Assembly (NCBI RefSeq): GCF_019320115.1 | Contig: NC_089593.1 | Span: forward strand, 11,747,908 to 11,811,907 | From: Miscanthus floridulus | Taxonomy: Eukaryota; Streptophyta; Magnoliopsida; Poales; Poaceae | Direction of reading: 5' to 3' | Length of the DNA stretch: 64,000 bases | Shown here: positions 1 through 64,000 of the stretch, in pieces | Layout: each line of letters opens with the position of its first letter | How positions within the stretch are numbered: position 1 is the first letter of the stretch | The notes under the pieces: model-generated | Databases searched by the model: none | What the model was told of the DNA's origin: nothing | The model's input: the letters and a program-made list of their open reading frames with translations, nothing else | Program-made: the position numbers and the translations under genes

Positions 1-1963
1 GTAAATTGCATGGTTGTCCAAAAATAGCGAAACAAAGTTTGTTAGGTTCGCAAAAATATCGCCTACCTGTTAGTACAGTTGGTTCACCATTAGTGGTTAG
101 GATGGTAGGCTCATAAGCTTGAAGTAGAAAGCTTAGCGGTATATCAATCTTTAATTGCAAGATTTGTTTTGGTAAACCGATGATAGCTTTAGCTTTGAAA
201 TCGTTACTGTAGGTTCCTTAGGCATTTATATACTTGCTGTAAAAATGGTAATCATTGAACGAGTCATTTAATAACGTAGTTATTATCCTTGCTTTATCGT
301 AAACTGGCATTAGGAGTATGAATATCCATAGTCATCATAAGAATGTAGGACACGGTCATACATGTTAGTAGTGCTGGTATATAGCTTAGACTTTAGTAGA
401 AAGACCTCGCTTAGTAATGTAATAGAGGTACTTTTGCATTGAGAATTGCTGTTGCCATAGTGTAATCATTGCATCATCATTTCATGTAGATCACGAACAG
501 GTAGACTTCATACCCATCGGTGATTCGGAGTACGACGAGGTGATCGAGGAGTACGAGGAGGAGCTTTTCACATAGGAGGGAGCCTAGGAGCCTGTTGGTA
601 CTGACTTTGCTGACTCGGCACCTGCCCAAGGCAAGCCCCGGTGCATAACCCCTATTTTTAAATGATCACTGAATATATTTATATGATATGCATTTACATT
701 ACAGGCATTTTATGAAAACTACATGCATAGATATATCCACCCTGAGTCCTACTAGTTCAAGTCGAGTAGCTGCTATGCTTAGGATGTCGGTAGCGTGAGT
801 AACCTGATGTCACTCGCAAATAGGTGATTACACTATAATATCATGATGAAATAATGGGAAGAAAAAATGGTGACCGGACAGGGATGTGGATTTGATACTG
901 GTGGGTGTGAGGGGTTGTGTCCTGCGGCCAACACGGCATAGCCCGGTTACACTTTTTCCCTGTCTGTGTCGATTAAGGACCGGTCGTTGCATATGACTCT
1001 AGGCAAGTCACAGACTTTTGTCCCGAGCACATACTTGGGTATGGGTGCAGGGAAGACTTGCTGCTCTCTTGTCACGGATCCGGCTCTTTCCGGACCAACT
1101 GATGGGAAGAGGAGGTGGTGGAGGTCCTTGCGCCGCACTGAGTCCGGGATTCAGAGGCGGGGGCTTTGAGTCCAAGTTTGGACGGGGACCTAGACACCCG
1201 GGGACAGGAGAGTGGTGGGTTAGTCCTGCTTGTGCCCGAGGTACAAGCGGGGCGTGTGTCTTCGAGGCACCCAGCTGGGCACATTGATTCGCGAATCGCC
1301 GGGTTACCCGGTACGGCTTGTCTGCGGTTTAGCACCATAGTAAGAACTGGAAGTGGAAAAGGAGAAGGAACAGTATCGATTGCTCAACTCTTGCTTGAAA
1401 GTAGTATAGGTGCTTATATAGATTGACTAGATAAAAACTTAATACGGCTAATGATAATAATATATCAATAAGGACTCACTATTAGTACTGCTTTTGGCTA
1501 AAAGAGAACCAGCAACCATAAAGCCTAGCATATTCCTTAGAGTCGGGAAATTATTCCCACTATCGGATAAGTCTTGCGAGTACATTGTGTACTCAGGGTT
1601 TATTTACCCCTGTTGCAGGTGATGCTTGAGGAGTACCTTGTGTGGAGGATTCTTCTGGTGGGCTCAGACGAAATCCTCGTTATCTTATCGCTAGATGTTA
1701 TCTTTTAATATTCCGCTGTTTATCATTTCGCACTCTGTATTTGGTATTGTAATAATGTACTTTTAAGAAACTCTAATGTATGAGATGGACTTGTGTTGTA
1801 ACTCGTTTTCATTATTGGATCCTTGGGAAAAATATGGATCTTTTAGGTTCTCCCTCGGGGTGTGCCCGACGGATATCGCTTGTTGTAGTGCTTTCGGTGT
1901 GCTTAGTGTCTGGTGGAAGACGAGCGCCTCCGTAAGTATGCTATTTCGGGTGGTTCTGCCACA
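1..1963 (+). repeat. RLG-1A 5' LTR, last 1963 bp
   Basis: Nearly identical to 9146-11108. It ends in gccaca directly before the primer-binding site. It contains an exon-like acidic segment (490-630), the block tgtcgattaaggacc (967-981) shared with other LTR families, and a splice-acceptor-like stretch ending in CAG near 1618. Small open frames in it are not host genes. Confidence 0.95.
490..630 (+). other. Exon-like acidic segment in RLG-1A 5' LTR
   Basis: A 141-nt stretch bounded by catgtAG on the left and caag|GCAAGC on the right, resembling a GC-AG donor. The frame starting at the G of the acceptor reads DHEQVDFIPIGDSEYDEV and then a Glu-rich run. This copy has two TAG stops where the 3' LTR copy has CAG. 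Length is a multiple of three. The RLG-2 LTR has a comparable 153-nt unit in the same phase. Whether it is spliced or translated is unknown. Confidence 0.45.
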
Positions 1964-1965
1964 GT

Positions 1966-1978
1966 TGGTACCAGAGCC
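1966..1978 (+). other. RLG-1A primer-binding site
   Basis: TGGTACCAGAGCC lies two bases after the LTR end. It matches the initiator tRNA-Met primer site TGGTATCAGAGC with one change. RLG-1B carries the unchanged form. Confidence 0.85.
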
Positions 1979-2407
1979 AATAATGGTCACGAGTTCCTCA
2001 CTCTTTTACAAAACTAAAAGTTTGAACAACAAAAGTTTTGCGAAAAGTAGGATGCGATTAAGTTAAGTATAAGCCCTAGCTATATGGTATATCTAGGATA
2101 GCGGCACTGGTTTTACCTAATCAGTTTTCTGCAGGTACACTGACTTACGTTGCGTAAGAAATTGCTTAGTATACGGAAAGTGAGTGTGCGATGTGCCAAA
2201 AATGTTATGAACGCCGCTATATTCCGGCTTGAGTGAACATATAGGTCGAAGCATGCATCATATAATAGCATCTTTTGAACTAGGAATCCCCCTTCACGTA
2301 TAATGAAAGTAGTAAATTGGCAGGACTAACTTAATGAATACTTTAATAAATGTGCTGCCATCTCTTTAATCCCTAGATTCTAATCGAGAGGGTGTCCTAA
2401 TGGAGGG

Positions 2408-2423
2408 TTTGTCTCTCTTATAG
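2408..2423 (+). promoter_or_regulatory. Splice-acceptor-like site at the gag start (RLG-1A)
   Basis: A pyrimidine tract, tttgtctctcttatag, ends directly at the gag ATG. RLG-1B has the same tract ending in acag. It looks like a 3' splice site that would place gag at the start of a spliced mRNA. The leader at 1979-2407 holds nothing else I recognise. Confidence 0.5.
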
Positions 2424-3641
2424 ATGAATCTAAGGTCCCGACGTGGAAGCACCAGTTTGGGAGTGGCCAACGAGGGCCATGGTGATAGTGCTCGGGCCTT
2501 TGAGCGTGACAACGAGGGAGCTCGGGAGGTTCCACCTTTGGTTCCTCATCCTTTTCCGCCGCCACCATCGCCTCCGCCACTGTCCGCCGTGGAGGTCATG
2601 GTGGAGTTGCTGGCTGCTCGTCGGGAGTCAGCCACGGCTTGACAGGAGACTGCTCGTGCCTTGGAGATTATGGCATAGGCCATCGCGAGTCTCGCCCGTT
2701 GAGGCCCTAGAGGCAACAGTGGGAATGGGGGTGGTGCTCGCCGTCCTAAGGGACAGTCCTCTTACTAGGACTTCCTCAAGACCCACCCACCCACGTTCAC
2801 GCCGTCGAACGATCCGTTGGAGGCAGAGCACTGGCTTTGCACGCTGGAGCAGAAGTTTCGGCTGCTCGGAGTGGCCAACGAGCAGAAGGTGCACTTTGTG
2901 TCCCAGCAGCTTTTGGGGTCCGCAGGTGCCTGGTGGGAGACTTTCCTAGCCGCGGAGCTGCTGGATCATCCGGCAATGTGGCAGGAGTTCTCCACCGCCT
3001 TCCGCGAGTTCTTCATACCTACTGGCGTGATCCACTAGAAGGTGACCGAGTTCATGGAGTTGTGTCAGGGGAGTAGGACGGTAATGGAGTATGTGAATCA
3101 GTTTAACCACTTGGCTCAGTATGCTAGTAGTTAGGTGGACATGGATGACAAGAAGAAGGATCACTTCTTTCGTTGTCTCACTCCTGTTCTTTAGGAGAAA
3201 CTATACCTGGGAAACTATCAGACCTTTGGGGCTCTGATGAACGCCGCCATTGCTCTTGAGGGTTTTCAGCGGGCATCTCAGGCGGATTGGAAGCGGAGGA
3301 TGGTGGCAGCTAGATCCTCCAGCCACCCTCATACTCAGAAGGTGCAAATTGTGAGGCGGGGGTCCTATCAACCATCCAGCGAGCCTCCGTTCCGGTCACC
3401 CTAGCAGACCTCACAGACGTCCGCTACTCAGTACAAGGCACCTCAGCAGCAGGTGCTGCCCCAGCAGACTCAGGGACAGCAGGTCCCACCTCGTCAAGGA
3501 TTTGGGAACAAGCCTAGTGCTTGTTTCAAGTGTGGCAAGGAGGGCCACTATGCCAGGGAGTGTGCTCAGCAGTAGACAGCTCAGCCGTCTCAGCCGTCTG
3601 CAAATTCCAGGCTGATTAAGAGGACCTTCATCAAGAGGAAG
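2424..3641 (+). pseudogene. gag: RLG-1A gag (nucleocapsid precursor), broken
   Basis: Gag forms the virus-like particle that packages element RNA. The frame starts at the ATG at 2424. It has a proline-rich N-terminal part, a retrotransposon gag core (residues such as WWETF, MWQEFSTAFREFF, then GSRTVMEYVNQFNHLAQYA) at about 2817-3250, and a CCHC zinc knuckle, CFKCGKEGHYARECA, at 3522-3563. In-frame stops include two TGA in Arg-like codon contexts and several TAG in Gln-like contexts (near 3036, 3133, 3193, 3402, 3573). Frame is kept into the protease, as expected for a Tekay-type single gag-pol frame. Confidence 0.88.
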
Positions 3642-6600
3642 GTGCCCAGTAGATCTGGTCAAGTGCACTTCACGGATGCTCAGCAGGTTGTGCATCAGGA
3701 GATAGTTATGGCTGGTATGTTTACCATCGAATCCCATCTAGCTTTGGTGTTGTTTGATTCTGGTGCATCGCATTCCTTTATGAGCATGGGGTTTGTAGAA
3801 CGGCACAACTTATCACTTGTGGCTATACCGCATGCCTATAAGATCCGTACTGCGGGTTCTCAGATGTTCATCAACACCCGCACAGATACAGTAAGCTTGG
3901 TATTAGCCACCCACACTTACTGTCTACAGTTCATGATAATGCCTGGGCAAGGCATTGATGTTATTCTTGGGATGAACTAGTTGCGGGTGTATGGGGTAGT
4001 ATTGGATATGAAGAGAAGAAGTGTAGAACTACGGCTTCCGTCTTCTAAGGATAGGATGTCTCTCATCATACCCCCAGAACCGGTCTTACCTGTTGCTGCC
4101 CAAGCTGAAGCCGTTCCTGATCTTACCTCCATTCCAGTAGTATGTGAGTTCCCAGATGTTTTCCCTGAGGATCTTCCTGGATTGCCACTGGACCATGAGG
4201 TAGAATTCTCCATTGAACTTGAGCCTGGTACTGCTCCTATCTCTAGACGTCCGTACCGTATGGCTCCAAGAGAACTTGCAGAAATGAAGAAGCAACTAGA
4301 GGAGTTGATGGACAAGGGGTTCATCCACCCAAGTTCTTCACCATGGGGTTGCCCAGTGATTTTCGTGAAGAAGAAGGATGGTACACTATGGATGTGCGTG
4401 GATTACCGCCCCCTCAACGCGGTAACAGTTAAGAACAAGTATCCCTTGCCCCGCATTGATACTTTGTTTGATTAGTTAGCTGGTGCCATGGTGTTCTCGA
4501 AGATAGACCTCCGGTTAGGCTACCATCAGATCAAGATCAAGCCACAGGATATACCAAGGACAGTTTTCTCTACTAGGTATGAGTTATATGAATACCTAGT
4601 GATGTCTTTCGGCCTCACCAATGCCCCGGCCTTCTTCATGTACCTGATGAACTCAGTTTTTATGCCGGAGCTAGATAAGTTTGTGATAGTTTTCATTAAT
4701 GACATCTTAATCTATTCCAAGAATGAGGAAGAGCATGCCTGTCACCTCTGGATAATACTGACTCGGCTAAGGGAGCACCAGCTGTATGCTAAATTCAGCA
4801 AGTGCGAGTTTTGGCTTGATCGAGTGCAGTTTTTGGGACATGTGTTGACACCTGAGGGCGTTTCTGTGGATCCCAGCAAGGTGCAAGATGTATTAGATTG
4901 GAAGTCTCCAAGGTCTATGCACCAGATCCATCAGTTCCTTGGGCTAGCTGGATACTATCGATGTTTCATCCCTGATTTCTCCAAGATAGCCCAGCCCATG
5001 ACTAAGCTGCTCCAAAAAAAGCTAAGTTTGTTTGGAGTCCAGCTTGTGAAGAAGCTTTTCAGTCCCTGAAGACTTTTCTGACCACTGCCCCTGTGTTGGC
5101 TCAACCTGATATTGAGAGGCCCTTTGATGTTTACTGTGATGCCTTGAAGACAGGATTGGGGTATGTGCTTATGCAAGAAGGGTGTGTGATAGCTTATGCT
5201 TTGCGCCAACTGAAGAAGCACGAGGTGAACTACCCTACCCACGATTTAGAGCTAGCTGCTGTAGTTCACTCTCTGAAGATTTGGAGGCATTATTTGTTGG
5301 GCAACAAAGTGCATATCTTCATGGACCACAAGAGCCTTAAGTATATTTTCACTCAGTCTGAGTTGAACATGAGACAAAGAAGATGGTTAGAGTTGATCAA
5401 GGATTATGATTTGGAAGTCCACTATCATCCAGGAAAAGCTAATGTGGTGGCTGATGCTTTGAGTCATAAGTCACATCAGATTGAGGAAATACCCTTGTCA
5501 CTCCACCACACTAAGGTGCTCACGCAGATTGCCTTGACCTCATAATTGCTGGAGCAAATTATTCAGGAACAGAAGGGAGATCACGAAGAGATTCCTCACG
5601 TCAAGAAGTTGCTAGCAGAAGGGCATGGATCTCATATTAGCATTGATGAGCAGGGAGTCGTAAGATATAAGGATAGACTGGTAGTTCCATCCAATGAAGA
5701 GCTGAAAAGAAAGATTTTGCAAGAAGCCCATCATTCCAAGCTGTCTATCCACCCTGGTAGCAACATGATGTATCATGATCTACGCAAGCTGTACTGGTGG
5801 TCATACATAAAGCAAGATATCACCCAGTTCATTGCAGAATGTGGCACTTGTGGTAGAATCAAGGCAGATCATATGCGCACTCCTGGATATCTACAGCCCT
5901 TGCCCATTCCTGTTTGGAAATGGGAGGATATTTCCCTAGATTTTATTGTGGGTTTACCCCGCACCTCCTCTGGTTTTGATTCTATTTGGGTCATCGTGGA
6001 CCGTCTCACCAAGTCTACCCACTTCCTTCCGGTGGACACTAGATACAATGCAAAGAAGTATGCGGAGTTATACTTTGATTGGATTATGACCCTACATGGG
6101 GTTCCTCTCACCATCATCTCTGATAGAGGGTCAGTTTTTGTCTCTCGTTTCTGGGAGAAACTCCAGGAGTGTTTGGGTACTCGTCTTCTCAGGAGCTCGG
6201 CATACCACCCACAGACAGATGGTCAAACTGAGAGGGTGAACCAGGTGCTCGAGGATATGCTGTGGGCTTGTACAATCTCTTTTCCTGAGAAGTGGGATCA
6301 GTGTTTGAAGCTGGCCGAATTTTCTTATAATAACAGCTATAGGAGAGTATCCGTATGGCACCATTTGAAGCTTTATATGGACAGAAGTGTCGGACGCCAC
6401 TAAACTAGGTTGAAGTAGGAGACCATGGGTACTTCAGGCCTGATTTCATAAAGGAGGCTCAAGAGAAAGTAAATATAATTCGTGAACACTTGAAGTCAGC
6501 TCAGAGTCGACAGAAGGCTTACGCATACAAGCGAAGAAGGCCTTTATAATTTGTAGCTGGAGATTATGTGTATCTCAAGGTATCTCCTATGAGAGGGGTA

Positions 6601-7060
6601 CATCGGTTTAGTGTTCATGGCAAGTTAGCCCCTCGGTATGTGGGTCCATACAAGGTGTTGCAGCAGTGTGGTCCTGTTGCTTATTGTCTCCAACTCCCTG
6701 AAATTCTCTCGGCAGTTCACAATGTATTTCACATCTCACAACTGAAGAAATGCCTATGAGTTCCTAAAGAATCTATGGAAATAGAAGGACTTCCGCTCCA
6801 ACCTGATCTGTCCTATGTGGAACATCCTATAAAAATCTTAGATGAGAAGGAGAGAGTGACCAGGAATAGGGTGATAAAGTTTTACAAGGTACAATGGCAA
6901 AACCATTCAGAGGACGAAGCCACCTAGGAGCAAGAGAACTACTTAACAAAGCATTACCCCCATCTCCTCTTAGGGTCGGATAGTTAGTTTTGCGCAAAAT
7001 GTACTCCATACCCTTTCTCACACTAGGCACATGGAATCTTGGGTCGAGATTTTGTTTTAG
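3642..7060 (+). pseudogene. pol: RLG-1A pol: protease, RT, RNase H, integrase, chromodomain, broken
   Basis: Protease: FDSGASHSF with the catalytic Asp at 3756. RT follows at about 4130-5050; its active site reads FINDILIYS, with the first catalytic Asp changed to Asn at 4698-4700. RNase H with FDVYCDA and TDHKSL-like motifs is at 5093-5500 (here MDHKSL). Integrase: HHCC zinc finger at about 5735-5870, catalytic Asp at 5939, Asp at 6122 and Glu at 6230. The chromodomain-like end is at about 6830-6970. Stops lie near 3978, 4473 and 5545. The frame changes by one base near 5010-5030 and again near 6343, where RLG-1B keeps the base. The element cannot make full Pol. Confidence 0.9.
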
Positions 7061-7071
7061 GGGGGTAGATT
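7055..7071 (+). other. RLG-1A polypurine tract
   Basis: The stretch ttttaggggggtagatt lies directly before the 3' LTR. It is the expected plus-strand primer. RLG-1B has the equivalent on the minus strand at 22452-22468. Confidence 0.8.
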
Positions 7072-7589
7072 TGTAACACCCTGGTGTTACATTGTAATGT
7101 TTTGCTGAAACATTTCATAAGCATCTGATTTATGTGCATTGGTGTATGATAGGCTTTATAATCCATGTTTGGCTTGGAAACATTTTTACGAAACAGAAAG
7201 AAAAAGGTTATGTTTCTTGTCACATAACGTGTTTATTATCTTAATCAAATTCTTGTTAAAACAAAATGTTACAAAACGTTTTGCGAACGGCGATAAGAAG
7301 GTGCGGTCAAAGACATGGAGGGCTAGCGAGTACGTCCCGGGGGTCGGGGTTGGGTTTCGACGTGAAACCTTTTAAATAGACGTCCTCCGCGTAAGTCTTT
7401 GAAGTGGTCGACGAAGCCACCTTTGGCATTAGTTGTAGAACAATTGGCTTAAGAAGTAGCGCATTGTCGCGACTGAGAGTGATGGCTCGGTGTACTCCTT
7501 TTCGCATCGAGCAATTGGAATAGCGTTTGGGGCGCGGCGTACTCATTTTATAGCTGCTTTAAAAGTCATGCACGTCACCTAGCTAGGCT

Positions 7590-8820
7590 CTGGGCATGGT
7601 CACCACCCCGTTGGCTTGCCAGCGCGCTCTGCCGCGCGGGCCAGAGCCACTGCGCGCCCGGCTGCGCTCGCTGCGCCGTTCACGCGCACGACCCGTGCGT
7701 CCTGACCACCTGCTCACTACTGCTGCCTACATGCTCTGCCTCGCTGCTGCTCGCCTCGCCAACCGACGTGTGGCGCCCGAACCGCCGGCCGTGCTCTACC
7801 TGCACCTTGCCCTGCCCCACTGTGGCCGTGGTCGGGTGGGGTCCCGCGTCCGCGTCGCTAGCGGCTGCGCTTGGCACCGCTTAGTTGACTCCTTGGCCAC
7901 TTGCGCGTTAGAAGACTACCGTTGCACTGTCGCCTCGGCGTCGTGTCTGCTGTGTCCTTGCCTGGCGCTGTCCGTAGATGTGCCATGCCAAGGCTCGTCG
8001 TTTGCTGCAGCGGCCGTGCGAACGGCTGTTAGGAGCATGCCCTAGGGTTCCCCATGGCCAAGCACGGCGGTACCTTGCGTTGACAACCGCAGATGAGCCA
8101 TGCCACGCTGTGAGCTCCTCTGGCTCTGATGTCCCCTTGCCGCCGTAGCGTTTCTTTCCAATTCACCATAGTGGTTGCACCCCATTCCAATTGGTCTTGT
8201 CCATAGCTCCGTTGGGCAGCCGGTAACCCTTCTCACCCCTCATAGCAGCCTGTAGCTCGGTCCTGTGCGCCAATTTTGAAGGGCCGAGCTCTCGGGCCAT
8301 TAAGACCTGGAGTGATGCGCCATCGGCTTTCTTCGCCACCAAAGCAGCTCGGTCAAATTCCTCGCACCACTAGCCTCCCCTTCCGTCGATTGTCACCATG
8401 CTCGCCATATCCTAGACCCTACCGCCTTAGTGCATCCCGTGGCGCGGCCGTGCCATTGCCATGCTCTGCTGCACTCATTGCGCGCATGTGGCCGACTTGG
8501 CCTGAGCCACCTCCGATCACTTCTTCACATCTTCCAGTTCTATGGTGAGTCACTGGTACTCGTCCACTCCTGGTTTTGTCCCAGCAGCGCTGATGTTCAC
8601 TGGAACGGCATTGCCGTTCTTGCAGGTTGCCCACTGACATGGTTCGAGCTTGCTGCGACGTCACGGCGCGTGTGTCTCCGCCTGGTGGTTTGCGTTCACA
8701 CATAGGTGAGTATCGGCCCTTTATTTTAGCATGGAGAGGGCTGGGGTGGCCGACATAGGCGTCCGGTGCCGCGCCGTCGTGCCGGTGCGTGCCCTGGATG
8801 GTTAGGGACTTCACCGCGGT
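7590..8820 (+). other. GC-rich block inside RLG-1A LTR
   Basis: A CpG-rich island of about 1.2 kb in an otherwise AT-rich LTR. It has short open frames on both strands without recognisable domains. A strong donor-like GGTGAGTA sits at about 8704. RLG-1B has an equivalent block (20450-21960 and 44770-46260) that aligns for about 150 bp and then diverges strongly, although the LTR flanks stay close. Likely the promoter/leader region; the role is inferred. Confidence 0.55.
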
Positions 8821-9634
8821 GAAGACGCGGTATTCGGAGGGTGCTGTTGTAAAAGCGCTGACTGTTTCAATAGTGGCTTAGGATTTGCTGTGATTTCGTT
8901 GTAGTTCGGGGGTGCCCGTGCATAATTGACTCCGCGCATAGGTCATCACCGTCGTGGGCCGCTGGCCGGCTAGGCCGTACCTCCACGTGGGCCGCGTGCT
9001 GGCTTTCTGTCCCACACGGGTGGGATAACGAGTTGGATCGAGCCGCGCGTCATGTGCCGGCCAAGGAAGTTTCGGTTTTCTCTATTTCATTGTATTAGAA
9101 ATTGTTTATCTATTTAGGTTATGAGCTGAACTTCAATAATTAGTAGTAAATTGCATGGTTGTCCAAAAATAGCGAAACAAAGTTTGTTAGGTTCACAAAA
9201 ATGTTGCCTACCTATTAGTACAGTTGGTTCACCATTAGTGGTTAGGATGGTAGGCTCATAAGCTTGAAGTAGAAAGCTTAGCGGTATATCGATCTTTAAT
9301 TGCGAGATTTGTTGTGGTAAACCGACGATAGCTTTAGCTTTGAAATCATTACCGTAGGTTCCTTAGGCATTTATATACTTGCTGTAAAAATGGTAATCAT
9401 TGAACGAGTCGTTTAATGCCGTAGTTATCATCCTTGCTTTATCGTAAACTGGCATTAGGAGTATGAATATCCGTAGTCATCGTAAGAATGTAGGACACGG
9501 TCATACATCTTAGTAGTGCTGGTATATAGCTTAGACTTTAGTAGAAAGGCCTTGCTTAGTAATGTAATAGAGGTACTTTTGCATTGAGAATTGCTGTTGC
9601 CATAGTGTAATCATTGCATCGTCATTTCATGTAG

Positions 9635-9775
9635 ATCACGAACAGGTAGACTTCGTACCCGTCGGTGATCCGAAGTACGATGAGGTGATCGAGGAGTACG
9701 AGGAGGAGCTTTTCACACAGGAGGGAGCCCAGGAGCCTGTTGGTACTGACTTTGCTGACTCAGCACCTACCCAAG
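9635..9775 (+). other. Exon-like acidic segment in RLG-1A 3' LTR
   Basis: Same 141-nt unit as at 490-630, but without stops. The frame reads DHEQVDFVPVGDPKYDEV, then an acidic run, then EGAQEPVGTDFADSAP. Acceptor-like catgtAG precedes it and a GC-type donor follows. Confidence 0.45.
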
Positions 9776-11108
9776 GCAAGGCCCGGTGCATAACCCCTAT
9801 TTTTAAATGATCACTGAATATATTTATATGATATGCATTTACGTTACAGGCATTTTATAGAAACTACATGCATAGATATATCCACCCTGAGTCCTACTAG
9901 TTCAGGTCGAGTAGCTGCTATGCTCAGGATGTCGGTAGCGTGAGTAACCTGACGTTACTCGCAAATAGGTGATTACACTATAATATCATGATGAAATAAT
10001 GGGAAGAAAAAAATGGTGACCGGACAGGGATGTGGATTTGATACTGGTGGGTGTGAGGGGTTGTGTCCTGCGGCCAATAGGGCATAGCCCGGTTACACTT
10101 TTTCCCTATCTGTGTCGATTAAGGACCGGTCGTTGCATATGACTCTAGGCAAGTCACAGACTTTTGTCCCGAGCACATATTTGGGTATGGGCGCAGGGAA
10201 GACTTGCTGCTCTCTTGTCGCGGATCCGGCTCTTTTCGGACCGACTGATGGGAAGAGGAGGTGGTGGAGGTCCTTGCGCCGCACTGAGTCCAGGATTCAG
10301 AGGCGGGGGCTTGGAGTCCAAGTTTGGACGGGGACCTGGACACCCAGGATAGGAGAGTGGTGGGTTAGTCCCGCTTGCGCCCGGGGTACAAGCGGGGCGT
10401 GTGTCTTCGGGGCACCCAACTGGGCACATTGATTCACAAATCGCCGGGTTACCCGGTACGGCTTGTCTGCGGTTTAGCACCGTAGTAAGAACTAGAAGTG
10501 GAAAAGGAGAAGGAACAATATCGATTGCTCAACTCTTGCTTGAAAGTAGTACAGGTGCTTATATAGATTGACTAGATAAAAACTTAATACGGCTAATGAT
10601 AATAATATATCAATAAGGACTCACTATTAGTACTGCTTTTGGCTAAAAGAGAACCAGCAACCATAAAGCCTAGCATATTCCTTGGAGTCAGGAAATTATT
10701 CCCACTATCGGATAAGTCTTGTGAGTACATTGTGTACTCAGGGTTTATTTACCCCTATTACAGGTGATGCTTGAGGAGTACCTTGTGTGGAGGTTTCTTC
10801 TGGTGGGCTCAGACGAAATCCTCGTTATCTTATCGCTAGATGTTATCTTTTAATATTCTGCTGTTTATCATTCCGTACTCTGTATTTGGTATTGTAATAA
10901 TGTACTTTTAAGAAACTCTAATGTATGAGATGGACTTGTGTTGTAACTCGTTTTCATTATTGGATCCTTGGGAAAAATGTGGATCTTTTGGGTTCTCTGT
11001 CGGGGTGTGCCCGACGGATATCGCTCGTTGTAGTGCTTTCGGGGTGCTTAGTGTCTGGTGGAAGATGAGCGCCTCCATAAGTATGCTATTTTGGGTGGTT
11101 CTGCCACA

Positions 11109-11489
11109 TTGGAGTTGGATGCCTAGACCCAGATGGACAAGTTTGATGTCATAGTTGCTAGTGTCAAACTGGTGCTCGACTACGTTGACCTAGAGGTGGC
11201 TCCTCAGCCTAACGGTAGGCCACCATGTCCAGACACCATCATCGAAAGGTGCAAGGCAGCATGGGAGAACTTCAAGAGCTTCAACTGCGATGCCATTGTG
11301 ACCGCCATTACTCACGCCCTTATGGTGGTTCGGTCCCACTATCCAGCCATTGACCTTCAGACGATAGGGGCTAGGTTCGCCGAAGGGATGGGCAAGGCAG
11401 AGAACTAGCAGCTAGAGGACACGGTGAAGAAGCTGGTCGATGACGTCGACCTGTTCAATGAGATGGATGGCGATGGCAAGGCTCAATGA
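11109..11489 (+). pseudogene. Antisense additional ORF of TAT-1, C-terminal fragment
   Basis: On the strand opposite to TAT-1 pol, between integrase and the missing 3' LTR. The frame is open from the RLG-1A junction, with TAG at 11124 and 11406, and ends at TGA 11487-11489. Visible parts include MDKFDVIVASVKLVLDYVDL, then a helical stretch with AAWENFKSFNCDAIVTAITHA and an acidic end. Antisense extra ORFs at this position are known in Tat-lineage elements of plants. I cannot assign a function. Its N-terminal part lies on the other side of RLG-1A. Confidence 0.55.
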
Positions 11490-11654
11490 TCTACTTGGAG
11501 AATATTAGCTATAACATCTGGAGAGGATAGTTAGAGTGCGCGAGTGCGCAGAAGACATTTATGTATGCGCATAAATGTTATAAAGTGCATGTTTATGCAG
11601 TTTGCTGGTATTTGTGGTGAAGAATCATTGTAGTAATAACCCTAATGCAATTAT

Positions 11655-12177
11655 ATGTAGTATAAGTAGCGTCCGAGTTGTTAGTTCGTTATTGAACTCT
11701 TTGGCCTTAGCTAGCCCATAGTCTATAACATCAAGCACAGAGCCCGTGCCCGTGTAGGAGGAACAGGCATTACCAAGGAACCACAGCCGACCACCCATAA
11801 TGTAGAGCGTAGAGCCCATAGCACATGTAGGAAGAGATCGAAGACTAGGTCTTCTCCATAGAGCACAGAGCGGAACGTGTGCTACTCGGTGGTTGGCGAA
11901 ATAACTTGGAGATAAATGTAGTATAAGTGGCGTCCAAGCAGTTAGTTCTTTACTGAGCTCTTGGCCTTGGCTAGCCCATAGTCTATAACGTCGAGCATGG
12001 AGCCTGTGCACATGTAGGAGGAACAGGTGTGACCAAGGAACCATAGCCGACCACCCATAACGTAGAGCATGGAGCCCGTAGCACGTGTAGGGAGAGGTCA
12101 GAGACTGGGTCTTCTCCATAGAGCGTAGAGCGGAACGTGTGCTGCTCGTTGGTCGGCGAAACATTTCGGAGATATGG
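11655..12177 (-). repeat. Tandem duplication, period 261 bp
   Basis: Two copies, 11655-11915 and 11916-12177, both starting atgtagtataagt and containing ctagcccatagtctataac and cttctccatagagc. They differ by scattered substitutions. Such repeats are known in the variable 3' region of Tat-type elements. Confidence 0.85.
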
Positions 12178-12350
12178 AGAAACATGGTCGGTGATTTAGA
12201 GAAACCTGTTCAGCAAAATACGTTGGAGATTTGGAGAAACATGGTCGGTGATTTGGAGAAACTTGTTCGGCGAAAATGTTGGAGATTTGGAGAAACATGG
12301 TCGGTGATTTGGAGAAACTTGTTCGGCAAAAACATTGGAGATTTGGAGAA
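12171..12350 (-). repeat. Short tandem repeat, period about 56-57 bp
   Basis: Three to four units with the core gagaaacatggtcggtgatt, starting near 12181, 12238 and 12294, then a partial unit. Each unit also holds a variant of gttcggcgaaaa. Open frames across it only repeat the unit and are not a gene. Confidence 0.85.
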
Positions 12351-12510
12351 ATGTGGTCGGCATAGTTATGGCGATTTTGTATTGGAGTTCATTATGGAGT
12401 AGCTTAGAGCTCGGCGATCATAGGTGGAGATTAAACCATAATGGAGACAAATTATGGTGACAAAAACTTTATTCATCATGGAGCGGAGAATACATATATG
12501 GAGCATTTCA

Positions 12511-13790
12511 AGGATAGAAACATTTAAGGTGCTCAATGTGCGATGAGTTGGGGACATCGATTCCGTCTAAGTCACATAGGCGATAAGACCCTGGTCGGGT
12601 AACCTCTTTGATGATGTAAGGCCCTTCCTAGGGGGAGGAGAGCTTGTGCATCCCTTTGGTTTTTTGTTTTCTACGGAGAACGAGGTCGCCGATAGCAAAT
12701 GAATGACCTTTGATGTTGCGGTTGTAGTACCTCCGCAAGCCTTCTAGATATTTGGCTGTGCGGACGCAGGTGATTAGGCATTCTTCCTCAGCCCTATCGA
12801 CGTCCTCTGTCCGAATAGTTGCGGTGCTCTTTATCATAATTTTCCACCCTAGGTGCTCAGAAGGCAATATCCACTGGTAGTATGGCTTCTAAGCCATAGA
12901 CCAAGAAATATGGAGACACACCGGTGCTACGACTAGCTTGAGTCCATAGTCCCTAGACAACAGCTGGTAGCTCTTTGAGCCATCTGCCCGGATGCTTTTT
13001 TTCTTTCTGATATAACCTCTTTTTGAGGGCATCAAGGATCATGCTGTTCACCCGTTCGACCTGGCCATTGGCTTTAGGATGGGCAACAGAGACATACTTG
13101 ATGGAGATGCATCGGTCTTCGTAGAAGTCCCAAAAGTGATGGCTAGTAAACGTAGTTCCAAGGTCGGTGATAATGCTGCTCGGGAGACCGAATCTGTGGA
13201 TGATATCTTCGAAGAGCTCGACTGCTTTCTTTGTAGTAGTCGAGACGAGTGGTTTATACTCGATCCACTTGGAGAACATGTCGATGGCGACATATATGTA
13301 CCAAAAATCACCTGGCGCTAGCTTGAAACGCCCAATCATATCTAGTCCCCAACATGCGAAGGGCCAGGAAGCTGGGATGGTCTGCAGCTCTTGTGCCGGC
13401 ACGTGTATTTGCTTCGCGAAAAATTGGCATCCTTCACAATGTCGGATGAGGTCTTCTGCATCAGAGATGGTCATGGGCCAGTAAAAACCAGCTCAGAAAG
13501 CTTTGCCAACCAGGTTTCTTGAGGCCACGTGGTTGCCGTAGGAAATAGTGTGAATTTCAAGAAGTAGCTTCACTCCCTCTTCTTGGGTGATGCATTTCTA
13601 CAGTACCCTTCCTTGGCATTTTTCCTCATCAAGTTGCCGTCCACCAGCACGTAATGCTTGCTTCGATGGATTAGGCATTCGGTTTTAGTCTTGCCAATGG
13701 GTACTTGCGTTGGTGAGGTACTTGATGAATTGTTCCCTCCAATCGACAACTGGCGAAGGTACCGTAAGTACCAACTACTCAACGAGGGGA
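12511..13790 (-). pseudogene. TAT-1 integrase, broken
   Basis: Integrase inserts element cDNA. The order on the minus strand is: linker with HRSKHYVLVDGNLMR (about 13700), zinc finger with CEGCQFF near 13440, and a catalytic core with WGLDMIGRF (first Asp), TDLGTTF (second Asp, with Leu where Asn is usual) and GQVERVN (Glu). The C-terminal part has STGVSPYFLVYGLEA and GPYIIKEVTRPGSYRL, ending in HLKCFYP near 12511. Frame changes and stops break it. Confidence 0.82.
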
Positions 13791-13879
13791 ACTTCCTAAA
13801 TTTCCTTATCTTCCTTAATGGATGGCGCCAAAAGATCTTGAATGAAGACCCCTGGTGGAATTACAGCGCAAGAGGAGCC

Positions 13880-14245
13880 TTACTTGGATAAGTGGTCGGC
13901 GAGCTGATTTTGATTGCATGCCACGTGGTGGTACTTGATACCGTAGAACTTCCCTTCAAGCTTTCTGATTTCAGCACAGTATGCATCCATCTTCTCACTA
14001 GAATAGGACCAGTCTTTATTGAGCTGGTTGATGACCAACGCGAAGTCCCCATATACCATGATGTGTTTAATGCCAAGCTCAACGGCTATACAGAGTCCGT
14101 GGAGACATGCTTCATATTCGACAGCGTTGTTGGAGGCTAGAAAATGTATCCGGAGAATGTATTGGAGCTTATTCTTGGTCAATGTGATGAACAGAATGCT
14201 TGCACCAGCACCATTGATGTTGAGAGCGCTGTCAAAGTACATCAC
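13880..14245 (-). pseudogene. TAT-1 RNase H (archaeal-like type)
   Basis: A 121-codon open stretch with YFDSALNINGAGASILF (Asp), NNAVEYEACLHGL (Glu) and VYGDFALVINQL (Asp). This layout is that of the extra RNase H of Tat elements, which removes RNA from the RNA-DNA hybrid. It lies between RT and integrase, as expected. The local frame is open but the whole pol is broken. Confidence 0.82.
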
Positions 14246-15790
14246 CCAATGCTCAGGGAAAGTAGCGGCGATGGGCTCTTGAATCTCGGTCCACTCAGCG
14301 ATGAAATTGGCAAGCGCCTGAGACTTGATGGTAGGCCTACTTCTGAATTTGATGGAGTAAGTATCAAGCTCAATAGCCCACTTGATGATGCGGTTGTTGG
14401 CCTCTTTGTTGTAGAGAATGTCCCTAGAGGGAACTCGGTGACCACGGCGATCTTGTAATACTCAAAGTAGTGGTGGAGCTTGCGCGATGTAATTAGGATG
14501 GCGTATAACAGCTTTTGGACCAAAGGATAGCAAGTCTTGGGCTCATTAAGAACCTCACTAATGAAGTATACTAGACATTGCACCTTATAGGCGTGCTCGG
14601 CCTCCTCGTGTTCGACCACAATGGTTGTGCTAATGACACAAGAAATAGCGGCGATGTAGATCAGGAGAGTTTCGTTTGGCCATGGCGCCGTCATGATCAG
14701 AGGCTTTGTTAGGAACAGCTTGAGCTGCTCGAAAGCTATGTTTGCCTCCTTTGACCAGGAAAAATGCTCGGAGGCCTTGAGGAGTTTGAAGAATGGTAGC
14801 CCTTTTTCATCGAGGCGCGATATGAAGCGGCTTAAAGTAGCCTTGCAGCCTGTAAGCTTCTGTATATACTTGACGCATATTGGTCGTTTCATGTTGGTGA
14901 TGGTGGAGACCTTGTCGGGGTTGGGTTTGATGCCATGTGTACTGATGATGTAGCCTAGGAGTATACCAGATAGAACTCCAAAGATGCACTTTGAAGGGTT
15001 CAGCTTCCATCGATACCTTTTCAGGTTGGCAAACATTTCTTCAAGGTCGACGATAAGATCATCAGTGGTCTTGGACTTGATGACCACATCATCGATGTAA
15101 GCTTGGATGTTGCGGCCGATCTATTGATTCAAGCACATCTAGATAGCCCTTTGATAAGTCGCCTCGGCATTCTTGAGTCCGAAGGACATGGTGGTGTAGC
15201 AATACGCACCGAAGGGCATGATGAACGACATTTTGATCTGGTCTTCTTCCTTAAGGGAGATCTGGTGATAGCCAGAGTAACAATCAAGGAAGGAGAGCAG
15301 TTCACAGCCGGCAGTGGAGTCTACAACCTCATCTATCCGAGGTAGACCAAAGGGGTCTTTAGGGTAGTGTTTGTTAAGATGAATGTAATCAACACACATT
15401 CTCCATTCTTTATTCTTTTTTTGAACGAGAACAGGGTTTGCTAACCAGTCAGGATGATGCACTTCTTTTATGAATCTAGTAGCTAGGAGCCATTTTATTT
15501 CTACCCTAATAGCCTCCTTGTCTGGCGTGAATCGGTGGAGTTTCTGCTTGATCGGTTTGGCGGTCGGTGAGACATTCAAGGAGTGCTTGATCTTCTCCCA
15601 TGGTACCCCCAGCATGTCTATAGGTTTCCAAGCAAGCACGTCAGTGTTAGCACGTATGAAGGAGACGAGCGCGCTTTCCTATTTGGGGTCGAGGTGAGCC
15701 CTAATCTTCACGGTCTTGGAGGGGTCATCGAGGCCGAGGCTGACCTCCTTGGTTTCTTGGACTTGGGGAAGGCATGAGGAGGCTCCAGCA
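14246..15790 (-). pseudogene. TAT-1 reverse transcriptase, broken
   Basis: N-terminal part with DPSKTVKIRAHLD and DVLAWKPIDM near 15640-15770. Then the fingers and palm: VQKKNKEWRMCVDYIHLNK, DCYSGYHQI, MPFGAYCYTTMSFGLKNAEAT, and active site AYIDDVVIKS near 15070-15100. The connection and classical RNase H region runs to about 14450. A stop lies just after the YQRAI segment. The protease upstream is in another frame, offset by one base backwards. Confidence 0.85.
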
Positions 15791-15899
15791 AAGGGATCAC
15801 TAGGCCATCGGTGGGCACTATCTTGGCATCGGTGACCACACTGGCCATCTGGATGGAGAGGTCGGTGGCTTCGGCGAGGGCGAGACTCTCTGTCTCGCA

Positions 15900-16424
15900 G
15901 GCGTAGGTGATGGAGAGGTTGGTCTACAAGGCCAGGACTCCTATAGGCGAAGGCATCTTGAGCACCAGATAAGCATAGTGCGGTACAACCATGAACTTGG
16001 CCAAAGCTGGCCGACCAAGTATGGTGTGGTAGGCAGTGTTGAAGTCGGCGATGTAGAAGTTGATGTGCTCGACGTGGTAGTTGCTTGCCATGCTGAAGTA
16101 TACTGGTAGGGTGATCTCTCCAAGCGGTTTGGATGCCCTGCTAGGTACCACACCCTAGAAAGAGGAATCTGAGGGTGTGAGATCTATTATCCCAAGGCCC
16201 AACTCCTTTAGGGCTCCGGCGAAGAGGAGATTCAGAGCGCTCCCACCATCAATGAGCACTTTTCTGAAAAACACTTTCTGGACGGTTGCATCGAGAACGA
16301 GGGGGAAACGCCTGATGTAGGGGATGTCTGCCCACTGGTCGGCCCTGCTGAAGGTGATGGGGACCTTGGACCATGGGCGATAGCTGGGGTTAGCGGTGGC
16401 ATATTCTGTAGTGACAGCGAGCAC
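15900..16424 (-). pseudogene. TAT-1 protease
   Basis: An aspartic protease that matures Gag-Pol. The active-site segment KVLIDGGSALNLLFAGAL is near 16220-16270, and the second conserved segment is TAYHTILGRPALAKFMVV near 16000-16040. One stop separates the two halves. Tat elements usually have DGG or DSG here. Confidence 0.8.
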
Positions 16425-18419
16425 CCGTCGGGCGGCGAGCTTTCGTTCTCTTCTCCTCTTGGTGGAGGCGAGGCCCCAAAGATGGTGGCGATCACCTTGT
16501 CGTGGTCCTGGAAGGCATTATTATTGCCCCCAGGTGGTCAGCGACCTCCGGCTCCGTCGTTGGTGTCATCGTCCAACCTTTTGGTCCTAGAACTCCTTAG
16601 CCAAGCTGAGGTAGTCCTTCATCTTATGTCTGGCATTCTTGTGGAGAGGGCACGGGCCCACAAGGATCTTCTTGTATTGGTCGCCATAGTTGCGCTTGGC
16701 GTGAGGTTCATTAATGGCAGCGACGATGTGGTCTGGCCGGCGGCGGCGATTTTGACCAGACTTGGGTCCTTTCGGCCAATCACAGCAGCTGTCATGATGG
16801 TAACTATGGTTGTCGTAGTGGTAATCATTGTGGCGTTGGTCGTTAGGGCGGTCATCATAGCGGCGTGTTGGGCGATGAGTGCCCGCATCATCTTTGAAGT
16901 GCACTTTGGCTTCCTCGGCGTGAGCGTACTGGTTGGCGGTCGTGATCATCTCGCCAATCCCTATGGGTGGCTTGTGGTTGAACTTAGAGCAAAGCTCACG
17001 ATGATGGAGTCCTCTGATGAAGGTGGTGATGGCCTCCGCTCCTGTGATGTTGGGAATAGAATTCCTCGTCTCAAAAAAGCATCTGATGTAGCTACGAAGG
17101 AGCTCGGATGGCTTCTAGTTGATGCGGTTGAGATCATGCTTGGTGCCCGGCCAAGTACACGTGGCCATATAATTATCGGTGAAGACTTTTTTCAGCTCTT
17201 CCTAGGATCCAATGGAGTCTGGGGCAAGGCTTGTGAACTAGTTCATGGCGGTTGGCATGAGCATGATGGGAAGATAGTTCACCATGACACTGGTGTCTCC
17301 TCCAACGATGCGGATAGTAGTGGCGTAAGCCTATAGCCATTGTGTTCGGTTCATCCTTCCTTTATAGGGCTCGACCCCGGTGATTTTAAAACCACAGGGC
17401 CACTAAAGTCTTCAGAGTGCCCTCGTGAATGATAGGGGCCCTTCAGGGTTGGTGGCGCTGTCGTTTGTAGCATTGCCAGCGTTGAGCATCTCGAGAGCTG
17501 AGTCTGGGTTACCATACTCTTGCTCATACTCCTGGTGGTGGCATACTTCTTCTTCATGGCGACCAAAGCAGCATTCATCAATACGTCATTGTGCATCTCA
17601 GAGATTGTTGAGATGCACTCGGACGTCCTGGTCAACCTCCTGGTTGTATTGGTAGTGATGTTCAATGCAGTTGTCCCTACCTCCGCCCTAGAGGGGTTGA
17701 CTATCATCATGATGCTGGTCGGAGAAGTGACTTGGGCGGCGATCAGATCTTTGCGCGGCTAATCGGTGAATCGAGGTTGTGGAGCATGAAGGTCTCTGAT
17801 CCTGGCGGATCTCATTGACTTGACAGTGCACAGCTTTAAGCATGGTGGTGACCTTCGTGACCTCTGGTGTCTACGGGAGCTGAGTGAGCTCATTGGCGGC
17901 CACTGCTAGATTAGCGCTTGGAGTCTTGTAGATGTCATGACCATCAACACGGACAAACTCATCGTCGAGGTTGCGCTGAAGTGGCCTTCCTTGCGAGTCA
18001 AGCTGCTGCTCGGCCCTCACAAGGGTAGCCTCATTTGCTCAGTGCTATGCACGGTTGACATTCTGGTTCTCGCGAGCAGCGTGTTCCTCCTCAGTTTCGC
18101 CATTCCAAGGGGGGCTATCGACGCTGACATTGATGATTGCGCCGTCGCAGAAAGGAGGGAGAGGAAGTAGCTCAGTGGTGGTTTTAGCGATAGTCTCCGT
18201 AGAGCCTTGGGACTTAGAGTCCAAATTCTCCTCCAGGATGGTTTGGAGGGATGCTTCGGGGCATTGGTCAATGTGCAGCATGTTGAAGGCCGGCGGAAGC
18301 TGGTCGACGATCTGGTCGGCAGGAGGATGGACATCTCCAACCTGGTTAGCAAATCTGCCCCTTAGGGCATCTTGGTAAGCGGCGGTGACATTAGCGAACC
18401 CAAAGGGTAGGGCTATAAC
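16425..18419 (-). pseudogene. gag: TAT-1 gag, main part, broken
   Basis: The C-terminal zinc-finger-like segment CPLHKNARHKMKD, typical of Tat gag, is near 16630. Upstream is a basic Asp/Arg/His-rich region (16650-16940). The N-terminal side ends at the RLG-1B insertion with VIALPFGFANVTAAYQDALR. The reading continues on the far side of RLG-1B at 46777 after the ATAAC duplication. Stops and frame changes are frequent. The gag core lies in 17000-17900. Confidence 0.75.
18415..18419. repeat. Target duplication of RLG-1B, left copy
   Basis: ataac, identical to 46772-46776. A perfect 5-bp duplication shows RLG-1B arrived in TAT-1 as a unit. Confidence 0.92.
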
Positions 18420-21400
18420 TGTGGCAGAACCACCCAAAATAGCATACTTACGGAGGCGCTTGTCTTCCACTAGACACTAAGCACCCCGAAAGCAACTACA
18501 ACGAGCGGTATCCGTCGGGCACACCCCGAGGGAGAACCCGAAAGATCCACATTTTTCCCACGGATCCAATAATGAAAACGAGTTACAACACAAGTCCCTC
18601 TCATACATTAGAGTTTCTTAAAAGTACATTATTACAATACCAAATATAGAGTGCGGAATGATAAATAGCGGAATATTAAAAGATAACATCTAGCGATAAG
18701 ATAACGAGGATTTCGTCTGAACCCACTAGAAGAATCCTCCACACAAGGTACTCCTCAAGCATCACCTGCAATAGGGGTAAATAAACCCTGAGTACACAAT
18801 GTACTCGCAAGACTTATCCGATAGTGGGAATACTTTCCCGACTCCAAGGAATATGCTAGGCTTTATGGTTGCTGGTTCTCTTTTAGCCAAAAGTAGTACT
18901 AATAGTGAGTCCTTATTGATATATTATTATCATCAGCCGTATTAAGTTTTTATATAGTCAATCTATATAAGCACCTGCACTACTTTCAAGCAAGAGTTGA
19001 GCAATCGATACTGTTCCTTCTCCTTTTCCACTTCCAGTTCTTACTATGGTGCTAAACCGTAGACAAGCCGTACCAGGTAACCCGGCGATTCGCGAATCAA
19101 TGTGCCCAGCTGGGTGCCCCGAAGACACATGCCCTGCTTGTACCCCAGGCACAAGCAGGACTAACCTACCACTCTCCTGTCTTGGGTGTCCAGGTCCCCG
19201 TCCAAACTTGGAATCCAAGCCCCCGCCTCTGAATCCCGGACTCAGTGCGGCGCAAGGACCTCCACCACCTCCTCTTCCCATCAATCAGTCCGGAAAGAGC
19301 CGGATCCACGATAAGAGAGCAGCAAGTCTTCCCTACGCCCATACCCAAGTATGTGCTCGGGACAATAGTCTGTGACTTGCCTAGAGTCATATGCAACGAC
19401 TGGTCCTTAATCGACACAAACAGGGAAAAAGTGTAACCGGGCTATGCCCTATTGGCCGTAGGACACAACCCCTCACACCCACCAGTATCAAATCCACATC
19501 CCTGTCCGGTCACCATTTTTCCTTCCCATTATTTCATCATGATATTATAGTGTAATCACCTATTTGTGAGTAACATCAGGTTACTCATGCTACCGACATC
19601 CTGAGCATAGCAGCTACTCGACCTGCACTAGTAGGACTCAGGGTGGATATATCTATGCATGTAATTTCCATAAAATGCCTGTAACGTAAATGCATATCAT
19701 ATAAATATATTTAGTGATCATTTAAAAATAGGAGTTATGCACCGAGGCTTGCCTTGGGTAGGTGCCAAGTTAGCAAAGTCAGTACCAACAGGCTCCTGGG
19801 CTCCCTCCTGTGTGAAAAGCTCCTCCTCGTACTCCTCGGTCACCTCATCGTACTCCAGATCACCGATGGGTATGAAGTCTACCTGTTCGTGATCTACATG
19901 AAATGACGATGCAATGATTACACTATGGCAACAGCAATTCTCAATGCAAAAGTACCTCTATTACATTACTAAGCGAGGTCATCCTACTAAAGTCTAAGCT
20001 ATATACTAGTACTACTAACATGTATGACCGCGTCCTACATTCTTACGATGACTACGGATATTCATACTCCTAATGCCAGTTTACGATAAAGCAAGGATAA
20101 TAACTACGTCATTAAATGACTCGTTCTATGGTTACCATTTTTACAGCAAGTATATAAATGCCAAAGGAACCTACGGTAATGATTTCAAAGCTAAAGTTAT
20201 CGTCGGTTAACCACAACAAATCTTGCAATTAAAGATTGATATACTGCTAAGCTTTCTACTTCAAGCTTATGAGCCTACCATCCTAACCGCTAATGGTGAA
20301 CTAACTGTACTAACAGGTAGGCGACATTTTTGTGAACCTAACAAACTTAGTTTCGCTATTTTTGGACAACCATGCAATTTACTATAATTTATCGAAGTTG
20401 TATTCATAACAGGAAATAATTAAGCATTTCAAATTCTAGGAATTAATGAAAATCGAATCTTCTTTCGCCGGCCCACCACGCACAGCCCAGTCCAATGCGT
20501 TATCCCGCCCGCGCGCGACAGCAGTCCAGCGCGTGGCCCACGTGGAGGCGTGGCCCAGATGGCCAATGGCCCACGAAGGGGAAAGCCTGCGCATGTCGGT
20601 AAAAATGCATGAACACCCCCGACGAACTCAGCATTTGCTACGAGCTCTATGGTACTGTTTCGCTAGTCTACCGTTTTACATCTGCACCCTCCCACTTCTT
20701 CTTCCTCACCGTGAGGAGGTCCCTGGCCCCCAGGGCGTGCACCGGCGCGACGGCATGGCACCGGGCGACCACGCCAACCTCACCTGAACCCCTACAGCCT
20801 ACCTAAGGGGTCGATAGGTACCTGGATAGCACGTAGAAGCTACTAGAGGCGATACGACGAGCAGAGATGTAGGCACAAACTCCCTCCCCGGCGGTGGCTC
20901 CTGACCTGCAAGAGCGAGCGCGTTCCCGTGAGCAACAGCAAAGGCGAGGCCAGCGCACAAGCTAGCGAGCACCAGGGAGTACTCACCGACACCCTTGCAT
21001 TGACGGTTAGGTTGGAGGTAGTCTGAGCAAGGCTGGCCACGTGAGCTCACGGCGGTGCGGTGATGACCGATGGGGGCACTACCGCGGCGGTGGGGCTGGC
21101 CTACTACGATGCTACGACTAGGGTGCGCGGGGTGCTCAGGAGGATATGGCGAGACTGTGGGTGCACTGAATCGATACGAGATGCACTGCGGGCTGGTTCG
21201 CCATTGGAGGACGTCGGTTCGGTCTTATGGAGCCGGTGCCGCGGAATTAAGAAATTCCGATCATGTGCAAGGACACCCACAGCAAGGTGGGGACAGGGCG
21301 CAGCCAGACGCCTAACAGAGCCGTGCCTAAGGCGAACTGAGACCTATAGCTATGGTTAAGGCGAATTGGGGAAAATTGCTTCGGTGGCAAGGAGACAGTG

Positions 21401-22451
21401 GAGACAGGGGAAATCCTGGCGCGGCATGGCTCGGACCTGCGGTGGTCGCCAAAGCAATTACTGACCTGCACGGCCATGGGGAAACAGTAGGGCATGGCTC
21501 CAGGCGCCAGCCAGTAAGGTGTGGTAGCAAGCCAACGAATCAACGATACGGCGACGCAGCGGGCAGCATCCGACAAGATCCACAGAGCGAGTGCAACGCG
21601 AGGTGACGGCGGGTAGACCATCGTCCAACGCACAAATAGCCAAGGCGATGTCAATGGTGCAGAACCGCTGTGGCGACAGGCGACATGCAGCGTGGGACCA
21701 GCGCGCTCCCGGCCAAAGCAGAGCAGGGCACGATGTGCGCGTCGCGTCTCGGTGGCAAGGAAAACGTGGTGGCAGGCGAGTAGAGCGCGTAGGCGGGTAG
21801 CAGCGAGCAGGAGGCCACGACGCGCGGGTCATGCACGTGCATGGTGCAGCGAGCGCAGCTGGGCGTGGCAGCGGCTCTGGCCCATGCGGTAGAGCGCGCT
21901 GGAAACCAAACGGGGTGGTGACCGCACCCAGAGCTCAGCCAGGTGACGTGCACGACTTTTAAAGTAGCTAGAAAATGAGTACGCCGCGCTCCAAACGCCA
22001 TTCCAATTGCTCGATGCGAAAGGGAGTACACCGAGCCATCACTCTCAGTCATGACATTGCGCTACTTCTTAAGCCAATTGTTCTACAACTAATGCCAAAG
22101 GTGGCTTCGTCGACCACCTCAAAAACTTACGCGGAGGACGTTGATTTGAAAGGTTTCGCATTGAAACCCCAAACCCGACCCCCGGGACATACGCGCTAGC
22201 CATCCATGTCATCGACCACAACTTTTTATCATCATTCCCAAAACGTTTTATAACCTTTAGCATTAACAATAATTCGATTAAGGTAATAAACATGTTATGT
22301 GACACGAAACATAACCTTATGCTTTCCCGTTTCGTAAAAGTGTTTCAAAGCCAAACATGGATTATAAAGCCTATCATACACAAATGCACCTAAATTAGAT
22401 GCTTATGAAATGTTTCAGCAAAACATTACAATGTAACACCAGGGTGTTACA
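18420..22451 (-). repeat. RLG-1B 3' LTR (4032 bp)
   Basis: On the plus strand it runs from tgtggcagaaccacccaaaa to gtgttaca. It matches 42738-46771 closely. Its GC-rich block (20450-21960) contains short open frames on both strands without domains. Confidence 0.95.
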
Positions 22452-22468
22452 AATCTACCCCCCTAAAA
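22452..22468 (-). other. RLG-1B polypurine tract
   Basis: On the minus strand a purine run with seven G bases lies directly before the 3' LTR (aaatctacccccctaaaat on the plus strand). Confidence 0.8.
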
Positions 22469-25400
22469 TAAAATCTCGACCCAAGATTTCATGTGCCTAG
22501 TGTGAGAAAGGGTATGGAGTACATTTGGCGCAACACTAACTATCCGACCCAAAGAGGAGATGGGGTAATGCTTTGTTAAGTAGTTCTCTTGCTCCCAGGT
22601 GGCTTCGTCCTCTGAATGGTTTTGCCATTGTACCTTGTAAAACTTTATCACCCTGTTCCTGGTCACTCTCTCCTTCTCATCCAAGATTTTTATAGGATGC
22701 TCCACATAAGACAGATCAGGTTGGAACGGAAGTCCTTCTATTTCCATAGATTCTTCAGGAACTCGTAGGCATTTCTTCAGTTGCGAGACGTGAAATACAT
22801 TGTGAACTGCCGAGAGAATTTCAGGGAGTTGGAGATGATAAGCAACGGGACCACACTGCTACAACACCTTGTATGGACCCACATACCGAGGGGCTAACTT
22901 GCCATGAACACCAAACCGATGTACCCCTCTCATAGGAGATACCTTGAGATACACATAATCTCCAACTGCAAATTCTAAAGGCCTTCTTCGCTTGTCTGCG
23001 TAAGCCTTCTGTCGACTCTGAGCTGACTTCAAGTGTTCACAAATTATATTTACTTTCTCTCGAGCCTCCTTTATGAAATCAGGCCTGAAGTACCCACGGT
23101 CTCCTACTTCAACCCAGTTTAGTGGCGTCCTACACTTTTGTCCATATAAAGCTTCAAATGGTGCCATACGGATACTCTCCTGATAGCTGTTATTATAAGA
23201 AAATTCGGCCAGCTTCAAACACTGATCCCATTTCTCAGGAAAAGAGATGGTATAGGCCCACAGCATGTCCTTGAGCACCTGGTTCACCCTCTTAGTTTGA
23301 CCGTCCGTCTGTGGGTGGTATGCCAAGCTTCTGAGAAGACGAGTACCCAAACACTCCTGGAGTTTCTCCCAGAAACGAGAGACAAAAACTGACCCTCTAT
23401 CAGAGATGATGGTGAGAGGAACTCCATGTAGGGTCACAATCCGATCAAAGTATAACTCCGCATACTTCTTTGCATTGTATCTAGTGTCCACCAGAAGGAA
23501 GTGGGTAGACTTGGTGAGACGGTCCACGAAGACCTAAATAGAATCAAAACCAGAGGAGGTGCAGGGTAAACCCACAATGAAATCTAGGGAAATATCCTCC
23601 CATTTCCAAACAGGAATGGGCAAGGGCTGCAGATATCCCAGAGTACGCATATGATCTACCTTGATTCTACCACAAGTGTCACATTCTGCAATGAACTAGG
23701 TGATATCTTGCTTCATGTATGACCACCAGTACAGCTTGCGTAGATCATGATACATCTTGTTGCTACCAGGGTGGATAGACAGCTTGGAATGATGGGCTTC
23801 TTGCAAAATCTTTCTTTTCAGCTCTTCATTGGATGGAACTACCAGCCTATCCTTGTATCTTATGACTCCCTGCTCATTAATGCTAAAATGAGATCCACGC
23901 CCTTCTGCTAGTAACTTCTTGATGTGAGGAATCTCTTCGTGATCTCCCTTCTGTTCCTGAATAATTTGCTCCAGCAATTCTAAGGTCAAAGCAATTTGAG
24001 CTAGCACCTCAGTGTGGTGGAGTGACAAGGGTATTTCCTCAACCTGATGCGACTTACGACTCAAAGCATCCGCCACCACATTGGCTTTTCCTGGATGATA
24101 GTGGACTTCCAAATCATAATCCTTGATCAACTCTAACCATCTCCTTTGTCTCATGTTTAACTTAGACTGAGTGAAAATATACTTAAGGCTCTTGTGGTCA
24201 GTGAAGATATGCACTTTGTTGCCCAACAAATAATGCCTCCAAATCTTCAGAGAGTGAACTACAACAGCTAGCTCTAAATCATGGGTAGGGTAGTTCACCT
24301 CATGCTTCTTCAGCTGGCGCGAAGCATAAGCTATCACACGCCCCTCTTGCATAAGCACACACCCCAATCCCATCTTCGAGGCATCACAGTAAACATCAAA
24401 GGGCCTCTCAATATCAGGTTGAGCCAATACAGGAGCAGTGGTCAGAAAAGTCTTCAGGGACTGAAAAGCTTCTTCACAAGCTGGACCCCAAACAAACTTA
24501 GCTTCTTTCTAGAGCAGCTTAGTCATGGGCTGGGCTATCTTGGAAAAATCAGGGATGAAACGTCGATAGTATCCAGCTAGCCCAAGGAACTGACGAATCT
24601 GGTACACAGACCTAGGAGACTTCCAATCCAACACATCTTGCACCTTGCTGGGATCTACAGAAACGCCCTCAGGTGTCAACACATGTCCTAAAAACTACAC
24701 TCGATCTAGCTAAAACTTGCACTTGCTGAATTTAGCATACAGCTGGTGCTCTTTGAGTCGAGTCAGGACTACCTGAAGGTGATAGGTATGCTCTTCATCA
24801 TTCTTGGAGTAGATCAAAATGTCATCAATGAACACTACCACAAACTTATCCAACTTCTACATGAAGACTGAGTTCATCAGGTACATGAAGAAAGCCGAGG
24901 CATCGGTGAGACCAAAAGACATCACTAGGTATTCATATAGCCCATACCTAGTAGAGAAAGTTGTCCTTGGTATATCCTATGGCCTGATCTTGATCTGATG
25001 GTAGCCCGATCAGAGATCTATTTTCGAGAACACCCTGGCACCAGCTAGTTGATCAAACAAAGTATCTATGCGGGGCAAAGGATACTTGTTCTTAACTATT
25101 ACCGCATTGAGGGGGTGGTAATCCACACACATCCGCAGTGTACCATCCTTCTTCTTCATGAAAATCGCTGGGCAACCCCATGGTGAAGAACTTGGGCGAA
25201 TGAAACCCTTGTCCATCAACTCCTCCAGTTGCTTCTTCATTTCTGCTAGTTCTCTTAGAGCCATGCGGTACAGACATCTGGAGATAGGAGCAGTACTAGG
25301 CTCAAGTTCAATGGAGAATTCTACCTCCCGGTCCAGTGGCAATCCAGGAAGATCCCCAAGGAAAACATCTAGGAACTCATATACTACTGGAATGGAGGTA

Positions 25401-25880
25401 AGATCAGGAATAGCTTCAGCATGGGTAGCAATAGGTAAGACCGATTCTGAGGGTATGATGAGAGACATCCTATCCTCAAAAGACGGAAGCCATAGCTCTA
25501 CACTTCTTCTCTTCATATCCAATACTACCCCATACACCCGCAACCAGTTCATCCCAAGAATAACATCAATGCCTTGTCCAGGCATTATCATGAACTATAG
25601 ATGGTAAGTGTGGGTGGCTAATACCAAACTTACTGTATCCGTGCGAGTGTTGATGAACATCTAAGAACCCGCAGTATGGATCTTATAGGCATACGGTATA
25701 GCCACAAGTGATAAATTGTGCCGCTCTACAAACCCCATGCTCATAAAGGAATGCAATGCACTAGAATCAAACAACACCAAAGCTAAATGGGATTCGATGG
25801 TAAACATACCAGCCATAACTATCTCCTAATGCACAACCTGCTGAGCCTCCATGAAGTGCACCTGACCGGATCTGCTGGGC
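22469..25880 (-). pseudogene. pol: RLG-1B pol: protease to chromodomain, stops only
   Basis: Protease near 25760 reads FDSSALHSF, with Ser after the catalytic Asp-Ser pair where RLG-1A has Gly. [12 protein letters not shown] near 25115, and an intact active site FIDDILIYS near 24815. RNase [14 protein letters not shown] and TDHKSL at 24427-24000. Integrase: HHCC finger with ECDTCGRIK near 23670, LDFIVGLP (Asp), IISDRGSVF (Asp) and a QTKRVNQ segment. In that segment the position of the catalytic Glu is Lys. The chromodomain-like end VIKFYKVQWQNHSEDEATWE is near 22600-22660. Stops are TAG or TGA; there is no frame change. Confidence 0.9.
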
Positions 25881-26428
25881 ACCTTCCTCTTGATGAAAGT
25901 CCTCTTAATCAGCCTGGAATTTGCAGATGGCTGAGACGGCTGAGCTGTCTACTGCTGAGGACACTCCCTAGCATAGTGGCCCTCCTTGCCACACTTGAAA
26001 CAAGCACTAGGCTTGTTCCCGAATCCCTGATGAGGTGGGACCTGCTGTCCCTAAGTCTGCTAGGGCTACACCTGCTGCTGAGGTGCCTTGTACTGAGTAG
26101 CGGAAGTCTATGAGGTCTACTGGGGTGACCGAAACAGAGGCCCGCCAGATGGTGGATAGGACCCCCGCCTCACAATTTGCACCTTCTGAGTATGAGGGTG
26201 GCTGGAGGATCCAGCCACCACCCTCCTCCGCTTCCAATCCGCCTGAGATGCCCGCTGAAAACCCTCAAGAGCAATGGTGGCATTCATTAGAGCCCCAAAG
26301 GTCTGATAGTTTCCTAGGTACAGTTTCTCCTGAAGAACAGGAGTGAGACCACGAAAGAAGCGATCCTTCTTCTTGTCATCCGTGTCCACCTAACTACCAG
26401 CATACTGAGCCAAGTGGTTGAACTGATT
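25881..26428 (-). pseudogene. gag: RLG-1B gag, C-terminal part
   Basis: It continues the gag frame interrupted by RLG-2. It has DDKKKDRFFRGLTPVLQEKL, EGFQRASQADWKRR and a CCHC knuckle near 25970-26010. A TAG at the position just before the first segment is shared with RLG-1A, so it predates the two copies or marks the subfamily. Confidence 0.88.
26424..26428. repeat. Target duplication of RLG-2, left copy
   Basis: tgatt, against cgatt at 41592-41596, one mismatch. Joining the flanks restores the gag line of RLG-1B. Confidence 0.85.
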
Positions 26429-27239
26429 TGTAACACCTCGGGTGTTAGCCTTGCATAACTTGACTTGCATAACATGAGCATGATCATCACACATTCATAA
26501 ACAAGCATTTACAATTGAAACATTTGATTGAAACATCTGCAACATTTGCTTGTTATCCCATGTTTCATTATCATGTGCAATCTTTCTCGTTATTTCATGT
26601 CTCCATGAGTATATGCAAATGATCATGAATGAAAACATGTACTTGGTAGATGTGAGTCACAAAAACATGTAACCACACTTGGGTTAGCAATTAGAACATT
26701 GTTCATGAAAGTCACTTTCCTTAATCAAGCCTTTAAGGCATGTTTCATGTGTTTGCCCTAACTAGCTCTATGAGTGACTACTACATAAAATGATTGAGTG
26801 ACCTTGCAAATTGCTTAAACATGCTTAGGATATCATTATGAACAACTTTGGTATTTAGGGCTAGGGCTAAATTGGTCATTTAGTCATGGTTTGAGTAAGT
26901 ATCATCATTTCAAAGTGACATGTTTGACTAAAGTTGAACTAGGTGCTAGGGACCTTGCATGGAGGAGCTCACTAAAGCAATGTTGTAGTGTTTGACATAA
27001 GGAACAACTTTGATTTTTGGGTCTTTGACTGATTCAGCTCCTAACATGTGTGAATTTGGATTTCAAAAATCAGAGAAATCAACCATTTCAACACTTAGCA
27101 AATTTTGTTAAGTCATGAACCCTGACAGCCTGAGAGGCCAACCTTGAGCATGATTTTTCTCTATTTCTGTTGTGAATTAGAACAAGTGCCTTGAACAAGT
27201 TTTGTAGCTGGTACATAGGTCTACAATTTCGGTTTAGGA

Positions 27240-28000
27240 AGTTTTGACTAGAAGTCCACAGATTCAGAGTTTTCATCGTTGCAAAACCCGTCGTCAGGCT
27301 CGGCATGTCGCGTCTGAACGAACTGAATCAAGCCATCAGTGGCCGACCGATTCAGTCCGTGGTTGCCGCGTGGTGCGGAGCATGGCCACGCGTCGCCAGT
27401 GCTCTGCCCAGCGTGGCCAAGGCAGGCCGAAGCGTGCCTTCATCACGCCAGCGCCCGCCCGCACTCAGCTGCGCACCCCATTTGCTTAGCCTCGGTTTCC
27501 TTCGTCGTCTCGCAGCGCCAGCAGCAGCCGCCGAGCTCTCACAGCTCCGTCGTCGCCATAACCGTGCACAAGCTCGTGCCTAGCCACTCCATCACCACCG
27601 CAGCACTCCATCGCCACCACAGCAGCGCACTGCCTCCTCCCGTGCTCGTTGACAGCCTTCGGTAAGCGCCAGCGTCATGCGCAAGCTCACCGGAGCTTCC
27701 TCGCCACGCCCGTCACCGTGGCTGGGGCGTGTCCCTCCACCATAGACCACGTAGCCATGCACATTAGGTTCGCCTGAGCCTAGGGATACTCGTCCGTGCC
27801 CTTTTTCGCTTCGCTGTGGCCTCCACCGGCGTACCGCCGTGGTCTAGCCCCGCCGCTCAACCATTGCCGCCGCCATCGTCTCTAGAGTCGACAATAGGTC
27901 TGGCCATCTGGCTCATTATACGCGCCGCCGTGCTCTGCTGTGTCTCGCTGACCAGTGGGTCCCGCATGTCAGCGACTCCATGTTTCAAATCTAGTTCAGT
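27240..28000 (+). other. GC-rich block in RLG-2 5' LTR
   Basis: Open frames here, such as the one at 27339-27665, have no domain and are rich in Ala, His, Pro and Ser. The copy in the 3' LTR (38070-38830) differs mostly at CG sites. The block may hold the promoter and leader. The donor-like gtaagc at 27662 lies inside the stop of one frame, so splicing there would extend it. Confidence 0.5.
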
Positions 28001-29109
28001 TTGAATGCAGATTCACATGTGTTTTGTTATTTTTGTATCTTCAATTTGGTAGCTCCTAAATTTGTGAAATAAATTTTGTAGTGTTCATTAGGAAGTGTAG
28101 TATTTAGGGAAAATATGTTCTTGACTTGTACAGTAGAAATTTTTGGAGAATTAAATAGGGATTTGAAATGTGCTTTTGAATGCATTCAAATTTGTTTATT
28201 TTATATCTAGAGTTCCTGTGCTCCAAAAATTATGAAATTTTTGTGGTAAGCTAGTCTTAGCATATGTGAGCTCTGGTAAAAATTTTAGGACCAGTGCATG
28301 GGTAGATTTATAGTTATAGATTTTTCTTTTATGGATAGTCAATCCTTGCATGAATTTTCATAAATTAATTATGAGTCCAAAATTCATGAAATTTGTTGGA
28401 GGCAATCCTAGTACCATATGGATGTTAAGAAAAATAGGAAATCTGTTGCTTGACACTTTTCAATAGGATTTTCCATTTATGCTATTTCAAGCCTTGCTTC
28501 CTTGTCATTTTTGCATAGGATGTTCTACTTGGTAAAATGACATGAAATTTTTATAGTAGTCCTTTGATAGCATTAGTAAGACACTATAAATTTTTGAGAA
28601 TTTATGAAGTATATTTGATATATGTTTATTATTTAACCTAGATATCTAAATAAAATAATAAAGGCAATTTAATAAATAGTTTGGGCTTCATTATTATATT
28701 ATCTTAAATGTATTTGGTATGCTTAAACTGTTGGTAGATTCTATGTTGTCAAATTTTGAATGATTACATGAAGTGGAAGTATTATTACTTTATACTGCAT
28801 ATTAAATAGTTTCCGGACTGATTCTAGAGTGTGATGAGTTGCATGTGGAAACTGCTGTGTACTGTAAAAATGGTTAATAACAAAGTTGTAGAGAATTTGA
28901 TAAGCTTTCCAGAAAGTCTAGGATCACTATTTTTGGATTAGTAGAACTCCAGTTATGAGTAAAACAAGTAGCTACTGTTTGTGGCATGGTCGATGCATTG
29001 TAGAAGTAGTTAGTAATAATCGAGAAGAGATATGCACCTACTCAATAAACATGATGCACTTGTTAACATATATGCATTCGTAATACTTATGCCATACTCA
29101 TGCATCTAG

Positions 29110-29262
29110 GATCGGAGGAAGAGATCACGTTGCTGGAATTCGAAGAAGCAGAGGAAGGGAACCAGCAGGAGGATCCGCAAGCCACAGCTCCCGAAGGCGT
29201 GGAGCAGAACCCTGAAGAGCTTCTGGAGTGTCCTGACCACCATCCTACTTCCTTTCTATGAG
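29110..29262 (+). other. Exon-like acidic segment in RLG-2 5' LTR
   Basis: 153 nt between catctAG and atgag|GCAAGC. The frame starting at the acceptor G reads GSEEEITLLEFEEAEEGNQQ and goes on acidic to a stop just before the donor-like site. Length is a multiple of three and the phase equals that of the RLG-1 unit. The sequence differs from RLG-1 except for acidity and the downstream ggcaagcccc. The 3' LTR copy is at 39942-40094. Confidence 0.45.
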
Positions 29263-30761
29263 GCAAGCCCCAGAGCATTATAAGTCTCCCAGTAATTTAT
29301 AAATGTTTACTTATGTATTTATGATTGATGCATTAGGTTATAAGAGTTGAATGAAACCACTTGATGCATGTAAATTCCTTGTCTAGATATTAACCCTTTA
29401 ACCGGTATAGGTCCAGGATCGAATATATGCTTAGCCATGCTTAGACCGGTAGAAGTCGGGTGATGTCCTGTCACCTGCGAGATGTAGGTGGATACCGGAG
29501 CACGGTTGGCTGTATCTGCTATCGTGGAACAGAACCATGAGGTAAAAGTAAATCAAGACCGGACAGGAAGTCGATAGAGAAGCAACAAGACATGGAGGTC
29601 TTAGGTGTGGATTTATCCCCGTCCATGTCGATTAAGGACCATACCATTGTTGGTGCTTCTGACAAGATTGAACGCATGCCTCTCACTTAGATGGCCGGAT
29701 AACTCGTTCCGACCACGAAGCCGAGTAATTCAACTCAGGCCGGGAACCGTTCTGTGGTGCGCTCCTTCCGGGGAACGATCAGACTGAGCCCAAGGGTAGG
29801 CTTGGCCTGAGCATCCTGGCATCTGGTGTTCCAGATTATGCGGCGCAGTATGGACCCGCAAAATGTGTACCGGAGTTGTACCAAAGGTGACCTAAGGCTA
29901 TCGTGGCTGGTAGACCTAGGTTTGTGTTAGGAATAAATTCCCAGCTGGTTGAAATCGATTCGAATCACCGTCTCTCCCAGATAGTGAGAAACTTGGCTAG
30001 TCCCAACATCGTAGCAACTATGTTATGAAACATGATGGTTCGGATGAATATGGAATTACAATACCTGCTATGGTTACTATTGTATGCTGCTAAATGATAT
30101 ACCACATGTTTGGCACAGGATAGTTGCTAATCTAGAAATGGATAGTTATAATTAACCTGATAAAGAAATTGTAACTGTACCATGACTCAATTGCTTTTAC
30201 ACAAAAATGTTGTCGAGTTACGTCCACTTATACAGCCTTGCATAATCCTTGGAGTCATTTTATTTCTGGTTCATGACGGGTAAGTCTAGCTGAGTACCTT
30301 CTCGTACTCAGGGTTTATTTTCCCATTGTTGCAGATGGCACTGTGTATCATGGGTATTGCAAGAGTTGCTTCTATCCCGCTATGGATGAGGAGTAAGCCT
30401 TGGGCAGGCTTCTTTAGTAATTCCTATCTTTGCTTTTGTGGACCGTGATCTGGCTTGGCACTGTATCAAACTATGTTGGAAACTTTATCTTCGAACTTAT
30501 TTGCTTCCGCTTTATTTATCAAACTTGATTTGTAATAACTTTTATTCGTACTCTGATGATGAAAGGTATCTGTGAACTTTATGTAATATGTGGCATGTAT
30601 GTCGAATCCTATACGATCTTGGTTGTTGTAAATTGTTTATCGAGACCCGTCGTGGTACTCGACGGACTACCGGGTTTATATGGGTTCAAGTATGACAGTG
30701 CGACCGCTTGCGGATTGCCATTGTACTTGTATTCTTATAAATTGGTCGATTCTGCAACAGC

Positions 30762-30773
30762 TGGTATCGGAGC
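30762..30773 (+). other. RLG-2 primer-binding site
   Basis: TGGTATCGGAGC, two bases after the LTR end, one change from the initiator tRNA-Met complement TGGTATCAGAGC. Confidence 0.85.
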
Positions 30774-31525
30774 AAGATTCAACGTTAATTGTCACAAGTG
30801 TATTTAAAACAAAAGTTTTTGTTTTCCAAAAACCCTTCTCTAGCAACTATTAGTTATATAATAGGTATTTGAAATCTAAAGTGTGCCAATGATCACTTTC
30901 CTTATGCCCAAATTAAGGACTATTAGGTGGCTATTTAAGTATTAACATGGGGGTTTTTACTTCGTTGTCCATACGGCGTGCTATAGTATGGATGCCATTC
31001 ACTTGAGTGGTAATGTATGGATCAAATGCCTCTATGCCAAGGTAAGATGAGTGTATGACCGCAAGATGTGAGCGTGTGGTCGGGAAGAGTTAGCTTTGGT
31101 ACGGTTATGTATGCATGCTTGCATGTGTATATGGTATGTATTTAATTGTGGGTTTAAATTATTATCGGGTAGATTGATACAGAAGTATATGTATGGGTAT
31201 ACATATATGGAAGTATTTACAATTACATTCTGCATATTCATTATGGGTTTAGGGCTGAAATGAAATTTTATGCATGTACACTAACAACGAAATGTGTAGC
31301 TCGACTAGTTACGCTATTTATGAGAGAACGTATGTATGCCACCATGTCTACCGTTAGAAACAAATTTTTCCTAAGTTTGTGAGGACGTACGGAATGAGCA
31401 TGCATCATGTTAAATTACCATTCACATAACTACATTGTTCCTCCCCTTATAAAATTCTTACTCGGTTATGTAACTCTTATCCATTATGGCATTGTCTCAC
31501 CAAAGGGTACATGTTAATGGTGCAG
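30774..31525 (+). other. RLG-2 leader
   Basis: About 750 bp, AT-rich, no gene seen. It ends in ggtgcag directly before an ATG, which could be a splice acceptor. Confidence 0.6.
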
Positions 31526-32449
31526 ATGGCACGCACCAAGCAGACTGCTTGCAAGTCTACCAGAGGCAGAGCTCCTAGCCGTCAGCTTGCTCCACGTACC
31601 TGTCAACGTCACACGTTCCTTGGAGAGTTTGGGATGCCTACACTCTTATGGAGAGTGCTCAGCTATGTAGGCTATCCTGATGGAATGGAACCCCGCTACT
31701 TCTGGGTGAATGAGCGGTTGGGAGAAGGTCTCTTAGTTACTGTGGAGGCCATTGTTCGTCCCTAAGGTGACGATTCTGAGTGGACAGGCTGGTGTTATGA
31801 GTCAACTGGCAGGACTACTAAAGAAGCAGCTGGCAGGGCAGCCTTTGGGATCCTGAGGGATATCATGGATCATTTTCCTCAGGAGCTGGCAGCCGCTTTG
31901 GTTGGAGTTTTTCCAAGGGGCAATCCCTCCACTGACTCATGGCAGCAGGCAAGAGGAAGATCCTTGGAGATTGGTGCAGCAGAAGGGCAGAACAGCGATA
32001 ACCCTTCCATGAGCGCCATGTTCGCAATGATGAGAGTGTTAGATGGAGTAGAAGGTAGCCTCAGATGTGTGTCTGGTGCTCTTGGTCATGCCCGCGAGGA
32101 CCGACGTCAGCTTCAGAGGGAGCACGACGCTGAGATTGAGAGGCTCACTGAAGAGATGACTCGGTTAACTCACCAGCAAAATGCAGCCTAGTCTAGGGAA
32201 GATGTCTTGAGAGCTCGACAGTTTGAGCTGGGACAGCAGCTGGCCAATGTGGAAGAATACAACGATAATCTGCATGAAGAGGTTCATCTACTGAACAATC
32301 AGCTCCACCCTTATGTCCCACCTAGAGCTACAGAAATGGATCTAGAAGGGTACGAGGAAGAAGAAGAAGTGGAGCCTGAAGAAGAAGTAGAACCTGAGGA
32401 AGGAGATGATTCTGCGTCTGACCTTGATAGTGATCATGATGAGGATTAG
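31526..32449 (+). pseudogene. Extra RLG-2 gene with a histone H3-tail-like N-terminus
   Basis: A 307-codon frame from the ATG at 31526, with a TAA at 31763 and a TAG at 32189; the frame is otherwise continuous. Residues 2-21 are ARTKQTACKSTRGRAPSRQL. Against the H3 tail, 16 of the first 21 residues agree. The K4 and K9 positions, S10 and T11 are kept; R8 is Cys and K14 and K18 are Arg. Next comes a region of about 110 residues with LLWRVLSYVGYPDG, YFWVNERLGEG, EWTGWCYESTG and TTKEAAGRAAFGILRDIM. The last part resembles the C-terminal helix of double-stranded RNA-binding folds, but only weakly. Then a charged helical stretch (REDRRQLQREHDAEIERL) and a Glu/Asp-rich tail. It is not a histone: no histone fold is present. 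Two ATGs lie upstream in frame (31511, 31517). Function unknown. Confidence 0.8.
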
Positions 32450-32805
32450 ATCGCTTAGCACTTAGTGGAAGGACTAATGTATCACCTTTATTCATGTAAT
32501 TGACCTATAATTCGAATTTGGCATTAGTAACCAGACTATCATGTAATGTTGATTAATCGCACGTTTGGATGAACATCAATGTTATTCCAGTCCTTTGTTG
32601 GTGATCACGATTTAAATTTGCATGCATTATGAGAGCGATAAGTGGTCAAATTGGTGATGTCATGTTGCGAGAATGAATTGTTATGCCTCTGTTTTTATTG
32701 TGCTTTTGAGAATTTTCTCCAGTAATTTCAGTTTGGCATGAGTACCTAATTCATCTGCAATCTCTTGACATCAACCAATAATCGCTTATTGTTGCAAATT
32801 CGCAG
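32450..32805 (+). other. Spacer between extra gene and gag in RLG-2
   Basis: About 356 bp, AT-rich, no gene seen. It ends in gcaaattcgcag directly before the gag ATG, again acceptor-like. Confidence 0.6.
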
Positions 32806-33882
32806 ATGATGCGCACCCGTGCTGGAGCTGGTGGCAGCTAGGATGGCAATCAGGATGACTTGCCACCCCCACCGCCGTCGTCTGCTCAGGAGTTCTTTAC
32901 CCAGTTCCTGGGTAGCCAGAGGACAATGGAAGAAGCTTTGCGCCTTATCGCACAAAACACTGCTCGTGGCCACCCACATCAACCAGGGGCCGAGCCAAAT
33001 CAGCACAGTACATTCAAGGAGTTTCTGGATACGAAGCCTCCGATCTTCAAGGTGGCTGAGGAACCACTGCAGGCCGATGAGTGGCTGAATACCATTAAGC
33101 AAAAATTTCGTCTGTTGAGGGTCACGGAGCATCTAAAAGCAGAGTATGCTTCTCATCAATTGCAAGGACCAGTAGGGATCTGGTGGACACACTTCCTGTC
33201 GTCTCTGCCTGCTAACATGCGAGTGACCTGGGAATAGTTTAAGCTGGCTTTTAGGGGACACCATATTCCCCTGGGCCTAATGCGCATGAAAGCAGCCGAA
33301 TTTATGAGGCTCACTCAGGGAACAAAGTCACTCACAGAATATATGCATGTGTTCAACAACTTGTCAAGATATGCTCCCAGTTTCATGGATACCGAGGAGA
33401 AAAAGATAGAGAGTTTCAAGCAAGGTTTGGGTACCAAACTGATGAAGACTATGGCAAATTCTCGATGTGCCACGTACAATGAGTTTATTAGTGATGCCTT
33501 GACCCAAGAAAACCACAACAACATGCATGCAGTTGCTAAAGGCCGCAAGAGGGCATATGAGGCCGATGCATCCGGATCTTTCCAGTCAAAAGCACCTATC
33601 ACAGCTAGGCCACAATTCTGTCCACCTGCACCCAAGTTTAGGCCTCCACCACCAAAAGCTCAGAATAATAGGCCACAAAAACCATTCCGTAAGGCGTTCA
33701 CTATTGCCTTACCAAAAGGAAATGGCAATTAGGACAGCTCCACCGGATTCAGAAGTAATCAACCATGTTTCAACTGCAACCAACTGGGTCATTGGTCCAA
33801 GGAATGCCCCCACCCCAAGAGGAATGGCAACCCAAATCAGAATAATCAGAGGCAGGTGAATGCTAGGGCACGTTAGGGATAG
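32806..33882 (+). pseudogene. gag: RLG-2 gag, stops only
   Basis: Starts at ATG 32806. It has a proline-rich start, a gag core with LQADEWLNTIKQKFRLLRV, GIWWTHFLSSLPANMRVTWE and KSLTEYMHVFNNLSRYAPSF, a basic linker, and a CCHC knuckle CFNCNQLGHWSKECP near 33769-33813. In-frame TAG codons are at 32839, 33235, 33730, 33871 and 33877. No frame change. It joins pol in the same frame. Confidence 0.88.
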
Positions 33883-36800
33883 GTGCATTATACCGCTATG
33901 GAGGAAGTGCCCGCCGGAGAAGTGGTCACGGCTGGTATGTTTCTCGTCAACAAGCATCCTGCTGTTGTTTTATTTGATTCGGGAGCTTCTCATTCATTTA
34001 TGAGTCAAGCATTTGCATCTAGACATGATCAAGAAATAATTGAAGTAAGCAAGAGGGGTTTTAACATAAGTTCAGCAGGGGGAACTGTTGCTACCAAAAA
34101 GATAGTCAAAAATGTACTCATCTCGATACAAGGGAGGGAGTACACAACAGATTTGATAATATTGCCGGGGTTGTCGATAAGTGTAATCTTAGGCATGAAT
34201 TGGATGAAGTATCATGGTGCTCTTATTGACACTAGCACCCGCACTATTATGTTGAGAGAACCCACGGGAGGGAATGCTTTTCTAGTCCCACTCTCCCGCA
34301 ATTTCGAACCCCAACATTTAGCCTGTGCTATCCAAACCACCACAATATGTGATATCCCCATGGTTTGTGAGTTCCCGGATGTATTCCCAGAAGAATTACC
34401 AGGTCTACCACCGGATAGGGACATGGAATTTAAGATTGAATTAGTGCCAGGTACTGCACCCATATCCAGAAGGCCCTATAGAATGCCACCCAATGAGTTA
34501 GCAGAACTTAAGGTTCAATTGCAAGATCTATTGGACAAAGGTCTTATCCAACCTAGCTCATCTCCATGGGGATGTCCAGCCTTGTTTGTGAAAAAGAAGG
34601 ATAAGTCACTGAGAATGTGTGTAGATTACAGACCACTCAATGCGGTGACCATCAAGAACAAATATCCATTGCCCTGCATCGACATCTTGTTCGATTAGCT
34701 AGCGAAGGCAAAGGTATTCTCCAAAATTGACTTGAGATCAGGTTACCATCATATAAAGATCAGACCGAAGGATATACCTAAAACTGCTTTCTCTACTAGG
34801 TACGGCTTATACGAGTATTTGGTTATGTCTTTCGGACTAACAAATGCTCCAGCCTATTTCATGTACCTGATGAACTCGGTATTCATGCCCGAACTTGATA
34901 AGTTCATGGTCGTGTTTATCAATGACATATTGATTTATTCAGAAAATGAGTCAGATCATGAAGAGCATATGAGGATTGTCCTATCCAGACTGAGGGAGCA
35001 TAAGCTATATGCCAAGTTTAGCAAATGTGAATTTTGGATGAGCAAAGTACCTTTCTTAGGTCACATTTTATCAAGAGATGGAATCTCAGTAGACCCATCT
35101 AAAGTACAAGAGGTCATGGATTGGAAAGCCCCAACTTCGGTTCATGAAGTTTGGAGTTTTCTAGGGTTAGCAGGATACTATCGCCGATTTATTCTAGACT
35201 TCTCAAAGATAGCTAAGCCTATGACCAGACTACTTCAAAAAGATGAGAAGTACAAATGGACACAAGAATGTGAAATAGCTTTTCACACCCTCAGAACTTT
35301 GTTGACTACAGCACCTATGCTAGCACAACCAGACATTGAAAAGCCTTTTGATGTATTTTGTGATGCATCAGGAATAGGTTTGGGATGTGTGCTTATGCAA
35401 GAAGGGAGAGTAATTGCATATGCCTCATGGCAATTGAGAAAACATGAAGTCAACTACCCTACACATGATTTGGAACTTGCAGCCGTTGTCCATGCATTAA
35501 AGATATGGAGACATTACTTATTGGGCAATGTATGTCATATCTATACTGACCACAAAAGTCTCAAGTATATCTTTACCCAGCCAGAGCTGAACATGAGACA
35601 ACGAAGATGGTTAGAATTGATTAATGACTATAATTTAGAAGTGCATTACCATCCAGGTAAGGCAAATGTAGTAGCTGATGCACTTAGTCGGAAGTCCCAT
35701 TGCAACACTGTTGAAGCATTGTTGGAAGATGGATTCAACTTGTTACATCCTGTTGTACTACACAATATCACAATCAGTTGTTCACTTGAGAGCAAAATCA
35801 TAGAGCTATAGCAGATAGATGTAGGAATAAGTCACATCAAGAGAAAAATGCAAGAGCAAGAAACCAAACATTTTAGATTGGACGAAAGAGGTGTATTATG
35901 GTTTGAGGACCGGTTAGTGGTACCAAAAGACCAGGAGCTAAGGAATCAAATTTTAGCTAAAGCTCACTCGTCCAAATTGTCCATCCATCCGGGTAGTAGT
36001 AAAATGTATCAAGATCTAAGAACCCGTTTTTGGTGGACTAAGATGAAGAAAGAGATTGCAGCCTATGTTGCTAGGTGTGATAACTACAGTAGAGTGAAAG
36101 CCGTCCATATGAAAACCGCTGGATTACTTCAGCCATTGCCTATTCTAGGATGGAAATGGGAGGAAATCAGCATGGACTTTATCACAGGCCTTCCAATGAC
36201 GCCAAAAGGTCACGATTCAATCTGGGTTATTGTTGATCGTCTCACCAAGTCAGCACACTTTATACCCATGAACACACGGTATATAGTTGGAAAATACGCT
36301 GAGATATATGTTTCCCAGATCGTGAGACTGCATGGAGTACCCAGGACTATAATCTCATATCGAGGACCACAGTTCATAGCTCATTTCTGGGAGCACTTAC
36401 ACTAGGCTTTGGGAACCAAGCTAATCAGAAGTTCAGCTTATCATCCGCAAACTTCAGGACAGACAGAGCGAGTGAACCAAATCCTAGAAGATTTACTTAG
36501 AGCTTGTGTGATATCTTCAAAAGGTTCATGGGAGAAATGGTTACCTTTAGCTAAATTCTCCTATAACAACAGTTATCAAGTGAGTATCAAAATGGCTCCA
36601 TTTGAAGCCTTGTATGGCAGAAAGTGCAGAACTCCATTGAATTAGATTGAGCCCGGTGAAAGGAGATACTTTGGTATTGATTTTGTCAATGAAGCCGAAG
36701 AGCAAGTACGTATCATCCAACAACACATGAAGGCAGCTCAATCAAGACAGAAGAGTTATGCCGATAGAAGAATAAGACCACTAACTTTCGAAGTAGGTGA

Positions 36801-37290
36801 CTACGTATACTTGAGAGTATCACCCATGAAAGGTGTGAAAAGATTTGGGATGAAAAAGAAGCTTTCACCAAGATATGTAGGGCCATACAAAATTTTGAAA
36901 CAAAAAGGAAATGTTGCGTATAAGTTACAACTACCACCAGAGATGAGTGCAATCTTTGATGTGTTCCATGTTTCTTAGTTGAAGAAATGTCTTCGAGTAC
37001 CGGAAGAAGCTATTGCACCCACCAACGTGCAGCTTCAATTGGATTTGACCTATGAAGAAAAGCTAATTCGAGTATTAGAAGAGATGGAGAGAGTGACAAG
37101 GAGTAAGATTATTAAGTTCTATAAGGTGGTGTGGAACAATCATAGTGAACAAGATGCTACGTGGGAAAGAGAAGATATCTACGAGAAGTTTATCCCACCT
37201 TTTTCCAAGAATGGTAGGTCTTGCAAATCTCAGGACGAGATTTTTATAAGGGGGAGGGGCTGTAACACCTCGGGTGTTAGCCTTGCATAA
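33883..37290 (+). pseudogene. pol: RLG-2 pol: protease, RT, RNase H, integrase, chromodomain
   Basis: Protease: [17 protein letters not shown] near 33964-34014. RT at about 34370-35230; the active site reads FINDILIYS, so the first catalytic Asp is Asn. RNase [14 protein letters not shown] and [10 protein letters not shown]. Integrase at 35848-36645: HHCC finger with the last Cys replaced (RCDNYSR), SMDFITGLP (Asp kept), IISYRGPQF (second Asp replaced by Tyr) and QTERVNQ (Glu kept). The chromodomain-like end KIIKFYKVVWNNHSEQDATW is near 37105-37170. The frame runs into the 3' LTR and stops at 37290. TAG codons are at 34696, 35809, 36403, 36643 and 36976; there is no TAA, TGA or frame change. 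Confidence 0.92.
37246..37260 (+). other. RLG-2 polypurine tract
   Basis: The purine-rich stretch ataagggggaggggc lies directly before the 3' LTR start. Confidence 0.8.
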
Positions 37291-40200
37291 CTTGACTTGC
37301 ATAACATGAGCATGATCATCATGCATTCATAAACAAGCATTTACAATTGAAACATTTGATTGAAACATCTACAATATTTGCTTGTTATCCCATGTTTCAT
37401 TATCATGTGCAATCTTTCTCGTTATTTCATGTCTCCATGAGTATATGCAAATGATCATGAATGAAAACATGTACTTGGTAGATGTGAGTCACAAAAACAT
37501 GTAACCACACTTGGGTTAGCAATTAGAACATTGTTCACGAAAGTCACTTTCCTTAATCAAGCCTTTAAGGCATGTTTCATGTGTTTGCCCTAACTAGCTC
37601 TATGAGTGACTACTACATAAAATGATTGAGTGACCTTGCAAATTGCTTAAACATGCTTAGGATATCATTATGAACAACTTTGGTATTTAGGGCTAGGGCT
37701 AAATTGGTCATTTAGTCATGGTTTGAGTAAGTATCATCATTTCAAAGTGACATGTTTGACTAAAGTTGAACTAGGTGCTAGGGACCTTGCATGGAGGAGC
37801 TCACTAAAGCAATGTTGTAGTGTTTGACATAAGGAACAACTTTTATTTTTGGGTCTTTGACTGATTCAGCTCCTAACATGTGTGAATTTGGATTTCAAAA
37901 ATCAGAGAAATCAACCATTTCAACACTTAGCAAATTTTGCTAAGTCATGAACCCTGACAGCCTGAGAGGCCAACCTTGAGCATGATTTTTCTCTATTTCT
38001 ATTGTGAATTAGAACAAGTGCCTTGAACAAGTTTTGTAGCTGGTACATAGGTCTACAATTTCGGTTTAGGAAGTTTTGACTAGAAGTCCACGGATTCAGA
38101 GTTTTCATCGTTGCAAAACCCATCGTCACGCTCGGCATGTCGCGTCTGAACGAACTGAATCAAGCCATCAGTGGCCGACCGATTCAGGCCGTGGTCGCCA
38201 CGTGGTGCGGAGCATGGCCACGCGTCGCCAGTGCTCTACCCAGCATGGCCAAGGCAGGCCGAAGCGTGCCTTCATCACGCCAGCGCCCGCCCGCACTCAG
38301 CCGCGCACCCCATTTGCTTAGCCTCAATTTCCTTCGTCGTCTCGCAGCGCCAGCAGCAGCCGCCGAGCTCTCGCAGCTCTGTCATCGCCATAACCGCGCA
38401 CAAGCTCATGCCTAGCCACTCCATCACCACCGCAGCACTCCATCGCCACCACAGCAGCGCACTGCCTCCTCCCGTGCCCGCTGACAGCCTTCGGTAAGCG
38501 CCAGCGTCATGCGCAAGCTCACCGGAGCTTCCTCGCCGCGCCCATCACCATGGCTGGGGCGTGTCCCTCCACCATAGACCACGTAGCCATGCGCATTAGG
38601 TTCGCCTAAGCCTAGGGATACTCATCCGTGCCCTTTTTCGCTTCGCCGTGGCCTCCACCGGCGTACCGCCGTGGTCCAGCCCCGCCGCTCCGCCATTGCC
38701 GCCGCCGTCGTCTCTAGAGTCAGCAATAGGTCCGGCCATCTGGCTCATTATACGCGCCGCCGTGCTCTGCTGTGTCTCGCTGACCAGTGGGTCCCGCATG
38801 TCAGTGACTCCATGTTTCAAATCCAGTTCAGTTTGAATGCAGATTCACATGTGTTTTGTTATTTTTGTATCTTCAGTTTGGTAGCTCCTAAATTTGTGAA
38901 ATAAATTTTGTAGTGTTCATTAGGAAGTGTAGTATTTAGGAAAAATATGTTCTTGACTTGTACAGTAGAAATTTTTGGAGAATTAAATAGGGATTTGAAA
39001 TGTGCTTTTGAATGCATTCAAATTTGTTTATTTTATATCTAGAGTTCCTGTGCTCCAAAAATTATGAAAATTTTGTGGTAAGCTAGTCTTAGCATATGTG
39101 AGCTCTGGTAAAAATTTTAGGACCAGTGCATGGGTAGATTTATAGTTATAGATTTTTCTTTTATGGATAGTCAATCCTTGCATGAATTTTCATAAATTAA
39201 TTATGAGTCCAAAATTCATGAAATTTGTTGGAGGCAATCCTAGTACCATATGGATGTTAAGAAAAATAGGAAATCTGTTGCTTGACACTTTTCAATAGGA
39301 TTTTCCATTTATGCTATTTCAAGCCTTGCTTCCTTGTCATTTTTTCATAGGATGTTCTACTTGGTAAAATGACATGAAATTTTTATAGTAGTCCTTTGAT
39401 AGCAATAGTAAGACACTGTAAATTTTTGAGAATTTATGAAGTATATCTGATATATGTTTATTATTTAACCTAGATATCTAAATAAAATAATAAAGGCAAT
39501 TTAATAAATAGTTTGGGCTTCATTATTATATTATCTTAAATGTATTTGGTATGCTTAAACTGTTGGTAGATTCTATGTTGTCAAATTTTGAATGATTACA
39601 TGAAGTGGAAGTATTATTACTTTATACTGCATATTAAATAGTTTCCGGACTGATTCTAGAGTGTGATGAGTTGCATGTGGAAACTGCTGTGTACTGTAAA
39701 AATGGTTAATAACAAAGTTGTAGAGAATTTGATAAGCTTTCCAGAAAGTCTAGGATCACTGTTTTTGGATTAGTAGAACTCCAGTTATGAGTAAAACAAG
39801 TAGCTACTGTTTGTGGCATGGTCGATGCATTGTAGAAGTAGTTAGTAATAATCGAGAAGAGATATGCACCTACTCAATAAACATGATGCACTTGTTAACA
39901 TATATGCATTCGTAATACTTATGCCATACTCATGCATCTAGGATCGGAGGAAGAGATCACGTTGCTGGAATTCGAAGAAGCAGAGGAAGGGAACCAGCAG
40001 GAGGATCCGCAAGCCACAGCTCCCGAAGGTGTGGAGCAGAACCCTGAAGAGCTTCTGGAGTGTCCTGACCACCATCCTACTTCCTTTCTATGAGGCAAGC
40101 CCCGGAGCATTATAAGTCTCCCAGTAATTTACAAATGTTTACTTATGTATTTATGATTGATGCATTAGGTTATAAGAGTTGAATGAAACCACTTGATGCA

Positions 40201-41591
40201 TGTAAATTCCTTGTCTAGATATTAACCCTTTAACCGGTATAGGTCCAGGATCAAATATATGCTTAGCCATGCTTAGACCGGTAGAAGTCGGGTGATGTCC
40301 TGTCACCTGCGAGATGTAGGTGGATACCGGAGCACGGTTGGCTGTATCTGCTATCGTGGAACAGAACCATGAGGTAAAAGTAAATCAAGACTGGACAGGA
40401 AGTCGATAGAGAAGCAACAAGACATGGAGGTCTTAGGTGTGGATTTATCCCCGTCCATGTCGATTAAGGACCATACCATTGTTGGTGCTTCTGACAAGAT
40501 TGAACGCATGCCTCTCACTTAGCTGGCCAGATAACTCGTTCCGACCACGAAGCCGAGTAATTCAACTCAGGCCGGGAACCGTTCTGTGGTGCGCTCCTTC
40601 CGGGGAACGATCAGACTGAGCCCAAGGGTAGGCTTGGCCTGAGCATCCTGGCATCTGGTGTTCCAGATTGTGCGGCGCAGTATGGACCCGCAAAATGTGT
40701 ACCGGAGTTGTACCAAAGGTGACCTAAGGCTATCATGGCTGGTAGACCTAGGTTTGTGTTAGGAATAAATTCCCAGCTGGTTGAAATCGATTCGAATCAT
40801 CGTCTCTCCCGGATAGTGAGAAACTTGGCTAGTCCCAACATCGTAGCAACTATGTTATGAAACATGATGGTTTGGATGAATATGGAATTACAATACCTGC
40901 TATGGTTACTATTGTATGCTGCTAAATGATATACCACATGTTTGGCACAGGATAGTTGCTAATCTAGAAATGGATAGTTATAATTAACCTGATAAAGAAA
41001 TTGTAACTGTACCATGACTCAATTGCTTTTACGCAAAAATGTTGTCGAGTTACGTCCACTTATACAGCCTTGCATAATCCTTGGAGTCATTTTATTTCTG
41101 GTTCATGACGGGTAAGTCTAGCTAAGTACCTTCTCGTACTCAGGGTTTATTTTCCCATTGTTGCAGATGGCACTGTGTATCATGGGTATTGCAAGAGTTG
41201 CTTCTATCCCGCTGTGGATGAGGAGTAAGCCTTGGGCAGGCTTCTTTAGTAATTCCTATCTTTGCTTTTGTGGACCGTGATCTGGCTTGGCACTGTATCA
41301 AACTATGTTGGAAACTTTATCTTCGAACTTATTTGCTTCCGCTTTATTTATCAAACTTGATTTGTAATAACTTTTATTCGTACTCTGATGATGAAAGGTA
41401 TCTGTGAACTTTATGTAATATGTGGCATGTATGTCGAATCCTGTACGATCTTGGTTGTTGTAAATTGTTTATCGAGACCCGTCGTGGTACTCGACGGACT
41501 ACCGGGTTTATATGGGTTCAAGTATGACAGTGCGACCGCTTGCGGATTGCCATTGTACTTGTATTCTTATAAATTGGTCGGTTCTGCGACA
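37261..41591 (+). repeat. RLG-2 3' LTR (4331 bp)
   Basis: Same length as the 5' LTR. It ends ctgcgaca. Differences from the 5' copy cluster at CG sites of the GC-rich block (38070-38830), as expected for methylated cytosines. Confidence 0.96.
39942..40094 (+). other. Exon-like acidic segment in RLG-2 3' LTR
   Basis: Same 153-nt unit as at 29110-29262, nearly identical and open. Confidence 0.45.
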
Positions 41592-41596
41592 CGATT
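41592..41596. repeat. Target duplication of RLG-2, right copy
   Basis: cgatt, one mismatch to tgatt at 26424-26428. Confidence 0.85.
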
Positions 41597-42268
41597 CACA
41601 TACTCCATTACCGTCCTACTCCCCTGGCGTAACTCCATGAACTCGGTCACCTTCTAGTGGATAACGCCAGCAGGTATGAAGAACTCGCGGAAGGCGGTGG
41701 AGAACTCCTGCCACGTTGTCGGATGATCTGGTAGCTCCACGGCTAGGAAAGTCTCCCACCAGGCACCTGCGGACCCCAGAAGCTGCTAGGACGCAAAGTG
41801 CACCTTCTGCTCGTTGGCCACTTCGAGCAGCCGAAACTTCTGCTCCAGCGTGCGAAGCCAGTGCTCTGCCTCCAACGGATTGTCCGACGGTGTGAACATG
41901 GGCGGGTGGGTCTTGAGGAAGTCCTGGTAAGAGGACTATCCCTCAGGATGACGCGCACCACCCCCATTCCCACCGTTGCCTCCGGGGCCTCCACGGGCGA
42001 GACCCGCGATGGCCTGTGCCATAATCTCCAAGGCACAAGCAGTCTCCTGTCAAGCCGTGGCTGACTCCCGACGAGCAGCCAACAACTCCACCATGACCTC
42101 CATGGCGGATAGCGGCGGAGGCGGTGGTGGCGGCGGGAAAGGATGAGGAACCAAAGGTGGAACCTCCCGAGCTCCCTCGTTGTCACGCTCAAAGGCCCAA
42201 GCACTATCACCATGGCACCCATTGGCCGCTCCTGAACTAGTGCTTCCATGTCCGGACCTCAGATTCAT
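41597..42268 (-). pseudogene. gag: RLG-1B gag, N-terminal part
   Basis: Starts at the ATG complement at 42268 after a splice-acceptor-like tract. Proline-rich start, then the gag core up to the RLG-2 insertion, matching 2424-3100 of RLG-1A. A TGA replaces an Arg-like codon near 42050, at the same place as in RLG-1A. The frame agrees with the part at 25881-26423. Confidence 0.88.
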
Positions 42269-42284
42269 CTGTAAGAGAGACAAA
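42269..42284 (-). promoter_or_regulatory. Splice-acceptor-like site at the gag start (RLG-1B)
   Basis: On the minus strand TTTGTCTCTCTTACAG ends directly at the gag ATG. It has a pyrimidine tract and a CAG terminus, a textbook 3' splice site. RLG-1A has the same with TAG. Confidence 0.55.
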
Positions 42285-42722
42285 CCCTCCATTAGGACAC
42301 CCTCCCGATTAGAATCTAGGGATTAAAGAGATGGCAGCACATTTATTAAAGTATTCAATAAGTTAGTCCTGCCAATTTACTACTTTCATTATACGTGAAG
42401 GGGGATTCCTAGTTCAAAAGATGCTATTATATGATGCATGCTTTGACCTATACGTTCACTCAAGCCGGAATATAGCGGCGTTCGTAACATTTTCGGCACA
42501 TCGCACACTCACTTTCCGTATACTAAGCGATTTCTTACATAACGTAAGTCAGTGTACCTGCAGAAAACTGATTAGATAAAACCCGTGCCGCTATCCTAGA
42601 TACACCATATAGCTAGGGCTTATACTTATATAACTTAACTTAATCGCATCCTACTTTTCGCAAAACTTTTGTTGGTCAAACTTTTAGTTTTGTAAAAGAG
42701 TGAGGAACTCGTGACCATTATT

Positions 42723-42735
42723 GGCTCTGATACCA
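42723..42735 (-). other. RLG-1B primer-binding site
   Basis: On the minus strand TGGTATCAGAGCC, exactly the initiator tRNA-Met primer site, two bases from the LTR end. Confidence 0.9.
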
Positions 42736-42737
42736 AC

Positions 42738-45700
42738 TGTGGCAGAATCACCCGAAATAGCATACTTACGGAGGCGCTCGTCTTCCACCAGACACTAAGC
42801 ACCCCCAAAAGCAACTACAACGAGCGGTATCCGTCGGGCACACCCCGAGGGAGAACCCGAAAGATCCACATTTTTCCCACAGATCCAATAATGAAAACGA
42901 GTTACAACACAAGTCCCTCTCATACATTAGAGTTTCTTAAAAGTACATTATTACAATACCAAATACAGAGTGCGGAATGATAAACAGCAGAATATTAAAA
43001 GATAACATCTAGCGATAAGATAACGAGGATTTCGTCTGAGCCCACCAGAAGAATCCTCCACACAAGGTACTCCTCAAGCATCACCTGCAACAGGGGTAAA
43101 TAAACCCTGAGTACACAATGTACTCGCAAGACTTATTCGATAGTGGGAATACTTTCCTGACTCCAAGGAATATGCTAGGCTTTATGGTTGCTGGTTCTCT
43201 TTTAGCCAAAAGCAGTACTAATAGTGAGTCCTTATTGATATATTATTATCATCAGCCATATTAAGTTTTTATCTAGTCAATCTATATAAGCACCTATACT
43301 ACTTTCAAGCAAGAGTTGAGCAATCGATACTGTTCCTTCTCCTTTTCCACTTCTAGTTCTTACTATGGTGCTAAACCGTAGACAAGCCGTACCGGGTAAC
43401 CCGGCGATTCACGAATTAATGTGCCTAGCTGGGTGCCCCGAAGACACACGCCCCGCTTGTACCCTAGGCACAAGCAGGACTAACCTACCACTCTCCTGTC
43501 CCGGGTGTCCAGGTCCCCGTCCAAACTTGGACTCCAAGCCCCCACCTCTAAATCCCGGACTCAGTGCGGTGCAAGGACCTCCACCACCTCCTCTTCCCAT
43601 CAGTCGATCCGGAAAGAGCCAGATCCACGACAAGAGAGCAGCAAGTCTTCCCTGCGCCCATACCCAAGTATGTGCTCGGGACAATAGTCTGTGACTTGCC
43701 TAGAGTTATATGCAACGACTGGTCCTTAATCGACACAGACAGGGAAAAAGTGTAACCGGGCTATGCCCTGTTGGCCGCAGGACACAACCCCTCACACCCA
43801 CCAGTATCAAATCCACATCCCTGTCCGGTCACCATTTTTCCTTCCCATTATTTCATCATGATATTATAGTGTAATCACCTATTTGCGAGTAACGTCAGGT
43901 TACTCACGCTACCGACATCCTGAGCATAGCAGCTACTCGACCTACACTAGTAGGACTCAGGGTGGATATATCTATGCATGTAGTTTCCATAAAATGCCTG
44001 TAACGTAAATGCATATCATATAAATATATTCAGTGATCATTTAAAAACAAGGGTTATGCACCGGGGCTTACCTTGGGCAGGTGCCGAGTCAGCAAAGTCA
44101 GTACCAATAGGCTCCTGGGCTCCCTCCTATGTGAAAAGCTCCTCCTCGTACTCCTCGATCACCTCATCGTACTCCAGATCACCGACGGGCATGAAGTCTA
44201 CCTGTTTGTGATCTACATGAAATGACGATGCAATGATTACACTATGGCAACAGCAATTCTCAATGCAAAAGTGCCTCTATTACATTACTAAGCGAGGTCT
44301 TCCTACTAAAGTCTAAGCTATATACCAGTACTACTAACATGTATGACCACGTCCTACATTCTTACGATGACTACAGATATTCATACTCCTAATGCCAGTT
44401 TATGATAAAGCAAGGATAATAACTATGTCATTAAACGACTCGTTCTATGGTTACCATTTTTACAGCAAGTATATAAATGCCTAAGGAACCTACGGTAATG
44501 ATTTCAAAGCTAAAGTTATCGTCGGTTTACCACAACAAATCTTGCAATTAAAGATCGATATACTGCTAAGCTTTCTACTTCAAGCTTATGAGCCTACCAT
44601 CCTAACCGCTAATGGTGAACTAACTGTACTAACAGGTAGGCGACATTTTTGCGAACCTAACAAACTTAGTTTCGCTATTTTTGGAAAACCATGCAATTTA
44701 CTACAATTTATCGAAGTTGTATACATAATAGGAAATAATTAAGCATTTCAAATTCCAGGAATTAATGAAAATCGAATCTTCTTTCGCCGGCCCACCACGC
44801 GCAGCCTAGTCCAGCACGTTATCCCGCCCGCGCACGACAACAGTCCAGCATGCGGCCCACGTGGAGGCATGGCCCAGATGGCCAATGGCCTGCGAAGGGG
44901 AAAGCCTGTGCACGTCGATAAAAATGCACGAACACCCCCGACGAACTCAGCATTTGCTACGAGCTCTACGGTACTGTTTCGCTAGTCTACCGTTTTACAT
45001 CTGCACCCTCCCACTTCTTCTTCTTCACTGCGAGGAGGTCCCTAGCCCCCAGGGTGCGCACCGGCGCGACGGCACAGCACCGGGCGACCACACCGACCTC
45101 ACCTAAACCCCTACAGCCTACCTAAGGGGTCGATAGGTACCTGGATAGCACGTAGAAGCTACTGGAGGCGATACGACGAGCAGAGATGCAGGCACAAACT
45201 CCCTCCCCGGCGGTGGCTCCTGACCTACAAGAGCGAGTGCATTCCTGTGAGCAACAGTGAAGGCGAGGCCAGCGCACGAGCTAGCGAGCACCAGGGAGTA
45301 CTCACCAACACCCTTGCGTTGACGGTTAGGTTGGAGGCGGTCTGAGCAAGGCTGGCCACGTGAGCTCACGGCGGTGCGGTGATGATCGACGGGGGCACTA
45401 CCGTGGCGGTGGGGCTGGCCTGCTGCGATGCTATGACTAGGGTGCGTAGGGTGCTCAGGAAGATATGGCAAGACTGTGGGTGCACTAAATCGATACGAGA
45501 TGCACTGCGGGGCTGGTTCGCTGTTGGAGGACGTCGGTTCGGTCTTATGGAGCCGGTGCCGCGGAATTAAGAAATTCCGATCATGTGCAAGGACACCCAC
45601 AGCAAGGTGGGACGGGGCGCAGCCAGACGCCTAATGGAGCCATGCCTAAGGCGAACTAAGACCTACGGCTATGGTTAAGGCGAATTGGGGAAAATTGCTT

Positions 45701-46771
45701 CGGCGGCAAGGAGACAGTGGAGACAGGGGAAATCCTGGCGCGGCATGGCTCGGACCTGCGGTGGTCGCCAAAGCAATTACTGACCTGCACGGCCATGGGG
45801 AAACAGTAGGGCATGGCTCCAGGCGCTAGCCAACAAGGTGTGGCAGCAAGCCGATGAATCAACGATACGGCGACGCAGCGGGCAGCATCCGACAAGATCC
45901 ACAGTGCGAGTGCGATGCGAGGTGACGACGGGCAGACCATCGTCCAACGCACAAACGGCCAAGGTGATGTCAACGGCGTAGAACCGCCGTGGTGACAGGC
46001 GACGTGCAGCGCGGGACCGGCATGCTCCCGGCCAAAGCAGAGCAGGGCACGACGTGTGCGTCGTGTCTCGGTGGCAAGGAAAACATGGCGGCAGGTGAGC
46101 AGAGCGTGTAGGCGGGTAGCAGCAAGCAGGAGGCCAGGACGCGCGGGTCATGCGCGTGCACGGTGCAGCGAGTGTAGCCGGGCGCGGCAGCGGCTCTAGC
46201 CCGCATGGCAGAGCGCGCTGGCAAACCAAATGGGGTGATGACCACGCCTAGAGCTCAGCTAGGTGACATGCACGACTTTTAAAGCAGCTAGAAAATGAGT
46301 ACGCCGTGCTCCAAACGCCATTCCAATTGCTCGATGCGAAAGGGAGTACACCGAGCCATCACTCTCAGTCGCGACATTGCGCAACTTCTTAAGCCAATTG
46401 TTCTACAACTAATGCCAAAGGTGGCTTCATCAACCACCTCAAAAACTTACGTGGAGGACATCGATTTGAAAGGTTTCGCGTCGAAACCCCAAACTCGACC
46501 CCCGGGACGTACGCGCTAGCCATCCATGTCATCGACCACAACTTTTTATCGTCATTCCCAAAACGTTTTATAACCTTTAGCGTTAACAATAATTCAATTA
46601 AGGTAATAAATGCGTTATGTGACACGAAACATAACCTTATGCTTTCCCATTTCGTAAAAATGTTTCAAAGCCAAACATGGATTATAAAGCCTATCATACA
46701 CAAATGCACCTAAATCAGATGCTTACAAAATGTTTCAGTAAAATGTTATAATGTAACACCAGAGTGTTACA
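42738..46771 (-). repeat. RLG-1B 5' LTR (4034 bp)
   Basis: Matches 18420-22451. It ends on the plus strand in gtgttaca before the ataac duplication. The GC-rich block is at 44770-46260. On the minus strand a donor-like GGTGAGTA lies near 45300. Confidence 0.95.
44072..44212 (-). other. Exon-like acidic segment in RLG-1B 5' LTR
   Basis: Same 141-nt unit as in RLG-1A. Here the downstream site on the minus strand is caag|GTAAGC, a standard GT donor, while the other RLG-1 copies show GC. The acceptor is catgtAG. Confidence 0.5.
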
Positions 46772-46776
46772 ATAAC
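46772..46776. repeat. Target duplication of RLG-1B, right copy
   Basis: ataac, identical to 18415-18419. Confidence 0.92.
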
Positions 46777-47163
46777 CCTTGGAGTCTCCCGAGCAGCCTC
46801 CGATAGATCTGTATCGAAGGGTGATCGGTGCTGAACCAGAGTGTCTAGAGCCGATTCAGCGATGGAGAGGCAATCGGCGAGCTTCTGACCAACCTGATCA
46901 ATGGATGCTATCAGATCATCATTGTTGATCTACCTCCCCTAGTAGCGAGGAAGCGGGCGGTGAGTTGTCGATGAAGGTGACCTCAGAGGCAGTTCCAAGA
47001 TCGGATCTTCAGTCATAGGTGTTGGGGTGATCGGTGTAGAATCAATCTGCACCGGCCCAATGAGCTCTCCGACTCCATCAGCATTGATGACCCATGAGAT
47101 GGATCCGACCATGAAGATCTAGCCAGGCTACGAGAGGGACGAAGAGCCTACGGAAAAAGCCAT
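46777..47163 (-). pseudogene. gag: TAT-1 gag, N-terminal part
   Basis: Start codon complement at 47161-47163 with MAFSVGSSSLS, followed by stops. The part next to RLG-1B reads DLIASIDQVGQKLADCLSIA and ends in ARETPRVI, which leads into VIALPFGFAN at 18419 once the duplication is counted once. That identifies the right flank as the same element. Confidence 0.75.
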
Positions 47164-47190
47164 CTTGTTTGATAAGGAAACAGCATGCAC

Positions 47191-47210
47191 ACCCCTACCT
47201 GGCGTGCCAA
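47191..47210 (-). other. TAT-1 primer-binding site
   Basis: On the minus strand TTGGCACGCCAGGTAGGGGT, one base after the LTR end. This TTGGC(A/G)CGCCAGGTAGGGG form is usual in Tat-type elements of grasses. Confidence 0.75.
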
Positions 47211-47211
47211 C

Positions 47212-47683
47212 TATCGACAGAATATCATCGGCAGTCCTCTGAGGGGTATCCCACAAAGGTAGAGTGATCGGTAGAGAGGCGTGTAATCAAGAACAAGAAG
47301 GCAATAGAGACACACAAGTTAGACAAGTTTAGGCCATCAATATGATGTAATACCCTACTCCTGTGGTCTGTTAGTTTGTATTGGCTATCGTATGATATTG
47401 CGTGAGTTTGGAGGGGGTCCCTGCCAGCCTTATATAGTCCGGGGGTAGGGTTACAAGTTAGTTAGATCTAAGAGATAACTAGAAAGTAATAACAAATTAC
47501 AGGAATATGGGGATCATTCGTATCCTAACAGATGTCATAGTATCTTTAGGATATCTTCTCGGTGTCTTGCGGGAGGCGCCGAGCAGAGCCGTGCCCCATA
47601 AGGCTTCATCTTGTGGGCTGGGCCGCCCCTAGGGGCGCAGCCTATGTGGTCTGTCGTGGGTATCCGGGGCCATACCCCCCACA
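47212..47683 (-). repeat. TAT-1 5' LTR (about 472 bp)
   Basis: On the minus strand it starts TGTGGGGGGTATGGCCCCGG, a typical Tat LTR start, and ends near CGATA before the primer site, with TA where CA is usual. A TATA-like CTATATAAGG lies near 47430-47439. The right target duplication would be ctatc (47684-47688). Confidence 0.75.
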
Positions 47684-48941
47684 CTATCACATGGTTTGGA
47701 TAAGGATAATAATTGGAGACTGGGCAGGACTGTGGGCTTTGGTTTGGATATGGTTGGTTATACAGAGCGAGGCTCTGGTTGCAATTTCCCACCTGTGTCA
47801 ATTAAGGACCGTTCGTTGGTGGCCATTTGACAAGTTTGAAGGTACCGAACACATAATAGGGCCCTGAGTTATAGTTGACCATGAAGCTTAGTACTTTCCT
47901 TATGACTAAGGTGCGCAAAATGTTCATCGGAGTGTTTCTCTAGCCATTCTAGCGGTTGTTTTTGGGAGGGGATGTCCATGGTAAAACTTATGTGGAGAGA
48001 AACCCATCGTCGGTTCATGGGGCGGGCCTCATAGGGTGGGTTCCCCGGGGTGGTCAGGTCATTTCAGGCCTTGGTCATACTTTTGGAATGGTTGCCTTGT
48101 ACATGCTCTGTCGAGATAAGTACGGGCATGTGTTTGGGATTGCCTAGCTAGATGTACATCGATTGCAATCGCCGCCCCTCCTTGGATATGGATACCACTT
48201 GTCATTTCACTATCATTGTAGTTAACACAACTGGAATATGGAGATGATGAGGCTTCTGCCAGATGATGAAAAATATTCTGATTGCCTACCACATGCTTGA
48301 GAGTAGTTCAGGTGCTTACCAAGAATGGCTAAGTAATGAAATTGATGTGACCGCTAAAACTTTGAATATAAGGATGCACTGTTAGCAACGCTTCTCTACA
48401 AAACAACTAGATAGCTATCCGAATAGCTCCTGCATATCATTCAGAGTCGGGAGGCTACTCCCACCTAGTCGGGTAAGTCTTACGGAGTACATTGAGTACT
48501 CAGGGTTTTATTCCCCCTATTGTAGGTAGCAGGTAGATGCTAGAGTTAACTATTGCTATGTGTGGATACCTCCTGGTGGGCTCAGCGAGTCTTCCTTTAT
48601 TGTCATGACCGTAGTAGTTTTACTCTCATAATCTATACTCCTACTTTAATATTCAAAACAGTTTACTTCCGCTGCTCTTGTATAAAATAACCCTTCTTCC
48701 GCTTCTTGTATGAAATTGGTTTTTACTCTGATTTTATGTAATCTTGTGATGTATGAAATGGTTAACAAATGTTGTAAGCTTTATTCACTTATTTATGATC
48801 CTAATGAAAACATGGATTTTTGAGTTCTCCTGTTGGGTGTGCTCAACAGACTACTGGGTTTAATTTAATCTCTTATGTACTTAGTGTCAAATGGCTGATA
48901 AGAACACTTAGGATTAGGTTAAATTGGGCGGTTCTACCATA
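47684..48941 (+). mobile_element. RLG-3: LTR fragment of a third Tekay-type family
   Basis: 3' part of an LTR cut by TAT-1. It shares ordered blocks with the RLG-1 and RLG-2 LTRs: tgtcaattaaggacc (47796-47810), gagtactcagggttttatt (near 48495), acctcctggtgggctcag (near 48570), and an end ggttctaccata like ggttctgccaca of RLG-1. The rest of the element is outside the window on the left. Its 3' flank gtcca falls in the integrase of TAT-2. No gene is seen in it. Confidence 0.75.
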
Positions 48942-49400
48942 GTCCATGCCCCATCTTTGTAGTGGCCAAGTAGGTGGGATGAGTTGTACCATAGCCGAAG
49001 GCTTTGACTAGTGTGGGGAGGTGCTTTGGCATGCTTCACATGTTTTGACAATTTCTTGTGCATCTTTGATGTGGGTGGGCCAATAAAATCCTTGCTTGAT
49101 GGCCTTCGTAGACAATGCTCTTGGGCCTATGTGAGACCCGCAAATTATGGAGTGAATCTCTCAGAGGAGTTCCTTGCCTTTGCCCTAGGTTATACATTTG
49201 AGTAGTGGTTGGACTATGCCTTTTTTGTATAGGATCCTGTCTACTAGTGTATAGCTTCTTGCCCTAGTTACCATTGTTGCTATGCTTGCCTTGTCTTCTA
49301 AGTGTTGCACATTGTTTATCTGATCAATGATCAACTGCCTCCAGTCTTTGGACTCTATGAGTAGGACTTGCTTGAATGCTTTCACAGTTGCTTGTGTTGC
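48942..49400 (-). pseudogene. TAT-2 integrase, N-terminal part
   Basis: Linker with TRARSYTLVDRILYKKG, then a zinc finger: EIHSIICGSHIGPRALSTKA, QGFYWPTHIKDA and TCEACQS. The reading ends MVQLIPPTWPLQRWGMD at the RLG-3 junction, so the insertion lies at the first catalytic Asp. Three stops are visible. Confidence 0.8.
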
Positions 49401-49415
49401 TGGTGCTTGAAGTAC

Positions 49416-49823
49416 CTAGTAGAATGTCCTATCTGGTATGGGTGGATTGTTTGTTGCTGCCTTCGCTAGCTCATCGGCTTCTACATTCTCTGACCTTGGT
49501 ATGTATTTCAAGGTGAATCCCTGGAACCTCCATTCTAGTGCCCTTACTGTCGCCAAGTATTTGACCAACTCTGTCTCTCGTGCCATGTACTCTTTTTCAA
49601 CTTGCCTGGTTACAACCTGAGAGTCAATTTTTGCTAATACTATTTTTGCACCGAGTGCCTTCGCTTTGTTGAGTCCCAGTATGAGGCCTTCGTACTCTAC
49701 AATGTTGTTTGTTGCTTTAAACTCTAGTCTGGCTGCATACTTGGATCGAAGGCTTGATGGTGCTATCAGCACGATGGAGGCTCCTGCTCCTAGGTGTCCC
49801 CAGGCCCCATTTGTATAGAGCAT
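49416..49823 (-). pseudogene. TAT-2 RNase H (archaeal-like type)
   Basis: 135 open codons. LYTNGAWGHLGAGASIVLI has Asn where the first catalytic Asp is usual; TNNIVEYEGLILGL carries the Glu; and LAKIDSQVVTRQV carries the second Asp. It then reads FTLKYIPRSENVEADELAKA. The loss of the first Asp suggests an inactive enzyme. Confidence 0.8.
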
Positions 49824-50152
49824 CTAGACTTGAGTTTGAGTTGGTTCACTTTGATGCACCGAAGGTGTCCAATCTGCCATGAAATCTGCTAACGCTTGTG
49901 ATTTTATCGCTATTATTGGCACATAGTTGAGGTCAAACTAGGACAGCACTGTTGCCCATTTCCCTATTCTTTTGGAGGCCTCTTTGTTGCTAAATATGTC
50001 TTGGATCGGCTGTGACGATGGCACTGTGATCTTGTGTGCTTGGAAGTAATGCTTCAACTTTCTTGATGAGATCAAGACGGCATATGCTATCTTTTAAATT
50101 TCTGTATAGTTCAGCTTTGCTCCTGATAATGCTTCTAAGATGTAGTAGACAG
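49824..50152 (-). pseudogene. TAT-2 RT connection region, left of the solo LTR
   Basis: Reads QQPVYYI, LSGAKLNYTEI, IAYAVLISSRKLKHYFQAHK and KEASKRIGKWAVLSQFDLNY. It is continuous with the RT part at 51713 once the solo LTR is taken out. TAG and TAA stops are present. Confidence 0.75.
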
Positions 50153-50157
50153 GCTGT

Positions 50158-51712
50158 TGTTAAAGGTCACTAACACCCATTTTGACCATCAACATTCCAC
50201 CCAAAAGCATGGCAAAGTGAGGTAAATCATCATCACATGTGAAGAATTTTGTTTATAATTCACCTAGTTCCACTTGTGCTTGTAGAATTATTTCTATACA
50301 GGAAATATGACAAATTTTAGCCAAAATGGTGACAAATATGGACCAAGGGAGCAAGTGGACATGGCAGGGCCACTTGGGCCCATAGGCGAGCGCTGCTTGG
50401 TGCTACCTAGGCGCCGCCTGGCCCCACTAAGTGCCAATTTGGCACTTTGCCATGTCAATGATCCGTGGGAGCTCCTCCAAAGGCAATGCCAAGCATTGAT
50501 TTAAGTTGGTTCTGATCAAGGGTCATGATGGAGAGGCCATGGATCCATGGGCCTATTGTCAAAGACTTGGAGCTTCACCAACTGACTTACCTACCAAATT
50601 TCAGCATGTGCTGCATTCACAACTAACTTGGAGGAGCAACCACGACACTATGATGTAGAGGCGGTGCATCCAAGGGCCAGCCAGTGCCTCCCTTGCACCA
50701 CCCGGCACCCTAGGTGCTCCATCGACCTTTCCACTACCTACAAATACCCCTCCCCTTACTATACACTATAAATAGTGGGTGCGGAGCTCGGTGGAGAAGT
50801 GCCCCATTTATTTCCAAACTCTCTAAGCTTCTCTTAGCTTTCTAGCTTAGCATTAGCTATAGAGTAGTAGTCTAGTAGTGGAGTAGAGCAAGAGCGGAGC
50901 TTCTCAGAGTCTGAAAGAGTCTTCTGTGTCTGGTATAGCTCCTTTGTAATTCTTTCATTTCTGCATTACTTTATTCAGTATTTATTTTAGTACTTTATTC
51001 TAGTATTGCTTGCTTTACTTTATGTACTTAGTCATTAGTGTTCATCATTAGTGAGCTTAGGTGCTTATTGTTTGGCATTAGTAGCATAGGTTATCTTATC
51101 ATTAGTAGTCTTTCGTTAGTACCGGTTCCACTGTCTAGTTAGGATGCTTTGATCTCATTTCATTGGAGCTCGGATCGAAGTAGTAAGTTTATAGATTAAG
51201 CGTGGTGCTTAGGCTATAGATTATCTATGGATACGGCTAGGCCTTAGCATAGATTATGGTAGGTGGCAAGTGGTGATAGCCTTGTCCATTCTCTGTATTC
51301 CACCATGATAGGTCTAGTTATTAAATCGTAGGGCTTGTGGTAGACCTTGTCTATTTAACTCTCCTAGTTGGTAGGCGGGCTGTGTCCTGGAGGACTATCA
51401 CATTTCTCCTAGTCATTTGTTTACCCTTAGTTACTAGAAAGATATATCGCTCACTCTCTGACCTAGCTATCTCTGGTTAGCTTGTATTTAGTAGTTAGTT
51501 TAGGTAGTTCACACTCATCCTTTACTATCGTTCAACTACCTAGGATCAACCTCAGCCTTGTCTTAGCAAATCCTAGTCCTATATAAATTTTAGCCTTCCG
51601 CCTTCCTATGGGAAAAATATAAATTTGACACTCGATACTCATCGAGTGAAGTGCTACGAGATAGTTTTGTGCGCTTGTGGAATCCTCCAATAGTTGTTAA
51701 GAAATATCAACA
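50158..51712 (+). mobile_element. Solo LTR in TAT-2 (about 1555 bp)
   Basis: Inserted within the codons for GIQQ|PVYY of TAT-2. Starts tgttaaagg and ends atatcaaca, giving TGTT...AACA ends. Flanks gctgt and cctgc are an imperfect duplication. A TATA-like ctataaatag lies at 50767-50776. The end region with tcgagtgaagtgctacgag and gcgcttgtgg resembles ends of long grass LTRs. No gene seen. The exact borders are uncertain by a few bases. Confidence 0.65.
50767..50776 (+). promoter_or_regulatory. TATA-like box in solo LTR
   Basis: ctataaatag, followed about 50-60 bp later by a pyrimidine-rich stretch. Fits an LTR promoter on the plus strand. Confidence 0.45.
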
Positions 51713-52860
51713 CCTGCTGAATGCCCTTGGATTCTTCTTCTTTCTCTTGGATGAGTACTCCACTAACTGCATGGTCAGAGGCTGCAACATACAATAGTAA
51801 TGGTGCCTTCAGATCTGGTACTATAACTAGGAGTTTGGTAGCCATGTAGCTTTTGAGCTGCTAGAAAGCCTTTGACTGTTCTGGCCCTCATTCCACTTTG
51901 TCTCCACCTCCCAGAACTTTGAAGATTGGAAAGCTGCGTTCTGCTGATTTTGAGATGAATCTGTTTAGCGTTGCTATTCTTCCTGTGAGCTTCTGAACTT
52001 CTTTTTTGGTTCATGGTTCTACCATTGAGATTATGGCCATCGTCTTTTCTGGATTGGCTCTTATGCCTTTGGGTCCTATAATGTACCCAAGCATTTTGCC
52101 TCGGCTTACGCCGAAGGCACACTATTCTGCGTTTAGCTTGAGTCCAGCTTCCCTAAGGTTGGTGAAGGTTTCTTTGAGATCTACGATGTGATCCTCTTCA
52201 TTCTTGCTCATCACCACAATGTCATCGACATAAGCTATGATGTTTTTTCTACAGCTAGGGGCCGAGAACTACTTTTGTCATTCTAGCGAAGGTTGATCCC
52301 GTGTTCTTTAGTCCTTCGGGCATTTTGATGAAACAGTATATTCCAAAAGGAGTAGTAAAACTTGTTTTTTCCTTGTCTTCCTTGTTGAGCCAGATCTAGT
52401 GGTATCCTAAGAAAAAATCTAGGAGTAAAAAATGTCTACAACCCACTGCCTTATCAACGTAGGTTTCTATCCTTGGTAGTGGGAATGAATCTTTCTTGCA
52501 AGCCTTGTTTAGGTCTGTGAAATCTATGCACATCCTCATCTTCCTATTTTTCTTGGGTACTAGCACTACGTTTGCCAGCCACTCTGAGTACTTGACTTCT
52601 CTAATGACATTTGCATCTAACAATTTCTATACATCAGCCTTCGCTGCTAAAACTCTATCTTCTGACATTTTCCTTTGTCGCTGCTTTCTTGGCTTCATTT
52701 TGGGGTTGATGCTAAGAGAGTGTTGTATGATGTCTCTGCTGACTCCTTTCAAGTCAGAGTCTGACCAGGCGAAGACATCTTTGTTTTTGGCTAAGGTTTC
52801 TATGAGCTCTACTTCTTCTTCCTTTGAAAGGTTGCCTCTGATAGTGACTTTTCTATGTAG
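51713..52860 (-). pseudogene. TAT-2 reverse transcriptase, broken
   Basis: N-terminal part with DVFAWSDSDLKG near 52750, VLVPKKNRKMRMCIDFTDLN near 52530 and DFFLGYH near 52400. The active site AYVDDIVVMSKNE is near 52210. The C-terminal part YVAASDHAVSGVLIQEKEEE is near 51750. A frame change lies between about 52120 and 51850. Protease and RT share a frame here, unlike in TAT-1 and TAT-4. Confidence 0.82.
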
Positions 52861-53049
52861 CACTGCATTCTCCAACGGGACTGATTTTGTTTCTTCTTGA
52901 TCTTTGAGATCGGTTTTCCCCTTTGGCATGTTCGGAGGCTCTGGTTCATTGCTCTTGGCTGACTCGACAAAGTTAATGTTGCACTGTGACTTGTAGATGG
53001 CTCTCTCTATGTTACTTGCCTCTTTCTGACTGCCATGGACTATGATGGT

Positions 53050-53520
53050 GCTACGCAAAGCTTACATTTTCATACACAAGTAGCCCATATGGATGGCTAC
53101 ATTGAACTTGTTTGCAAAGCCTCTACCGAAGATGGCATTATATGGGTAGTAGAGATCTACTACTTCTAAGGTCACATATTCTGTTCTTGCATTTTCCTAG
53201 CCTATGAAGGAAACTGGTAGAGATATTTTTCCCAATGCATCGATTTTCTTTCCTCCAAAACTGATTAATGGTGAGTCCGAAGGCTACAACTGGCTTCTGC
53301 TTAATTTTATCTAATAGAAGGCATTAACAAAGATGATGTCTGTAGAGCTTTTGGAGTCTATGATAACTCTGTTAATTTCCCATCCTGCTATATTAGCTTT
53401 GATCACCATGGCATCAGCATGGGGGTAGCTTTCCATTTGGAGATCTTGTTCTGAGAATGTAATGGGTGTCTTTGACCAATTTGTGTAGTGTACTAGACCC
53501 TGAACTACTATGTTGTTGAT
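53050..53520 (-). pseudogene. TAT-2 protease
   Basis: Reads NIAGWEINRVIIDSKSSTDI near 53330-53385. The active site is DSK where DSG or DGG is usual, so activity is doubtful. The second segment is near 53100-53160 (RGFANKFNVA). Stops are present. Confidence 0.65.
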
Positions 53521-53599
53521 AAGCCTAACATGATCTTTCTTCTGCTTCTTTGTCTAAAACTCCATTGTAGAGCCTTCGACTATTAGCAGTATCATGTCA

Positions 53600-54155
53600 A
53601 TGGTGGACAGCAGTGTATGTGGGTTAAGCTAGTTTTCTGGGTTGGGCTCGTTTTTGGGTACGGCTAGTTGTGGTGGGGGTGGTGGCGGAGGTAGTGTTTC
53701 AAGTTGTTTATTGTGAACTTGAGTTGGCTGGTTTGTCTCTATGAATGTTATATGTAGAGGCCTTGGGTTTATATAGGTGAGGTTGGCTTCTGCTCGCTGG
53801 TTACTAACCTGCCCTTGCTGCTGGGGGCTTGGCCGCCATGCAGGTAAGAAGTTGGGGTCGTATATGGCTGCTAAAGTGGATGGATGGATTTGATTGGAGT
53901 TAAGGCTTGGGTAGATTGGGCAGTATGGCTGTTGAGGGGTTGCGGCGAAGGTATGGTTGACTTCTCTTGCGGGTTGTTGTGGCAGAGGCTGAGGGTTTGC
54001 CCTATTCTTTATCCTCACTTGAGCTTCCTTCACGTCTAGGCAATCTCTAGTGATGTGCCCTTTATTCTCTCCATGAAAGAAATAATACTACCTTTGTTGT
54101 CTTAGTTCCTGGTTCTTATTCTAGTTCTTTCTTTGATTGTATTTCTTGCCATCAT
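53600..54155 (-). pseudogene. gag: TAT-2 gag, C-terminal part
   Basis: A degenerate zinc knuckle, FFHGENKGHITRDCLD, near 54030-54085 lacks its first Cys. It is followed by a Gln/Pro-rich tail with a run of eight prolines near 53680. It ends with NEPNPEN and a stop. The N-terminal part was separated by the TAT-3 insertion and lies outside the window. Confidence 0.72.
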
Positions 54156-54160
54156 ATTGC

Positions 54161-54612
54161 TGATGGACCAGGGTCCTAGGGGTTCCCCATGGGGGTACTA
54201 CTTGGATGGGCCCTAGGATGGCCCATGATCTGTTAAAGGACGCGAGACAAGGTGGCATGGACTTCAAGCTATTCCAGATCAACTTAGTCGGCTTACTATG
54301 AAAGCTACATTCTATAATAGGACCAGGACTCTTCTCTTGTAACCGACTAGGACTAGATATGTACCCTTATCCTCTCCCCTATATAAAGAGAGGTACGGTG
54401 CACCCCCTTGTAACCCTAATAATTATACAATCAATCTAACGCAAAAGGATACACACCGACTGGATGTAAATACTATTACTCGACAAGAGGGCCTGAACCA
54501 GTATAAATTATTCATCTCTTTGCATTTACTATTGAGTTTAGAGTATGCCGAAGCCCTCTGAACATCATACTAGGTACCCCCATGATGGGTTGCCAGCCAT
54601 CGAGCACCGACA
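54161..54612 (+). repeat. TAT-3 5' LTR (about 452 bp)
   Basis: Starts tgatggaccagggtcctagg, ends caccgaca. A TATA box tatataaag is at 54380-54388 and cttgtaaccctaataattat follows, as in Tat LTRs. Confidence 0.75.
54380..54388 (+). promoter_or_regulatory. TATA box in TAT-3 LTR
   Basis: tatataaag after a pyrimidine run, about 230 bp before the LTR end. Confidence 0.6.
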
Positions 54613-54633
54613 ACTTGTGCGCCAGGTACGGGC
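54613..54633 (+). other. TAT-3 primer-binding site
   Basis: acttgtgcgccaggtacggg directly after the LTR, a variant of the Tat form TTGGCGCGCCAGGTAGGGG. Confidence 0.65.
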
Positions 54634-54689
54634 TTTCGGTGACTTCACAAACGAGAGCTTGGCGGACCTCGATGACATGATTTTCTCGG

Positions 54690-57000
54690 TGGGTGTCACC
54701 TTCATCTTCGGCTCCTAGATCTACAAGGCAGATGACAATGGCAAGCTCCAAAGTTATCTCATGGAGATTCTGATGCCTCTAGCTTCACTAGATGTCTTGA
54801 TGACCATGCTAGATCAACTCGCTGAGAAGTTTTTGCACCTTTCAATCTCAGATTCAATTAGAACTCAGGAGGTCACCATCAACCATGACTCCCGCTCAGA
54901 CACGTCAACTTTGTCTGAGCTAGAGATCCTATCTGAAGTCCAACATGAAGACTCAGCTCATTTCCCACTTGGACTCAAGAATTCAGCTTCAATCTATCAA
55001 GATATGATCAACTACCTCATGCAGTCTGAGCAAGAGTTCCCTCTTATGGGTGCCCAACGAGGTATGGTTCTATCCATCACACCCGAAGGAGGCATCATCC
55101 ATTGGCCGAGTGCTCGACCTAACACTTCTTTAATAGATCCATCTCGTCTAGTTGGCATGGTGGAACTCTTGCCTTATCAGGACGATAGAACTCTTCTAGC
55201 GAACAACAACGATCATTGTTCTACAGAGATTTTGGACATCGCGATGACTGTAGAATCTAGAACTCACTCAGCCATGTGGCACTCCAGAGAAGTCTTTATG
55301 GCTGAGTAACCACCTCAGATCCCTATGCCTAACCCACCTGATATCCAAGATGGAGAGGAAGACTTCTTTGACATCTCCCCAGACACTGGGTCACCCAATG
55401 GAGATACGGATGAGTAGAGGATGGCTAGGGAAAAGAAGAATAGAGCTCGATAGGCTCGGTGCAACCATGCCCAACACTGCAAGGAAGAGTGGCAGCAGTA
55501 TTAGTCGGCTTATTGAGATGTTGAACGACGGTGCTTAGCTGCAGAGGCAGCATATGAACAGCATCTATGGGATAAAGAAGCAGAACAACAATGCCAAGAT
55601 CATGATGTCATTAGAGCCTCTGCATCATGCAACCTTGAGCCTGAGTTCATGGAAGTAGCTAGCCATAGGGTCTTTACTATGCCCTATGCCAGCGTCTAAC
55701 CCCTGGTAGAAGAGATGGCGGCCATAGAATACACTACTCTAGATCAACAACGACTCAAAGTCATTCTAGAATCCACAGCCCTTCAGATGCAGGCTGTAAA
55801 AGTGACATCCCAAGCTAACCCTTCCTGAGGACCAGAGGCGCGAGCACCAGCCCACTATCATCTAGGGCCATAGGGTAACCAGAATAGGAATTAGGGTGCC
55901 ACATAGTCAGCCTATCATGGGCACTAGTATAGTAATAGGGAAGGCAAAGGCAAGTCCGAGTACAGAGAGGCTGGCATCTCACTGGACAGGTTCCCATGTT
56001 TCTCTAACAAGACTTCTCTCTATATGGCTTCCCTACAAATTCAAGCCGTCCAACCATACCAAGTACAACGGGAAGACAGAACCCAACCAATGGTTGTGCA
56101 TCTACTCTTAGTCCATCAAGTTGGCAGGCGGCGATGATGACATCAAAGTGTTATACTTTGCCATGGCACTTGACACCATGCCTCTTGCCTGGTTTGATAA
56201 GTTATGAGCCAACTCCATCGATACTTGGGGACAGCTTCAGCACAAATTCAGTGAAAATTTTTGCAGCGTCCTCACCCACCCAAATACCTAGAAATGAGCT
56301 TAGAGCTTGCAAGCAGAAACTAGATGAAACCTTCCAGCAATATTATCACCGCTTTGCTGAGTTACGAGCCCAAGTCTATGATATCACAGATAGGGAAGTG
56401 ATAGATCACTTTGCCAATGGGATCAAATACAAGTGGTAGTTTGAAAAATTCTACGATGATAATCTAGAGACCGTCAAGGAATTTAAGAGTATAGTATAGA
56501 AGATGATTGCATCTGAAGAGCGTACTCATGAACGATTCCCATGCGGCCAACAAGACAAAGGTTATGACCCCAGAAGCAATCAGGGTGGACAGTCCGACTA
56601 AAAGAGAGGACCTAACAACACTCTTGCTTCCATGGACAAGTCTAAGAAGTTTAATAAAAATAACAACAAGTTTGAAGACCTCAAGAATTTACCCTACCCT
56701 TTCCACAAGAATGCCAAGCACACAGCGGTCGAGTGTAGACAACTCCAAGAACTAGGTTTCTACGGCAAAAGCAATAAGGACAAGGGTAAAGCTGATAACA
56801 ACAAAGATGGAGACAATAACCCTGACCCTAGCTTCCAACAGTCTAAGGAACAAATTGTAGTAACCTTTGCGGGGCTACCCAATTCATCAAACAAGCGCTC
56901 AGGGAAGTTGGCTCTTCAGGACATCATGGCAAGAGAGCCCTCAACACCAAAGTACCTTAATTGGTTCAAGTACCCAATCTAGTTTTCTAGAAAAGATCAA
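54690..57000 (+). pseudogene. gag: TAT-3 gag, broken
   Basis: One main frame (same phase as 54761) with many TAG, TAA and TGA stops. The N-terminal half is Ser/Asp/Glu-rich with EFPLMGAQRGMVLSITPEGG. Near 55560-55800 it is glutamine-rich. The gag core has KLAGGDDDIKVLYFAMALDT, LAWFDKL, WGQLQHKFSENFCSV and TFQQYYHRFAELRAQVYDIT (56100-56400). The C-terminal knuckle-like part is PFHKNAKHTAVECRQLQELG (56700-56760). At least one frame change lies near 55990-56040. Confidence 0.78.
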
Positions 57001-57153
57001 TGGACTAGCATGACTAACACCAGCCACTATCCACTTGTCTTGGGTCCAACAATAGCCGGCATGACAGTCCCTAAAGTCCTAATTGATGGAGGTGTAGGAT
57101 TGAATATAATATTTGTAGATATGCTGAAGAAGATAGGCCTAGACTTTACCAGC
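57001..57153 (+). pseudogene. TAT-3 protease start
   Basis: Reads LVLGPTIAGMTVPKVLIDGG, then VGLNIIFVDMLKKIGLDF, and is cut by TAT-4. The DGG active site is kept. Confidence 0.75.
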
Positions 57154-57345
57154 TGTTGACACCGTTTTTTTTGCACGTGTCAAAATGATCGGAGTGGACT
57201 AATCGGCAAGAGGAAAATTACTGTATACTTTGATAGCCGATGAAAGCCAGCTTATAAAGATGGTTGCCGATAGCTGGTGATGGTCGATGGAGATGTTGAT
57301 TTAGACTCGGGCGTTGCCAATGAGGTTGAAGGTGTCATTGTCGAT

Positions 57346-57450
57346 GCCGATGAGGGAAGACTTGAGGACTACTGCCGATGAAATAAGGAGTATGCTGATG
57401 AGGGAAGACTTGAAGACTATTGCCGATGAAACAGGGGGTATGCCGATGGG
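57346..57450 (+). repeat. 48-bp tandem repeat in TAT-4 LTR
   Basis: Units start at 57346 and 57394, with a partial third at 57442. Core: gatgagggaagacttgagga, then tgccgatgaaa. The repeats lie in the U3 part, upstream of the TATA box. Confidence 0.85.
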
Positions 57451-57618
57451 AAGGAGGACGGTGAGATTTCCATCGTAATTGAGGCGGATAGGGAAATAGA
57501 TAGGAGTTGATTTTCTTTTCTATATTTGTTAGAGTATGATTCATGTAAGAGTCACGTGTTTCCTTAGATATGGGCTTGGTGTCCTAGTCGTGTTTGGTTG
57601 TGTCTCTTTAGATCAGGG

Positions 57619-57626
57619 TATAAATA
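57619..57626 (+). promoter_or_regulatory. TATA box in TAT-4 LTR
   Basis: tataaata, preceded by gatcaggg, followed by the R/U5 part with gagttctcattgattcggcg. Confidence 0.6.
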
Positions 57627-57891
57627 TGGAGTGAGGGGCAATGTAATTAGATATATCAATCAATATCAAAACCAATTTTTACTCCTATTTGCATCTACTT
57701 ACTTTTTGGCGACTTCGTCAATTTGCATTATTTTCTCTTTACGAGTTCTCATTGATTCGGCGAGCTGCATCGCTTCAGTGCGACCTTCGGCGATCCTCGA
57801 GTTCTGCGTGAGTACCTCTTGGCCGTGACTTCCGGGCGTATCGCTGTTGTCAGGACCAAAGTGCTCGTATCTTCATCCTTGTCGATTAACA

Positions 57892-57915
57892 GGTCAAATC
57901 GACTGGCACGCCTAG
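57892..57915 (+). other. TAT-4 primer-binding region
   Basis: ggtcaaatcgactggcacgc lies right after the LTR; the TGGCACGCC part resembles the TAT-1 primer site. The matching tRNA is not assigned. Confidence 0.55.
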
Positions 57916-58012
57916 GATACTGATTCGGGTATTAGCCCTTTGTGTTTGCAGATCCACTTTTGCATCAACACATCTTTTGGCACGCTCGGTGAGACCAATC
58001 AATCCGATCAAT

Positions 58013-61000
58013 ATGTTCAATTCCGAGATCGATGCGGGGAACATTATCGCGGTATCAGAAGAAGATCTTAAGGAAGAGCAGAGGCAGGCTATGGAAAAGG
58101 CCGTAGAAGAATACAGGCAGCTTTGTCTGAAATCGTTTAGCCTGAACAAGAGTGGACAAGTCATCCAGAAGCAAGATTTGTCGTTGCCTCGGTAGGTTAC
58201 CTTTGACTCCAATCCTGGTAAACTCCAAGAGATGGTTGATTCTGCAGTAAATTATGCTTTGATTAATCATTCCAATGTGTTGTCCAATACTATTCATAAT
58301 GCTGTGGTTCGAACTCTCAAAGAAGGACAAGCGTCACCGCATTATGTTGGGCCTGCCTATCACCAACCAGAGCCGGCATCTGTCAATACTCCATCAGCTC
58401 CCTCGGCCGTTGTGGGTACAGAAGTTACTTCTTCTCCAGTATCGGTAGGCTTATCTAATATTCAATCTACACCGATACGATCAGATCCGGTACTACCAGG
58501 AGGATGAATTCAGCTTAGTACAGATCTATCGGCATTAGCTATGTTAGGCCCTGTGTCTCAGAATAGCCAGATTCCTACTAATTGGTGGGGATATGGTATG
58601 CCTCCGGAGTCATCTGCTTTCAATCCTGGATTACCTCAAGTGTTTGATGCAGTAGGAAAAGCTCCTATACCATCGGCTGTTTCACCGATGGCCCAAGCGC
58701 CTCAATATGCCACAGCAACTACTATGCAACCAACTCCAGGGGGTTTCCAAATGCCTTTGGTTCAAACGCCCAGTTCAAATCCATCGGCAAGTTTACTGCC
58801 GATGCAGCAGAAAGCTCCTGTTATGAGTCAAACTAGGGTTCAGTTTATGCCTCAAGCTGGTTATAATTATCCAACAATGTCAGCAAATTACCAGCCATCG
58901 GTAAGTTTTGTACCGATGGGTTCTAATAATGGTTGGTCAGGACAGTTACCTGTTCAACATACAGTTCAGCAAAATCTACAGATTGCAGGGATTCAACAGG
59001 GTTATATGCAAGCTGGTGTCTAGAATCAAGCATCGGTAGCACAGCCGATGAATCCTTTCCAACAGGTTAATGGACCACAAGTAACGGCGAATATGCCGAT
59101 TGCTGGAGATCGTGGGCCACAAAGATATGTGGAGGGATATCAGCAGGCACTTCCTGTAGAAATTCAGCCAGTTCGTCATCAGGAGGCTGATGCTTTTTGG
59201 ACCAATAGGATAGCAGAAATTATGAAGGATCAGTTTGGGATAAAGCCCAAGGTCAATACTTATTCTTATCGGACTCCATATCCTCCTGCATATGATTTAA
59301 TTCCTCTCCCAAATCGGTACAAGGTACCAGATTTCACTAAATTCTCCGGGCAGGATGACACATCAACAATGGAACACGTCAATCGCTTCATTATTCAATG
59401 TGGAGAGGCAGCTAGCAGAGATGAATTAAGAGTTCGATTATTTTCATCATCTTTGTCTGGATCGGCATTTACGTGGTTCATTTCATTACCACCAAATTCT
59501 ATTATTACCTGGGCTGATCTAGAAAAACAATTTCATAAGTATTTCTTTGCTGGAATCCATGAAAAGAAGCTTACCGATTTAGTAAAATTGAGACAGCGCA
59601 ATGATGAATCGGTAGAGAGCTTTGTGCAAAGACTACGAGATGTAAAAAATAAGTGCTACAGTCTGGTGCTAGATGATCGGCAGCTTGCCGATCTGGCTTT
59701 CTAAGGGTTATTGCCACATCTTAAAGACAGATATGCTTCTCAGGAATTTGAAAGCCTCAGTCATCTTGTGCAAAGGATCTCCGATCAAGATACTAGGGTT
59801 TTTGAACCTAAAAAGAATTGGAGTAAAAAGGTATCATTTGTTGAAGAAGTAGGACATTCTGATTCTGATGAAGAACCAGTTATCGGCTTAGCTGAGTGGG
59901 TTAAGAATAAAAAGCTGATATCTTGTCCCTTTGGTCAAAAAGAGCCAGAAAAGTTTACCTTTGATATCACCAAGGCTGACAAAATATTTGATCTTCTGCT
60001 TCAAGAGGGCCAAATTAAGTTGTCACCTAATCATGTGATCCCATCAGCAGAAGAGTTGAAGAAGATCTTGTACTGCAAATGGCACAATGCAACTTCACAC
60101 AGTACAAATGAGTGCAAGGTGTTCAGGCAACAGTTACAATCGGCTATTGAATCTGGGAGAATTAAGTTTGGTACTTCCAATGCCCAGAGGCCGATGAAAA
60201 TTGATCAACACCCTTTTCCAGCAAATACGTTAGAGGCCAAAGGGAAGACCAAGGTATTGACGTCCGAGGCTGCTGAGAAAAACGCATCAGTGGATCCCCA
60301 ACATCGGATAACTACCGATGATGCAAAAAGTAAGGGTTTGCTGAGAGAAAGCAGTAGTTCCAAAAAACCTCCTCGACCTGGCATTGTGATTACTCATCGA
60401 AGGCAGCAGGAGGGTTGGCGTCAGCGTAATGATCGATATCGACAACAGCAAGAAGAAAGACGTTGGGAAGAATGGCATCGGCATAAAGATCATTGGAGGT
60501 GCCCATTTTTTATCCATTGCTGGGAAGAAGGTATTAAATTGCCAACTGTTGAAAATTGCCCTAAGTGCAATGGTTATTATGGGATCAATCGGTCAGAAAG
60601 AAGATTTCAACCTGGCAATCAGGGTTTATTTATCAATGAGCCGATCAGAAGCAGAGCATCAGTGCATGATCGGCTGGGGGGCAGACTTAGTGTATATGAA
60701 AGGCTTGGTAAACGCACTGGATATTTTCCAAGGAATCAAGAGGAGCTTGAAGAAATGGCAAATGCAAGAGTTCCTGATGAGGAAATATTCTACAGGGACC
60801 CTAATATACGCCATGTAGAATCAACTAGGACCTATTATCAGCCGGTTTGGAAAACCAAGTTTCCTCGATGGTGCCCGGAGGGTCTAACAAAGACATAGAG
60901 AAGGAGGATGCAACGTGAGCGTCAGGAGGATTTATACCAAGAGGAAAATTCCTCCAATGAGAGGTCTGGTCATCAGCAGTGGCAGGTAAAACACAAAAAT

Positions 61001-61690
61001 AAGGGTCCATCGGCAGATGTTAATATGGTATTCATGTTGCCGATGGAATTTTTGGCACTATCTGATAATGAGGAAGAAGTTGTTCTCTCTGATCAAGTAG
61101 CTCAGTTGACACTAGATCCAATGATGGCTATTTTTGAGAAACCTACCGATGATGAGAGACAGCATCTTAAGGCTTTGTTTGTGAGGGGCAGAGTTGATGG
61201 GCAGCCTGTGTCTAAGGTACTTATTGATGGAGGGGCTGTGATTAATATTATGCCTTATGTGATGTATCAGAAACTTGGTAAGGGAGATCAAGACTTGACC
61301 AAAACCGATATGATGCTGAAAGATTTCGAAGGCAATGTGTCACCGGCTAAAGGGGCAGTATGCGTTGAATTGACCATCGGCAGCAAAACCTTGCCGACGA
61401 CGTTCTTTGTTATTAACGGCAAGGGTGCATATAATCTGCTTCTAGGGAGGGATTGGATTCATGCTAATTGTTGTGTTCCTTCTACAATGCATCAATGCCT
61501 CGTACAGTGGATTGGGGATAAGATTGAGGTTGTCCCTGGTGATTCTTCTTATATCATCGCATCAGCAGAGTCAGATACTTATGAGCGAACTAAATGCATA
61601 TCAGGAGAAGCTTGGGAAAAAGAGTTCCTTAGAGTTGCTGATTATGAAATTCCACCGATCCAAGCAGTCGGTTCTAAAGAAGAGTTTTAA
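58013..61690 (+). pseudogene. gag: TAT-4 gag and protease, few stops
   Basis: One frame from the ATG at 58013 (MFNSEIDAGN) to TAA 61688-61690. Stops inside: TAG 58193, TGA 58505, TAG 59021, TAA 59702, TAG 60896. N-terminal helix with EEDLKEEQRQAMEKAVEEY; a Pro/Gln/Ser-rich region (58330-59050); gag core with FSGQDDTSTMEHVNRFIIQC, FTWFISLPP and WADLEKQFHKYFF (59330-59700). Knuckle-like segments are CKWHNATSHSTNEC (60075-60116) and CPKCNGYYG. The protease at 61140-61500 has KVLIDGGAVINIMPYVMYQK and AYNLLLGRDWIH. Without these stops it would be one open frame. Confidence 0.85.
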
Positions 61691-64000
61691 TGGATAGGTT
61701 TGCCGATGATGGAAAATTAGGTCAAGGGTTCACATCGGCAGATGATTTAGTAGAAGTAGATATCGGTGATGGCGATAGGCCAAGACCTACTTTTATTAGT
61801 GCTAAGTTAGATTCCAAGTGTAAGCAGCAAATAATTGATGTGTTAAAAGAGTATAAAGACTGTTTTGCTTGGGATTATACTGAGATGCCTGGGTTAGACC
61901 GATCGGTAGTTGAACATCGGTTACCTATCAAATCCGGATTTCGGCCACATCAGCAGCCAGCGCGCCGATGCAACCCTAATATACTTCCTGATATTAAGGC
62001 CAAAATAACTAAATTAATTGAGGCAAAGTTTATTCGGCAGTGTCGATATGCAGAATGGATCTCTAATGTGGTTCCTATTTATAAGAAAAATGGAAAACTT
62101 CGTGTTTGTATTGATTTCAGGAATCTCAACAGAGCCACACCGATGGATGGCTATCCAATGCCAATTGCTGATTTATTGATTGATGCTGCAGCCGGACATC
62201 AAATTATTAGCTTTATGGATGGTAATGTAGGCTACAATCAAATATTCATGGCTGAAGAAGATATTCCCAAGACTGCTTTCAGATGTCCAGGTCATGTAGG
62301 GTTGTTTGAGTGGGTAGTCATGACGTTTGGCTTGAAAAATGCCGGTGCTACTTATCAAAGAGCTATGAACTTTATTTTTCATGAATACATCGGCACATTG
62401 GTGGAGATCTACATTGATGATGTGGTGATTAAGTCTGAAGATATCACAAAACATCTAGCCAATCTACGAAAGATATTGGAGTGCACAAGGAAGCATGGAT
62501 TGAAGATGAATCCTAATAAATGTGCATTTGGTGTATCGGCAGGTCAATTCTTGGGTTTTATGGTGCATCAGCGGGGCATCGAAATCAGTAGGAAGTCTAT
62601 TGATGCAATTAGCAAGGTGGTTGCTCCTGCCAACAAGACTAAATTACAATCGTTGATCGGTAAGATTAATTTCATTAGAAGATTCATATCTAATCTGTCG
62701 GGTAAGATCAAGGCTTTCAGTCCATTACTTAAATTGAAAGCCGATCAGGAATTTGTATGGGGAGCTGAGCAGCAGTTAGCCCTCGATGAAATTAAGAAAT
62801 ATTTAACAAATCCTCCAGTGCTAGTTCCACCTCAACACGGGAAGCCTTTCAGGTTATATTTATCAACTGATGATACAGTTATCGGTTCAGCTCTTATTCA
62901 AGAATTTGAAGGGAAAGAATGTGTTATTTATTATTTGAGCAGAAGACTAGTGGATGCTGAGACGAGGTATTCGGCCATCAAAAAGTTATGTCTATGTTTA
63001 TACTTTTCGTGTGTCAAATTAAGGCATTATTTGTTATCTGCCGAATGTACGGTCATATGCAAAGACGATGTAGTCAAGTATATGCTGTCGATGCCGATAT
63101 TAAGTGGTAGAATCGGCAAGTGGATTTTAGCATTATCAGAATTTGAACTACGTTACGAATCAACTAAGGCAGTTAAAGGGCAAGTGATGGCTGATTTTGT
63201 CACTCAGCATTATGATTCAGTGGACTCTTTGGAGGTTGCTCCCTGGACACTTTTCTTTGATGGGTCCACATGTGGTGAAGGAGCAGGTATCGGCATTGTG
63301 TTAATTTCACCTCAAGGAAGGAAGTATGAGTTTTCATTGCCGATTGTTGCTACGTCGACGAATAATCAGGCTGAATACCAAGCCTTGGTAAAAGGGTTAG
63401 AATCACTAAAGGAGATACGTGCCGATGCTGTTGAAATCTTTGGTGATTCTATGCTAGTTATAAATCAATTGGCTGGACTTTATGAATGCCGAAGTGAAGC
63501 TTTGATTTCGTATTATGAAAAATGTTTGCAATTGTTGAAAGGATTTAGAGATTTTCGTCTTGAACATATCTCTCGATTGCATAATGAGGAAGCTAATCGA
63601 CTAGCTCAGCATGCTTTAGGGTATCAACTTATTCAGGAAGTGCTAACATCGGCAGTTAATACCGATGACTGGAGAAAGGAGATTATCGATTATTTAAAGG
63701 ATCCATATAAAAAGGTTGAAAGGCGTATAAGGTTCCAAGCTACCAAGTATGTGCTCCTCGATGATGAATTATATTATCGAACTATAGATGGAGTTTTACT
63801 CAGATGTGTTGGCAGTGATGAATTGAAAACTTTGATGGGTGAAATTCATGAAGGAGTGTGTGGTGCGCATCAATCGGCTTTCAAGATGAAGTGGATGATC
63901 AGAAGGAATGGATACTATTAGCCGACTATTCTTGAAGATTGTTTTAAATATTTTAAAGGATGTTAGGGATGTCAGAAGTTTGGTAATATTCAAAGAGCGC
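61690..64000 (+). CDS. pol: TAT-4 RT, RNase H and integrase frame (743 codons, then stop)
   Basis: Starts at ATG 61690, which overlaps the gag-protease stop as TAATG, offset one base backwards. RT: VVPIYKKNGKLRVCIDFRNL, MDGNVGYNQ, FGLKNAGATYQ, and active site EIYIDDVVIKS near 62405-62440. Classical RNase H-like connection at about 62820-63150. The archaeal-like RNase H has LFFDGSTCGEGAG (Asp), NNQAEYQALVKGL (Glu) and IFGDSMLVINQL (Asp), near 63250-63480. The integrase finger begins with EIHEGVCGAHQS near 63842. TAG at 63919 and 63964 break it just inside the zinc finger. All catalytic residues of RT and RNase H are kept, making this the best preserved coding region here. The rest lies beyond the window. 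Confidence 0.88.

What the first reader, a model, noticed from the sequence alone, without database searches (positions are those of the whole stretch)
31526..32449. Retrotransposon gene with a histone H3-tail mimic at its N-terminus
The frame upstream of RLG-2 gag begins MARTKQTACKST, then RGRAPSRQLA. Sixteen of the first 21 residues after Met equal the histone H3 tail, including K4, K9, S10 and T11. The similarity stops at about residue 22 and no histone fold follows. Instead there is a conserved-looking middle region, a charged helix and an acidic tail. The same element ends in a chromodomain, a fold that in chromoviruses reads H3 methylation. Inference: the protein could be methylated like H3 and bind the element's own integrase, or could compete for host readers, writers or demethylases that silence it. 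Two stops mean this copy is dead, so a living relative must be sought.
Basis: partly seen in the sequence, partly recalled or inferred. Interest (0 to 1): 0.92.

Follow-up and report, generated by a model that had tools for sequence, protein, structure and literature searches.

The report
Retrotransposon gene with captured histone-H3.3 exon
A jumping element in a grass carries a gene that begins with a copy of the first coding exon of a histone H3.3 gene, and selection has kept its protein sequence, so the element may be imitating the histone tail that plants use to silence such elements.

Summary
At 31526-31597 the ORF upstream of gag ("ORF0" of long-LTR grass gypsy elements) matches 16 of 21 H3-tail residues. 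The next best of 2772 ATGs in the window matches 6.

The host genome explains it. In nine intron-split H3 genes read, the coding part of the first coding exon is 72 nt and ends at K23|GT; in three, CAG directly precedes ATG, as in ORF0. ORF0's H3 identity averages 81% over residues 1-21 and 4% over 22-30: exon capture.

It is no neutral relic. In 64 copies, K4, A7, K9 and S10 are invariant, while K14, K18 and K23 are replaced. Between lineages A, D and F, tail dN/dS is 0.11-0.17 (higher in shallow or decayed comparisons). Lineage F lacks the middle domain but keeps the tail. That domain is predicted to be a dsRBD fold; a coiled coil and acidic tail follow.

Mechanism (inferred): a methylation-type H3 mimic engaging host H3K9/K4 writers, readers or erasers to weaken silencing. 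Binding to the element's own chromodomain is disfavoured: one of three cage residues is present.

This copy is broken; copies with an uninterrupted ORF0 exist.

The parts
26429..30759 (+). 5' LTR (4331 bp) of the element
   Evidence: 98.43% identical over 4331 bp to 37261-41591; begins TGTAACACC; 4 of 5 bases of the flanking direct repeat agree (TGATT/CGATT)
30762..30773 (+). primer-binding site (TGGTATCGGAGC)
   Evidence: sequence after the LTR; initiator-tRNA-Met type by recalled knowledge
31042..31525 (+). candidate leader intron: donor AAG|GTAAGATG, acceptor GCAG|ATG
   Evidence: donor pattern at -487 to -491 in 9 of 27 copies checked (L001-L008, L046, which share this leader); shuffles of the window leader give a donor this good 125 of 500 times, so unproven; CAG or TAG before ATG in 64 of 64 copies
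31526..31597 (+). H3.3-exon-1-derived segment: 72 nt, Met + residues 1-23 of the H3 tail
31526..32449 (+). ORF0, broken in this copy by stops at 31763-31765 and 32189-32191
31631..31879 (+). predicted dsRBD-fold domain (alpha-beta-beta-beta-alpha) of ORF0
   Evidence: models of relatives P0020 and P0052; placed here by alignment A1
32006..32311 (+). coiled-coil region of ORF0 (long single helix in the P0052 model; shorter here)
   Evidence: limits approximate
32312..32446 (+). acidic C-terminal tail of ORF0
   Evidence: net charge -12 to -22 in the last 40 residues of five relatives; low pLDDT in P0052
32806..37290 (+). gag-pol region, interrupted by several stops or frame breaks (gag PF03732, protease, RT, RNase H, integrase zinc domain)
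   Evidence: gag ATG preceded by gcag
37066..37182 (+). integrase C-terminal chromodomain without a full aromatic cage
   Evidence: PF00385 E 0.003, below gathering score; alignments to HP1 and Clr4
37248..37260 (+). polypurine tract (AAGGGGGAGGGGC)
37261..41591 (+). 3' LTR

Best explanation
The gene is ORF0 of a Retrosat2/Tekay-type long-LTR gypsy element in Miscanthus floridulus. Its N-terminus is a captured host exon: the 72-nt coding part of the first coding exon of an H3.3-type gene, joined to a predicted dsRBD-fold domain, a coiled coil and an acidic tail (exon match shown; folds predicted). The captured peptide has since been kept by purifying selection between lineages, also in one that lacks the dsRBD (shown). 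How it works (inferred): Met is removed and the exposed ART-K4-TA-R8-K9-S10 tail is a substrate or ligand of host H3K9/K4 enzymes and readers (SUVH/KYP, CMT-type readers, JmjC or PHD proteins). Loss of the acetylatable lysines 14, 18 and 23 and retention of K9 make it look like a permanently unacetylated, methylatable tail. Multimerised by the coiled coil, it would act in trans as a decoy that weakens H3K9me/CHG-methylation silencing of the element, while the dsRBD-fold domain may engage the DRB/Dicer side of silencing.
Confidence: 0.5

Rival explanations
1. Targeting rather than anti-silencing: the H3-like tail, once modified, recruits host readers so that ORF0, with gag or the integration complex through its coiled coil, is tethered to a particular chromatin state.
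For: The element's own chromodomain keeps one of three cage residues, so another chromatin contact could be useful; coiled coil and acidic tail suit a bridging protein; retained K9/R8/S10.
Against: No evidence that ORF0 enters the particle or contacts integrase. The dsRBD-like fold, with DRB7.2, DCL4 and TRBP domains among its best matches, points rather to silencing.
Confidence: 0.18
2. A basic N-terminal peptide kept for reasons unrelated to H3 recognition (nuclear import, RNA or DNA binding, N-terminal acetylation or stability), with the H3 letters as a starting point.
For: Charge is conserved: K14 to R in 64 of 64, K23 to R in 60 of 64, K18 to H/R in 61 of 64.
Against: Position 9 never takes R although R replaces K at 14 and 23; uncharged T6, A7, S10, G13, P16 and L20 are kept in 63-64 of 64, with synonymous change between copies at T6, G13, P16 and L20 (A7 has one codon and S10 nearly one).
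Confidence: 0.22
3. The captured exon serves in cis: it brought a 3' splice site and start codon, and the peptide is a passenger.
For: CAG or TAG before ATG in 64 of 64 copies and CAG in three host genes; AG also precedes the gag ATG in 8 of 9 copies with this leader.
Against: Amino acids are kept while synonymous sites change (9 to 15 of about 18-20 in the four pairs); nothing in cis needs K9 or L20.
Confidence: 0.07
4. The tail is modified like H3 and read by the element's own integrase chromodomain.
For: Both occur in one element.
Against: E, W, H at the cage positions where HP1 has Y, W, F (last two, the first by gapless extension by eye); PMC6317226 (passages) says plant type II chromodomains lack the first and usually the last cage residue and have no known partner.
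Confidence: 0.03

Closest known systems
ORF0 of Retrosat2, RIRE3, RIRE8 and grass homologues (Gao et al. 2012, PMC3485330)
   Same: ORF upstream of gag in a gypsy element with LTRs of about 3 kb or more; not found outside grasses in that study; ORF0 Ka 0.257 and Ks 1.647 in Oryza per the paper
   Different: The paper (parts 1-3 and passages read) predicts metabolic enzyme activities; the words 'histone', 'double-stranded' and 'coiled' do not occur in its main text. Its sequences were not at hand, so whether rice ORF0 has the H3 start is unknown.
Host histone H3.3, first coding exon
   Same: 72 nt from ATG to K23, same ends, 49-57 of 72 nt identical
   Different: No later H3 exon, no histone fold; K14, K18 and K23 replaced
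Plant DRB7.2 and DCL4 dsRBD2, TRBP/Loqs dsRBD3 (protein-binding dsRBDs; that role recalled)
   Different: No sequence match found; basic KKxAK-type start of helix 2 absent in 9 of 9 relatives inspected
Geminivirus TrAP and VANDAL VANC (plant anti-silencing proteins)
   Same: Proposed goal: weaken H3K9me2 or silent marks (abstracts)
   Different: No H3-tail sequence mentioned in the abstracts read; ORF0's effect is only inferred
Viral histone mimics (for example H3-like motifs in viral proteins; recalled)
   Same: Short histone-tail motif on an unrelated protein
   Different: Here 23 residues that match one host exon, at the very N-terminus, in a retrotransposon

Membership tests
Retrosat2/Tekay-type element with ORF0 | LTR over 3 kb and an ORF between 5' LTR and gag | tested here: met
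   LTR 4331 bp; ORF0 31526-32449 before gag at 32806
Retrosat2/Tekay-type element with ORF0 | chromodomain at the integrase C-terminus | tested here: met
   PF00385 E 0.003, below Pfam's gathering score; phmmer to Clr4 E 0.027 and HP1 E 0.28, best 2m2l E 0.00013
Retrosat2/Tekay-type element with ORF0 | RT phylogeny within the Tekay clade | not tested
   no reference RTs were aligned
Retrosat2/Tekay-type element with ORF0 | sequence similarity to published rice ORF0 | not tested
   those sequences were not obtained
Histone H3 | H3 N-terminal tail | tested here: met
   16/21 here, up to 19/21 in relatives
Histone H3 | histone fold | tested here: not met
   no Pfam histone match in the window pieces or 8 relatives; H3 identity ends at residue 21
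dsRBD fold | alpha-beta-beta-beta-alpha fold of about 70 residues | tested here: met
dsRNA-binding dsRBD | basic KKxAK-like motif at the start of helix 2 | tested here: not met
   motif absent in 9 of 9 sequences by eye; domain net charge 0 to -12 in five; motif recalled
dsRNA-binding dsRBD | Pfam dsrm match | tested here: inconclusive
   no dsRBD family in hmmscan of 8 relatives at E up to 10 (filters drop most weak matches)
H3 mimic (functional) | modified or bound by H3 enzymes or readers | not testable with these tools
   needs biochemistry
H3K9me-reading chromodomain | three-residue aromatic cage | tested here: not met
   W kept, third position H, first position E by gapless extension by eye

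The most novel reading that the evidence does not exclude
A grass retrotransposon lineage has taken the first coding exon of host H3.3 and turned it into a methylation-only H3 tail: writers and readers of H3K9 methylation accept it, acetylation-dependent ones cannot, and a fused dsRBD-fold domain acts on the Dicer/DRB branch, so that one protein confronts both arms of RNA-directed DNA methylation. The tail-plus-coil form alone has amplified massively in the same genome.
Probability: 0.3. Interest if true: 0.95.

Novelty: new variant of a known kind. Interest (0 to 1): 0.88.

Why it matters
Histone mimicry is known from viruses (recalled). Here it appears in a plant retrotransposon, a class of element that plants silence through H3K9 methylation, with a clear origin (one exon of H3.3) and evidence of selection on the peptide. 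It gives ORF0, for which the 2012 study saw no obvious function, a testable role, and it makes the question of how abundant grass retrotransposons outlast H3K9me/CMT silencing open to simple peptide biochemistry.

Tried and rejected
Chance: rejected. Neutral relic: rejected by dN/dS between lineages A, D and F. Self-reading chromodomain: disfavoured. Splice-signal evidence in the window alone is weak: the ORF0 acceptor ranks 41 of 150 by my crude score and a donor as good arises in 125 of 500 shuffles; conservation in copies is the better argument. The donor pattern was not found in 18 of 27 copies checked, those with other leaders. RT-piece search in viral contigs: no relative. ORF0 DNA in plasmid records: none. 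PDB sequence search with the middle-domain profile: 7 weak matches, no dsRBD. Pfam on 8 relatives: only sub-threshold matches, mostly coiled-coil. Origin of the leader intron in an H3.3 gene: no similarity beyond the CAG seen by eye, not tested further. Literature: in ten searches no listed title or abstract start describes an H3-tail sequence in a retrotransposon; lists were capped (for example 20 of 439 papers) and the papers were mostly not opened. A 2026 review of gene capture by plant TEs does not contain 'histone', 'H3.3' or 'ORF0' (find only). Subscription papers and preprints were not searchable.

Rows dropped: L009 and L010 (duplicates of L003, L006), L014 (my cut missed the start) and L034 (match begins at residue 2, no start ATG found) were left out of the 56- and 64-copy counts. 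Sub-lineages A1-A3 were assigned by residues 17-18 and are not tree-based. In one search the A and D sets for dN/dS were 8 of 46 and 4 of 7 copies chosen by me, and the four Fisher pairs were chosen by me and are not independent. The 40 H3-like proteins were selected by similarity to H3. Other public hits (P0002-P0138) begin downstream or at contig edges, apart from P0118 (degenerate start) and P0137 (frame-shifted by my reading). Genome searches score only the best 150 places of each list, which favours intact N-termini. Foldseek's viral library was not searched.

Full report
WHAT IS THERE. The ORF at 31526-32449 starts MARTKQTACKSTRGRAPSRQLAPRT and matches 16 of 21 residues of the H3 tail. 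Among 2772 ATGs in the window the next best score is 6. The ORF lies in a gypsy element with 4331-bp LTRs, 98.43% identical (26429-30759 and 37261-41591), a primer-binding site and a polypurine tract, a gag-pol region with several breaks, and a C-terminal chromodomain. The element is nested in a minus-strand element. The LTR identity suggests an insertion in the last million years (inference, with a recalled substitution rate). ORF0 of this copy is broken at codons 80 and 222.

WHICH GENOME. The window lies on contig C14 of a 2.68-Gb assembly. Contig C18 of that assembly has 137,204,425 bases, the same length as the contig listed for protein P0028, named Miscanthus floridulus. The species is therefore almost certainly Miscanthus floridulus.

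ORIGIN OF THE H3 PART. Searching that genome with H3.3 showed, besides unsplit H3 genes, split genes; in seven of them the first piece matches query positions 1 to 25 or 26, counting Met. I read nine split genes (L077, L079-L086; two of them are split only once). In all nine, GT follows the K23 codon 72 nt after the start of ATG. The three bases before ATG are CAG in three and TAG in two; in the other four the exon must begin further upstream. ORF0 has the same 72-nt unit: CAG or TAG before ATG in 64 of 64 copies, and H3 identity that averages 81% over residues 1-21 and 4% over residues 22-30. Nucleotide identity to host exons is 49-57 of 72 in 36 comparisons. Shared replacements (K14R, K18H/R, T22P, K23R) in most lineages suggest one capture; outlying copies such as P0111 keep K14 and T22. 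Exon borders were read from DNA, without transcripts.

SELECTION. In 64 copies (groups A1, A2, A3, D, E and the short lineage F) K4, A7, K9, S10, G13, P16 and L20 are invariant and T6 is 63/64; K14 is R in 64/64, K18 is H/R in 61/64 and K23 is R in 60/64. These copies come from best-scoring rows. Between lineages A, D and F synonymous sites are strongly diverged, yet tail dN/dS is 0.17 (A1 x D), 0.12 (A2 x D), 0.13 (A3 x D), 0.11 (F x A) and 0.14 (F x D); the dsRBD region gives 0.14, 0.15 and 0.13 for the three A x D comparisons; host exon against ORF0 tails gives 0.16-0.24. Shallow comparisons are less clear and run against a uniformly strict tail: A1 x A1 0.31 (dsRBD 0.14), A1 x A2 0.34 (0.19), A1 x A3 0.59 (0.15), A2 x A3 0.19 (0.18), A2 x A2 0.37 (0.34), D x D 0.38 (0.42), F x F 0.49; with three decayed E copies 0.29 (A2 x E) and 0.51 (D x E). 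Few sites and dead copies weigh on these. Lysine codons are little exposed to C-to-T decay, so K9's invariance in dead copies alone would be weak evidence; its persistence across lineages, with R accepted at 14 and 23, is the stronger point. In public proteins K9 is 37 of 37 distinct tails and K4 30 of 37. Family F lacks the dsRBD-fold domain but keeps the tail.

HOW IT MAY WORK. Shown: exon match, selection between lineages. Predicted: dsRBD-like fold and coiled coil. Inferred: the tail is exposed after Met removal, is modified or bound by H3K9/K4 machinery, and dilutes or blocks silencing in trans. Geminivirus TrAP (PMC4606454, abstract) and VANC (PMC10398659, abstract) show that plant parasites attack these steps. 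Reading by the element's own chromodomain is unlikely, since its aromatic cage is incomplete, in line with PMC6317226 (passages). A splicing model, with one leader donor feeding either ORF0 or gag, fits the AG before both start codons (gag: 8 of 9 copies with this leader) and the donor in those 9 copies; the donor pattern was absent in the other 18 copies checked, and there is no transcript support.

WHAT IS KNOWN. ORF0 was described in rice Retrosat2, RIRE3 and RIRE8 and in maize, sorghum and Brachypodium homologues, with Ka/Ks figures that imply constraint. It was interpreted as metabolic enzymes, and capture of unrelated DNA was suggested as one possible origin (PMC3485330, parts 1-3 and passages). 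In my ten searches no listed title or abstract start describes an H3-tail sequence in a retrotransposon (lists capped).

LIMITS. No expression or binding data; only one genome at DNA level; published rice ORF0 sequences not compared; no clade test of the RT; genome searches score the best 150 places per query and the first-look candidate counts (7347, 8522,617) may overlap and include unrelated places.

Noticed in passing
window 18417-46772 (minus strand) and 1-11112: A second gypsy family: a minus-strand copy with direct repeats of about 4.0 kb (18417-22452 and 42735-46772, 94.3% identical) that holds the ORF0 element nested inside, and a related copy at 1-11112.
   Followed up: partly
window 58196-63921 (+): A further retroelement with long open frames, including 747 aa with RT-like sequence.
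   Followed up: no
L046 versus L036, L043, L048: L046 has the A2-type ORF0 start but the leader and gag start of A1 elements, which suggests recombination between lineages.
   Followed up: partly
G000:C17:69354605-69355039: A family-F ORF0 lies in a 591-aa open frame, possibly a fusion with neighbouring sequence.
   Followed up: no
window 32806 and gag starts in L001-L008, L046: AG directly precedes the gag ATG in 8 of 9 copies with this leader (AA in L004), so ORF0 and gag could be alternative splice products.
   Followed up: partly
ORF0 of lineage D (L029-L037) and C-type proteins P0026, P0077: The linker often reads (R/H)KSKF, recalling H3 RKS at K27-S28 with a one-residue shift; it may be chance or a trace of later H3 sequence.
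   Followed up: no
L070, L072, L073: H3 gene copies with in-frame stops occur in the genome besides intact H3 genes.
   Followed up: no
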